From Prinia subflava (lineage: Eukaryota; Chordata; Aves; Passeriformes; Cisticolidae), in contig NC_086247.1 of assembly GCF_021018805.1 (NCBI RefSeq), positions 97,419,338 to 97,483,337 on the forward strand: a DNA stretch of 64,000 nt. Reading direction: 5' to 3'. Below the pieces are notes generated by a model, which ran no database searches, was not told where the DNA came from, and worked only from the letters and a program-made list of their open reading frames with translations. Numbering within the stretch: the first letter of the stretch is position 1; every line of letters starts with the position of its first letter. The position numbers and the translations under genes were made by a program. Below, piece after piece: positions 1 to 64,000 of this stretch.

Positions 1-1293
1 TACAGTTATTGTATAGCTATTTTGATATGAACCAGACTGAGACATCGACAGACTCAGACATCAGCATACAGTTATTTTGCTTTATTTCATCGATTTAATG
101 ACCTTCATCCACAAAAGATCCCAGAATTAGCCAGAACCAACACAAAGCATCATGGCACACATTAATTTCCCTGTTCTTCAGAAGTGATTTATCTTGAGAT
201 TATTTCCCTCTACTCCCCAAAGCACACAGCATGCCATTAATTGAAGTTCAAAATACAGAAGACCTTCAGGATTGGTCTTGCCAGATATATATCCCCAGCT
301 TAAACCCACATTAGCATGTATAAACAACTCTAAGTGCTATTTTATTTCTTGGTAACCTTTTCTTAGTGAGTTTATATTAACTTCTGAGAACAGAAGTTAA
401 TAAAGAAATGTGGCCTGCTGTATTCTTAAAGGGAACGTTTTAGCAGGTGATAACAAGAACTTTGGGCTTGCTGTAACTATCAATTTACAGCTGACTGTCA
501 AGAGATCTCAACTACAAGTGAGGTTGTATTCTCCAATTACGACTGTCATTCTCTCAAATTCAGCTTGGCCAGTGAGAAGATACTCCATCACTAAGTGTAC
601 ACCATAGCCAAAATTACCATAACCCATAAATGTCATATCTTGATGACTCCTTATACAAAAGAGTTATTTATTTGTTTATACACCTCCCCTACCAAAGAAA
701 CCCAGGGTTCAGGTGACAACTCTGTATACAATTTTTTTCTTCTGCAGGCTTTATTCTCGATTATTTTCATCTGCAATAAAAAAGAAGATTAACTCAAAGC
801 ACAATGAAAAAATAAATATATCTTCCTGTATCACTGTGATTAATTGTATCTTTGGATCTTATGTTTAACGTGTGCTATTTCTCATAAGCTTTCTGAAAAA
901 TGTCACACTTCTGCATAGGATTTCTCAGTCTGAGACGAGATCTTGTCAGGGTTCTTCCAGGGTTACCCCTTAGTGGTAATGACCATAAATAAAGGGAGAG
1001 GGGTTTCCCTAATGTGGTCACTTTTTAATGCAAAGTAAAATCCCTTTGAGATAAGTTCTTATTGCTTCATATTCTTTAAAAATAAAAAGTTGCCTTACAG
1101 AGGAATCATAATCAAAACTAGCCACTGACAGATGTGGCTAGTTTTTGTCTCCATTGAGGGAGATTACCACTAAAGGCACAACAGTCATTAGAAATGCAGC
1201 ACTCTCTGTAATATGTATTATACTCAGAATGTCTTGCCCTCTGTTTCAAAGCCAGCAGAGCAACACTGATTAATAGTACTCCTGCCCACTAAG

Positions 1294-1436
1294 TTCAACT
1301 TCAATGCTTATGGAAGACACTGAAAAAATTAAAAATGCATTTGGAAGAGAGAGACGAAAGAAAACTTCTATTCCTATTACTTTTATGGGACAAGTAGAAT
1401 CAGTCTTGAAAGCTGAAAGCAGTCTTGAAAAATCAG
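1294..1436 (+). CDS. Candidate host coding exon (unidentified)
   Basis: An open segment of 47 codons lies between an acceptor-like site (pyrimidine-rich stretch then AAG, ending at 1293) and a strong donor (CAG/GTAAGA, intron from 1437). One frame is open throughout. It is rich in charged residues (EKIKNAFGRERRKK, then a hydrophobic PITFMG patch), as in a real internal exon. There is one leading and one trailing base around the codons. I do not recognise the protein. The segment could equally be a chance open stretch in non-coding DNA, or a relic exon of a decayed gene copy. The evidence is splice sites plus an open frame only. Confidence 0.3.
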
Positions 1437-1634
1437 GTAAGATTTAAATTAACATTACAGATATCATTACAGATGTTTTGGTCAGCCCTCAATAGGAAGA
1501 AATGAATTGAAAGCTGCTTACTGTTTCACAATTCACAATAGCCTTTAAGCAAGCAGAAATATGTATGAGATAAGCATGTTAATCCCACACTAGTATAAAT
1601 TCACATTAACAATAAATTCCTTACTTGTTCACAG

Positions 1635-1772
1635 CTGCTTGGTTTATGGGACAGTTATATAAGCTGAAAGACATACATAAATTAAACATTAAGATATTTA
1701 CTTTGCTGAAATGTAAAAAAATCAAAACACAAATCCTAAAGGGTCATTTCAATATCCTTTACATAGAATACT
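1635..1772 (+). CDS. Possible second exon downstream of 1294-1436
   Basis: A good acceptor (TTCCTTACTTGTTCACAG, ending at 1634) is followed by an open frame that reaches a GTAAGT donor at 1773. Its phase (two leading bases) is compatible with the one trailing base of the exon candidate at 1294-1436, giving a continuous frame across an intron of about 200 bp. The second half (lysine- and isoleucine-rich) looks less protein-like than the first, so the 3' limit is doubtful. The product is not recognised. Confidence 0.2.
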
Positions 1773-3054
1773 GTAAGTACTGGCCCAAGAACAAGATGTA
1801 TGAATAGGGCAATTACTTCCAAATTCCACAGGTATTCACCAAGATTCAAACGTGCAAGGTACAAGTAAATATATGTTTTGTTACAAATCTCTGTGAGGCT
1901 GTAACATCTTTCAAGATCCTCAAATTTGATTCATCTAGTGCAATCATAATAAAAGTATCTTCACCTTCCTTGCCAGTGTTTAATGATTTTGTACAGAAAT
2001 ATGATGACAGCTTGTTTTTTTACCTGCACTGGGAGAGGCAGTTTCATGAAACCAAATTCTGTATTTTATTGCCTACCTAAAAATACCACACTCCTCAATA
2101 CCAGATTGGTTATTCTTCTATTTTCTAATTTTTCATATACTGGATAAAATATTCATTTCTTAAAACAATAAAAGAAATAAAGCATGCACACACATATTTC
2201 AGACAAGGTCCTTTGGCAGTAGAATATGAAAATCTGGATATAATTTAAAAGAAAGAATTCTGTTTCCAGTTCAGCTCAGAATGATTTTTTCAAGCAATGC
2301 AAAATCAAAACCGCATTTCTTCTGAAAACTATGTATTATAAAACACATCACAATGTAAAATACAAGATAAAACATAATCTTTCATCAGTTCCCCATCCTT
2401 AGGATTCTTTATACCATCTTGCTTTCCAGGGCACATGTTCTGCATTTGACAAGAGCAGGCTGGAGTTTAACATATGCTGATCAACTGTTCCATACCTCAT
2501 TTGTCCTTACAAAGAGGCCCATCTTCTATGTAACCCAAGCGACTCCTGCCTAACAACAGAATTATAGTCACAGTTATCTTCTGTAACTATCTTAAAATAA
2601 TAAAAGAAACCAGAAAACTATTTCAACATAGCTCGGGTAGCAAATACAAAAGTACTTGGCAACAACAAAAATTAGGTAATTATTTCTCATCAAACTTTTT
2701 GCCATCAAGTAATTTTCACAGAGTGACAATGCAGACAGTCTGTAAATACACCATGAATATTGCTTATCTTTAAACATTTATTGTCATAGAGATTTGGAAA
2801 GGATTAATCTGGAAGGCTATTTCAGAGGGTTTATAAAAAGTGTGGACTTGTAAAAAGAAAATAAAACAAAAAACCCAAACAAATGCATCATTATGAGAAC
2901 AAATGAGATGCCATAGATATCAAAACGTGTCACATTTTCAGAATATTCATAGATGAGAAAATAAAATAGGAAGCATATTTATACTTCTTAATTTCAAGAA
3001 ATTTGAGCAACTACAAAAAAGCAGGGAGGCTCCAATTAAATTCTTAAAACACAC

Positions 3055-3191
3055 CTGTAAAGGTTTTGGTTTGTAACTGGGCAGAAACACCAAATTACGT
3101 TTTGGTTTTACGTTCACCACTTTTGACTGTTTCCAGGCCAATGCACCAATTGATGTGATGATTCCAGTGTTTGCTATTTTCTGAGATATGA
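3055..3191 (-). CDS. Candidate host coding exon (unidentified)
   Basis: On the minus strand a pyrimidine-rich acceptor (GCTTTTTGTTATCTCCTAG) is followed by 45 open codons and a donor ACAG/GTGTGT. The peptide contains GIITSIGALAWKQ and KPKRNLVFLPSYKPKP, which look like constrained coding sequence. The ATG-initiated open frame reading through the donor to 2947 is only intron read-through. It lies on the strand opposite the other exon candidates, so it would belong to a different gene. I cannot name it. Confidence 0.3.
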
Positions 3192-3939
3192 CTAGGAGAT
3201 AACAAAAAGCAAAACAGGTTTACCTTAAAGTTACAAAAATAGTTTATTCACACACACTAAAAGAATGAAAAAGGGGAAAAAAGAGAAGATACTTTCAAAA
3301 CATCCTTTCCCCCCCACACACAAATCACACACAAATGTTCACTTTCCCACAAAAAACCTAAAGAGATGAAACCTGTAATTTTCAGTCAGTTTCACCATTT
3401 AAAAATAATCTTTTATCAGTTCTTTTAGGAAAGGAGCCTCTCTTAGAACTTCCATGGAATCTCCCCACTGACAACACAGAACAGTTCTCTTGTGGGTCTC
3501 ATCTCTCACGAACACAGCCACCCAGGAACCTGCTTTTGTGAGGTCCCTCCCAACAGCAGCTTTCCCAACACTGCATATGGGCCATACCTGCTTATTAAGG
3601 GTACTGTTTAAGGATGCCTCTTCTAGTTTAAAACAAAGTTTCTCCCATCTCCAAAATCATCTTAATCTCAAAAACTAAAAATCTCCTTTTCCTTAGGAGC
3701 AAAGAGCTTCATATCACTTGTAACTAGAGCCTTATATCCCCCCTGACTGCATTCATATGTTACAGGAAAAAATAGTCCATTATCCATACTTTACTAGAAA
3801 CGTCCAGCCATATTAGGCCACTCCTCCACCTTTGTTGTCAATAGTCTTTTCACTCTCTCTTCACTGACTTCTGCTTCATGCTGTGTCTCTTTATAGTTCA
3901 ATCACTTTGTCTGTTCTCACTCTGGGAAGAGTCAGTGCT

Positions 3940-4416
3940 CTGAAAGTTCCATGTGCTGGCAGGAAAGGGTTAAAACTTTCCCAGGCCCGTGGTGCTCATG
4001 TGGTCTCTGCCGGACGGCAGCCACAAAGATCTCAAAGCCGTGCTGACAGAGGACGCTGGTGGATGCCTTCCATCCCTCGATCTCATGACATGGGCCACTC
4101 AGAGCTGCTCCCTGGATCCCGAGGAAAGGGTGTGGGTGTGAGGGGGTGAGGAGAGAACATTCCCCACCCTCTCCAGCCCTGGCCGGCGGCCCGGGCAGCT
4201 GCCGGAGCAAGCTTAAAGCTTGTTAGATGTTGGTAGCCTGGCTCCCTCTGCTGTGGCCCCTGGCACGCAGCCAGCCCCAGGCTGCAGCCTCCCCTCTCCC
4301 CCCGGCAGCTGGGGTAAAGGGGGCTTGGCCGGCCGGGCCACCTCACCCTGAGGGCAGCGGCTCCCACAGGCCTGGCGGGGCCTGGGGCAGTGGGGCCCGA
4401 GATGGCCCTTTCGTGC
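3940..4416. other. Isolated GC-rich block at ERV-A insertion site
   Basis: About 480 bp of GC-rich sequence with several CpGs sits in AT-rich surroundings and is interrupted on its right by ERV-A. Overlapping open frames on both strands are what GC-rich DNA gives by chance. It could be a small CpG-rich regulatory segment or part of an unrecognised repeat. The sequence resumes after ERV-A at 10866 and loses its GC richness there. Confidence 0.35.
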
Positions 4417-5069
4417 TGTAATAAACGCCAATCGCTTGTTTTAGAAATTTATAAAAGTTTAATAAAAATAAAATGGTTATAAAAATAATAATACAAATAT
4501 AGTAATAAAGGTTAAACAATTAGAGTTAGGACAATTAATGAGACAATAACAGCAAAGAGTTAGAGCCCGGGCTGGGTACCTCTTCCTGGACAAAAGTGAG
4601 CCAGGAAAAGGAGCCCGTTAAGGGAAAATTCACTCCTTAAGAGGAGTAATCTATTGCATATACAAAACATTTAATGATTATGCATATATTTTATTTAAAA
4701 CAAGGAATCTGTCTGGTACTTGTCAAAAATTTTCTGTTAATCCCCAGGCACCTTTGAGTCTAAATCAGGCTTGAAAAGGTTTGTTTCTGTTGATAAGGAA
4801 CACCATAAATCCCTCTCCTCTGGAAAATTTAGGGGTTTCTGTAATTGTTATCTCTGTGCAAAGAACCTCCTGATTGCCTTCTCCTTTTCCTGAGCTAATA
4901 AAAAGAATACCTCACACACATAGTTTCTATTTTAACCACTAAAGCTTAATGTTAATTACAAAACCACATTTATTATATTATTAAGATGTTAATACACCAT
5001 AACTTTTCAACCTAGCATAATACATATAGTAAATATCTGCATAGAGCCATATAATATGCATTTTTCACA
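4417..5069 (-). repeat. ERV-A 3' LTR
   Basis: This 653-bp direct repeat matches 10213-10865. Read on the minus strand it starts TGTGAAAAATGC and ends TTTATTACA. It is AT-rich, with a TTTTATTAAA stretch near its end that could serve as the polyadenylation signal. The purine tract lies directly outside it at 5070-5088. Confidence 0.95.
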
Positions 5070-5088
5070 ATCCTCCCTCTTTCTTTTT
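5070..5088 (-). promoter_or_regulatory. ERV-A polypurine tract
   Basis: On the minus strand this is an AAAAAGAAAGAGGGAGGAT run abutting the U3 start. It is the expected primer for plus-strand synthesis and fixes the inner LTR edge. Confidence 0.85.
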
Positions 5089-5189
5089 ATAATTACTTTG
5101 ACTCGAGCAATATTTGTTGCTTTCTATCCTCCATTTTTTGTTCATTTTCTTCATAAATCAATCTAGCTTCTTGGAAGGGGTCTTCTGTT

Positions 5190-5873
5190 TTATTTTGTTT
5201 GTTTAATACCATAATCCTTTGCCCAACCGTTTTTTGTTGTATCCAGTTTTTGATCCATGGCCACTAATTGCATGCCTTGAACTACACTAGTGATGAGCCA
5301 AGTGAAAGAAGGGATCAAACAAGGAAGGAATATTAGACCAGCTGTAGCACATAAGAGGAAGAAGTCTAGTTTTTTCCACCATTCTATTCCCAACACATTA
5401 TCTCACCAGCTAGTATTTAGCATTGATTCCCACCTTTGAACTGGTACATGGGCAATTTTTCTGATATCATTGACTATATCCAGGACAGCATCCCTGTTAT
5501 CATCTATTTTTAAACAACAATCCAATGTATTGAATTTTCCACAAACACCCCCTTCTTCAGCTAATAGATAATGCAAAGCCAACCTATTCTGATACACGGC
5601 TGCTCTGATTTGGGTTTGTTGTCTTGATATTAATTCCATTGCCCAACCAGTTTTGTTTGTTATTATCTCTACAGCTGCTTGAAGTCTTATAATACGATTT
5701 AACATATAAATGGGAGTTCGATATCCCCAACTCCCATCTTGTGCCCAGGTGGCTGGCCCATATGTTTCCAGTATACGTTCAGGGGGCCATTCCTCGTCTC
5801 CCCATTTTTGGAATCCTCCAATGAAGTCTCTCTTGTTTCTTTTTAGATCCTCATAAACTTCAGGCCCTGGCAA
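5190..5873 (-). pseudogene. env: ERV-A env, transmembrane subunit remnant
   Basis: This is the fusion subunit of a retroviral envelope protein. An RNKR furin-type cleavage site lies near residue 12. A coiled-coil heptad region follows, then a QNRLALHYLLAEEGG segment of the immunosuppressive-domain type, and a C-X7-CC cysteine motif (gammaretroviruses usually have C-X6-CC). A hydrophobic membrane anchor (about 5260-5350) and a short tail end it. One in-frame TGA at 5403-5405, just before the anchor, splits it into two open pieces in the same frame (5403-5873 and 5190-5396). The surface subunit upstream is truncated and in another frame. The ISD-type segment is well conserved, so the assignment is firm. 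Confidence 0.88.
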
Positions 5874-6472
5874 AAGAAAAAATCCTGGCTGTATGACTCC
5901 CAGAGTACAGCTCCCTTTTCACTGAGAGGGGAGTTCTGGGTATGCCCTTTTCCACATATCCAGAATAAGCCATCTGGAGCTTTCCAATAATCAAATTTTT
6001 GCTCATCTATATTCTCCCAAAATTTAGAAATCTCTGGGATGCCAAAGTAAGGATTTTTTCCTGTATCATTATATTGAAAAAGTCTGATTTTATTATTATA
6101 CTTACAATTTCCTTTTTTTACTTTTTCCTGGGTCCAATACACGGTAGGTTCTTTCGGAACCCACCATACAGAAGTTCCATTACTAACCTTGTATCTTTTA
6201 CAGGGAGTTTTTGACGTAAAATGTGTTCCTCTGTCCAAGTCTATCCTATTAACCATTCCATATCTTGGAATAATTTGTTCCAAAAGGGTTTTACTTACCA
6301 CGTTGGCTGTGGCCTTGGCAGTGGGAACTGCTTCCACCCAATGAGTTAGATGGTCTGTTATTATTAATAAATACTTCCATCTTTGAACTTGAGGAAGCTC
6401 AGTAAAATCTACTTGGATACTTTGAAATGGTCTAAGAGCTAATTCCCGACCTCCCAATGTGGTTGTTCTCAT
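5843..6472 (-). pseudogene. ERV-A integrase core fused by deletion to env SU remnant
   Basis: This is one open frame of 209 codons with two origins. Its first half is the integrase catalytic core, with the first aspartate in QVDFTELP and the second in DRGTHF. Shortly after the second aspartate it switches to envelope surface-subunit sequence (the stretch around WWVPKEPTVYW and KGNCKYNN). The third catalytic residue (Glu), the integrase C-terminal domain and the env signal peptide are all missing. A single deletion would explain the join. The frame then differs from that of the downstream transmembrane piece at 5873. It is unlikely to be functional as either protein. Confidence 0.8.
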
Positions 6473-6813
6473 TACTTGTTTATTTATCCTTTGACAAGTT
6501 ATACATTTTTCCGTTACTTCCTTTGCTATCTCAAAAATTTCAATATACCCATAGTTCCTTAAAAAAATTGATCACACAAAGCCTGAGTACCCCAGTGAAT
6601 TTTCTGATGCATGTCTTCTAATATTCTTCCAGTAAGTATTTTATTAAGTAATTGCCTTCCATCAAGAAGTTTCCATTTCCCTGATTCATCTTGTTCACCT
6701 CCTACCTCCTTTATCTGCCACAAATTTCAATTCTTCTTCTTGGGGACCCACTTTTAAAGTTATCACAAGCTCCAGTGGTATTTGTCCCCTAGAAAATAGA
6801 GCCTTTGACTCCC
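6473..6813 (-). pseudogene. ERV-A protease start joined to integrase zinc domain
   Basis: Downstream of gag on the minus strand, about 6720-6790 encodes the beginning of protease (PLELVITLKVG, with the active-site region degraded to ADKGG instead of D-T-G). Immediately after this, the integrase N-terminal HHCC zinc domain appears: His pair in MHQKIHWG, Cys pair in KCITC. A frame break lies at the T-run near 6563-6570. The whole of RT and RNase H and most of protease is therefore missing from this element. Confidence 0.7.
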
Positions 6814-7407
6814 CTATTCTTGCTCTGTGTTCATCTCTTTGAAGATTTTCAGATCTTTTGCCCATTTAGGGCAGTCCTTTTTATAATGTCCTTCGCTCTT
6901 ACAGTAAAAACAGACATTCCTGGAATGCTCCTGTGGCTTGGTTTGTATTGGGGTTTTATTTTTTTCCATTCTCCTGTCTCTACAACCATCATATTTAGGA
7001 GTAGTGCCTGTGTGTTTTTGATTTTTCTGGAAATTGTTTTCTCTCATAGTGACTGCCATAATTTTTGCTGGTAGTTTAGTTTTTTCTTCATCTCTCCGGA
7101 CATAAACTTTCTGAGCTTCCTTCAACAAGTCATCTAATGGTTTACCATGCCAATCCTCAATTTTTTCTAATTTCTTTCTAATATCTGGCCAAGCATTTGT
7201 AACAAAGTTAATTCTTAACAAAGCTTTTCCCACTTCAGTTTCAGGATGTATTCCGGAATATTGTTTTATATTTCTCCTAAATCTGTCTAACCATTCGGCT
7301 GGGGTCTCTTCTTTTCCCTGCTGTGCTTCAAAAGCCTTTTTAGCATTTTGCCGTCGAGGTGCTGCCCCTTTTATTCCCTTGATTAATGTATTGTGATAAT
7401 CATTCAT
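6814..7407 (-). pseudogene. gag: ERV-A gag: capsid C-terminal domain and nucleocapsid
   Basis: This stretch encodes the C-terminal half of a gamma-type capsid, with the major homology region around QGKEETPAEWLDRFRRNI. A basic linker follows, then a nucleocapsid with a single CCHC knuckle (CFYC-X4-H-X4-C). One knuckle and this capsid layout are the gammaretroviral pattern. It ends with a stop at 6814-6816. It is out of frame with the upstream capsid piece, which it overlaps at 7404-7407, so an indel has split gag here. Confidence 0.88.
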
Positions 7408-7775
7408 ATGTTTGAGAAATATTTCTCATTATTTTGACCCCACTCTGGGGGTTCAGTTGGCGTTATGTCTTCTCCAGAGGGCCCCTGTGGGTGTTCCCTG
7501 TTCCAGGCTTTTATTCCTGCAGTTTTAACCATTTCCCTTTCTTCCTGAGAAAATAGTATCCTCATTATAGACTGCATTTCTTCCCAGGTATAAATGTTTG
7601 GACCTAGAAATTGGTCAAGTTGTTCAGCTGTGCCTATGGAGTCTTCCAAAATCCCTTTGATTTCCTTTTTAAAATTCCTGACCTCAGAAAAGTCAGGTGA
7701 GCATTCACAAATCCAGTCCCACCCCCTCCCATCGGGACTTCTCTCAGAGGAAATAGACCAATTTTTTTCTCCCAT
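7404..7775 (-). pseudogene. gag: ERV-A gag: capsid N-terminal domain
   Basis: This is the N-terminal capsid domain, recognised from the NFKKEIKGILEDS start and the helix-rich text through the EEMQSIMRILFSQEEREM segment. The beginning of the capsid (PLREVPMGGG) is in a different frame further upstream, so at least one frameshift lies near 7690. The 3' end runs into the other capsid frame at 7407. It would assemble the viral core if intact, but it is broken here. Confidence 0.82.
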
Positions 7776-8951
7776 TCTTTTTGTGTAGATTTATATTCAT
7801 GTGGTGAGGAAGAATCAGGAGAAAGTTGTCCCTTAACTGCACTTCTAATATTTTTATAAGGATCATCTTCTAGGGACAAGGAGTTCTTTTGAGCTGGAAC
7901 CGCGGTTTCTAAGGGAACGGGGCTTCGGACAGGAAGTGAGGTGTTTGGAGGACATACCACTGAGACTTGGTCCTCCAGAGGCGGAGCATGGGCGGGGTTT
8001 GCTGCCAGAACTGCTGAAGAGGGGAGCATTTCCGGGGGCTGCCCGACTACAATGTGGTCAGCCTCCACGTGGCTCATGGTGGCAGAACCAGCCGCTCCTA
8101 ACAAAGGCAAGGCAGCAGCAGTAGCGCTCAGCGCAGCTGGGACAGGCAAAACTGCTGGGGATGGGGCCGAGAACACTGCTGCAGGAGAAGCAGAGACGGG
8201 ACAGCCAGGACCGACGGGAGCCCCCCAGGCGCGGCCAGCAAACCAGCCACAGACCAGCTGGGCAGGACGGGGGCGGGGGCTGATTGGGCAGCCGCGAGCA
8301 GCGGGGCGGGGGCTGGCACCGAAGTGGCGGGCAGCAAAAGAGAGACCGGGGGGGCTGTTGCGGGCAGCGGGGCAGGAGCTGGCAGAGCCACTGCTGGGGG
8401 CAGCGAACTCGCGCCTGGGACGGAAACCAGGGCAGGAATAGGTGACAAGCCAGGACCCGGGACAGGCGCTGGGACTGGGACAGGCACCAACACCGGGGCC
8501 GGTGGAGCTGAAGGAAGCAGCTTGCCAAGACCCAAAACCAGCACTGGGGCCACCGGTGGTGCAGGCGCGAATTGGAAGGGCGGGGGTAAAACTTGCAAAG
8601 GATCCCATTCTTTTTCTTTTCCTCTTTTTTCCTCTTGCTCTCTCCCTTCTCTTTCCCTTTTTTCTTTTCTTGTGTTGTTTTGGGGATTTCTGATACCTTA
8701 AAGATTTTTATTTTCCTAAAATCCCCTGTCCAACACGTCGCATGTTCTCTTTCTTCTGGATTGAATGGTTCCTTTGAGTTTACAAACACATTTAGAGCCT
8801 GACAAATCCATCTTTCAAAGGAACCATATCTAGGCCAATAAACGTGATCAGATCTTATTTCCTTTGTTGGCCATTCAAGCATACAAAATTGTATCATCTT
8901 TACTTTGTCCTTTTTTCTTGTACAAAGGTTTTTTTCCCAGTTGGCTAACAT
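7776..8951 (-). pseudogene. gag: ERV-A gag: matrix and proline-rich domain
   Basis: The matrix domain is readable from 8951 (MLANWEKN, then CMLEWPT and WPRYGSFE, typical of gamma-type matrix proteins). A lysine/glutamate-rich linker follows at about 8630-8700. About 8130-8600 is a GC-rich proline/alanine-rich stretch, the p12-like spacer, open in several frames. No glycine-2 myristoylation start is visible because a stop lies just upstream of the matrix frame. Several indels separate matrix, proline-rich region and capsid. The long plus-strand open frames here are antisense shadows of this GC-rich spacer. Confidence 0.75.
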
Positions 8952-9095
8952 AACTCCAGGGGACTATCTTGGGGTATCTCTGTTGATAATTTCTTACTCC
9001 TTTTTTTCTTTCCTGTATTCTTCATACTGGATTTCCGTCCCATTTATCAAGATCTTATCTATTCACCCCCCTGCCTCTGTTTTTCACTTTCCTCT

Positions 9096-9232
9096 CACCA
9101 CCCAAGTACCACTTTTCTTTCGACTATTTTCTCAAAAAACCTCCTTTTTCTCACACTACTTTTCAATACAATACACTTTCCTCTCACCACCCAAATACCA
9201 CTTTTCAATACAATACACTTTCCTCCGAGGAA
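9096..9232. repeat. Short imperfect repeats CTTTCCTCTCACCACCCAA
   Basis: Two copies of CACTTTCCTCTCACCACCCAA followed by TACCACTTTTC, plus a repeated CAATACAATACACTTTCCTC, occur within about 140 bp. They look like local duplications within the provirus leader. Confidence 0.65.
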
Positions 9233-9490
9233 CTATAATAAAGCTTAAAATAAACAATCCACACTGCATATACTTTTGTTTGTCCACATTCACTCAACTT
9301 TATTTTTCACTTACTCTCACACACAACAAAGCAACCACAACAACAAGGTACCTTTTATTTTTCAACACACCTATTACACTTTTAGGTGTCACTGGCCAGT
9401 CCCTGTGTTCTTGGATATCCCTCAATCCAGCTATGTTGTACCCAACCCCAGATTCTCTTAGGCATATCCTTAATCCTGCAGAATTTAACT

Positions 9491-9638
9491 CAACCCTGGG
9501 TGCTCTTGGAATATTAATTCCTCAACCCCAGCAGGTAATCCACCCTGGGTGCTCTTGGGATATTAATTCCTCAATCCCAGCAGGTAATCAACCCTGGGTG
9601 CTCTTGGAATATTAATCTCTCAATCTCAGCAAAATTTT
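9491..9638. repeat. Three tandem copies of a 49-bp unit in ERV-A leader
   Basis: The unit begins ACCCTGGGTGCTCTTGG and continues with ATATTAATTCCTCAA and CCCAGCAGGTAAT. It recurs at about 9493, 9542 and 9591. The first two copies are nearly identical and the third has decayed at its end. Confidence 0.85.
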
Positions 9639-10191
9639 TAGAGGCCCCTTTCCACACATTTTACTTTCTTATTTTCCCCAATGGATTATGCCAGAAAAAT
9701 CCTCGGCTTCCTCTCTCCAAGAGGTCCCACTCCTTCCCTGAGACCCAAGCCCACTTTTCCCCTGGGGGGTTCTCTCACTCTTTTGTTATCACTCGCTTCG
9801 TCTCCATACTGGCCGTTTTTCTCACGAAAAAGACGTAACCGCAGCGTGGGAAACTCCGCAATTGCTTAGCAGGTCTGGGATAGCCAGCCTGCCTCTCTTA
9901 CACACACACACTCCTTTCCCCCCTTCGTCCGCTCCCCCCAATCCAAGCAATTACTCACCGCTCCTTTGTCCTTGGGTCTTTGTTCTTTGTGTACATGTTG
10001 ATCTTAGGAGCTAATTACCGCAGTTTAGGGAATTCTCTCCCTTTTCTTTGCTTTATTGTCTCTTTTTTGTCCCTGGATCTTTACCTGCTTTTCTGTGGTC
10101 ACACCAGGGGAACAGAGCGAGGCTGCCTAATCAGGGCAGGACGTGTCTTCTCACTCTAATTCTCCTACAGCACCCACAGCAAGGTATTAAT

Positions 10192-10209
10192 AACCATCCT
10201 CTGCTACCA
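10192..10209 (-). promoter_or_regulatory. ERV-A primer-binding site (initiator tRNA-Met)
   Basis: The plus strand reads AACCATCCTCTGCTACCA, identical over 18 bases to the 3' end of vertebrate initiator tRNA-Met including CCA. It sits 3 bp inside the 5' LTR (spacer 10210-10212), exactly where the minus-strand primer binds. Confidence 0.88.
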
Positions 10210-10212
10210 TAT

Positions 10213-10865
10213 TGTAATAAACGCCAATCGCTTGTTTTAGAAATTTATAAAAGTTTAATAAAAATAAAATGGTTATAAAAATAATAATACAAATATAGTA
10301 ATAAAGGTTAAACAATTAGAGTTAGGACAATTAATGAGACAATAACAGCAAAGAGTTAGAGCCCGGGCTGGGTACCTCTTCCTGGACAAAAGTGAGCCAG
10401 GAAAAGGAGCCCGTTAAGGGAAAATTCACTCCTTAAGAGGAGTAATCTATTGCATATACAAAACATTTAATGATTATGCATATATTTTATTTAAAACAAG
10501 GAATCTGTCTGGTACTTGTCAAAAATTTTCTGTTAATCCCCAGGTGCCTTTGAGTCTAAATCAGGCTTGAAAAGGTTTGTTTCTGTTGATAAGGAACGCC
10601 ATAAATCCCTCTCCTCTGGAAAATTTAGGGATTTCTGTAATTGTTATCTCTGTGCAAAGAACCCCCTGATTATCTTCTCCTTTTCCTGAGCTAATAAAAA
10701 GAATACCTCACACACATAGTTTCTATTTTAACCACTAAAGCTTAATGTTAATTACAAAACCACATTTATTATATTTTTAAGAGGTTAATACAGCATAACT
10801 TTTCAACCTAGCATAATACATATAGTAAATATCTGCATAGAGCCATATAATATGCATTTTTCACA
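10213..10865 (-). repeat. ERV-A 5' LTR
   Basis: This 653-bp copy has the same length as the 3' LTR and TG/CA ends. The differences I count lie mainly at 10545-10800. It is followed outside by GTGC, the target duplication. Confidence 0.95.
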
Positions 10866-11025
10866 GTGCTGTCCACGATGTTATGTGCTGGCTCACTGGG
10901 AGAAAAGAGGGTGGCTGGAACACAGTCTCTTTGGTATGTATTCCATACCAAAAGTCCCATTCCATTTTCTCAGTGGTCAAACCACATACCAATATTCAAG
11001 AACTGGTCCTTGATAAGTCCTTGTC

Positions 11026-11572
11026 TGTTGTAGTTTAAATTTGGGGGGTCCCCAGGGAGTGCTCCCCGGGAGATCCCCAGGTCCTAGGGTCGTGGGTGTC
11101 CCCATGCTGGCAGGCAAAGAGACTTCAGACGGCTGCTGAGGTGCTGATGAGATGAGGGTTTATTCAGAGTCTCACTCCAGGCAGGGAGCATGGTCCTGCG
11201 GGACAGGGGGAAGGGAAGGGGAGAAGGGGAAGGGAAGGGGAGAGGGGGAAGGGAGGAGAGGGAAGGGGAGCATCTTGAGACCTCCAGGGGGAAGGGGGGC
11301 AAAGAGAGCGAGCCCCCTGAGTTTGCACTCTTAACACAGAGGTTCAAAGTGGGCGCAGTAAGATTCTTATCCAATGAGGTTACAGATACACAATACTGCA
11401 GGGAGGGTACAGACTTGGGATAAACCATACATTTTCCAGGGGTGAACAAGAGCATACCATTTCCATAAAATGCAATTCCACACTTGTCTTTTCCAAAGAA
11501 ATCTAAGGTCCTGACAGGGCAATATTCCATATTCTTCTTCAACTAAAAAAACTGTGTTAACCCATAACAACA
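11026..11572 (-). mobile_element. Solo LTR (class I-like), about 547 bp
   Basis: It begins TGTTGT and ends ACAACA, a perfect 6-bp terminal inverted repeat. On the minus strand a U3-like stretch is followed by GAATAAACCCTCATC (polyadenylation signal) and a GC-rich U5. A polypurine/polypyrimidine tract at about 11200-11275 is internal to it. No clean target duplication is visible. The 152-codon minus-strand open frame inside it is fortuitous. Confidence 0.65.
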
Positions 11573-13706
11573 CCTTTCAGAATCACTGTGATCACTAGTA
11601 TTTGGCTTCATGATGTAGGGAGGTTCAGTCATGCTTTCTGATAGCCAAAATCTAAATCATGACACAAATTGATAATTTCTTTCAGTGATCACACTTTCTC
11701 ATTTAGCATAGCCTTACAAAGGCTACTTGTAAAACTAACATCTCTCAAGTAGCATTTTAGCACATAATAGTAAAAGTAATTTCTTAAACGTGCATCAGAC
11801 TGTACACAATAAGAGCTTTGCCATATGATTGTAAGTGGGATTCTACAAATCCTTTCTACTGTTTGGACAGGAAACATGAAGCTGTGATTCTGGCAAATAA
11901 GACTTCTAGAAGGCATACTAGATACTTTACAAGCAACATCTAATGTGGTACACATACTTGCTCCTCTCCTAAAGATTATTTTGAAGTAATTCATGTCAAG
12001 GGGCATCATTCATGCATTTCTATTGCTTGACACATGGAGTTTACTACTCCTAAGTTGTCATGGCCAACTCATCTCCTGCCTTGACCAGCTTTGCACAGCC
12101 CTCTGTGCTTCTCCCCAGCAGCTAAACCTACACAATGCTTGAGCCAGCAGGAATGTTCAGATTTGGCTGGAACATTAAAACTTGATTATGATTTAGTTTA
12201 TTATAATATAATAAATTTATATTATAATAAATTTATTATTTATTTTATGAAACATCACAGAATGTTTCTAAGGTGATTGTGGTACACAGACGAGTAGGAA
12301 CTGCACCAAAAGTCTGACTGCCTGTCCAGAGAGTGCTGCCATCCAGCTATTCCCACAGAAGATGCTCACTTCACTGCTCCAGTGCAGGAGAAAACCCAGT
12401 GTCAGGCTATGTCATAACACACTTCTAGTCTCTGGTCAGATGTGCTGATCATAGGTTCAAGTTCTTGTGGAAGTAGTCTCAAAGATCTAGAACATCCATT
12501 TCATTCAAAATACCAATGCAGAAAACCACAATTTACTAGGAATGAAAAGAGAAAATGGATGACTATATACATTCACTTGAAATTCTTCTGTACCTAGAGC
12601 AGCAGCGTAATCTAAGGAGAATAAACAGCTGCTGTCAGAGCCCTCCCCACCACTTTCTTCTCTCTTATATCAACATTCCTAATAAGCAATAATTTTGGAG
12701 CTTTAAAAAAAAAAATCATGTTCTACAACCTCAACACAGGCACTTAAAATATTGTAATTTCCTGAAATCCATTCAATTTAGCATAATATTCAGGCCTTGA
12801 AAGTGGCATCACATTTCTTGGCATCTATAGGCAATTGTTATGCATGGCTCCAGGTACTGCATAAGAATATGCAATGTTGTCATGTTTTATGAGGCCATAA
12901 CACAGTAACCTATGCTGTGTTAAAGTAGGCTGCCCCATTGGGGATTGGGATTATTGTCTCATAAAAATTGCATAATGGTATTACTTTTGTCCTTGGTTGT
13001 ACAGCAAACATTTCAGATGAGGTTATACTGAACTTTTTTCCTTGATTAAAATTCTTTGTATTATTTTTCTTCAATATTTTTGTTTTTCAGAAGCTTTCAC
13101 AAGTGTTCTGTAAATAAACAACTATGCAGGCAACAAGGAAGACAGAGTGTTCCAAATGCTCTTTCTCTTTGATTTTATAATAGTCTAACCTATATTGTAC
13201 ATCACAGACCTGAAACGTCCTGAAAACAAATTTCATAAATCTTTATTCATAAAATGCTCCTTTGTAGAGACACCAGACTTCTCATTTCTGCAGAAGAGAT
13301 AAAACTTTACCTATATTTAATATATTAATCCCTCACAACTGTATTTGCTTATAGACACACAATCCTTTCCATAAAAATGAGATCCACAAGTTATTACACT
13401 GACTCAGAGACTTAGATTCTTATTCTCCAGTGGTGTTAAACATACTGTGCTAGAAACTATGACAGCATCTTCCTGTCATCCAGTTTATACGTTTATTGCA
13501 TTTGTCCACCTCCTGTGTTCTGTCAATAATTATTACTCACTGTAGTTATTGCACAATTAGAAGAAACAGTTGGATCAACATTGAGCAGACTCTAGCAAAC
13601 CAATCAAGCTTTTAAGTTTTTTAAGGGTCTACAAATATTATAAACCCATGTGGTGCAATGAGAAAAAGATATACCTCCACATTATGTCTCTGCTGATAGT
13701 GAAATC
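11573..13706. other. Non-coding DNA
   Basis: I see no gene or repeat ends here. A short AT palindromic tract (TATAATATAATAAATTTATATTATAATAAATT) lies near 12200-12245. Confidence 0.5.
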
Positions 13707-13855
13707 ACAGAATGGCTGAAGTTGAAAGGGACCTCTGGAGGCCACCTGGTCTAACCCCTTTGCTCAAGAAGGACCACCTCAACCTGGTGGCCGAGGAACA
13801 TGTCCAGACGGCTTTTGAATATCACCAAAAAGGGAAACTCCACATACCCCAAGGG
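13707..13855 (-). mobile_element. CR1 LINE fragment
   Basis: ATCACAGAATGGCTGAAGTTG, GGGACCTCTGGAGG and the following text match the reverse complement of the CR1 3' region, a retrotransposon common in birds. It is non-coding and 5' truncated. Confidence 0.75.
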
Positions 13856-14030
13856 TGTGCTGGTGTTGGCCGAGATAAAGTTAATTTTCTAGTAGCTTGT
13901 ATGGGGCTACATTTTGGATGGAATGAAACACTTGTTTTTCGGTTTCTGCATATCACCTCGTGTCCTGTCACTGGGAATCGCTGAAGAGAGCATGGTTTCC
14001 TCTTTTTTCTTCTTTTTTGTACACATTGAT
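13856..14030 (+). mobile_element. ERVL-type LTR fragment inside CR1
   Basis: TGGTGTTGGCCGAGATAAAGTTAATTTTCTAGTAGC followed by GGGGCTACATTTTGGAT resembles the start of the common avian ERVL LTRs. CR1 sequence resumes on its right, so it is a later insertion or a rearranged piece. Its right edge is approximate. Confidence 0.55.
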
Positions 14031-14074
14031 AAGATCCATCCCACCAGCACCAAACATTCACTTCTGAATGGTAC

Positions 14075-14345
14075 CAACTCTGCTCATAGGAGTGATGTTC
14101 CAGTCCCTTCATCACCTTTGTGACGCTTCACTGGACTCTCTCCACTATGTCCATGTCTCTCTTGTCCTGGAGGCCCAGAATACACTCCATGTGTGGCCTC
14201 ACCAGTGCTGAGGAGAGGGGAAGGATCATGCCCCTTAGCCTGCTGAGGGACAGGATACCATTAGCTCAGGATACCATTAGCCTTTTTTGCTGTAAGGGCA
14301 CAATTGGCTCAGTGTCATTTGGGGTCCATGAGGACCCTGATACTG
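14075..14345 (-). mobile_element. CR1 LINE fragment (continued)
   Basis: Stretches such as CTGGACTCTCTCCACTATGTCC, GTGGCCTCACCAGTGCTGAGGAGAGG and AGGATACCATTAGCC are CR1 in reverse orientation. A 17-bp stretch (AGGATACCATTAGC plus flank) is tandemly doubled at about 14246-14280. Confidence 0.75.
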
Positions 14346-15856
14346 CCAAGCTGATTTCAAGCTGGGTGGCACTCAGCTTGGTATGGTATGTGTTGGTATA
14401 TGGTGCTAAATTGCTGGTCCTAGCACCCTAGTGGTGCATAAATTGCTGGCCCTGGGCAGATACCCCAGTGGCTTCAGCAGCAGACTGCAGCACACAGCTC
14501 CATTATACTGCTGGAAGACTCTGTCCAACCTGAATGTGGGCAGCTACGAATGTCCCGTGAAGTAGAACTTCAACTTTTGCTCCAGCAGGAGGGAAACCAA
14601 ATGAAGTGCCAAAGTGGACAAGGTCAAAGGCATAACAGAAGCCTCCAGGAAAAGATGCAAGGCAATTTATGAACAGAAAGCAGCTCTTTGGCAATCAAAT
14701 CACTAATGCAGGTGCATTACTAGAGCACCTGCATATTTCTTAGGCATAATTGACCTCTTTATGAGTTAAGTGAAGGTGGCCAATCCACCTCAGTCAAAAC
14801 ATAAAATGTTGGCCCAAATTGCTGTCATGCAACACATTATAACATGATCTCATGGTGTTGATGTAAAATTCCCACTGAAGTCCAAGTGTCATAATTGGTG
14901 TGGAATGGGCTATAGCCAACCACTGCCCACACCAGGGTCTGTTATTGACAGGTGTCTCCACCCACTGGGACCAGTGTGGACCCAGATGGCAGCAGCACAT
15001 CCAGGCATGCCACTGATCAGCACAGAGGAATAAGCTCGTTCCTCTGCAGGTCCTGTAAGCCTTGACAGCACTACCCCACAAGCTGCTGTCAGACTGTACC
15101 CAGCTTTTCTGCCCTGTGTGTAAAGAGTGTTAGGAGCTCGTGATGTGAGCACCATCTTTTCACCCAGGAGACTATCAAGGGGGTGGTGAAGCTGCTCGAT
15201 AGAGTAAGAGCATCCATAATTCCTTCAGTGGGTGGAGGTCAACTTGGATACCCTGACAAGCATCCAGCAGGACCATGGGGAGGTGTGGCCTCTGCAGCCA
15301 TGCACAGTTAGCAACACAGGGTTCTGTCTTGAGAGAGTCAAATTTACTCCTTTACTCCCCTACAGAAGTTACCAGTTTATTCCTGATACTGACTCAACGG
15401 TGATACTAGAGCTTTCACAGTTGCATGTGTTCATTAGATGAGTGATTCAGTGCAACAAGAGTATAGCACAAAACAGGAGTTTAGAGATTCCGTTCTCTTT
15501 TAAAAATGAGCTATTTTTCCATTCTGTCCTTTTCCCATGGGTCTGTGTACTAGTTCAAAGAAAAAAGTTGAAGGTATGATTGAATTTGCACTACTGTTTA
15601 GTTTCCAACTGAGAAAGTCTGATGGCAGCAGTTCACTTCCAAATGATGAATAACAAAAGAAAATTGTTTCAACAAAGAAAGGTCAGCATGACAACTAAAT
15701 ATGTAGCATGACAACTAAATATGTACCATACAATTTAAATAGAATCTCCCATTAGTTTTAGAGTGCTGTAGTTCACGGATTTCAGAATGGACCAGAGAAA
15801 ATGTAACACTGTATATGAAATCACTGTGAGTTATACGCTCACAAACAATATAGCTC
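14346..15856. other. Unassigned non-coding DNA
   Basis: No feature can be named with confidence. A perfect 10-bp inverted repeat (ATGCAGGTGC and GCACCTGCAT with a 9-bp loop) lies at about 14707-14735. A 20-bp tandem duplication (AGCATGACAACTAAATATGT) lies at about 15685-15725. The minus-strand open frames at 14794-15155 are short and not clearly of any family. Confidence 0.4.
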
Positions 15857-16330
15857 ACTGTGAGGGAAGAGACATCACCGACTCAAAATTAGGTTTGACC
15901 AGAAGTTTAATAAAGGATTTTTTCCTTTGAAGTTTGTTAAAAACAGGGGTAAAATGACAGTGCAAAAAGTGCAAAATCCCAAGACTCAACTATTTCAGTT
16001 CTGAAATAGTATTAGACTGCATCATTTCTCAATTCTTTAACAGGAAAAATTGCCTGTTCAGGACCACATTTTTAAGTCATAAAAAGTCTTTGTGGTTGAT
16101 TTTCTCTCCCGTTTATAAAAGAAAGCAGGGAGCTGGGGATCACCACGAGACAGGATGTTATGCAGTTTGCATGAGAGAGCTAGAGCCAATATTGCAGGAA
16201 GAGTAAAGTTGGCTCTGCTTTTTTGACTGCATGGGAAGGCAGGTCTGTTAGCTCAGAGGGTATAGAGATTACCCATCATTCTCTTGACAGCAGAAGTCAG
16301 TAATTGTCTCTCTGACTGCAGCAGCACAGC
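15857..16330 (-). mobile_element. Probable decayed LTR
   Basis: The plus strand begins TGTGAGGGAAGAGACATCACCGACTC and has TTTAATAAAGG soon after. Reversed, this is a polyadenylation signal followed by a U5-like end terminating in CA. The U3 end is not clear and there is no target duplication. Confidence 0.4.
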
Positions 16331-16643
16331 AAATTAAAAATGGTCCTGCAACTCAAGTAAGCAGAAAAAAATGGCATCCTCATAATACTTGAGGAGTAGA
16401 AACATTTCCTACAATGTGTTAAAGTGCTATTGCAAGTTCAATAGCAACTCTAGAGGTTCAAAACTTAACTGCTGTTAGGAGCTATGTAGTATGAAATATT
16501 TCATCTGCTGGATAAAGAAAGATTAGTAAGGAAAAGTGAAATTCATGGGAAATGGAAAAAAGATGCATTTTAAGTCTGTCTGTGATAAGCATTAAAAAGG
16601 CCAGACTTTCAGATATGTCAAGTATATGTTCTGAAACATAGCT

Positions 16644-17255
16644 TGTCTTGGGTTGGAAAATATAACCAAAAATGTGTATTCTATTTTCATCTGTTGAAGC
16701 CAGTTGGGAGATATTGTTCCTTATCTCTTGTAACTCTAGGGTTGGAAAGAGGGCAGATGCCTTCTGATAATGGGACACCTGATAACATCAGGTATGGCAG
16801 TGCCTTCTTATCTCTTCCTCCACCCACCCTGCTCTGAGGGATATCACCTGTGAATGGGCCATTTAAGGCCTCTCACAGGACTGATAACATTACCTCATTC
16901 CATTGTGAGATGCTCCACCCAGTAGGAGGAGCCAAAGCCTTTCCACCGAGATAAAACCAGCAATCCCAAATACCAGGAGAGCCTGTTTCCACTGGATTCC
17001 CAGAGGACGAGTGGACCCTTTTCTTGAGGATCATCTCTACTTCAACGGAGCCACAACTGTCACTCTGGGAGGACTTACTTCGGGCTGCTTCCAACACCCT
17101 GACCAACAGGGTGTCAGGTTTGCATTCTGACTCTGTCAGTGGTCTTTTGTACTATTGCATTTATCTTATTTTTATTTTTCTTGTTGTTTGTTCTCTCTCT
17201 ATTAAATTGTATTTCTGACTTGGAGTCTCACTGGTTTTGCTTTCAAACCAGCACA
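16644..17255 (+). mobile_element. Solo LTR with 5-bp duplication TAGCT
   Basis: This 612-bp LTR begins TGTCTTGGGTTGG and ends AAACCAGCACA. It is flanked by TAGCT at 16639-16643 and 17256-17260. It has a TATTAAATTG polyadenylation-like signal near 17205. The same family occurs in reverse at 22813 and, as a related form, in LTR-X at 26089. Confidence 0.88.
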
Positions 17256-17260
17256 TAGCT

Positions 17261-20200
17261 ACAATCCCATAGTGCAGTTAAAAAAGGAGACAAGAAGAGA
17301 GATAATTGTGGTTACTCATTTTATACCTTGGCCAGAGTTTCAGGGTCTGTAACCATAAATCTGAAGTAAAAGCCAAACATTTCTATTAGAGTGTGTGAAG
17401 CAAGGGGATATATCTGAGAGCAGATACCAAATCTTGGCTCTTGTACACAGAAACCTGATTTCATACTATACCCAGGCTTGTCTTTAATATTGACCCTAAT
17501 TTATAGATTACAGGGTTTGGTGTTTTTTTCAGGCACTTCCAGGAAGCTCTTTAAGCAACATCCAAAATTAAATATTTGTGTCTGTTTATTCTCTCCACTA
17601 TTAACTGCATGTAAGATTTTTATAGTCTTACTCTCTGCTTCTGACAAAGTCACATGCCCTGTTCTTTCTCCTTTCCCTTTCTGTATGTAAGAAAACAGTT
17701 TTTCTTAGACACAGCTCCTGATATTTGGAGCTGGTGAAAAATATTAAACACACCAAGCTATGAAAATTTCCCTTGTGTTGATTAAATAAGCATATATGAA
17801 AATTATACAAGGAAGCTGTTTTATTATTTGATTTGTTGTAAAACCAAAAGAGTATGGTTTGTTCTTATAACTGAATTCAGCTGCAAACATCCATGCAATT
17901 TAATGCTCTGACTAGTCAGAACAATCACAGTTATTGCAAATTTTATTTGTGCTGTAGGCCAGAATTTGTATGTACAATTTGCCAGAGGGAAAGGGAAGAA
18001 TGGGTTATAGATACTTCTGAGTGCTTCTTAGGACAGACTGTATACTACATACATATAAAGGTATATTTTGCTGAAATATTTTAGATGGCAGGTAAGGATC
18101 AGCATTTCCATGCATGGAAAACATTTTCCACATTCTTAGTATCCATCACTCTAAGGCTGCTATCAGTGACATCCAAACCCCAGTACTTCTACTGATAAGA
18201 GCATCTGATTTTAAACATCAGCCTAAAAGCACAAATTCGTTTATAGAAGACAGAAACAGAATCTGAAAACTATCCCTGTCTTCAGAAAGTCTCTGTGTTA
18301 AAATGTTCTTAAAACAGGTTTTCATTCCAAATGCTGGGTTTAATTCTTGGAAATAATTAGTAAGCCATGCAAGACTTGATGGAAAAGCATGTATAGATAT
18401 GACAGGTATAATAATGTTTTCCTGATATCTCACTGGGTCAACAAGTAGATAACATACGTGGTGTCTTGTTCTAAAGTGGCCAGAAAGGATGCTAACAAAG
18501 GATTATCTATGACAGAAACAATTAATTACAGAAGAGAAATCCATAAGTAAGTTAAACAAAATAAAACACGAGGTACAATAGTCTAGAAATTAGGTACACC
18601 AAGGAAAGAAATCTTTGTTGACCTTTAAAGACAGACAAATGGCTTTGCAAGCTCCAGCATTATTGTGTTATACAGTTCCCATAATTACAGTCCTCCTATT
18701 ACCTGCAGCCCTCCTCAGGGTGCTGAGGCCAGCAGAATGACTCTAGGTAAATTCACAGGACAGAAAGAGACATCAAGATCACAGGACTTGTTGCCTCAGT
18801 GAGAGAAGAGGCTCAGGCTGCCCCAAGCTAGGCACAGCCAATTCCAGCAGCCCCAGTGCAGCCCCTCAGCCCTTTAGCCCCTCAGTCCCACAAGACAAAA
18901 CCCAGTAAAGAAATGCAGTCCACACTCACCTTCATTCATGAAAACCGGTGGATAAAGATACCAAAAGCAAGTATTCTCTTGCCTATTTTTTCTCATAAAT
19001 CTGGCACTGAAATCCTGTACTTCCCTCTTAGGATGCCCAAGTTGAAAATCCAGAGATAAATATAATACAGAATTAGAATATTATCATGTTACTGCACCAA
19101 TTAATGAGCACCATAGGTTAATAAGGCTAACTATAGATCCATTATTATATGATGGTATTTAGCATTGCTGTTTCAGGAGAAGCTTCATTGGTAAAACCCA
19201 CTGTGAATTTCTCTTGGTTCATATTTCATCATAGGGAAGAAAATGCCAAAGAATGGTCTATGGAGTAACACAACTCAAATCAGCCTACAAAAAGGTTGCA
19301 GCTAGTGACCTACAAGCAGCAAAAGAATACAGTCTGGTAAAGACCCTGAGACAGAACAGTATTGAGCAGAACAAGTTGCTCATTTTCTGGAGGAGAAAAG
19401 TGTTTTTTCCTTTAAACACAGTGTCATTGCTTGTTAATCCTGATCATCCTGGCATCCTTTATTTAAAAGTAAATAGTGGTAGTGAAAATCTAAATGCAGC
19501 TCAACTTTTACAAGCTGTTTGAATTTCAGATCTTTTTTCCAAATATTTTTCACAGTATTTGGGACATTTAAAAACTACTATTTTTACAGAAGCAACAACA
19601 ATTTTAGAAATTTTAAATTCTGCCAGTAGAAATGATGCCAAGAAGAAAAATTCTTAAGATGTATTAAGATCTAGAAGTACAGCTCCTTTTATTAAAGTAT
19701 TCTGTAAGGCCCTTGAGCTTTCTATGTATCAAGACAAACCCACATGTTTCAGATCTCTGCAAGGTTTAAAAGTCAAACTTTGGTGAAGTAAAATGGAACT
19801 GATGGTTTTAGAGGCTTCTCTCAGGTTAAAATTCTAGGAGAATGAGAGTATAGTATAGGAGAACAGGCTTTCTAGGAAAGTGAAAGAAGTCACCTATGGT
19901 GAACACGTGCTTCTCCACAGTATGGGACCTTATTAGTAAAAATGAAAAACACCAGAATCACAAAAGGGATCCTAGGACAAATAATAAACTTTCTATAAAT
20001 AAATAATATACTAGAAGGAAATCTGTCAAACTGGAGAAAGTCACACCAGCTGAATAATTCAATAGCTTGTTTTGAGATTCATGTCACCTACCATTTTTCC
20101 TAACAGCTCTGCCAAAATAATGGGCAAATACTAATTACATGCAAATGAGAAACCACCGATAACACAGAAAAAGATCAGAGCAGTACAAGAATTAAAGGAC

Positions 20201-20469
20201 TTTGAAGGGAGGAGTAAAGCACACTGAAATTTCAATTTCATGAAACACAAACCTTTTTATTAAGAGATTGGTATAAAGGGACTTGCAAATAGTAACATTC
20301 TCAACAGGAAATAACTGAAGAGGAGATAGTTTTGAATGTATGGATTAGCCAAAGATAAGTATAAGCTACCAGAATAGTCATGAGAAAAGTAAATACCATG
20401 CTAGAATGCATCAGGTGAGGTTTCACTGTTAGCAATAGGCATGTATTCACAGCTATAATCAAGGCTCCT
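17261..20469. other. Non-coding DNA
   Basis: About 3.2 kb has no coding or repeat signature that I can support. Open frames are short and lack context. Confidence 0.5.
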
Positions 20470-20615
20470 CAGCTTTTCTGGAGGATGACTTCTTTGGGCA
20501 ATGTCCTGAGGCATGTGGTGAGAATCTTGGGGCTTTGCTGTGGAGGCCCAGGAGTGGACATCAATGATTCCTGTTTTTCCCTTCCAACTCAGGATAATTC
20601 ATGATTCTATGATTC
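20470..20615 (+). mobile_element. CR1 LINE 3' end
   Basis: CCCTTCCAACTCAGGATAATTCATGATTCTATGATTC is the diagnostic CR1 3' terminus with its 8-bp ATTCTATG repeat. The 5' limit is approximate. Confidence 0.8.
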
Positions 20616-21429
20616 ACTATGGCAGATAACTTCCAAGAAATTTCAGCATACAACAATAAGAAAATACTCCTTGCCTTTTCTCAAGGCGCAAAGAGCATAA
20701 TTCACTGTGATTTTACAAAATTACACAAATATAATTAACATATATCTAATGTCCTACTTAGCTTTTGAAAGACAGGAAAAGAATTACTGCCTTGTGTCAG
20801 AGGAAGCAGTGACATGCTTTAGGTCAAGCAAAAACCCACAGGCAGAGCTTTGCAGACACATTTATCTGCCCTCCTTTAACCTTTTAGCTGTTGTGCTGCA
20901 GTGATTTGTCACTATTTTTGTCATAGAATAAATAAAATTAAGAAATGCTACAGCTCCATGAGATCCCTGCTTTGTGATGCAAATGAAGAGCTGCTGAAAA
21001 AAACTGTAATAAAACATGGTTCAGAGATGCACCACAATTTTTTCTCCGAGAAAACTTTTTCAGCCATGTCATTTCAGTGTAATATTCCTATGTAGAGAGC
21101 CAAATTTTGAGTAGTTTCAAGGCTTACTTATCATCTTTAAACTTTAACTAGAAGTGTTCTTTCTACTCTTGTTAGTCATAAGCCATTTTCTCTATTCAGG
21201 CTCAGAACATTTTTTATCTGCTCCCCAAGTCTTATAAACTTTATGAACTTCATAAACAAGGATGCCCTCTACTTCATGAAGTCACATCTAATTTCAGATT
21301 CTGGATTAAAAATATATAGTCCCACTAAACATTAGTAAAAATTGCATATAATCTGATATTACCCTAGAGACAACATGTCTGAAACACCATTTACACTCTT
21401 GCCTGCAATTCTAACTTCAGCATATGTGT
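20616..21429. other. Non-coding DNA
   Basis: Nothing recognisable lies between two CR1 fragments. Confidence 0.5.
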
Positions 21430-21842
21430 AATGACACATATGGGGGTTGTTTAGCCTGAAGAAAGGAGGCTCAGGGGTAACCTTATCAGTCTCTTCAACT
21501 ACTTGAAAGGTGGTTGTAGTCAGGTGGAGGTTGGTCTCTTCTCCCAGACAACAGCTGGCAGAAGGAGAGGACATAGTCTTGAGCTGTGCCAAGAGAAGTT
21601 TAGGTTAGATGTTAGAAAGAAATTCCTCACTGAAAGAGTGATCCACACTGAAAGTGTGTGCTGGAATCGTCTGCCCAGGGAGGTGGTGGAGTCACTGTCC
21701 CTAGAAGTATTTTAAAAAAACCTGGGCATGGAACTCAGTGCCACAGTTTAGTTGATGAGAGGAGGTGTCAGTTTAGATCATAGGTAGAGTTGATGATCTC
21801 AAAGGTCTTTTTTAACCTAGTTCGATCTGTGATTCTGTGACT
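21430..21842 (+). mobile_element. CR1 LINE fragment, 3' region
   Basis: TTGTTTAGCCTGAAGAAAGGAGGCTCAGGGG, GAAGTTTAGGTTAGATGTTAGAAAGAAATTC and CTGCCCAGGGAGGTGGTGGAGTCACTGTCCCT are CR1 3' non-coding sequence. It ends in GATTCTGTGA. The open frame at 21503-21715 runs through this repeat and is not a gene. Confidence 0.88.
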
Positions 21843-22812
21843 GATCAGGGCATTGACCCAGTTTGATTTACAGGAGCCACACTACAGTTTAGAGCAGCAG
21901 TTCCCAAGACTGCTCATATTGCTCTGTCCTCTTCCCACCTTGTCACTTTACTGGTCTCCACTCTGATTTTTGAACCACTGCTTGTTCCTACCTTTACCCA
22001 GAGAAAGCAGCTTTTGCCTGCTTACTGCCTACACCATCCCTGTCTTCTCGTGCTCCTCCTGAAATGGTAACTCACTTTACCTCCCAGAACAACTTCACGA
22101 CCGAGAAGTGCTCATGTAATTTAAATTGTATGTACTAGCATAAAAATTATATACATTATTCAAGCAATTAGTGACCTTAAACAGCTTTCCACAGCAGAAG
22201 AAATTGTCCTTCATTTTGCTTCAGAGGACAAAAAAAAGGAAAAAAACAAACAGAGCCCCCCAAAATTGGCAGAGCTAATGAACTACGACACTTTTATTCT
22301 TCTGTATATAAAAAGGACCAGAAAGTTTTTCTGGGTACTTCTACACTAGGATAAGAGATTCTTTTTTAATTAAATAAGTATTTCTCTTTTCCATACAAAT
22401 GAGAAATGTTCTAAGAACAGATATGTGTACAATTTCTCATGCATGTAACATTTTTAAAGTCATTACTACATACACTATGAGGTATTTGATGCACAAATGT
22501 TGAAAATTCATAAAAGGAGAAAAAATATTTTCAGCAGAAGCCTAGGTCTATGACTTTTAACAGATTACATACAATTACTATCTGTTAATAGTAGTACAAT
22601 GTAATACAATGCATGCAGCAGCACTGTTAAATATTTTAGGACAGCTTTGAGACACCTCATGAGTAAGTAACACCAAAAAAAAATAAAGCAAAATTTTAAA
22701 AGAAAAAAATGTAAAAAATAAGTTGCATTGAGCTTTTCAAGTAGATTATTGAACCCAAATATTTTCCTACATGATACATGAAAATGTCCTTCAGCTGCAT
22801 TCCAAGGACAAC
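21843..22812. other. Non-coding DNA
   Basis: AT-rich DNA without recognised features. Confidence 0.5.
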
Positions 22813-23340
22813 TGTCTTGGTTTAGCAAGACAGATACCTGTCAGGGAAAATTGCAGTTTCCCTTGGAATGGAGAATGTAAAACCCCCCTCCCTCCAAATT
22901 ATTATAATTTTGCAATTAGGAGCTTTCAGGCAAAAATACGGGAATAGGAGTAACAGTTCTTAACTAAGAATATTAAAAATGCAAATGCAGTAATACAAAA
23001 CAAAACCAAGCAAGCAAACAAACAAAAGTCTTAGAAAACCCTGAAGCAGCCAGGAATACAACCTGACACCCTGTTGGCCAGGGTGTTGGAAGCAGTCCAA
23101 ATAATTCCTCCTGGAGTGATAGATGTGGTTCTGTTGAAGTAGAGATGATCCTATAGACAGGTTCAGTGGTTCAGTGGTTCAGTGAGATGAGTCCAGTCTT
23201 CCTCTGAGAATCCAGTGGAAAAGAGGATGTCTGGGGTCCCTGTGTCCCCATTTTTATCTGTGTAGGGAATGGTTGGCTCCCCCCCACTGGGTGGTGCATC
23301 TCACAATGGGATGGTGTAATGTGTCATGTCATAGATGCTG
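22813..23340 (-). mobile_element. Solo LTR, same family as 16644-17255
   Basis: It starts TGTCTTGGTTTAGCAAGACAG. Its reverse complement carries the same GGATCATCTCTACTTCAAC and GGACTGCTTCCAACACCCTGGCCAACAGG blocks as the plus-strand copy at 16644. The U3 end seems truncated near 23340. It contains a local triplication of GGTTCAGT at 23161-23183. Confidence 0.75.
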
Positions 23341-23445
23341 AGCTGACAGGCCAAACATCAAATCCATGTCTAAGATGTCAGTGAACACATTCAGTGCTTG
23401 TAGCTCAGTGTGTAGCTGCAGTGTGAGCTGGAGGTTGAAGTCTGG

Positions 23446-23760
23446 AGAGGCAGGAGCCTAAGTATGAGGCGAGAGATCATGGCCTGCCAACTCTTTGCGT
23501 AACAACTGGCCTGGGGACCTGTGGCCCAGCCAGGTGACCAGACACTGCAGGCGCCAGACTCTAGACTTTCCTATGCTTAGATTTAGAGAGTATAAAAGCT
23601 CAGGTTTTCCTTTGTTTGGGGTCACTCCTTGGAGGCACACAGCTTGAGCTGTTATTTTGTTATTGCTCCAAGATTTAATTATTTTAAGGATCAGGACGTC
23701 TGAGGCGGATAAGGGAGATCTGAGGTTAGCCAGTGAGGAAAACTGGTCTGACAGTGTGTG
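23446..23760 (+). mobile_element. Possible LTR promoter region
   Basis: A GAGAGTATAAAAGCTCAGG TATA box at about 23587-23605 sits about 140 bp after a GC-richer stretch and is followed by a transcript-like leader. This resembles an LTR U3/R boundary, but no ends or target duplication are visible. A weak call. Confidence 0.3.
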
Positions 23761-26088
23761 TGGGATGTGTAGCTGTGAAGGGGCCTCAGTACTAGCTTAC
23801 GTGGTGCAAGAGTGGCTCCTGGATGGTCGGACAGGGAAGTTTCCTTAACAATGGGAAAGTGGCAGTACTGACACAACTTAAACTTCAGCATCATCCAGAT
23901 ACACACTCAAATTAGTAAGATCATAGTTGTAATATAAAACTTCACTGTCACCAGGTCAGTGATCTGTCTTGTGGCACCATACCACTTAGGGTTTAGTGAT
24001 CTTAGGGAAATTTTCCTGACTGACCATTCAGGAGCCATTCTTGGAGTCCCACTTGTATCACTCCAGACTTACTGCTGGAAGCGAATCACCTTTGCAGCAG
24101 GCAGCTCCAGGGGAGCAGCTCCAGTGCTCTGCTTGGCTCCCACTACACATAGACAAGTTTCCCTCACTAGTTCAGTTCCAGATTTCCTGTAGCAGAGTCA
24201 CAGAGGTCTGATTCCTTTTAGGAATTTAACTATGGTCCAGCAACATGATTACAAGTCAGGCTGGGTGCCTCCAGGCTTTTGTACCCTTACAGTCTGAGCA
24301 CACGTTCCTCACACACACTTCATGCTGCTTAAATGTCCTTATGTTGCAATGGTGATTTTGGGCCTGGGATCTTCTCTTTGTTTATTTGGGTTCTACGGAG
24401 TCTCTGGGTGACTGACTATCCAGCCCCACAGGTCTCTTGTCTTTTGTTAGGCAAAGGGTTGGTGCCAGGTCATGGCTCATTGCTGGGGGCTCCAGCCATT
24501 TCCCCCCACCCAGGGCACAACCTGCAACTTACACTGCAGCTGCTCGCTGAGCTGCCTGCACTGGGCATATTCCCCAGCAGTGAGTTCTAGAGATATTAGG
24601 TCTATCACATTTTTAAGTCTGAAAGAAAAGCAACACAGCTATTTTATCACAGCATGATAAAAAGCAGTCTTCTTCAACACAACTCGTGCCACATTTTCCT
24701 CACATTTTCTACTTATCCTCCACAGCTCTATCATTTTTTTTATCAATCCCAAAATTTGGTATAAATCTTTCATAGACTATTCATAAATTTGGATTATGTG
24801 CATGATGCTGAAGTTGTAGTCTACTTTTAATATTCTCTGTTCAGTATCATCCGTAATTTTATAGCCTAATTAAAATGATTCATGATTCAAATATTCCTCA
24901 CTAATTGTTTAATTCTCTAGATAGTTTCAATAAACACAGTATTTTTTGCCTTTAATGTACAGTTTCATATATGATATTTAAACAGCATAAATTTAAAACA
25001 CTGTTATAGTACTTGTGTGGTAATAAGACCAGAATTCTATAAGAATGACATATATAGTAAAACAGATAATTTGTGGAGCCTCAGAATAAATTTTAAAAAT
25101 TCACTTTGAATGCTAGTCTGTTTTTGGGGTTTTTTAACCATATGAGTTTTGTGTGATAAGGGATATTGCCTCTCTCCACAACTTGTTCTTATGCCAGTAG
25201 ATCATGACTGAGAACTCTAACTTGAAATTTTATTGTTTAAATACTCTTACAGTTATATAAAACCACCTGTGTTTCAAAGAGATCTCGGTTAAGCATCATT
25301 GGGTCCTGAAGTTTCCCAAAACATGGTTGCAGTGACCTAATTAAACACTTCTACATTATCTGAGACTCAAAGCCTAAGCATTGGAAAATCTATTCCATGT
25401 CCAATCTTCTACTTACATAACACCAATCTTCTATTTACATAAAAAGAAAATTTCATTGCTTCCAAGCAGGAAGACATGAATCAATTTCTGATAAACCAAA
25501 AAAAAAATCTTTATTCCAGACTAAACTATTTTATCAAAATCCAGTGTATGTCAAAAGGGAGTTTTTTCACTGCCTTAAAAAATTCACTCTTGTCAAAATC
25601 ATGTTCACTGGTTAAAAGCCAAGAGTATCTCACTGTCTCTCATTATAAGTGGATATAAAATAAATAGCGACATTTGAAAATGCAAATTTTGTTACTACTT
25701 TTATGAATGTTAGTAGAACTAGACAAAGTAGGACCAATGAGGACTTTCTTTCAAACTGTATCTCATTAACACGTTGCATGTTTCTGAAAATACTTCATTA
25801 ACCTGAAATTTTTATTAGTTATGATTAAGAGAAAATTATTCACTTTACTAAATGAAAGCCACCTGCAGTTCCTCCTAGTAACCCTAAGAAATGGGCAGCA
25901 GTTCCTTCATTCCCCAAGTTTCTGTTCTGTGTCATTAAAGGTATTTCAACCCCTTTGCTACCAGAATTCCACAATTCAATAATGAAGAACAGACAAATTT
26001 TGTGTGTTTAATGCTTGGGAAAAATGTATGTTAAGTCATTTAAAAATCATCTAAGGTAGCTATTTCCATAATTTGAAGTTTAGATATG
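23761..26088. other. Non-coding DNA
   Basis: No gene, RNA or repeat ends recognised. Mostly AT-rich. Confidence 0.5.
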
Positions 26089-26242
26089 TGTCTTTGTTTG
26101 AAAGACAGGTGTCTGCTAGGGAGGGGCAAGGCCTCCCTTGGAATGGAGAATTCAAATCCCCTCCTTCCAAATTATTATAATTTAGAAAGTTAAAAGGGAT
26201 TTCAGGCAGAGTTATAGGGACAGGAATAACAGTTCTTTACTA
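26089..26242 (-). mobile_element. LTR-X, left part (split by ERV-C)
   Basis: It begins TGTCTTTGTTTGAAAGACAGG and shares CCCTTGGAATGGAGAATTCAAA and CCAAATTATTATAATTT with the LTR at 22813. It stops abruptly at GTAT, where ERV-C starts, and continues after ERV-C at 45915. Confidence 0.75.
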
Positions 26243-26246
26243 GTAT

Positions 26247-26917
26247 TGATTTATTAAAATATGAATACTGATCTAATATCAATATCCAACTGTGACGGAC
26301 AAAAACTCTCTAGCAGTTAAAGTTAGAAAGTGTATGTTTATTGCAGCGCAGGGTAGCGCATGGGATAGCTCCCTTATGTGCACTGCAAAGATCAAAGGTA
26401 ATTACAAAGCCTTCTATTTACAAAACTGTTGAATACACAAATTACAAATGCATATTCATACCCCTATCACTTCCTCTTCTCTGCTTCCTATGCTAATTGA
26501 CAAAAAGGCTATTAAGCTTGTGTAATTTGTTCCCTGAAATGGGTCAGTGGTCCTTTTGTGAGGAGTGGTCACCAAAAGGAGGAAGTAAAATGACTCTTCC
26601 TCGTTCTAAACTTTCAACCTTTTCAATCCAGATGTGATTGATGCATGGTAGAACTCCTTGCAGGAGTTTTTTCCAGGACTATTTCAATGTGTTTCTGGAA
26701 ACAGGAGGTTTGCAATTGTCTTGTGTTAGTTTCTCTGTTTTTAATAATTAAAAAGCAATGAGTTACTACATCCAGGGTAGCTTATCTTAAATCCGGTTTC
26801 TTTTAACCATCCTCTAACTTTTAACTGATTTCAGCAAAGCTTATCTATTAATTTCAGCTAAATCAGCAACATCTATTGTTAACTATAACCTTAGCTTTTC
26901 TAAAATCTTCAAAATTA
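26247..26917 (-). repeat. ERV-C 3' LTR
   Basis: About 671 bp. On the minus strand it starts TAATTTTGAAG (apparently TG mutated to TA) directly after a purine tract. It has AATAAACATACACTTTC at 26326-26343 as polyadenylation signal and R/U5, and ends TTTTAATAAATCA at 26247. Its last 96 bases also appear, inverted, at 45819-45914. Confidence 0.8.
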
Positions 26918-26944
26918 GTGTCTCTTTTCCCCACTTCTTCTTTG
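26918..26944 (-). promoter_or_regulatory. ERV-C polypurine tract
   Basis: The minus strand reads AAAGAAGAAGTGGGGAAAAG immediately before the 3' LTR. It marks the U3 start. Confidence 0.7.
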
Positions 26945-26964
26945 AAATTAGTAAATTCTTTTAC

Positions 26965-28723
26965 TTAGTATAAAGAATCTTTTTCATCTATCCAAGCTGT
27001 ATGGCTAGTGTCTCTCAAGACCAAGCCATATGCCTTTGATAGTGATGTTAAAGCTGCCACTCGTCGTAGCATCTTCCAATTCCAAACAAGTATTACAACA
27101 GATAATACTACACTTATGCTGACCAAATTAAGCAACACAATTATAGGGTGGACTAAGGCATTCAGTATACCTGTTCTGTCAGTGACCACCCAAAAAGTAC
27201 ATCTCATCAATGATGAGACAAATGTTCCTCGAGCCTTTTAAAAACCTCTTTGATGGTCTCTGTGTCATGGTGTATCGTAATTAATGTCTTCTCTCCATCT
27301 CTAATTTCTTTTAAGATTTCTCTCAATTCGTGATGTTTCATCAGTTGAACAACTAAAGTCAAATTCATTCCTATGGACACAGGCAATACCTCCTGCACAA
27401 TGGTTAGGTTGGCTTTTATATATTGATGTGATATTACAGGTGCTTGATAGGATAAATCACATCCTTTAATTCTAACAAAATTGCAGACAAACAAATTGAA
27501 TTGAGTCTCATCTATAATTTGGTTGTCTATCCTTATGATGGGGCATGCAGTCCTAAGACAGACACAGCCTTGTCCTGTATACACAAGTGAAGTTGTCTGT
27601 TTGCCTGGATGCGTTTCAAAGTCACAAATACTTTGGTCTGTATCCAAGCAAGTGTCTTTGTAACCTTCTAATGTCCCTTCACATATGTATCCTAGTTGTA
27701 TCCTCATAGTACAGGGCTCTAGATTAACGGTTTGCCATTTTTCTTCAATTTCTCATGCCCACATCCTGTGTTCGAACTGTGTTCAATACAGTTCTCTCAT
27801 AGTTTAATCCTAAGGGAACTATTGGATGTATTAGGTCCATTGAGGCATTGTGTATAGTTAAAACAAAGGCTGTCACTATACTTGCTATACTTGTCACAGG
27901 GTTATAGGTGAAATTGGCCAACATCCACCAAGACTGAAGTTCCCTCTCCATATCGGAGGCATTGTCCCAAACAATCTTGTGAATTTTAGTAGGGAATGTT
28001 CCCTCTCTACCTTCCCTGGTAACTGCAGCAGCTACTGATTGCATCCACAGTTGTGCTTGAGCACACCCTAGAGCCAGCAAGATGTTTTCACTATCTCTGC
28101 CTAGCGCATTAATTATTACCTCATGATCTCGCTCCTCTGTATTTTCCCATTCTGGTAATATTTGGGTCAATTTCCAACTTTTGTTACCCAGTGCTAGTAG
28201 AGAGGATTGCAAAAGTTGTTGTAGTTTGACTAAAGCACTCCCTACTGAGGTTAATTTATTAATCAGCACTTCTGAATCTATTGTGTTCAGCACTCTCAGT
28301 CCTGTTCCTAGCAAGCCAATGAGATCTCTCTTACTCCTAAAATTAGGAGGCATACTTTTTTGAAGCCAAGTGGTCCAGTCTATAAAGGAGTTCCTGAGAA
28401 ATGGGGCACATTCTGGCTGAACATGAGAAGCATTTACCTGTAATCCCATTTCTACTCGTTTCAAAGACCACTTTGGGTTAACTATCAGCTTCTGAACTCC
28501 TGTCTTCTTAAATAGCATATGGCCCAATTCTAGTAACTACAGGAGATATTTGTTCCTCTGCTTCTGAAATAGCTGGCATCTGGGTGATCACAGGCTTTCT
28601 TGGTACTGGTGGAGTAATCTTGGTCTGGTCCTCATGGAGCTCAGTACATACCTGAATGATGTTAAAATCAATATCATACCCTCCTGTTGCCATGAGTTTT
28701 TCCCGGTTTTGCTGAGCGTTCAT
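26965..28723 (-). pseudogene. env: ERV-C env, SU C-terminus and long transmembrane subunit
   Basis: The envelope gene is spread over four frames (28508-28723, 27745-28527, 27207-27707, 26965-27210). An RSKR cleavage site lies near 28340, followed by a glycine/leucine-rich start (DLIGLLGTGL). A very long ectodomain follows: a leucine-rich heptad region, a tryptophan-rich middle, then a cysteine cluster (CVCLRTAC, CNFVRIKGC) and an amphipathic helix. The membrane anchor lies at about 27080-27160. The stretch from cleavage site to anchor is roughly 400 codons, against about 130 in typical gammaretroviruses. I see no immunosuppressive-domain or CX6CC motif. The upstream part of the same env lies at 37697-38087, beyond ERV-B. 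Confidence 0.8.
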
Positions 28724-29003
28724 ATTAAAGAAGAAGTCTGTACCTTCTCACGCTCTTTTAATGTAAACATCAGCTATGTTCTATAAACATAGCCATTGTT
28801 TTTACATTCCCTGCCGGGACAAACAAGACTGTGTGACAGTCCCCTTCACCAATGTGATGTGGAGGTGGGAATTCCTTCCTCCAATCCACAGGCCTCATAG
28901 AAAAAGTATAAAAGTAAGTTTTTATAAATAAACCGGGTCTTCTGCCCGGCATGCTCTGATGCACCCAGATCTGTGTCCCCAGTCTGTTTTCTGGTTAAGC
29001 CTC
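28724..29003 (-). pseudogene. env: ERV-C env, SU middle part adjoining ERV-B
   Basis: A 64-codon open piece (28770-28964) with WRKEFPPPHHIGEGDC continues the surface subunit. It ends at the CCTC target site where ERV-B entered (29000-29003). It joins the env text that stops at 37693 on the other side of ERV-B. Confidence 0.6.
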
Positions 29004-29454
29004 TGTTAGCGTAGGAAAACATATAACCACACGAAGGCGATCATATGCGGTTCTTTATTCAAGCGCGCGGGACACAGGGGTGATGATACACCCAAATCTG
29101 ATGTCCAAAGAATACAGAGTCGATTCGTGATTTTTATAGTTTAAATTATACACATGTTAACTAACCCCCACCCCTAGATACTGATTATCCTATTCCTTAG
29201 TTACTATCTTAAATCATACCTACGCTTCTACCCTGATCCACACTTGATTTGGTTAAAACAATGCTTCTCAATTATCCCCTGAGTTGCAGTCACACTTGAT
29301 TCGGTCATTACAATAGCATGGAGCTGTTTGCAGAAGCTGACGCTTGTTCCGAGCTGAGCTGCGTCATGTTCCAGTTGTACGTTCTCTACTTTCCTCCCCC
29401 CACACATATCTCAACTTAACCCAGAAATTATATTTTTTTAACCCTCCACCAACA
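29004..29454 (-). repeat. ERV-B 3' LTR
   Basis: A 451-bp LTR from TG to CA on both strands. On the minus strand it has a TATAAAAATC box (plus 29131-29138 region), TTGAATAAAGAACC polyadenylation signal (29054-29059), and ends CCTACGCTAACA. Confidence 0.97.
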
Positions 29455-29466
29455 TTCCCCCCTTTG
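29455..29466 (-). promoter_or_regulatory. ERV-B polypurine tract
   Basis: AAAGGGGGGAA on the minus strand abuts the U3 start TGTTGGTGG. Confidence 0.85.
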
Positions 29467-29535
29467 AAAGTATTTTCACTCTAATATACTAAGTGTAAAT
29501 GCTTTCACTTAATACAGTCCATTAGGCTTCAGAGT

Positions 29536-31488
29536 TCATACTGAATGTTCATCTTCAAATCCTCTGTTGTCATAGGCTTTGTCCGGGATGTTGTTGCGGA
29601 TTGAAGGTGCTGGGTTCCGTGCCAATGCCTTCATTATGGTCCTGTTCCAAGATGCCTTTTTCTGTATCTCTCTCTTCAGGATTCTGTAAACTAACCAAAT
29701 TACTAAAAATATAATCAGTAAAATTATCAGATTTTCAAGGATAGACTTTATCCATGAACTCACATTCCATCCTAATCCTTCAAAGATTTTACCCAACCAG
29801 CTAGTAGCTAAATCCTTTTGTTCCTTTTGTGCCTCATGCTCTATTTGTTTTAACTGACTGATGTCATGTTCTACATCTGCAGTTACATTTGGGATGTGGA
29901 TGCAGCAATGGTCGATTTGTCCCTTTAAATATCCACACACTCCGTGTTCTTTCAAAAGTAACATATCTAAAGCCAAACGATTTTGCAGGGTCATTTTGGT
30001 GGTGGCCTGTAATTGCACATTGAGTTCCCTAAATCCCTCTCGTGTGATTCTTGCTAATCTGTCTACCTGACCTGTGAGTCTATATAGCATTTCTCTATTT
30101 CGATAATTTGCAATGGGACCAAACAAGGATTCTAGGGCCCACCCAATCTTTACTCCACTAGAGGGTTCCTTCCAAGTGTCATCTGGGTTCTTGTCTTCTG
30201 AGACGTCACGTTTTGCTTTTATTTGCAAGGGTTCACTGCTCCTGTTAAATGGGGATTTCTTCCAAATTGGACATAAAGTGGGAAGGCCCAGGGTGATTTC
30301 TCTTACCTCCCCGTCCATAGGCAAGTGTGTTGTCCATGTGCCATCACTCACTGCCCATACAAATGGTCCTGGACTTCGAATTGTACTCCTGCTACATCCT
30401 ACTATAATCTTAGAATCTATTTTGCCTTGTTTGTGTTTAATTTTCCTGCAGGCACAACCAATTCGTAAGGCTATTGCCAATGGTGACCACTGTTTCATTT
30501 CCAGATTATCTGAGGTGCAATCATAAATTTTCTTACATACCCACCAACTTACCTTATTTGCCTCTTTCTGACTACTAGTATCAGTATTCGTCACTGTGGG
30601 ATCTGTCTCATTTTCAGAGCCTTTCCATTTAATGCACCAGGGTGTGCTTTCCATATATTGGAATTTCTGGAGGATGCTCACAGACCATGCACTGTCCCAA
30701 GGTTCCAGTCCTTTCCAATCCTTCTCTTCACATTTCCACACCACAACACTTTCTGTAGCGTTGTCCCTGATCTTTTGATAGTGTAGAAACCAACATTGCC
30801 ATTTTGCAAGGTCTTGGTCCTTAACCCACCACTCTATGATTTGTCCCAATTTGCCATTACTAAGAATGCACTCTGACTTTCTCATGGGTTGCATATAGGA
30901 ATTCTCTGTTATCTTCCAGTATTCTCTGACCACCACCCTTGACTCTGGTACTTGTTTACAGTTAATTGTTTTGTTCCCTCCTATTTCAGGTAATTTTGAC
31001 GTTATTATTCCCCAGCTTACTGGGTCCCCTGCTGCCTTTGGTATTGGCAGACAGGCTGTTATTCTGCTGGTATTATGCATTTTGGCAAAGTCTCTGACCA
31101 ATCCAATCATTACATTCTCAGCCCGAATTTCATTAGAAATTTCTATTACTTGTGTTTTTGCCTGTATCTCTCTCTTCATTCTAGAATGAAGAGTTGTTAG
31201 TTGACCCTTCTGTATCCCATATCCCAAAGTAACAGCAATCCCTACTGGTGACATTAGTATCCATGAAATTAACATTACCCACAGGAAGAGCATGAGCACA
31301 GTTACCAATACCATTTGAACAGTTACAGACGTTTCAGCCTCAGCTTTGTTGGTCCAAAAGTTTCTACAGCCCATGACTGGACCCCACGAGGGACCTTCTT
31401 CACACGCGTGTAGTGTATCCAGGGTTCCACTCCAGCCACTTTGACTGCTGTAAAGATGGTTAGCAGTACCTGATGGGGACCAGTCCAC
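29536..31488 (-). CDS. env: ERV-B envelope glycoprotein (open)
   Basis: This is an uninterrupted 650-codon frame for the membrane-fusion glycoprotein. The frame opens inside the integrase end. The likely starts are Met39 (31374) or Met59 (31314), just before a hydrophobic signal-like segment (about residues 60-90). The surface subunit is cysteine- and N-glycosylation-site-rich. Furin-type KAKR is at 424-427. The transmembrane subunit begins with a polar stretch, then a hydrophobic loop ([13 protein letters not shown], 448-460) that may be an internal fusion peptide. A coiled coil and the immunosuppressive-type [15 protein letters not shown] (502-516) follow, then cysteines at 518, 528 and 529. 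The anchor is at about 583-604, followed by a 46-residue tail. It overlaps pol in another frame, as in other retroviruses. It would be made from a spliced RNA. Confidence 0.92.
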
Positions 31489-32195
31489 TTCTCTTTTAGT
31501 GGTTCTTCGTTCCAGGTTTTGATGTATACCTCATCTCCTGGTTCGATATTGTGGACTGGATTCTCCAGGGCCAGTGGTCTGTTCCACACGAGAACACTTC
31601 GAAGCCGAGCTAGAGTTTTCCCAAGGGACAGAACATAATTATACACATCTTGTTTCCCTGTGACATGAACATTTGGATTGGGATTAGGAGATTCATATGG
31701 TTTCCCATATAATATTTCATAAGGACTAACTGACATCCCACTCCTAGGCTTTATTCGAACCCTCAGCAATGCGATCGGCAAAGCCTGTGGCCACTGCAGT
31801 TTGGCTTCCTGGCATATTTTACTGATCTGCCTCTTCAGTGTCTGGTTCATTCTTTCTACTTGCCCACTTGACTGGGGTCTCCATGGTGTGTGGAGGTCCC
31901 AAGATATTCCCAATAACTTGCTTACCCCTTGTACCACCGTGGCTATGAAGTGTGGGCCTCTGTCTGATGATATCCCTAGGGGCACCCCAAACCTGGGAAT
32001 GATCTCCTGTAATAACCACTTAACTGTTTCCTTTGCTTGGTTTGTGCGACAGGGAAGGGCTTCTGGCCATCCAGAAAACGTGTCAACCCCTACTAACAGG
32101 TATTTGTATCCCCGAGTTTTTGGCAGTTCTGCAAAATCCACTTGCCAATAGTCTCCTGGTTCTATTCCTATCCGAATTCTGCCTAACTGTGCCTG
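31323..32195 (-). pseudogene. pol: ERV-B pol: integrase
   Basis: Integrase inserts viral DNA into the host genome. The open part from 32141 has the DD35E catalytic triad: Asp2 (MDFAELP), Asp60 (SSDRGPHF) and Glu96 (QVERMNQT). It then has a C-terminal domain ending in the [11 protein letters not shown] segment typical of class I elements. It is in the same frame as the RT-RNase H frame upstream and separated from it only by the TGA at 32196-32198. The HHCC zinc domain lies before that stop (HNECHWG, CEIC). The single stop probably arose by point mutation, possibly CGA to TGA. The domain itself looks fully conserved. Confidence 0.9.
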
Positions 32196-34988
32196 TCATC
32201 TAGCTACGGGATTGTTTTTCAGACAGATTTCACATTTAGACATTACTGACTTGGCCATTGTTTGCATCCGTACTGAGATTAGGTATTGTCTTAACCACTT
32301 TATCAACGCCTCTGCACCCCAGTGACACTCATTATGTTTTACCTGTAAAATTTCTCTCATTACCAAAGGAGGTACCACTATTTGCCCTTGTGCGGTTACA
32401 TACCACCCTTCTGCGTTCTTCAGTGCCTTCAGCAGTTGTGCTAGTCTGTCATCTTCGATTGTATAGTTTGGCTTCGGAGGCAAATTAAATTGAGAGATAT
32501 TAAGTCTTGATGGTATCAACGCCATTGTTTTCTGCACCTCTCGCGCTACCTGACGGGCTGCCCAATCTGCTTTTCGATTTCCTTCACAAATTTTGGAGTT
32601 GCCTGATTGATGTGCCTTGCAGTGCATGATTGCTACTTGTTCAGGTTTTTGTACTGCATCTATCAATTGTAGGACTGCATCTTGATGTTTAATATTTGTC
32701 CCTTGGGAGGACAGCAGTCCTCTTTCTTTCCATAAAGCTCCGTGTACATGCACTACTCCGAAGGCATATTTGGGGTCAGTCCAGATATTCACTGTCTTCC
32801 CTTCACTCAGCTCGAGTGCTCTGGTTAATGCGATTAGTTCTGCCCTTTGTGCAGACGTGTTAGGTGGTAGTGATTTTGCCTTTATTACTACATCAATTGT
32901 AGTTACCGCATATCCCGCGTATCTGGCTCCGTTCTCCATGAAGCTGCTTCCATCTGTAAAGAGTTCCCACTCTGGTTGCTCCAGGGGGACATCCTTCAGA
33001 TCTGTTCTTGCTGAATAAGTGTGCTCGATGACTTCTAGACAGTCATGCTCTAATGGACCTTCCTCAGCTGTGGCACCTAGAAATAGAGCTGGATTCAAGA
33101 GGTTAGTTGTTTTTAGTGCAACGTCATCCTGCTCAGTCAGGGTTACCTGAAACTTCATCATCCGGCTTGGAGAGAGCCAATGGCCCCCCTTTTGTTCCAG
33201 GACTGTAGTTACCATGTGTGGCACATAGACATCTATGTGTCTTCCCATTGTGAGCTTCCTGGCTTCCTGTATCAGCAGCACGGTAGCTGCCACTGCCCGC
33301 AGACATGAAGGCCATCCGGCACTTACGTTGTCGAGTTGTTTGGAAAAGTAACCCACCGGCCTTTTCCAGCTTCCCAGTCGTTGGGTCAGGACTCCCAGTG
33401 CCAGTCGCTGCCTTTCATGCACGTACAGCTGAAAGTCTTTAGACAGATCAGGTAACCCCAAAGCAGGAGCAGTTGTCAGTGCTTCCTTTAACTTCTGGAA
33501 GGCCTCTTTCTGTGGTTTGCCCCAGGTGAACGGCTGCGTCTTCTGAGCCTCGTACAAGGGTTTTGCAATCAGTCCATAGTCCATGATCCACAGGCGACAC
33601 CACCCTGTCATTCCGAGGAAGATCCGCAGCTCATGTAGATTCTGGGGCTCTGGAATAGCACAGATAGCTTGAATACGATTAGTACCCAGTTTTCTCTGCC
33701 CTTGTGAGATTTCACATCCCAGGTAAATCACAGTCTGTTGGGCAATTTGTGCTTTTTCTCTGGATACCTTATACCCTCCCATTCCTAATGAATTTAAGAT
33801 CTCAATGGTTACCTTTATGCAGGTCATTTCTTCCTCTGTTGCAATCAAAATGTCATCTACATACTGGAGTAATAAATATTGGTCTCTTGGTACTTGCCCT
33901 TCTCTGGTCCAGATTTCCAGTTCTTTTGCCAGTTGACTTCCAAAGAGAGTGGGGGACCCCTTGTACCCCATCGGTAATCGAGTCCAGGTGAGCTGAGTTT
34001 TCCTTCCACTTTCTGGATGTTCCCACTCAAAGGCAAATAGTTTCCTACTTTCTTGGTCAAGGGGTATACAGAAGAAAGCATCTTTTAAGTCAATTACAGT
34101 AAACCATTTATATATCTCTTTTACGGATGCTAACAATGTATAGGGATTGGCAACCACTGGATGAATGTCTTTTGTTATTTCATTTATACCTCTTAAATCC
34201 TGTACAAGTCTATACTCACCATTGGGTTTCTTCACTGGGAAAATTGGGGTGTTGTATTCCGATTTACATTCCTCTAGAATTCGATATTTTAAAAATTTAT
34301 CAATGGTCTTTGCTATTCCCTGTCGTGCTTCTGGTTTTATAGAGTATTGTTTGATTCGTACAGCCTTTGCTCTTTCTTTTAACTCTACATGTACCGGTTG
34401 TGCCAATTTAGATTTTCCAGGTACATCTGTTTCCCAGACAGAGGGAATTACTGCATCTTCTACTTCTTTAGGAATATTAGAAATTGGTTTTTCTTTTATC
34501 ATTAAAATCTTTCCTGTCTTAGACTCCAGAATTTTCATTACGAGTTCACCATTCTCAAAAGTAATTACTGCCTCCAGTGCTGCCAGTAGATCGCGCCCTA
34601 AGAGCGGAGTTTGGCAGTCTGGCATGTATAAGAATTCACGGGTCAAGATCTTATCTTCAAAGCTCAATTCTAGGGGTTGCAAGAATGGCCGTACCTCCTC
34701 CTTCCCTGTGGCTCCAATGACTGCTGCTGACTTGTTCCCGATTTTCCCCTCAAGATAATTTAGTACAGAATGTGTGGCCCCCGTGTCAATGAGAAAATCT
34801 ACGTCTTTTCCTTCTAAATGCAAAGTCACCATGGGCTCCCTTGATCCTGGCTCTCTCTCATGTAAAACCATGACCCTGGCTACACCATCCAGCTGATGCT
34901 CACTACTTTGATTAAACATACTGTCTAACTGAGGCTGACCATTCTGGCTAAACCGGTTTGGACACTCCCTTTTCCAGTGTCCCTCCAT
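32196..34988 (-). CDS. pol: ERV-B pol: NC knuckle, protease, RT, RNase H
   Basis: A 930-codon open frame with the polyprotein enzymes in order. A nucleocapsid tail starts it (the CCHC knuckle CAYCRMEGHWKREC begins just upstream of its first Met). Retropepsin has DTGA at residues 68-71. Reverse transcriptase has YVDD at 376-379 (33852-33863). RNase H (FTDGSS, then NIWTDPKYAF) follows, then the integrase zinc domain, ending at the TGA at 32196-32198. The first Met is not the natural start, since translation would come through from Gag. No stop separates the knuckle from protease, which is unusual, because gamma-type elements place the Gag stop there. All catalytic motifs I can check are intact. 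Confidence 0.93.
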   Translation of the reverse strand: MEGHWKRECPNRFSQNGQPQLDSMFNQSSEHQLDGVARVMVLHEREPGSREPMVTLHLEGKDVDFLIDTGATHSVLNYLEGKIGNKSAAVIGATGKEEVRPFLQPLELSFEDKILTREFLYMPDCQTPLLGRDLLAALEAVITFENGELVMKILESKTGKILMIKEKPISNIPKEVEDAVIPSVWETDVPGKSKLAQPVHVELKERAKAVRIKQYSIKPEARQGIAKTIDKFLKYRILEECKSEYNTPIFPVKKPNGEYRLVQDLRGINEITKDIHPVVANPYTLLASVKEIYKWFTVIDLKDAFFCIPLDQESRKLFAFEWEHPESGRKTQLTWTRLPMGYKGSPTLFGSQLAKELEIWTREGQVPRDQYLLLQYVDDILIATEEEMTCIKVTIEILNSLGMGGYKVSREKAQIAQQTVIYLGCEISQGQRKLGTNRIQAICAIPEPQNLHELRIFLGMTGWCRLWIMDYGLIAKPLYEAQKTQPFTWGKPQKEAFQKLKEALTTAPALGLPDLSKDFQLYVHERQRLALGVLTQRLGSWKRPVGYFSKQLDNVSAGWPSCLRAVAATVLLIQEARKLTMGRHIDVYVPHMVTTVLEQKGGHWLSPSRMMKFQVTLTEQDDVALKTTNLLNPALFLGATAEEGPLEHDCLEVIEHTYSARTDLKDVPLEQPEWELFTDGSSFMENGARYAGYAVTTIDVVIKAKSLPPNTSAQRAELIALTRALELSEGKTVNIWTDPKYAFGVVHVHGALWKERGLLSSQGTNIKHQDAVLQLIDAVQKPEQVAIMHCKAHQSGNSKICEGNRKADWAARQVAREVQKTMALIPSRLNISQFNLPPKPNYTIEDDRLAQLLKALKNAEGWYVTAQGQIVVPPLVMREILQVKHNECHWGAEALIKWLRQYLISVRMQTMAKSVMSKCEICLKNNPVAR

Positions 34989-35203
34989 CCGACAATATGC
35001 ACACTGATTCAGACCTAATCTACCATGACCAGAACCTCTGCCAAAGCCACCTCTATTAACGCCATGACCACCTCTACCACGTCCCCGCCCCGTCTCTGTA
35101 AAACTGCCAAAAGGCTTTGCCCCTGTTTCTTGACAATTTCTCTGTCCCTGTTATTATAAACTTTCCAGGCAACCTCTAGGAGTTTATCCAAGTTTCTTAA
35201 CTC
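34989..35203 (-). pseudogene. gag: ERV-B gag: capsid end and nucleocapsid, out of frame
   Basis: Between the Gag frame and the Pol frame the minus strand continues the capsid end in the Gag frame after a TAA at 35204-35206 (the RNLDKLLEVAWKVYNNRD segment). It then switches to the Pol frame, giving an Arg/Gly-rich stretch (GRGRGRGG, GFGRGSGHG) and the CCHC knuckle at about 34965-35005. So one nonsense codon and one frame change interrupt Gag. The glycine/arginine-rich run fits an RNA-binding nucleocapsid. Confidence 0.75.
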
Positions 35204-37039
35204 TTAACCTTCCAGTTTCTGTAGCTTTTTCCTAATATCTTCCTGTGCCTGACCCAGAAAAATAAAGGCAAGCTGAGTTCTTCCTTGCTCACTGTCTACT
35301 TGAAGATCAGTATATCTTCTAGCTGCTTCCTTAAGTCTTTCTAGAAAGGCAGTGGGAGATTCTTTCTTTTCCTGTCGAATTTCATACAACTTAGACCAGT
35401 TCATACTCTTAGGTATTGCCTGTTGAACACCAACATAAATCCACTCCTGATATCTCTTTAGCCTTAACATATCCACTCCAGAGGGGTCATTAGCATCCCA
35501 CTCTGGGTCTGCAGTGGGAAAATTATAATCCAGTGTCCCTGTCACCAAACCATTTCGTATGTCTTCTCTAGCTCTTTCTCTTGCTGCTCGAAGAACCATA
35601 TCTCTCTCTGTCTCATCCATCAGAGTGTCTAATATGACATGAATATCTTCCCAATCAGGGTTCTGAGTTTTCATTATCATCTTAACCACACGAGCTACCT
35701 TATCTGGGTTTTCTCTATACGTTCCGGCTGATTGTTTCCATATAACTAAATCAGCAGGTGAAAAGGGTACCTTTACAAAGACGGGTCCATTAGTTCCCAC
35801 CCCTTGCCTTAGTGGTGCAATAATCGTTCTCTTTTGTTTGCCTGATTTTAATATACCCTTTCCTGCCTGAGGCCACTCCAGGGCCAGTTTTCCTCGTGTT
35901 CGGTGAGCTACTGGGGCGTCTAGTTCATCTGCTTCACTGTCACTACTTTCCATTCTATCTGTCTTCTTCACATTCCCCCTTTGCTTCCGCCTCACAATCA
36001 CATCCTGGACAGGTGAATGTGGCAGGGGGGGGTACAGGGGGGCAGACGGGACAGAAGCTGGTGAAGGAGGTGTAGGTGGGAGCGGAGGGTACCCTTGGGC
36101 TGGTGTTAGAGGGGGGATAAATCTTTCAGCGGGTGTGGGCGGGGGAGCAGGATAGCTTTGAGCAGGTGTATGTGGAGAAGGGGGGGTTCTCTGAGCAGGC
36201 GGAGGAGGGACAGGCACCTGGGCAGGCAGAGGAGGGGCAAGCACCCGAGCAGGCGGAGGAGCGGCTGGCACAGGCAGAGGAGGGGCAAGCATCCGAGCAG
36301 GCGGAGGAGCGGCTGACACAGGCAGAGGAGGATAATTACCTTCAGCAGACAAAGGTGGGGGTGAAACATATTGTGCTGGCGCGAGCGAGGGGGGTGTAAG
36401 AGAATCAGGTGGGGTCAGGGTGAGCGGGGTAGAACTTGGTGTTGAGGGAGCCGTGGTGGTTCCGGGAGCCATGGGAGATACCAATAATTCCGATTCCAGT
36501 TCATCTCTTTTTTCCCCTAAAATTTCACTTAAAACTGCATGTTCCATACAATGCTTATTTTGGATGCAAGCCAGACACTTATTATTCTCAAGCTTCATTG
36601 CTTTCATTTTGTCAAGCCACAAAACCGGTTTCTCAAGCAAGCACAGAAATAAGTCAATATATGGTAATTGTTCTACCCTTCCATCTTGTGTACAAAGCGA
36701 TCTAAGTTGCATAATAACCTTCCCATCAAAAGACCCGTTTTTCGGCCACCTCTGATTTTCAGACAAAGCGTATTTTGGCCAGTGAACATTACAATATTCA
36801 ATCAACTTATCTTTTCGTAATTCCTGACCGACGTTCCCCTCTTTCCAATGTGCCAACAAACAACCCAACGGAGAAGAACTTGGTATAAAGGCATTATTGC
36901 TGCCCAAAACCTCTTTTAACCCTTTTAGTTTCTCCATATTACAGATACATAAAAACCACAGATGCCGAACCTGCAACGCTTTCGCAATGTCTGACGGACG
37001 GCTGCCTAGGCAATACCACCAGGAATTCCTTTTGCCCAA
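35204..37039 (-). CDS. gag: ERV-B gag: matrix, proline-rich spacer, capsid
   Basis: A 611-codon frame for the core structural polyprotein. The frame opens with MGKRNS (Gly2 could be myristoylated). A second candidate start is Met35 (36937), directly before the matrix text (SPLGCLLAHWKE, VHWPKYAL, RWPKNGSF). Residues about 195-350 form a proline/alanine-rich spacer containing two 16-residue repeats, PSAP and LYPPL, which look like late-budding motifs. Capsid follows, with the major homology region at QEKKESPTAFLERLKEA and the end IRKKLQKLEG. A TAA then ends the frame about 30 codons short of the expected capsid end. Otherwise the length and layout are normal. Confidence 0.88.
   Translation of the reverse strand: MGKRNSWWYCLGSRPSDIAKALQVRHLWFLCICNMEKLKGLKEVLGSNNAFIPSSSPLGCLLAHWKEGNVGQELRKDKLIEYCNVHWPKYALSENQRWPKNGSFDGKVIMQLRSLCTQDGRVEQLPYIDLFLCLLEKPVLWLDKMKAMKLENNKCLACIQNKHCMEHAVLSEILGEKRDELESELLVSPMAPGTTTAPSTPSSTPLTLTPPDSLTPPSLAPAQYVSPPPLSAEGNYPPLPVSAAPPPARMLAPPLPVPAAPPPARVLAPPLPAQVPVPPPPAQRTPPSPHTPAQSYPAPPPTPAERFIPPLTPAQGYPPLPPTPPSPASVPSAPLYPPLPHSPVQDVIVRRKQRGNVKKTDRMESSDSEADELDAPVAHRTRGKLALEWPQAGKGILKSGKQKRTIIAPLRQGVGTNGPVFVKVPFSPADLVIWKQSAGTYRENPDKVARVVKMIMKTQNPDWEDIHVILDTLMDETERDMVLRAARERAREDIRNGLVTGTLDYNFPTADPEWDANDPSGVDMLRLKRYQEWIYVGVQQAIPKSMNWSKLYEIRQEKKESPTAFLERLKEAARRYTDLQVDSEQGRTQLAFIFLGQAQEDIRKKLQKLEG
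36190..36340. repeat. 48-bp tandem repeats in ERV-B gag spacer
   Basis: GGGGCAAGCA(C/T)CCGAGCAGG followed by CGGAGGAGCGGCTG(G/A)CACAGG and CAGAGGA occurs twice at 48-bp spacing (about 36235 and 36283), with partial copies on both sides. It keeps the reading frame and adds 16 residues per unit to the proline-rich spacer. Confidence 0.8.
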
Positions 37040-37220
37040 CCACGCGTAGCTTTTGCTGCGTCTTAATGGCAGGCCCCCAGACCAGAGAATAAAGAACCTT
37101 ACCTCTCACCAGGGGTCGTTGTGAGCGGCGAGGGTCGCGGCTCCGATGGGCTCCCCGAGAAATCACCCGGTGCCGGCTGGAGCGTGATCGGGTCGCGGGG
37201 TCCTGGCTGCGCCCACAAGG

Positions 37221-37238
37221 TCCCGTCCTGGGTCGCCA
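37221..37238 (-). promoter_or_regulatory. ERV-B primer-binding site
   Basis: The minus strand reads TGGCGACCCAGGACGGGA, 4 bp inside the 5' LTR. The TGG start and position are those of a primer-binding site. The tRNA is not certain; Arg- or Ser-type 3' ends are the nearest that I recall. Confidence 0.75.
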
Positions 37239-37242
37239 AAAA

Positions 37243-37692
37243 TGTTAGCGTAGGAAAACATATAACCACACGAAGGCGATCATATGCGGTTCTTTATTCA
37301 AGCGCGCGGGACACAGGGGTGATGATACACCCAAATCTGATGTCCAAAGAATACAGAGTCGATTCGTGATTTTTATAGTTTAAATTATACACATGTTAAC
37401 TAACCCCCACCCCTAGATACTGATTATCCTATTCCTTAGTTACTATCTTAAATCATACCTACGCTTCTACCCTGATCCACACTTGATTTGGTTAAAACAA
37501 TGCTTCTCAATTATCCCCTGAGTTGCAGTCACACTTGATTCGGTCATTACAATAGCATGGAGCTGTTTGCCGAAGCTGACGCTTGTTCCGAGCTAGCTGC
37601 GTCATGTTCCAGTTGTACGTTCTCTACTTTCCTCCCCCCACACATATCTCAACTTAACCCAGAAATTATATTTTTTTAACCCTCCACCAACA
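37243..37692 (-). repeat. ERV-B 5' LTR
   Basis: A 450-bp copy almost identical to 29004-29454. It is followed by CCTC, the target duplication. Confidence 0.97.
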
Positions 37693-37696
37693 CCTC

Positions 37697-38087
37697 CACA
37701 GTGATACCCTCCTACTGCACACCCCTCTATTTTGAGTCTAAACTGAGGACATTTACTCAAGCATTTGTCACAGCGTTCAGGACTAATCTGGATGGGTCTC
37801 ATGGGTGGGTGGTAAGCCTCGTGGAACCTATCCTGTACGAATGTATACTTACATCTCCAAACATTTCTTTCTTACCACAAGCTTGCATTGGTGACTTCTA
37901 GCATCTTGTTTAAAGCCTTATGAGAGTAAGGGTCATAAACTCTTCCTTGGCACCGATATATCTTAGTCACATTATACCTACATGGTATTGTGTTGACTCT
38001 TGTTATGGCTAAGGTAATTACTACAAGAGTCATAACTTTCCACATAGTGTCCATAATAACTCTTAATCCATTTATTTGTGGTTCCAA
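37697..38087 (-). pseudogene. env: ERV-C env, signal peptide and start of SU
   Basis: The frame from 38087 holds a hydrophobic signal-like segment (MWKVMTLVVITLAITRV), then CRYNVTKIYRC. A stop follows at 37872. The same env continues in other frames to the cysteine-rich CDKCLSKCPQF segment before the CCTC site. It overlaps the integrase end, as retroviral env genes do. ERV-B then interrupts it, and the rest is at 26965-29003. Confidence 0.72.
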
Positions 38088-38943
38088 GTGAGCTTTAACT
38101 TCAGTTTATCACCTGGTGTGACCTTCCAAATTCCCTCTGGGGTTCTCTTCACTTGGGAGTGATGGATCCAGGCTTTCTGTTCTTTGATCTTGATTGCAGG
38201 GAAGGTAGTGAGGAGCACCTGGACCGGTCCTTCCCACTGCGATTCCAAAGTCTTTTCTGCAGAAGACTTAATGAACACATAATCCCCAGGTTGTATATAA
38301 CGTACTGGCCCATCTAGTTCCCTGTTTTGAGCTCCAGCCACATATCTCTCAATTTCTCTAAGTTGTTTATTTAGGGCCATCATAGATCTATGTAGGGTTG
38401 CTTCTCCTACTTGAATGGGTGTTTTTCTCTCTTGAACTGCGTATGGCCTTCCATCAAAAGAGCCTAGTTTCTCTTTTGCCCTTGGTTTTGTCTAAATTTG
38501 CAAAAATGCCTGTGGGAGAGCCTGGGGCCAGGGCAAATTTGCTTCTTGCCCCAGTCTCACAATTTTTTTTCAAATGGTTCGTTTTTTCCACTTGGCCACT
38601 AGATTGAAGGTGGTATGGGCTACAATTTTTGAAATAAAGTGTGGCCCCCTGTCTGAGGATATGGTTGCTGGAACTCCAAATTGTGGTATTATTTCTTACA
38701 ACAGTGCTTTGGTCACTTCTCAGGCCTTAGCGGTCCTGCAGGAAAGGCTTCTGGCCATCCTGAAAAGGTATCAGTTAACACCAATAGGTAACGATACCCT
38801 CCTTTTCTGGGCAGTTCTGTAAAATCAATTTGCCATTGTTGCCCAGGTCCACAACCTTTCCCAATTTGTCCCACTTTAGGCTTTGGGGTATTTTTAGGGT
38901 TAGTTTGGAGGCAAAGGCTACACTGATGAGTTACTTGTATCAC
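38072..38943 (-). pseudogene. pol: ERV-C pol: integrase
   Basis: Integrase in broken frames. The zinc-domain Cys pair (CSLCLQ) and first Asp (QIDFTELP) lie in 38713-38943. The second Asp (DRGPHF) is near 38640-38670, the Glu (SGQVEKTN) near 38575-38600. The C-terminal domain (WIHHSQVKRTP) is in 38072-38383. The catalytic triad can be followed across frames, but stops and frameshifts rule out a product. Confidence 0.82.
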
Positions 38944-38999
38944 TGCAGTTTCCTGGCCATAATTCTTTCTTTCAAATTGTTATACAGGGCATGTATTCC

Positions 39000-39949
39000 C
39001 TAGTGTGTTTTCTCATGTTCCTTCTGTACTAATGACCACAACAAGTAAGAGGGTACTACAAGTTTCCTTTCTTCTGTTACAGCCCATCCCTGCTGGTTAT
39101 AACTTGCCTTTTCTACCTTAATAAGTTTCTTATCCTTTTTATTGTATATTGGCTTACCCTCAATAGAAATTTTTCCATCTGGAATCAATGCTGCCTCAAT
39201 TGTCTCATTAGGTATCTCACCTTTTGCTGCTTCTTTTGCCTCCCTATCTGCCAGCATATTCTGTTCCTGCAATTCAGAGCTCACTTTTTGGTGCGCTTTA
39301 ATGTGCATGATGGCTACCTTTTCAGGTAATTGTACTGCATCAATAGACTCAGTATTTCTCAGTGTTTAATATTCTTCCCTTGTGAGTTCAACAGTCCTCT
39401 CTCCTTCCAAATGGCTCCATGTGTATGAACTACTCCAAATGCATACCTTGAGTCCATATAGATGTTAATTCCTTTTCCTTTTGCCAGCTCTAGGGCTTGA
39501 ATTAAGGCAATTATCTCAGCCTTCTGCACAGAGGTATTTGTTGGTAATGGTCCAGACTCTATTACCTCTCTGCTTGTGGTAACTGCATACCCAGCATGCC
39601 TCTTTCCACTGATGACATAGCTGCTCCCATCAGTAAACCAGGTCTCAGCATTCTCAAGCAGGGTATCCTTCAGATCCAGGCGACTGGAGTAGGTGGCTTC
39701 GATGGTCTCCAGGCAATCATGGATCACTGGTTCTCCCATCCTTCTGCTGAGGAAGGAAGCTGGGTTCACAATGTTAGTTACCACAATCTCAACATCATCT
39801 TGTTCTACCAGTATAGCTTGGTACTTCAGGAGTCTCTGTGGGGAGAGCCAATGCCCCCCTTTCACTTCCAGAACTGTAGACACTGTGTGGGACACTAGCA
39901 CAGTCGTCTTCTGGCCCAGGGTGAACTTGTGTGCCTCTTGGATGTTCAC
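39000..39949 (-). pseudogene. pol: ERV-C pol: RNase H region
   Basis: Two frames (39359-39949 and 39000-39308) cover the connection and RNase H domains: AETWFTDGSSYV and NIYMDSRYAFGVVHTHGA carry active-site aspartates, and AHQKVSS the histidine region. They are separated by a frameshift near 39359. This aligns in order with the same part of ERV-B at about 32600-33300. Confidence 0.82.
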
Positions 39950-39982
39950 TGCTATTGCTGCAACGGCTCTGAGACACCCTGG

Positions 39983-40727
39983 CTACCCCTTAGCTGCCAT
40001 ATCCAGCTGTTTGGAGAGGCGGGCAACTACCTTTTGGTATGGGCCCAGATTTTGTGCTAGTATTCCTAAAGCGATCCCTTGTTTCTTGTGAGAAAATAAA
40101 AAGAACAGTTTACCCACGTGTGGAAGTCCCAAGGCTGGTGCTGACATGAGGGCCTTCTTTAGCTGGTCAAAGGCTCGAGTTTCTTCTTTTGTCCATTGAA
40201 GATCTCTGCTCCCTTCCGTGATCAAGGCATACAGAGGTTTAACAAGCAATCCATAATTATAAATCCACAGTCTGCACCACCCTGTCATGCCTAGAAAGGT
40301 CCTCAGTTCTTTCACTGTCTGAGGCTTTGGGGTCTGGCATATTGCCTCCTTGCAATCTTGTCCCAAGGTTCTTTGTCCAACATTTCTTTCATAGCCCAGG
40401 TAAATAACTGTCTGCTTTACCATCTGAGGTTTCTTTTGGGATACTTGATACACTTGCAGTCCCAGAAAGTTTAGAAGGCTTACTGTCCAGTCCACGCATG
40501 TTTCCTGAGTCTGGGTGGCTTTTAAGAGGTCATCCACATACTGGAGGAGCTGTCCTTTTCCTGGAGGAGGTTCCCAGGACTCCAAATTCTTTGTAAGCTG
40601 CTCCCCAAATATAGTGGGCGAGTCCTTATACCCCTGCAGTAATACGCACCATGTGAGCTGAGTTTTATGTCCAGATCTAGGGCTTTCTCACTCAAATGCT
40701 AAAATTTTCTGGCTGGCTTCATGGAGA
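39983..40727 (-). pseudogene. pol: ERV-C pol: reverse transcriptase, C-terminal part
   Basis: RT palm and thumb, with LLQYVDDLL near 40530-40550 and the FLGMTGWCRLWI segment. The open frame is 39983-40585. Upstream the frame breaks and is readable to about 40727 (the ASQKILAFE segment), with stops. The N-terminal RT part is at 41826-42050 beyond the inserted segment. Confidence 0.82.
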
Positions 40728-41825
40728 TGTATGCCAAGGCCATCTCTACAAGTTAATAAATCTTAAAGGTCCAAGAACATTTTAAAAATTTTATGCAAAG
40801 TTGTTTATTAAAAGCACATATCTGAAGGTGAACGAGTCCTAAATGAGCGGTCTTACAATCGGTTGTGAGCATAAAGCCTTAAGAAATAAAATACCAGAAT
40901 AAACAACAGTTTTGACACAGAATTTAACACAGCCTCAGGGTAAAACAACCTCCAGCTCCTGACCCCAAGCAGGGTTCCTGGCCGCAGGGTCACAATGACA
41001 GGAAGAGGGTCCTGAGATCACAAATCCCAGAGTTCCCGGCCGCGGGGTCACAGTGGCAGGAAGGGGTCCTGGGGTCCCGAACTCTCACAGAGTCCCCAGC
41101 AGCCCTGAACAGAGTTCCAGGGCAAGTGTCGCAGGGGGAAAGGGACCCCGGGGCCCTCGTCCCAAGCGACAAAGACTACAATAGATGGTACCTTTAGAAT
41201 CCTGTTTCGGCTCCCTGGCAGGGCTCCTTCCCGAGGCTGTGGAAGGTGGAGGTTGGATCGATAGATCGGATTGATCGATCGATACCTCCACTTCCAACCC
41301 AGAGGCTTTTTATCCATGTGTTACAAATGCATATTCATACTTCTATCTACACACTACCCAATCTAAGTTCAGTTCTCAAAGTTTGTGAAACTACGAAAAA
41401 CTACGAAAAGCAGTATACTACAGTATATTGCAGTATACGAAAAACTACGAAAACCTACACATATAACATATCTATTAATGCAAAAACTCTATTTTGCTAA
41501 CTTAAAAATTCTGTCTTGTTATGCATAAAAACTCTGTCTTAGTGTATGTGAAAACCTTTATCTTATCTGCATAAAATATATACCAAAAATTATAAACGTT
41601 CTCTATTTTTATTATGTCTAAACTATATCATTAAGCCTGAAGCTCTGAACTTCTACACTAGCAATTAGGCACTTAGGGTGCGTTTTCTTAAAGCTGAAGC
41701 TTAAATCTCTATTTTATACATGTGTGGCTTTATATATTCTAATTTTTCTAAAGGTTTTAATTCAATTCCTGTACTTTTCTCTCTCTGTGGAGAATCCATG
41801 GAAACATGACTTCCAACAGAGTTAG
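40728..41825 (-). mobile_element. Insertion in ERV-C RT, probably an LTR
   Basis: About 1.1 kb interrupts RT between the VKDAFF motif and the LHEASQK segment. It has a GC-rich half (about 40940-41230) with two copies of a unit of about 66 bp (CCCGGCCGCGGGGTCACAGTGGCAGGAAG type) and an AT-rich half. AATAAA occurs on the minus strand near 40806. Possible ends are TGTATGCC at 40728 and CAACA at 41818, but no clean target duplication is visible, so the borders are approximate. Confidence 0.55.
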
Positions 41826-42050
41826 TCAAAAGAAAGCATCTTTCACATCTAAAGTGGTAAACCAGCTTAACTCAGGTATTAAACGGGTTAACAGGGTGTA
41901 AGGATTGGCAACTACCAGGTACAAGTCCTCAGTTACCTTGTTAACAGCCCTTAAATCTTGTACCAACTTGTATGACCCATCAGGCTTTTTTACTGACAAA
42001 ATAGGAGTGTTGAAATCAGACTGACACTCCCTGAGTAGTCCTATCTTCAA
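41826..42050 (-). pseudogene. pol: ERV-C pol: reverse transcriptase, N-terminal part
   Basis: RT fingers and the first palm motif: PILSVKKPDGSYKLVQDLRAVN, then the first catalytic Asp in TLDVKDAFF, where the insertion cuts it. This matches the equivalent part of ERV-B near 34080-34290. Confidence 0.85.
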
Positions 42051-42648
42051 AAAGTTTTCAATAATTGGACTGATTCCTTCTCTATTTTTTTTTCTTTAGG
42101 GGGTATTGTTTAACCCTTACAGCTGTCTTCCTTCTTTAAGTTTATTCTATACTGGTAGTGCATTCTTTGCCTTTCCTGGTATATCAGAAGCCCACACTCC
42201 AAGAAATACCTGATCAATTATTCTCCTGAAATTTTCCTCTTCATTTGCAACTTTGATTTCTTTGGTTATCATCATTAAAGTTAACAGTTCTACATATTGT
42301 TGATCTTTTACCTCCAAAATAATTTCCCCATTCTTAAATATTATTTTTGCCTCCAACTGCTCTAGCAGATCTCTGCCCAAAATTCAGATGGAGCTTTAGG
42401 CATGTATAAAAATAGGTGAATTCCCCACTACTTACCCAATTTATACTTCAATGGTTTGCAAAAATAAGCTCTTTCAGATTGGCCAGTCACCCCTTTTACC
42501 ATAACATAGTCATTGGCTACAGGTATTAGGGCTTTATTCAACACTGAAAATGTTGTCCCTATGTCTATCAAAAATTCCACCTCTTTCTCTTTGTTCCCCA
42601 GTTTGACATAACCAGAAGGTCCTCTAGGTTAGGGCCCTCTGGTCCCCC
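42051..42648 (-). pseudogene. pol: ERV-C pol: protease
   Basis: Retropepsin region. The active-site loop near 42550-42580 reads LIDIGTT, where D-T-G is expected, so the catalytic triplet is altered to D-I-G. The flap and C-terminal part (GRDLLEQLEAKIIF) are in the frame 42147-42380. Several frame breaks occur. Confidence 0.7.
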
Positions 42649-43212
42649 TCAGTCCTCTTTTACATGAGCAACCACTCTTTCCTCTTTCTGACCAGATTTT
42701 CTATGTTCATCACCCCTTCTTAATTCTGGGCACTGGTTTTTCCAGTGACCAAGTTTTTTGCAAAATGCACACTGATCTTTTCCCAGTTGGGGCAGTTCCT
42801 GTTTTGGTGGACTTTGCCCAAGTTTTCATTTTTCTCCCTCTTTTACTACTGCTACTAATTGCTTCATCCCTTGTTTATATCCTTCTTCCTGGTTACTAAA
42901 AACTCTCCAGGCCTCATCCTGTAAAGCTTCTAAATTCCAGCTGTTTGGACCCTGGATCTTCTGGAGTTTCTGCCTGATGTCTCCTGGAGACAGTCCTAAA
43001 AATAAATTTATAAATTGCTGCGTCCCTTCATCAGATCCAGGATCCAGGGTGGCGTGTCGGCGCATTGCGTCTCGCAGGTGATCTAGAAATTCAGAAGGTG
43101 TTTGAGAGGGGCCCTGTTTGATAGCATGTAAGGCTGACCAGTTTATGGTTTTGGGGATTGCTCTTTCCAGCCTTTTTACTATCAATTCCTGGTATCTTTT
43201 TAACCGTCCCAA
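42649..43212 (-). pseudogene. gag: ERV-C gag: capsid C-terminus and nucleocapsid
   Basis: The frame 42826-43212 holds the capsid C-terminal domain, with the homology region around QTPSEFLDHLRDAMRRH and the IRQKLQKIQG end. After a break, a single CCHC knuckle (CAFCKKLGHWKNQC) lies at about 42730-42775. The knuckle frame ends with TGA at 42649-42651 in an Asp-stop-Gly-Gly setting. That is the position and context of the gammaretroviral Gag stop that is read through to make Gag-Pol. Confidence 0.82.
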
Positions 43213-43951
43213 CTCCTCATCATTATTAGGATCTCAACCCGGGTCTCAAAGGGGAAGTTTGGGAGTTGGTGGGGGAGGTTCAGGTTCATCCTACTCACTG
43301 TCACTGCTAGGCAGTGGTGGATCCCTGGGTTCAGAAGTGGGTGGAGAAACCCCTACCTCAGCTGCTGTCCTTCCAAAGGAAGATGCAGCTAGAGGTGAAG
43401 CGGGGGAGGTTGGAGTTAATGATGGTTCTGAATCTGCATCCCCCACCACCCTCCTCCTTTCCTGCCTTTTAGGGGGTCGTTTAACTATGTCTTCTGTCTC
43501 TTGTTCCAAAGCCTCTGCTTGGTATACCTTGTCAAGATATATGCACCTCTGATTTATCGAGCAGGTACTACAACACCGTTTGGGCTTTCCTTTAGTAACT
43601 TTATTGTCCTTTTCAAGGGCCAATACTAAACGATCAGATCGTGACCTCATTCCACAATCCCTTTGACACTCAGGGTGATCCCTAAGAGTAAAGAAAACCA
43701 TATCAGCATAAGCTACTTCCTACCACTTTTTTTCACAGCGTAGGAAGAGCAAAAGTTTCATAGTGAAGTGTACCATTTGCCGGCCATCTCACCCTCTCTT
43801 CCAGCCTATACAGTGGCCACCACTGTGTACAAAACTTACCAAGCTTCCTTTTGGTTCCTGTACCCCCATAGCCCACCAATTCTTTCCAATGTGTTAAAAT
43901 ACATCCCAGAACACTGCTTTTAGGAATCTCTTGACTTTCACTTGCTCTCAT
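43213..43951 (-). pseudogene. gag: ERV-C gag: matrix and spacer
   Basis: Matrix text (SVLGCILTHWKEL, CTQWWPLY, VRWPANGT) is in 43733-43951, starting at Met 43951 without a Gly2. A second frame (43291-43701) has the end of matrix with a cysteine pair (CCSTCSINQRC) and an acidic, proline/serine-rich spacer (SPPTSEPRDPPLPSSDSE). Domain order matches ERV-B gag. Confidence 0.78.
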
Positions 43952-45703
43952 TTTTAAGATTCCTCTGATACAAAGACATACTGGGTACTCTCCACCCTAA
44001 AGATTTTCACTGGCTTCCCGATATCTCCTGCTCCTGGGCATATACTTTTACTGAAGAAAGAAGCAGGGTTTACACGCACTCACACACCATGAGAGGGGAA
44101 AAATTCCTTTTTATTTTAATCTAAAAGGAAACAACAATCAAACAAATTGACAACACACACACTCATCCCCTCTTCCTTGCTTAAATTGCTGATTAAAAAT
44201 TGCTATCAAACCAAGTCCTCTGTTGTACCCTGCACTGGCTATATTGCAGCTAAAAATGCGCTCAAAAATTGCAAGCAGTTTTACACATACTGCAGCAAGC
44301 ATACAGTTAAAACCCAACTCAATTCCTGTCAAGCCATAATCAGAGTACAGATGGGGTACTTGCAAAATACCAGCTGGGCTTTGGCCAGATATTAACAATC
44401 TCAAACATACACACTCAACCAAAAATTTTAACAAAGTCTTGCTATAAGCCAAAGGAGTTAAGTGGGGACACAGCACAAATCCCTCCACAAGAGGGAAGCG
44501 GCGGGGGGACAGGCCAACCCCAGCCCCACACCATCCCGCACTCCTCTGCAGCCAGGAATCACCAGTTCCTTGTCAAAATACTACTCCACACACACCGGCA
44601 ATCTCAAAATCTCACAAACAATCAAGTATGTTCCTCCACAGTCAAGACAAGTCCCCATAATCAAAACCTTTTGGGGTTGAGCAGGGCTGGTAAAACATAG
44701 TGTGAGACTACAAAACCTGAATCCTTCTGCTGATTACCAGGGTGATACCAGGAGTAATTTCAAACCTTTCACACCACTCGTTCTTTTACACACAAAATAA
44801 ACAGCTTATTCACTCACAACTGTCTTCTCCACTTAACAACACACTGGTTAAAATATCACTGCCAGCCACACAAACAAAACTCACACACAGTACTTTCCTG
44901 TGGCACACACTCCAGGCACTGTATAGGCATTTCAAATCCTTCTGCTTTCCAAAACACAAATATCCCTCTGCTGATCAGGTGAGGGTTTTTAAATTCTTTT
45001 ACAACTTTAAACATACACCACTCCTCCAAAACACGTAGAGCATACTACCAGCACACCCCAAAAACACACAAATCAAAATGCAAATCCTCACAAAGCACAA
45101 CATGTACGGCACACCAGTAATTTTCACAGCATAAGCATGCAAACTTACTAAACAAAGATCTGTTTACACTACAAGCACATCTGGCATGTGCACAGGCTGC
45201 AACTGCGGTCTCCTGCAACCCACAGCGGGACCCCTCTCGTCCCAAAACTCACAGCGGGCACTCAAACTGCAGCCCACCAAGCTGCTTCTCAGCCACAAAC
45301 CAAGCCAAACTGGAGCCACGACTGCTCCCAGAATACAGCAAAACTGGGGATCCTGCTGCCGCTGCTGCCCGACCTCGCGACACAGAGTACAAGCTCCTGG
45401 TGCTGTTACTGGCACCACCTGAAACACAAACAAGCACAAAATATCAGACTCCGCAGAGCTTACAAAACCCATTCAGGCCTCTGGTTAGCGTAAGACATCT
45501 CTTATGACTTATAAGCTGCCTGTATTCAAAGGTACCCATTTCCAATATTTATTAAACATACCTTTTTGTCTATAGTTTTGGCAGGTCCTGGTCTTTCCCC
45601 CAGTGTGTCAGCGGGGCCACGGGAGCGCTTTTCCCAGAAAATTCTGGGTGGGCACCCAGAGGTGGTCCCAGACCCTGATGGCCCCTCGGCCAGAGAGAGA
45701 AAA
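43952..45703 (-). other. ERV-C 5' leader, possibly with another insertion
   Basis: 1.75 kb lies between PBS and matrix; the same interval in ERV-B is under 0.3 kb. The stretch about 44053-45474 is rich in CACACA on the plus strand, contains AAAATAAAAAGG on the minus strand and could be an inserted LTR (TGAA/TTCA-like ends). I see no matching target duplication. No gene is evident, and the open frames near 45164-45493 are not recognisable. Confidence 0.45.
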
Positions 45704-45721
45704 GTCCCATCTGAGTTGCCA
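45704..45721 (-). promoter_or_regulatory. ERV-C primer-binding site
   Basis: The minus strand reads TGGCAACTCAGATGGGAC, 2 bp after the U5 end (AATAAATCA at 45724). It resembles the ERV-B site with a few changes. The tRNA is not firmly assigned; an Arg-type end is possible. Confidence 0.7.
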
Positions 45722-45723
45722 GA

Positions 45724-45914
45724 TGATTTATTAAAATATGAATATTGATCTAATATCGATATCAACTGTGACAGACAGTGTGAATTACGGAGATATCCCG
45801 CGTGCTGCCCGGCGTCACAATAAACATACACTTTCTAACTTTAACTGTTAGAGAGTTTCTGTCCGTCACAGCTGGATATTGATATTAGATCGATATTCGT
45901 ATTTTAATAAATCA
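45724..45914 (-). repeat. ERV-C aberrant 5' end: inverted R-U5 plus U5
   Basis: In minus orientation the provirus starts with the reverse complement of R-U5 (45914 to about 45777). It continues with the last 54 or so bases of U5 in normal orientation (45777-45724), then the PBS. There is no U3. The two U5 arms form a palindrome of about 54 bp around a loop of about 83 bp. The outer arm plus loop matches the 3' LTR end at 26247-26343 in opposite orientation. Both provirus ends are therefore U5 ends. Confidence 0.8.
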
Positions 45915-46678
45915 GTATATATAACAAGGCAAACAAACAACAACAACTACAGCATTAATAATAAACAGAACCAGGAACCTCGAGGGGCTTTGTTTCACAA
46001 AGCCTAGGGCAGTCTGATTTCAGTGCCCCTGTGGGACTCTGAGAGACCAAGCTGGAACGGTGGAAAATCCTGGGCTGGTGGATGAGATGTATCAGGAACT
46101 CTGTCAGTGGTAGCTGGAATGGCAGGGATGTCCCAGCAGGGCAGTACAGAGGTACAGAGTAGCAGAAAGCCTCAAAGCAGCGCTGAAGGAGCGGTGGCAG
46201 CAGCAGGACAGGGCCAGCCCAGCAGGGCAGGAGGAGGCGAGCTCAGAATTCTGGGGCACACGAACAGATGATGGTAGATTCCCAGGACTGGACTTGGTGG
46301 TGACAGTGAACTCCTCCTGCAGCCAGCAGCAGCCTGGGCGTCCTCTCTCCGATACTGAGAGCAAGAGCCAGAAGCTGCCCCAGCTCTGTCCTTTTTCTGC
46401 CCCCAAAACTCGAATTATCTCCCCCCTCCAAGAGAAACTCCCAAAGACCCAAAGAAGTGTAGCCAGGTGCTACAACTTCTCTCCTCTTGCCCCTTTGTTC
46501 CACTTAAGTACCTATAAGTATCCAGTAGTTAGTTTCCTAGCAACTTACAGGAAAAAATTCTATAAGTAAAAAAGAAACAAATCTAACCCCCCAAAATATG
46601 AAAAATTGACCGTGCCAATTTAACAGAAGCCCTCCTTACTCCTGAAAACTAACATTTTCCAGCTAGTCTGTTACAACA
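45915..46678 (-). mobile_element. LTR-X, right part
   Basis: After the GTAT duplication, LTR-X resumes (ATATAACAAGGCAAACAAACAAC) and runs to ACAACA at about 46678. On the minus strand this end starts TGTTGTAACAG. The outer duplication is not visible. The open frames at 46104-46569 belong to this GC-richer LTR body. Confidence 0.65.
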
Positions 46679-47367
46679 CCCAGAAAATTAATGACAGAGT
46701 GAATGACACTATGTTTAGAATAACACTGTAAAACAAGGGCACTTAGTTCTCAAAGAGGATATATCCAAAAAGAACACTGAGTTACACTCAAAAGTGCATG
46801 AGCTGCTGGAAAGAGCTGCAAAGCTCCAGCCTTTTGTAACTGAACACTCATTTATCTCAGAAACTGTCTACCATTGACGTAGGAAAGTAACCTTTCTTTC
46901 TCTCCCATTGCTGAATTCACCAAGAAAACCTCTGAAATGCTTTGCCATTTCTTGGGACAGGAGTCAAAGGTCAGCAAAATTTATTTACTCAAAAATGTGA
47001 GCAAAAGACATTTTATCTCCAGGAAACTACACTAGCAAGCTGTGAGATAGTGCCAGATGAGAGCATTAAAAATTTCTTATGATGGGATTAATTAATGATT
47101 CCTCATGCATTCCCACTGCATGATAGAATATAGGAGAGTTCAGCTACAAGGCAAGTTTATCAGAGAGGCTTAGAGATTTCAGAGCTTATCAATGCTCTTC
47201 CAGCTTCATAGAGAAAAGGAAATTATCAGGACAGTCATATCACAGGTGCACTCTCTGTCCTCCCAGCAGTAAGATGTCTCAGACACATTGCAGCGTGTAG
47301 ATCTGGTGTTTTTCTGCAGTCACAGCACACAAGCACCAGGATTGATTGATGATGTAAAAATATCATG
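46679..47367. other. Non-coding DNA
   Basis: Nothing recognised between two LTRs. Confidence 0.5.
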
Positions 47368-47975
47368 TGTTATAAATGCATATTATAAAGTTGGCTTTTC
47401 ATAAATATTGAAAAGAATGCTATATGTATAATGTGGGATGTTTATTTTCTAGTTTATTTTAATGGGGTTTAAAAATGGTGATGTGATGAATATGTATATT
47501 TTTGAGGTTGTAACATAGTGTTAAAAGTACGAGACTGTTTTTGTAACATCTAAAACCAGTCAGACTGGAGGATAGAGAGGGTCCTCCCGCATTCCTGAAT
47601 TATCCAAATGAAGATAGCAGTGAACCAAAGCTCCAAGAAGGAATTTATTGATCTTCTAATGGGATATGAAATGACCAAGAAGGCATCACCAAGAACAAGG
47701 AGTAATAAAATGCTAAATTGGTGAAATAGAGGAGGTTGGGAGAGATAAAACTAGGAGGGCATCCGAATTCAAAGGAATGTTTGAATAATGCATTAGGGTC
47801 TATGGAATATGTAACATACTGATCCTTTTACATAAGTGTTCTCAAGGGGTAGGGTGTGCTTTCTGGCTGCATGCCAGGCACCCCGGCTGAGAACTTTTGC
47901 TTTATTTCTGTCTCCTAATTGTCTTTTTATTAAACTTTTTAAATTTTACCAAGAAAGTGAACATTGTTTTTCACA
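47368..47975 (+). mobile_element. Solo LTR, 608 bp
   Basis: It runs from TGTTATAAATGCATATTATAAAG to GTGAACATTGTTTTTCACA. TTTTTATTAAACTTTTT near 47930 is the polyadenylation region. The flanks TCATG (47363-47367) and CCATG (47976-47980) are a near-perfect 5-bp duplication. Confidence 0.82.
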
Positions 47976-48458
47976 CCATGCAAGTTGCAAACTAGTGCTG
48001 GGACTTCCCATCAGGGAAGGGCAACTGTATATGAGATTCAAAGAAACATGATAATTCTGCAGACCTCTGAAATTTCCAAGCAGAAACAGGCTTATCAAGT
48101 ATTTTCTAGTTGTTTAACAGGCTTGGCAAAAACTGCTTACAATAATAATTGACTACTAAGAAAAAAAGAATGACACTATGTCGTGCATTTGCCAACCAAA
48201 AGAATAAAAGAGAAGGTCAAGTGGAACAGTCAGAACATTCGTACTAGCGAAAAATTTTGTTCTGTCCCTGGTTTCTGTAAGTCTCTCTACTTCACCATCA
48301 CCACCTGCCATCTGTCTGAATCTGATCTGGCAGTTCTCTGCTTTATACTGCAATTACCATCATTTTAGCAATCAGCAGTGCTCAAGCTCTTCCCTTTATT
48401 TCACATCAGCAGCTGGCCACTTTATATCTCCACATGAAGAAGAAGAAAGAAAGCCTAT

Positions 48459-48855
48459 TGTCCTGGTTCCAGCCAGGACAGAGTTAATTTTTGTAGTAGG
48501 CAGCATGACTAGGACCCAGAGGTTATTCAATATCACCTCATGTCATCACCAGGTGCAAGAGAAGGGGTCCATTCTGGGGAGAATTCCAGTTTTGGTCCCG
48601 GTCTCATAGTGGAAGAAGGAGCCATCCAATATTGTCTGTTGTCAGGAGGGTTTACACATGAATTGCTCCTTTCTTGTAACATCCATCATTACTATTGTTG
48701 CTGTTACTGCCTTCTTATCTCATTGCTGTTTCCAGTAAATTGTTCTCATCTCAGTCCATGATCTTGGTGTTTTGTGTATCCAATTCTCTTTAGCTGCCAC
48801 AGAGGGGAGGGGGACCAAGCAGCACATGGTTTTAGTGGTAGCATTAAACTGGAAA
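48459..48855 (+). mobile_element. ERVL-type solo LTR
   Basis: It starts TGTCCTGGTTCCAGCCAGGACAGAGTTAATTTTT, the familiar start of avian ERVL LTRs. It contains CTCATCTCAGTCCATGATC and ends near ATTAAACTGG. The right end is approximate. Confidence 0.75.
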
Positions 48856-48996
48856 ATACCATTCCTACACCACATTACCTATGAATTGTGGGTGTTTTTC
48901 CACACACTGAGTTCATTGTGGGAAATCAAGACACAGAAAATTCTCAAAACCTTGTGCATGCAGGCTCAAATACAGCAGAGAATAAAGGGTTTGACT

Positions 48997-49444
48997 TGAG
49001 GCTTTGGAAAAGGCTTCCAGCTTTAGAGACCATAAGCAAGAATGTGGATTTGTAGTTTAAGCAGAAACATATTAAGCTAGGTAGTGGAGAGTTTTAAGGT
49101 TTTAAAGTTAAGATACAGAAGTAGTTATAAAGGTAATAAGAAGTTTTAAGGTGTAGTGCTGTAGGATTGTGTGCCACTATATTATTGGATAACATTGTTC
49201 GCATTGTGGCAGGATGCGTGATACAGTTTAATTAGCCATTGGTGTGAAAGTTAAAACAATATGTGTGGCAGTAGATTATTGGCTAATAAACCTTTAAAAC
49301 CCCTTGTAACTTGTGGTCTTGTGACCACTGACCATGAACTCCTGGTGTATGCAGTGAAGAGATTCTCATCCTCCTTGAGACTGAGGCAATAAATCATGTT
49401 TTAAGATGTTTCCCAGTGGTTCTACCTCTCTTAAAATCCCGACA
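48997..49444 (+). mobile_element. Solo LTR ending CCCGACA
   Basis: TGAGGCTTTGGAAAAGG to TTAAAATCCCGACA, with GGCAATAAATCATG (polyadenylation signal) near 49385. The target duplication is not clear. Confidence 0.65.
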
Positions 49445-52400
49445 GTTCATGGGACAGTAACAATGTGTCAGTATCAGTTTAGGGCTAGACTGGAAGGAAG
49501 GCAAGAAGGTCTGGGTCCTGCTCATAGACTAGCTCAGCTGCAATAAATGCTGGGAAGCCAGCTCCCAGGTAGTTCTAAGAGGAGAAAGGACAGACACCTG
49601 TGAACCTGCAGGTTCCAGATTTTCTAATCCTGATTTAAGAGAATCCAGAAAATGAATGCCAGGATGCAGGAACTCCAAATCAGTGTGAAGCCTCAATGTA
49701 TGAAGGCATGCTGTCTGCATGAGGCCTTGTGCCAGTAGACTGAAAGAGAGCAAGCCCTTATGCCTCTTTATCACAAAGTTTGAGTGAGTCCAAACAAAGG
49801 TGTTGAAACAACTAGCTAGCCTAGCTCTTACCTCATTGCAAAGGCAAAAATACCCAGCCCAAAAGAGCAAGAAGAAAGATGAAAGACATCTAACAGAAGT
49901 GGAGCAGTTGTTACTAATTTTGAAATCAATTACTGTATTTTAGCATCTATACTTTTCCATTGTTGTTTTGCTTTCTTTCTTTCTTAAAACACTCTCTTGT
50001 CCTTTACTTCATGTGCTCACTGCAAATGAGCACAGGTAGAAATACTGGGGACTGGAGAGTTTAACTAATTTTTCCAGCTCTTATGGATTGGAATTTGATT
50101 TTTAGTGGCCTCTGAAACTTACAGCTGAGTCTTTCATCTACCTGGAATTAGAGTTCTATGAAAGGAAGTCTGAATGTGTGAATTCAGGCTTAGGGTGGAG
50201 GTTGGGTGTTTTTGGGGGGTTTTTTGGGTTTGTTTTGTTTGGGTTTTAATTTTTTTTTTTTTTTTATTTTTATTTACATACGTAAGTCTTAAAAAGAAAA
50301 AAAATCCTGGTTTTATGTAATGTATTAAAATACAAATGTGCCTTTCTTTCCCACTGAGAAATATGAAGGCTGCCAGGGATTTTTTTTCTTCTTTTTAGCC
50401 CATAGCTAATATTTCTCACTTTTTCTTAATCACAGGTACTTCTATAGTATCAATGCTGCCTGTGTAGTGTTACATTCAACTGTCTTTCATAGATCATGTT
50501 AAATAAAAATTAGATCTGTTATGCTGCAAGTAAATTTTTACTCTCCATTAATGTTAATTGGTTTTTGGTATGTTAAAGCTATTTAGAGGATTACACTTCT
50601 CTTACCATAATTAGACAGCTCTATGGTATTTCAGTCACCAACGTGTTCCATCACTGCCTCTGACTTCACTAAAATTTCAAGTAAACACATTAACAGCCAG
50701 TAATAGATACAATAGAAAAGTATCTTGAAAACATTTTTAATATTTTCATTAACCTTTGCTTTGAAAAAAAAATCCATTCCCTTTTCTTTTTAAAAAATAG
50801 CAATTTTAATGTTAAAGCAGGAAACTCATTGAAATACCTTCTTTTCTGCACAAAATCTATGTGGTTGAATATACCTTTCCCAATATCATCATCTGCATGA
50901 AAAGAAAACTTCTTTCCACATATTCTTTGTAGAGTCCAGTTTAATTTAGATGACTAAGGAGTCCCAATTCCATTTGCCTTAGTAATATAAAGAAACTAGT
51001 TCATATTATGACCATTTTTACTGTTACTGTCTTTAAGATTCTAACCAATGTTTTATTGCAGTATTACAGCTCCTTGTGTGCTGAGCATATTTTCTTCAGG
51101 CTGTAACAGAAGAATCCAGAAAGTTTGTTTTGTTTCCTTCATTTTGGAACAGCTTTTGGCAGTAGGTTTAGTTATTGAAATAGCTGTATATCAAGTGTAC
51201 AAAAGTACTAGCTGATCAATGTGTATGTCTTCAATCATATGTTCTGAAAACTAACAATCAGTGGACATTTTGAATAACAGACATCCTGCAGTTGTATAAA
51301 AAAAATTACAATTCTTACTATCACTATACAGCCTACACCATCTATGAATTATGTTGCTCAAGCATTTGTTATAAACAGAATCCCAAACTGCACATTTTTA
51401 GACAACTAGTCTTTCTAAGCTCAGGACATTCATAGGGATTACCCCTGGAGAAACTGTATGAAATGGACTTCTTCTGCCTCCATTATTTTCATCGGTCTAT
51501 AATATAATGTTAACCAGTGTTAGGCAGGAAGCCATTTCTGTGGGCAGAAAAACAGCATTTTGAATCCCTCCCTTTCCAACAGTGATACTTAACATCTTTT
51601 CAATTTTTTTAAAAAAAGGCAAAGATAACAAATAAAAGAACAGATGAAATTGAGATGTTTAAACACACATATATGGAGTGCTTCTTCATGTGATGGCTAA
51701 TAGACTCATGGAGCACTTTGCCAAAGAACATGATAGATATTAATGTTTACGTGAGCTCAAAAGAGATCAGACAAGTTCTCTATGGAGAAACATCTTCAAA
51801 AGCTACTCATAACAAGTAAACAACATTCATCACAGGAAATCACTGGACTTGAGATTGTATTACATCATTAGCATTTGCCTGTTTCATTATTTCTCTAGGT
51901 GTCCACTGTTGTCAGACAGAATGAAGCACTGCATCTGGTCTCACATAAGCATTGTGCTCTGAAATAGTGACTGGTAAAGGAGCTATGACATTCATATAAG
52001 GCTAGGATTGCAGTGCCCAAGTCCTAAGCTTCAAGTTTGTTTTTCCAAATCTGCAGGAAATGAGTACAAGAGTACTGTCAATTCTGGGACAAGTCTCACT
52101 CTTCCCTTTGAATTAGGAAAATTACCCTGAGGCTAAGAAGCCCCCATTAGCTGAAGCAGAATCGATTTCCCACATAATGTTCCAGTTCCATTGAAAAGTT
52201 CCTGTTCAAGCCTAGTGACAATACAAAACTAAAGTGTAGTGGATGATGTTTGAGTTTGTACAGAAATTACAGGGTGCATTTTAAGTTTATTCTGTTTGTA
52301 TTTCTTTTGCTCCTTATATAAATGATAAAAAATTTACATTTTTGTTCAATAGATTGAATTAGTGTATTTTGAGTATTACCAATGCCTTGGTATCATCTTA

Positions 52401-55126
52401 GTTCAAGAATCTTCTGGCAAGTCAATTTCAAAATTTGTTTTGTTTCAGGCAATTCCTTATTGTATAGTACATAGTTTCTACTTCAAATGAAGTTAAAATG
52501 AAAAAGTAGTTCAAAAATCAACAAATTCCTAAAGTGTAAGAGTTATTAGACAGGTGTTCAGACAGAAGATTCTCACTGGGTATGTGCCTAATTATCAGCA
52601 AACAAACAAATAAACAAAACACCAAACCAAAAATATTTTAAACCAAAATAAGTCCTATTTACACTGATTGCTAATGAACACTGAAGCCACATTTGGGGTT
52701 TTTTTTATTTATGCTTTTTTTTAATAGTTAAGATAGGATGATTTAATTTTGCTTTATTATTTCCATATTACAGGAAAGATTGTTATTTGCTTCCTGGTAT
52801 TGGTTTGTTCCGTCCAATTTTTGACTTCATTCAAACTGAAACATGATGAGCTTGTTCTTAAGTCATCTCACTTTGCTATAGAAAGGCAAAACAGTTTTTA
52901 AAATGTTATACAATATGTGGGCTGCTTGAGAATTAACCTACACTGTTAGGAGAAAATAAAGAAAAAGCCTTAAGGTCATATCTCACTATTTACTATCACC
53001 TCAAGTTTGAAACAGGAAAGAATTGCTCTGCACATACTACAAAGATAAGTGAGAGAGGATGAAAGGAAGGAGACGTTTCTCTTTAGCAGATGAAAAAGAT
53101 GTTCAAGGCTTAGTCCATGATAAGCATTATCTTCAGCATTATCATCAAATGTCTGCAAAATGTCAATCACAGCCAAGATTCACTCAATCCATTGTATGGG
53201 TTGAATTATGTGGTTGAACACCTTGCGAAACACAGTTTTAATTTTGCATTTGAGTACTCTTTACTCCTATTTTGTTTGAATTGTTTTAAATACATCTATT
53301 AAGATCTGTTTGTTTCTAGCTTTCTTTGACACATGGCATCTTATACTAGAAATCCCAGTTATGGAACAGCTTTTTAATGCCTGCAGGAGCAATTTAAATT
53401 ACTAAAATGTAGAGTGATTGCAGGGCAGAAATTGGTAATAAACTGGTAGCCTGGATAGAAATGCCCTCCTCAAAAGAAGGTGGAGGAAATATGATGAAAA
53501 GCACTTGGTTTTGATTTTGGTACTTTTATTTTGTGCACAACACTTTTAAAATCCATTATGAAAGCCAAACAAGACTGGTAGTAAAAGGAGGATAAGCATT
53601 CCTTCCCCTGTGTATGCCAATGAGATAGATGGCCAAAGAGATCATGGGGTGCAACAAGTCCAAATATACAGTATGGATCTGGAAGCTGCAGTTCATGCAG
53701 AGAAAGTAACAATCTGTTGAACTGGTAGGAAGGTCCCAGCCAGGACTTCTATAGGTCCAAAGAATAATTTTTTTGGGCCTAAGGGTAACTAAGTCTAAGA
53801 CACTGAATTGGCAGGAAGCAAATCCTTTCTTGCAAGAACAAAGTCTGCATAGAGTATCCCAGCACTCATTTGATAAATTAGGCTTTCAGAAGTTTAAAAA
53901 TCTTTTCTTTGGTATCTCAATATAACAGTTAAGGTAAAGCAAATTTAAGAGATCAGACCAGCTTTTAGAAGGTACATCTCTAATATGCAGTTTATTCCAG
54001 TCCACAAACAAACCCTCCAAGCTCAGCTTTGATCACTGACTAGTTGTTTTGAGCCTCATCTTGGAGTCAGACTGCATATCTGCTGGAGCAGGAAAGCACA
54101 AGGGTCCTGCATGCTTACGTACTATATTTGCTCCTTGTGACATAGTCATAACATGCAGTTAACTGTAGCCCAAGGCATCCCTGTCCAATGGACTAGGAGA
54201 GGTACTGTGAAGGTTGTCTGCAGGGACACACTTGAACAAGACTGCTCCACTTGCTTTGTATTAATATGAAATTAAATCACTTCTCCAGAGGCAGTTGAGG
54301 AGGAACTCTAGAAGAAAAATGAAATGGTATTTGGGATGGGAAATTGTAGTTTCCTCCAGACTGAATTTAAAAATAAAGGCAGAGTATGCTTAGGCACCGA
54401 TTATCTAGAAAATACACTGATGATGGGCGTGAACAATAAGAGTAGCTTAGCTAAGAGTTTGGATGTTCACAAGTGCTTCATAGACAATGATCAAGTGCAT
54501 CATGATTCCTTTGCTCAAGCACTATCTTCAGGCAGAATAAACAAGGCATCTAATCTTGTCACTAGCAAAGACATCTGCTGTGTCCTTGGGAAGTGTGGTG
54601 TGTGTCACTAGTTCTTTTTCTTTTACTTGTGTACTCACTTGTATCTGCTAGTAGCCTTAATTCTCACTTTTCAAGAAAGTGATGAAAAGCTGTGTTTTAG
54701 GAGACACAATCTCCCCGCAAAACAAGTTATTACTACCCAGTACTAAAAACCTCAGTAACATCCACATGTATTTTAAGAACGATTTGGGGTAACTTTGGTA
54801 CTCAGCTTAAAATACATCAAATTACACACAGGTTTTAGGATGACCCAGCAAACAAGAAGAAGAAGTGATTACAAATCAAGATATTTCTTCATTCATTTAT
54901 GTTTGTTTCCTCACAGCAAATAAATTATTTCATTCAGCAAGTAATTCAGAACACAGAATTTTCATAAATTATCCTTATAAACAGCAATGCCAAGAAGTCT
55001 CACTTAGAGACTTAAGTCAATGTCTTAGTTTTTCCACCAAAACACTTAGTAGTAAATGCCTGTTTTGGATCAAATGCATCAAAACATAAAAGCAACTTTT
55101 TTCTTTTAAAGAAGAGGACAGGATAT
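49445..55126. other. Non-coding DNA
   Basis: 5.7 kb of AT-rich sequence. A T-rich/G-T low-complexity tract lies at about 50205-50280. Open frames such as 49529-49870 and 54324-54611 have no recognisable content. Confidence 0.5.
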
Positions 55127-55512
55127 TGAAAGCTGGGATGAGATAAAGATCGGGGACTAGAGAAACGTGAGTCCAGACCAATATGGTGATTAAGCACGTA
55201 CTCCGGTTTATTCATCCAGATGGCGGGTTATATACAGAGTGAGTCGTTTACATTTAGCAGGTGCACCGTGATAGGAAGTGGACATCAGAAGTATGTAAGC
55301 TATTGCAGTTTAAGGTAGCCACCGTGTCTTCCCAGTAACTGTTCCATGCTAGTAGCACCCCTACCTTAACATATTCCCAGTAACAGATAACCTTATCTGG
55401 TACTACGTATGCTGGACATACTAGGCCTCCTAGGGCCTGGCCTGAGGCCTGGTCTGAAGCCCAGCTGTGGATAGCTTTGCCTTATGATCTAAGTTATCCT
55501 GTTCCTGCTACA
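55127..55512 (-). mobile_element. Solo LTR (class II-like) with GGATAT duplication
   Basis: A 386-bp LTR. On the minus strand it starts TGTAGCAGGAACAGG, has GAATAAACCGGAGTACG and ends CAGCTTTCA. It is flanked by GGATAT at 55121-55126 and 55513-55518. A 6-bp duplication and a short LTR with AATAAA close to its end suggest an alpha/beta-retrovirus-like (ERVK) element. Confidence 0.85.
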
Positions 55513-55518
55513 GGATAT

Positions 55519-58500
55519 CAACAAAATTATATAATTATGTAAGACACTAAACTACAAACTACATAATGAAATGTTTTAAGTGCAGAAAACATTTAAATTA
55601 AGTCTATCTGAAATACCAGCTGAAGCATACAGCTTAAGGCAACACAGAACATGTACAATTGAACTGTAAGAATGTTCTAATGTTGCCTTGCATCACCCAA
55701 AAGTGAACATATGCCAACAGCAATATTTTGCTTTTCTTATCTATTTTTCAAAATAAACTGTTCATCCACATGTAGCTGGATATCCGCAAGTTGATGGTCA
55801 AAGATATTTATTAAAGTAGAAAGAAATAACAAGTTCTCTTCTGAGAAGAAGAGCTAAATCCTGGCAGTGACAAGGTTGGGGTGGGATGAGCAATCTTTTT
55901 ATAGCTGGTAGTAAAACCCTTGGATTTTGGAGCAGTATCTACATGAGGACTTAAAAGAGAAATGTCAAGTGATTCATCCCCATGCCTATGTTTACCTACA
56001 GGTAACATAACAAAAGAGAATTTAAAAATTAATACAAATACTTTTTTATTTTCACTAGACCTCTCACCAAAAAATGAAAAGGCAGGAATTTCAATTATCC
56101 AGCGTAATTAAAAAGAATAATCTGAGGAAAAGGAAAACTGCAAACCAGAGTGACTAGATGATACTAGGAGAGTTCAGTTTAGACTTGTGCTCTTGTATTA
56201 AAACAAATGAGTACATAACCAAATACACAAACCACAGCAGTCATTAGTGTAATGATTACTAATTTGGGAAGGGATCTGGATCAAGTAAAGTCCTTACACC
56301 TCTGACTAGGAAATTATAGGGTGAAGTTATTACACACAAACACACACAAAAGATTAAATTGCTAATTTTAAGTAAATTTATTAACAAGTTTTGTGGAAAA
56401 GCAAGACCTCAGAAGGTCTGAAGCATCCAGACATTTCTAAGCAGCACTGTGCAGTCCCATGATAATACTGGTATAGCAAACTACTATAACACACTGATGT
56501 CTGTATTATAGTCCTTTATATGCAAGGTTACATTAAGTTAAGGATGGCATGCTAAAATTAAGTGTTTCAGAAACTTCTCTGTTTAAAAATTCTTGGCCTC
56601 ATTTATTTAAAAACGAATTCACTGACTTGAAAACTGTTTACAACTGCACATTACCCTACCTCTGTACAACACATAGGTTGTGTGTGTATGTTTAGTCTCG
56701 ATAAACTGGGAATTTCTAAAGCATACAAATCTGCAATACAACTAACTTAAATACTCCTCTCTGCTAAGAAGAAAAAAATACTTTGCTTTTTTCCTACCAG
56801 ATTTACATATATATACACTATACTAATTATAGCCTGTTTCTGGCTAAGACACCAATAAGTGATTTAAGAAATAAGGACACATAGATTAGACTTCACAAGT
56901 AAATTAATCTCTCTTCCATCTTTAAATAGATTCAGGCACTCTACAGGAGACATCAATTTCTTTTATTTTTCCAGCTTAGTTGGAGCCTCAGAGGAATGTT
57001 TTCAATCTATCAGGGAGGTACATCAATAAGTCACTAGAGTAGTGCAAAAAAAAATAGTTCTGTCTACGCCTGTCTTAAGGTGTAAGGCACTTAAATATCA
57101 GTTGTGATGCTATAGCACTTGCTCTGAATGATAACTGTGTAAGAAATAGATTCCTCAAGGGCAGTAAAGGGCACAAAATAAATATTTCACCCATTATTGA
57201 TGTGCATCCATTTTAGAAACCAAATGCAACTACTATTACCATAATAATAGTAACATCTCCATGTAATATCCAACTTTTCACAGGGAATTGAAATGCAAAA
57301 ACACATTAGCAGAACCACAAATGTGGCTGAAGAACCAGCTCCAATCAAGAAGTAACAATATTAAGTGCTCAAACAAGTTACCATGGAACAGCCTTATATG
57401 GCTTTTATGTCTTTACAAGGCATTAGCTCTTCTGAAACAAATGTCTCTGAAACAGCGGTTTTATTCAATTGAGTCACCAGGAAGTGCTGCTGCCATGACT
57501 GAGGTATGGGCACATGCACAGCACAGTACCTTCCAATGCCTAAGCGCAGCAGAAACAAATATCACGCCAGGTACAAAATTCACACCAGAAAAAAGTAGCC
57601 CATGGGATTTCACACCAGCAACATGACAGGGAAAATCTCCTCAGATGAAAAAATGCACTGAAGGAGCAGTGGTGTTTTCAAGCTCTCCTTAACTCCTGTG
57701 GATGAAGTTGCTTAAGCCATCACAGATAAAAAAAAAACAACCTGGGAGACAAGCTTTCTCCATATCTGAAAAGGTAGTTGGTTCTTCCCAATCCTATTCA
57801 TTTTACTTTAGCTGTACCAGATTTCTTCCTCAAGCACGCTTGTTTCCATATGGTTACCAAACATTTAAAAGTTGTGTTTCCCAATTTTTGGAAACTGAAT
57901 AGAAACAAGGTGCTAAAATCACCTGAGGAAAAATCTTCTGTGAATCTCTCTAAACTGCTCCCCTATTGAAATAAAGCCTTTCTAAACAAACTCTAAGAAA
58001 GAAAAAAACTCTTAGTTGAAGAGTGATAAAATCTTTCACACGTGGCCAGTGTGGAATGACCCACGAGAGGATTTATCAATTCTTTGAGAGTGTCCAGCAC
58101 TTCTCAAAATGGCATAATAATAGCGAGACAACATCTCTGGGCATGCTTTGTTTTAATGCATAAGGTTTTAATAATGATAAAAATAATAAACATCATAGAA
58201 CAAAGAAATATAAGTCGAACACAGTGTAGAAAACACTCTTCCACTGGCTAAGGCGGTCCAAAAAATCCCAGAGCACCTCTGTGCTCATTCTTAAGTACCG
58301 AATGACCTAGGTGGGCTATTTTGCACTTTGCCTAATGAAATTTGCAACAAGCTTTGAGGTACGCTTCCAAAACCCAGTCAATGCCTCTGTGCTGGCACTG
58401 AGCCAGTTACAATGAGAGGGCTATAGAAAATTCTAGTTTAACTTCTGTACACGTTCAGAGGTAAATTGAAACTCTTTCCCTTATATAGAAACACCTGCTT

Positions 58501-58820
58501 GGGTGTGGAAATGCGAAAGAGAAGAACAAAACTTCTGCATAAAGATAGGTTAGCTTTTAAATTTTTCAGTAAATATGCATTATGGGCAGTTTTAATTTTG
58601 AATTTCTTATATTCTGTTTCAGTATTCCTTTATTTACTGAAAGACAACAAAGAGAAAAGAGATTCCAGGAATCACATGTAGTTTCTTAGTTTTAATTTTA
58701 TTTCTTCTATGCTAAACTTCACCTAAATTACCATGGATGATACCTAAAAGATTTATAATCACCTACATAAAGAAATATTTCTCCCATTTGCACAGCTGTT
58801 GTATAACTGCCACTGCTACA
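55519..58820. other. Non-coding DNA
   Basis: No gene or repeat ends recognised. A short ACACACAAACACACACAAA tract lies near 56330. Confidence 0.5.
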
Positions 58821-59434
58821 TACACTGGTTACAGTTGGGATAGAAGTAATTTTCTTCCTACTAACCCTAACCCATAACCAATAACACATAACCCTAAGTC
58901 TAACCTACAGTGCTGTATTTTGAATTCAGCATGAGACTGATATTGATAACACACCGATGGCTCAGTTGTTGCTCAGCAATGCCTACCCTGAGCCAGGGCC
59001 TTTTCAGGTTCCCGTGCTCTGCCAGTGAGGAGAGCACAAAGAGCTGGGAGGAAGCATGGCCAGGACATTGACCCAAACTGGCCAGAAGGATATCCCAGAC
59101 CACGGAACATCATGCCCAGCACGTAAACTGGGAGGAGTTGGACAGGAGGGGCTGATTGCTGCTGGGAGATAGGTTGGGCATCAGTCACTTGGAGGTGAAC
59201 AGTGGTACTTTCTCTTCAGTTTTATTTCTTTCTCCTTTTCATTACAGTTACTATTGTGGTGTTATTATTACTATTAGTATTAGCAGTAGTGGTATTATCT
59301 TTTACTTTATTTCAACTACTAAACTCTTAACCCATGTGTTTCATCTTTTTTTTTGATTCTCCTCCCCAACCTAGTAACAAAGAGAGGGAGTGAGCTAGCA
59401 GCTGCACGGTACTTAGCTGGGGTTAAAGCACAAC
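58821..59434 (+). mobile_element. ERVL-type solo LTR, interrupted by telomere-like patch
   Basis: CTGGTTACAGTTGGGATAGAAGTAATTTTCTTCCTA at the start, TGGGCATCAGTCACTTGG in the middle, the AT-rich TTATTATTACTATTAG tract and GAGTGAGCTAGCAGCTGCACGGTACTTAGCTGG at the end are the avian ERVL LTR pattern. The first base pair is degraded (TA for TG). The normal run from CTTCCTA to TACAGTGCTGT is broken by 58861-58904. Confidence 0.8.
58861..58904. repeat. Telomere-like (CCCTAA) patch inside LTR
   Basis: CTAACCCTAACCCATAACC then ATAACCCTAAGTCTAACC. There are two perfect and several degenerate CCCTAA units, absent from related LTRs at this point. Confidence 0.65.
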
Positions 59435-62400
59435 TAAGTCCTTTATGGATTCATTAAGCATCATTGGCTGTTACCATCATTGAAGCCTTCAGAAATTACT
59501 TCTGTTTTGCAGGCCTAGATGCCTATGATAAGAGAGGAAGAAGTATCAATCTAACCAAGAAAACAATAAATCATTGGAAACATGGCAGAAGAACGTTTAA
59601 AGTGTTTACAGCTCAACAGTTTGCAGAGGCTGGCTTGGCTTGACTTAAGAACTTTATTAGAAATATTTTCTAGTGATGAAGCTTGAAAAGCACAGATGCA
59701 GGTGACAGACTGGAGATCAGTAGCTTGAATGTAGGATGTTACAAAAAAGGGAACTTGGAGCTTGTAATATTCAACTGATCAAACAAAACAGGCTGCTAAA
59801 TGTAAAGAAAACTGGTGATGATATTACAAAGACAGATACACTATGAAGAAGAGCTTGACTTCCTATCCTATGTGAAAAACATTCCTAGAGGCAGATCTCA
59901 CTGTGTTCTTCTAGGCTTGTACATAAAATATCTTACTCTTTCCTCTTAGAATTTATGTGCTTTTCAGATGGATAGATTGAGCTGTTTTCATCCATTCCCA
60001 GCAGGGTAGCTAATTTGTTAAAATGGCAGGAAGGATGGAGAAAAAACAAACAAAAAACAGAAAACCAGAAGCACTTTATAATATAAACAATATTTATTTG
60101 TCCTAATAATGCCAGTGTAGTTATGATAAAACACATTAAAAGAACTACAACAAACAGAAGAATAGATAACATTATATTCTTTTTCTCATTACATCCTCAA
60201 GGTCATTGTGAATATTTTCAGCTAGATTCTGCTCCATGTTTTATCTAGTTGTCAACGCTCTTAAAGTTAATAGCTGAGTGAAGAAGCACAAGTACTCCCA
60301 GCCTAGACCTATAAAACAAGCAAACAATGGTTATATTAATCTACTTTTCCTCCTCTCAGTCCTGGGACCAGCTATTCTGAAAAGACTGAAGTTGCAGAAT
60401 CAAGGGGAGAAACCCCATCCTCATCCTCCCTGACAGTGGAGCACCCATGGTGGTCAGCAGCCAGTGCATCTGCAGAATAACATCCAAGAGAGGCTGGGAA
60501 ACAGGAGATGCACAGTGTGATCCTTCTCATGGGCTCTGTCCTGCTGGGAAGGATCACAAGATCAGGGCTCTTTGAAGATGATTTCTTGTGAAATTTTTCA
60601 TCATCTTGAAGTTGCTTCTGTTTTAGAGGACTGAAATTGAGTCCTCTTCCTCAATAACCACTTTTCTTTTCTTTTATTTTTTTTTTAATTTAGGGAAGTC
60701 AAAAGGTTTGGTGTTTGTTTTAATAGGAGAGCAATAGTCAATAATCAAAACAAAGTCTTAGGAAGATGATATTGTCCAAAAAAAAAAAACCCCAACACCT
60801 GCTCCACCAAGAAACAAATGACTGCTACAATGAGTCAAGTGACCATCACTGAGGCAGACAACCACAGAGCTGCATGTGCCCCTCTCCCCCACCATCACAG
60901 TTGCCTCTCAAATCACCAATCTCTTACCTTCAGCAAAGACAATAACTCAGCTTTAAATTGTTGCATCACATCATCACAGCCAGAAACTTTGCTGTTAGTG
61001 GCATAAACACAGGAGATGTATAAGCAGATCAAATGCAGACAGCATACAGACTGCATCTCAATAACAAAATAAATCTCTTGAGAATGGAGCTATGCAGGAG
61101 AGGCCTGCACTACTCATTGTTTTGATTTACATGGAGAATGGACAGACATAGCAACCACCAAACTTGGGAAAAATGCCACTTTCAAACATCCTTTTACCCA
61201 TCTGGACCTCTATTTTGTGCTCTCACATCACTGAAGATCAGGTTTTTTGGTGGAATACCAGCTGCTCTTGGAGTTACTTAACCACAGTATATCCTATCAA
61301 AAATCAGCTGTAAATTTTTACAGATTACACTGCAGTTGCATAGTGATGAGATCCACACCATATTCCTGACAAAGCCAGTATTTTTTAATTAGCATCCTGA
61401 TTAGTTTTCTGAAAGTTTTGTCTGCAAATACACCTTTCCTAACACAGTAAAGGAATAGTATATCACTGGCTTCTCAGGATAACTGAAAGGGAAGACATGA
61501 TTGCAGACAAAAGAATTCTAGCTAATGAATTTGAACATCTTTATTTTCATAGGGTGAGAAAAGTCAGGGGTAAGCATTCAAAACAGATGGTAAAAGGTAT
61601 TGAATAAATTGAATAATTGCTATTGAGTGGCAGCCTCATCTGAGAGGAGGCAGGGAAAATAATAGAAAATCTTGACAAAAAGTTGACATATTTTAATCCA
61701 ATTTGAAATCCAACAGTAGTTCTTTTTGGATACAACTCTCTTTCTGAAGTGAAATATGCTCCTTGCAATCAATGTCAAGGACTTACTGATGAACTCAAAT
61801 GGGCTACCAAGCCTTTTGGATTCCAAAGGTGCTTCAGGCTGTTGAAAAGGGACACTATAGGAAAATAGCTGCAGGAAGTGTACAAGTCCTGTCCAAGAGC
61901 TGCAAACTCTGAAAATTCCACCCACAGGGCAGATGAGACATTAAGACCAAAGTTCAGCTATAAATCCCAGATCTAAGCAGTTCCATATGAGAGAAAAATG
62001 CTTTTGGATTCTGTAATAAATAAAAAATTATCAGTGCTACAAAATTTCCATGACAGATCTTTCCCAGCTGCCCAGCTCTCAAAGCAGGAAGGACTAAAGC
62101 AAGCAAAAAGGCCAGTTCCCAAGGGAGCCTGGAAAATCCTTTTTCAGATACAGAGAAATTATACATATAATGCATATTTTGAACATAGACTGTCTTTCAT
62201 CAAAACAAATGATAAAGATATAAAAGACTAAGATTTCTTCAAAAATTTTGATATTGGAATGGTGTACCCTTCAAATGTCTATAACCATCTTGGAAAAAGT
62301 ATCTGAATCTCACTCAACCCATCGGGCACTTGAGAACACACTCAAGAAATAACCACAAATCTCTGTTCAGCTGAGTTGGGGCACTGTTACTTTATAAAGT

Positions 62401-62978
62401 TTCTGCTAGCTGGCCTGTGTCCTTTGCAACTGGAGATCCTTGCAGGGTGAAAGCTCAATACCCCAAGAGAAGCAAACACTTCCATCTCTCTTTCTCAAGG
62501 GACAAAATATAATCCAATGGCTAAGCAACAGGAATTTAGAAGAAAAAAGGAGAGTAACTTTTTGCTCCACTGGGTTTTCTACGCACACCTGAACAAGGAT
62601 ATAGAAAAGACAGATTTGCAAAGATGTTTATGGGAGAGATTCAGGTTGCTTATTCCCAGGCCGCCTACAGTGCTTTTTGGCACTGCTTAGATCATCCCAG
62701 ACACCCACATGGGCTGGCAAATGTGTGTGACACAAGACCTTCTGGGCATCTATACCCCTCCGGAGTGGCAGCCATAGGCCACACAGGCTGCTCCAAAGTG
62801 CCTGAGGTAACATCAGGTATCTTAAACAGCTGGGGTCTGAATTTTTGCAGCCTGGTGCTGACCTAGCTATTCTGGATTCCTGAATGAGATGCAGATTCTA
62901 GCTTAAAAACAAAGAGAAGAGTATCTCAGACAGGAATAACAAAAACCTCATCTGAGTGGGAATCTTGCTAGAGCTAAC
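59435..62978. other. Non-coding DNA
   Basis: No recognised features. T-rich and A-rich tracts lie at about 60660-60690 and 60778-60792. Confidence 0.5.
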
Positions 62979-63530
62979 CATAGAATCATAGAAACATTTA
63001 GGTTGAAAAATACCTCTAAGGTCATTGAGTCCAACCATTAACCTATCACTGCCAAGCCCACCACTAGATCATGACCCTAGGTGCCAAATCTACATACACA
63101 CCCCTTAAATATTTACAGGGATGGTGACTCAGCTCCTTGCACAGTCTGCTCCAGTATTTCACAATGCTTTCGGTGAAAAAAAGGTCTCCTAATATGCAAC
63201 CTAAAGCTCCCCTAGTGCAACTTAGAGCCATTTCATCCTGTCAGGTCACTGGTTACCTGGCTACACCCTCCTTTCAGGCATTTGTAGAAAGCAATAAAGT
63301 CCCCTCTGAGCCTCCTTTTCTAGAGGCTAAAGATCTCCAGCTCTCTCAACTGTTCCTCATGCAGTGCTTGTGCTGCAGATCCTTCACCAGACTTGTTTTC
63401 CCTTCTCTGGATGTGCTGCATCCAGATGTCTTTCTTGTAGTGAGGGGCTGAGCACAGAATTCAAGGTGCAGGCTCGCCAGTGCTGAGTACAGGAGGACAG
63501 AACATCCCTAGTCCCACTAGCAGAGCCAAA
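62979..63530 (-). mobile_element. CR1 LINE fragment
   Basis: CATAGAATCATAGAA, GGTCATTGAGTCCAACCATTAACC, TGGTGACTCAGCTCCTTGC and the later GGTGCAGGCTCGCCAGTGCTGAGTACAGG are CR1 in reverse orientation, with the 3' end on the left. The plus-strand open frame 63137-63451 lies inside it and is not a gene. Confidence 0.88.
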
Positions 63531-64000
63531 TGCATTGCATGGCCATGTGTTTAATTTGGTCCTCTCCTAGCACCTAGCTCAACAATACTAAGTGTGAGGG
63601 AACCTCTAGAGCTCTGCTAAAGATAAGTGCCCCTGGTTTCTGCCTTAAAAGTCATAAAGGTTCACCTAAAAATGCAGCTGGATGGAAGGGGGTAATAGTA
63701 ATACTTCCCTTGGATAGATACCCACTGAGGGACATAGCTACTATCAGACCAAAAAGGGTTTGGAGGAACTTACACTCCTTTTCTTCTCATGATCACTTAC
63801 ACTCTGAAGCCTCACAAACCTTCACTTCTTTCCCAAACAAAGCTGCAGCCCTGGGAAGAGGCTCTCCTGGCAGCAAAGCTGGTCTGCAGCCTGCTCCCCA
63901 GGCAAGCATGAAGGTTACAGGAAAACTAAACCTGGGTCTCTCACATCCTTTAACTTGCAAGTTTTTTTACAAAAAATATGACCTTTACTTCCTACCCTAG
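63531..64000. other. Non-coding DNA to window end
   Basis: No feature recognised. The open frame running off the end from 63710 has no family resemblance. Confidence 0.45.

Follow-up and report, generated by a model that had tools for sequence, protein, structure and literature searches.

An endogenous provirus of Prinia subflava bounded by two U5 ends and probably born with a strong-stop-derived 5' end

ERV-C, an old retrovirus copy in Prinia subflava (NC_086247.1), begins in its own orientation with an inverted R-U5, followed by a partial U5 and a PBS-like site, and carries the same U5 terminus outermost at both of its ends. On balance, at a probability of roughly 55%, this provirus appears to have been born with a 5' end derived from strong-stop DNA, most likely through fold-back self-priming, with integrase joining two U5 ends to the host. 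The reading is drawn from one locus, contained in a stretch of 64,000 nt (the window) that was analysed as a whole.

Results

Anatomy and coding remnants of ERV-C

ERV-C lies on the minus strand and is interrupted by a second, younger provirus, ERV-B. The parts recognized are as follows.

26247 to 45914, minus strand: ERV-C provirus, with gammaretrovirus-like gag-pol, split by the younger ERV-B
42826 to 43719, minus strand: gag remnant of ERV-C, with Gag_p30 in 42829-43233
38072 to 40687, minus strand: pol remnants of ERV-C, with RVT_1 and RT_RNaseH_2, RNase_H and MLVIN_C
29004 to 37692, minus strand: ERV-B, the younger provirus nested in the ERV-C env, not part of the scar
27207 to 28536, minus strand: env remnant of ERV-C, assigned by position and likeness to bird proteins
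26247 to 26917, minus strand: 3' LTR of ERV-C (U3-R-U5), its inner U3 limit near 26917 being an estimate of the initial annotation

In the Pfam search, Gag_p30 (E 2e-12) and MLVIN_C (E 2.9e-12) identify the gag-pol of ERV-C as gammaretrovirus-like (class I), while 43294-43719 matched no Pfam family and was placed in gag by its position. Two env stretches of ERV-C matched no Pfam family at E 0.001, TLV_coat included, and the label gammaretrovirus-like is therefore limited to gag-pol; the env of the nested ERV-B did match TLV_coat in the same kind of search. One ERV-C env stretch had 30 matching proteins at E 0.001 or better, the top matches coming from Hirundo rustica (85% identity, 82% covered) and the weaker relatives from other passerines and from non-passerine birds, a spread that points to a passerine host. 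Beside its gammaretrovirus-like gag-pol, this Pfam-negative env, one stretch of which has relatives in several birds, is possibly a swapped envelope lineage. At the inner U3 limit of the 3' LTR, near 26917, a clear TG start was not found, and Rfam and tRNA scans of the whole 64,000-nt window returned no matches.

Searches for relatives of ERV-C yielded little. The viral contigs gave a single locus with an ERV-C pol stretch, its best segment just 17 residues long and thus uninformative, and no match to one exact 22-base LTR pattern. Alignment of the ERV-C env revealed no relatives among 58 pattern matches in viral contigs or among 48 in genome contigs, and the phage records held none.

The window contains two further provirus-like elements. 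ERV-B is a young provirus with long open frames; its two LTRs, at 29004-29454 and 37243-37692, share 99.6% identity across 451 columns. The second element, ERV-A, is provirus-like and lies on the minus strand at 4417-10865. Direct repeats with 98.5% identity (4417-5069 and 10213-10865) bound it, and its open frames resemble gag, pol and env by eye.

The 5' end consists of an inverted R-U5, a partial U5 and a PBS-like site

Read in provirus orientation, the 5' end of ERV-C runs from GTAT through an inverted R-U5 (45914-45776), the remainder of U5 (45777-45724) and two bases to a PBS-like site (45721-45704).

45915 to 45918, no strand: GTAT target-site duplication, provirus 5' side
45776 to 45914, plus strand: inverted arm, R-U5 opposite to the provirus, its outer end being the U5 terminus (AATAAATCA on the plus strand)
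45724 to 45777, minus strand: final 54 bases of U5, oriented as the provirus and next to the PBS-like site
45704 to 45721, minus strand: PBS-like site TGGCAACTCAGATGGGAC, read from the sequence, two bases (45722-45723) inside the U5 terminus
26243 to 26246, no strand: GTAT target-site duplication, provirus 3' side

The inverted arm, 45776-45914, is an inverted copy of 26247-26385 in the 3' LTR, from which it differs at 20 of 139 columns (BLASTN within the window and pairwise alignment). The adjoining part, 45724-45777, repeats 26247-26301 in direct orientation (92.7% identity across 55 columns with one gap), and the two 5' arms match each other at 89.3% over 56 columns (both BLASTN within the window). 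At its inner end the inverted arm shares a CTG overlap with the direct U5 part. When 45400-47000 and 26200-27100 were compared with the window by BLASTN at E 1e-3, no U3 was detected at the 5' end. Where an ordinary provirus has two direct U3-R-U5 LTRs, ERV-C thus has an inverted R-U5 plus a partial U5 at its 5' side, and the sequence of direct U5 remainder and PBS-like site is the order expected of a self-primed strong-stop product. For the PBS-like site the nearest candidate tRNA would be Arg(CCT), with two mismatches.

These results bear out the initial annotation, which had described an inverted R-U5 followed by about 54 bases of U5 and a PBS with no U3, and had equated the inverted outer end with the U5 end of the 3' LTR. 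Aligning the 5' end with the 3' LTR, as it had proposed, recovered the inverted and the direct copy alike; its starting coordinate, 45704, marks the far end of the PBS-like site rather than that of the inversion. Folded as a single strand, the 191-nt 5' end forms a long hairpin, as any inverted repeat would (z -11.3; none of 200 shuffles folded as well).

Both ends are U5 termini inside a 4-bp duplication

The same U5 terminus lies outermost at both ends of ERV-C, inside a duplicated GTAT that had been noted before and is indeed present at 26243-26246 and 45915-45918. GTAT has a frequency of 0.0037 in the window, such that a chance match would occur about once in 270. A target-site duplication of 4 or 5 bp is that of a gammaretrovirus-like ERV, and PMC3790719 gives a duplication of 4 bp for MLV and one of 5 bp for Rev-A. 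The same paper describes concerted joining, in vitro, of two DNAs mimicking U5 ends by the MMTV and Rev-A integrases. The duplicated GTAT, the exact U5 termini and the PBS-like site in its place agree well with two suggestions of the initial annotation, namely that both ends integrated as U5 ends and that the provirus lacked a U3 promoter at its 5' side from birth.

The inverted arm stops about where R should begin

The inverted arm stops at the base equivalent to 26385 in the 3' LTR, a position flanked by two landmarks.

26414 to 26420, minus strand: TATA-like box TAAATAG, 35 nt upstream of 26385
26337 to 26342, minus strand: AATAAA, lying 43 nt downstream of 26385 within the predicted R

Counted by hand, 78 nt separate the TATA-like box and AATAAA in ERV-C, against 79 nt in ERV-B, where the box reads TATAAAA. 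Since the TATA-like box, the AATAAA and a spacing like that of ERV-B agree, the arm stop appears to lie near the expected start of R, with the qualification that TAAATAG is weak as a TATA box and 35 nt is slightly far. The proposed placement of the junction at R may hold approximately, with these landmarks as its basis and the start of R itself predicted. The CTG overlap at the fold, between the end of R' and U5, is 3 nt long; 4 of 124 placements have an overlap of 3 or more.

U5 is star-like while R is unusually divergent

The three U5 copies differ pairwise at 4, 4 and 6 of 55 columns, with three private changes in the direct copy (one of them a gap), three in the inverted copy and one in the 3' LTR. 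This star-like pattern is as expected if the three copies were once alike, a weak test given the few sites. R behaves differently: between the inverted arm and the 3' LTR, 14 of 43 columns upstream of AATAAA differ, compared with 6 of the other 96 (Fisher p 1e-4). An earlier estimate that the arms differ by 6-10% is accordingly sound for U5 (4 to 6 of 55 columns) and fails for R upstream of AATAAA. The homology of this part of R is real, as 29 of its 43 positions match, against a maximum of 21 in 1000 shuffles. The divergence has its change point at AATAAA (26343 / 45818 in the window), and 4 of 2000 permutations were as strong; in this comparison, which counts 14 of 42 differences upstream and 6 of 97 downstream, R looks like a patchwork, with a sharp change in divergence at that motif.

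The view that CpG decay alone produced the R divergence was set aside, as 7 of the 14 differences remain once those explicable by CpG are removed (7/43 upstream of AATAAA versus 4/96 elsewhere, p 0.035). A binomial test of these remaining differences gave p 1.5e-4, with only about 29 non-CpG sites, counted by hand, as its base. Since both ends of a provirus made from one RNA should carry the same R, the excess divergence speaks against a single identical RNA; two variant RNAs packaged together, or else two insertions, may have been involved. For HIV-1, first strand transfer between two RNAs is described in PMC5651808.

A probable strong-stop origin of the 5' end

The preferred reading, in which strong-stop DNA supplied the 5' end, would proceed in five steps. 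Minus-strand strong-stop DNA (tRNA-U5'-R') would reach the 5' end of the RNA, and its 3' end would then fold back onto its own U5', pairing about three bases (CTG with CAG), and be extended through the remaining U5 into the tRNA to yield U5'-R'-U5-PBS. This self-primed strand would transfer via the PBS to the finished minus strand, replacing plus-strand strong-stop DNA, and copying of the transferred strand would produce a linear DNA ending in U5 on both sides. Integrase would trim two bases and insert this DNA into the host by its two U5 ends, duplicating 4 bp and leaving a locus that would have lacked a 5' U3 promoter from birth. Strong-stop self-priming is known as an aberrant side reaction, and two-U5 integration is known from test-tube assays.

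Several observations argue for this origin: the inverted arm, the direct U5 and the PBS-like site stand exactly in the predicted order, GTAT lies outside both ends, the arm stops close to the expected R start, the fold has a 3-nt overlap, the U5 copies are star-like, and both HIV-1 self-priming and in vitro joining of two U5 ends are in the literature. Against its simple version stand the divergent R, predicted folds that do not favour the fold-back point, and the single locus. In the predicted fold of the arm version of the strong-stop strand, the 3' end prefers (p about 0.5) a pairing partner in U5 other than the one used. In the 3' LTR version, the last base has no partner above p 0.02, and the strand folds no better than shuffled versions of itself (z -0.09; 91 of 200 did as well). 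With another U5 site favoured, the predicted fold was set aside as support for the fold-back point. The self-primed origin put forward in the initial annotation thus retains its predicted order of parts; its simple version leaves the R divergence unexplained, and a jump of the minus strand gives the same scar.

Such a jump is the strongest competitor, one we judge fairly unlikely. Plus-strand transfer would be normal, and the minus strand, having copied 54 U5 bases, would jump onto the 3' terminus of a free strong-stop DNA derived from a second RNA and copy it to the U5 end. The junction, the 3-nt overlap and the two U5 termini that the jump predicts are those of the preferred reading, such that fold-back priming and a jump onto free strong-stop DNA would leave an identical scar. 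If the second RNA was a variant, the jump accounts for the divergent R, as does fold-back of such a strong-stop DNA equally. No sequence feature favours the jump over fold-back, and it would presumably require that the flap of the old U3-R strand be resolved.

Two separate insertions, which we regard as quite improbable, would explain the divergent R simply. An ordinary ERV-C on the minus strand and a solo LTR close by on the plus strand would have been fused by a later deletion that removed the U3-R of the 5' LTR, the intervening host DNA and the U3 of the solo LTR; inverted LTR pairs are prone to deletion, which counts for this account. It leaves the GTAT match (0.0037) and the end of the arm near the R start to chance, and the inverted U5 shows no extra divergence, its three private changes equalling those of the direct copy, a comparison of few sites and low power.

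The flanks also bear on two insertions. The left flank of ERV-C, 26089-26242, has a 74% paralogue at 22813-22966, and when the two flanks are joined the match runs on to 22985. The joined flanks thus match the related repeat further (22813-22985) than the left flank alone does (to 22966), which argues against two insertions, the extension being a weak one. The anchored extension score is 12.1 for the joined flanks versus 6.6 for the left flank running into ERV-C; the right flank alone scores 6.6, a value matched in 6 of 400 random windows and in 45 of 400 shuffles. As a sign of the empty site the joined-flank match is suggestive only, and the paralogue at 22813-22966 was set aside as proof of that site since extension across it is too weak. 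ERV-C lies beside or inside an older repeat whose second copy (74%) is 3 kb away, and the stretch 23060-23322 matches 17120-16887 in inverted orientation (71%).

An assembly or library artefact, in the form of a hairpin chimera of reads, is highly improbable: long inverted repeats can be misassembled, but the arms carry separate changes (6 of 55 columns), as in old copies, and the duplication fits both ends. Equally improbable is that the inverted arrangement is the normal LTR form of the family: the 3' LTR of ERV-C consists of one ordinary R-U5 preceded by U3-type sequence, and reverse transcription would give both ends the same LTR form.

Discussion

The first step proposed for ERV-C has a parallel in HIV-1, where self-priming of minus-strand strong-stop DNA is described (PMC4668388, citing Guo et al. 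1997) and where, likewise, the 3' end folds back and is extended. In that account the HIV-1 product differs from ERV-C: it is an aberrant cDNA linked to the TAR hairpin, which nucleocapsid protein suppresses, rather than an integrated provirus (PMC4668388). HERV-K124, according to PMC3625200, is like ERV-C an endogenous provirus with inverted partial LTRs; unlike in ERV-C, these are internal and 3', and the 5' LTR is standard. The authors of PMC3625200 speculate on LTR inversion plus template switching, and cite Hughes and Coffin 2002 for a possible mechanism of HERV-K LTR inversion. Besides HERV-K124 (PMC3625200), our literature search found, among the listed titles and abstract starts, no endogenous provirus with inverted LTR parts.

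Nor did the listed titles and abstract starts include a strong-stop-derived provirus, which, with older papers thinly covered, is no proof of absence. Olsen and Swanstrom in 1985 reportedly described a pathway to defective retrovirus DNA, with aberrant viral DNA arising during reverse transcription. The 2002 work of Hughes and Coffin (Genomics 80:453) concerns, by its title, a human HERV-related element that resembles a DNA transposon, and the element reportedly has transposon-like ends, with inverted terminal repeats built from LTR sequence; it may be the same kind of scar as ERV-C.

More broadly, and as a doubtful, tentative proposal, strong-stop self-priming could be a real and recurrent side road to integrated proviruses with inverted U5 repeats and no 5' U3 promoter, in which integrase in the germ line dispenses with the U3 end and a divergent R records two co-packaged RNAs. 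If this is true, proviruses of the ERV-C type are transposon-like elements bounded by inverted U5 repeats. A germ-line provirus that combined strong-stop self-priming with two-U5 integration would show that such a product can run to completion and enter the genome of an animal. The arrangement would offer a signature searchable in any genome, namely U5 termini at both ends, an inverted arm ending at R and a PBS that is kept, and such scars would give an independent mapping of R starts in extinct retroviruses.
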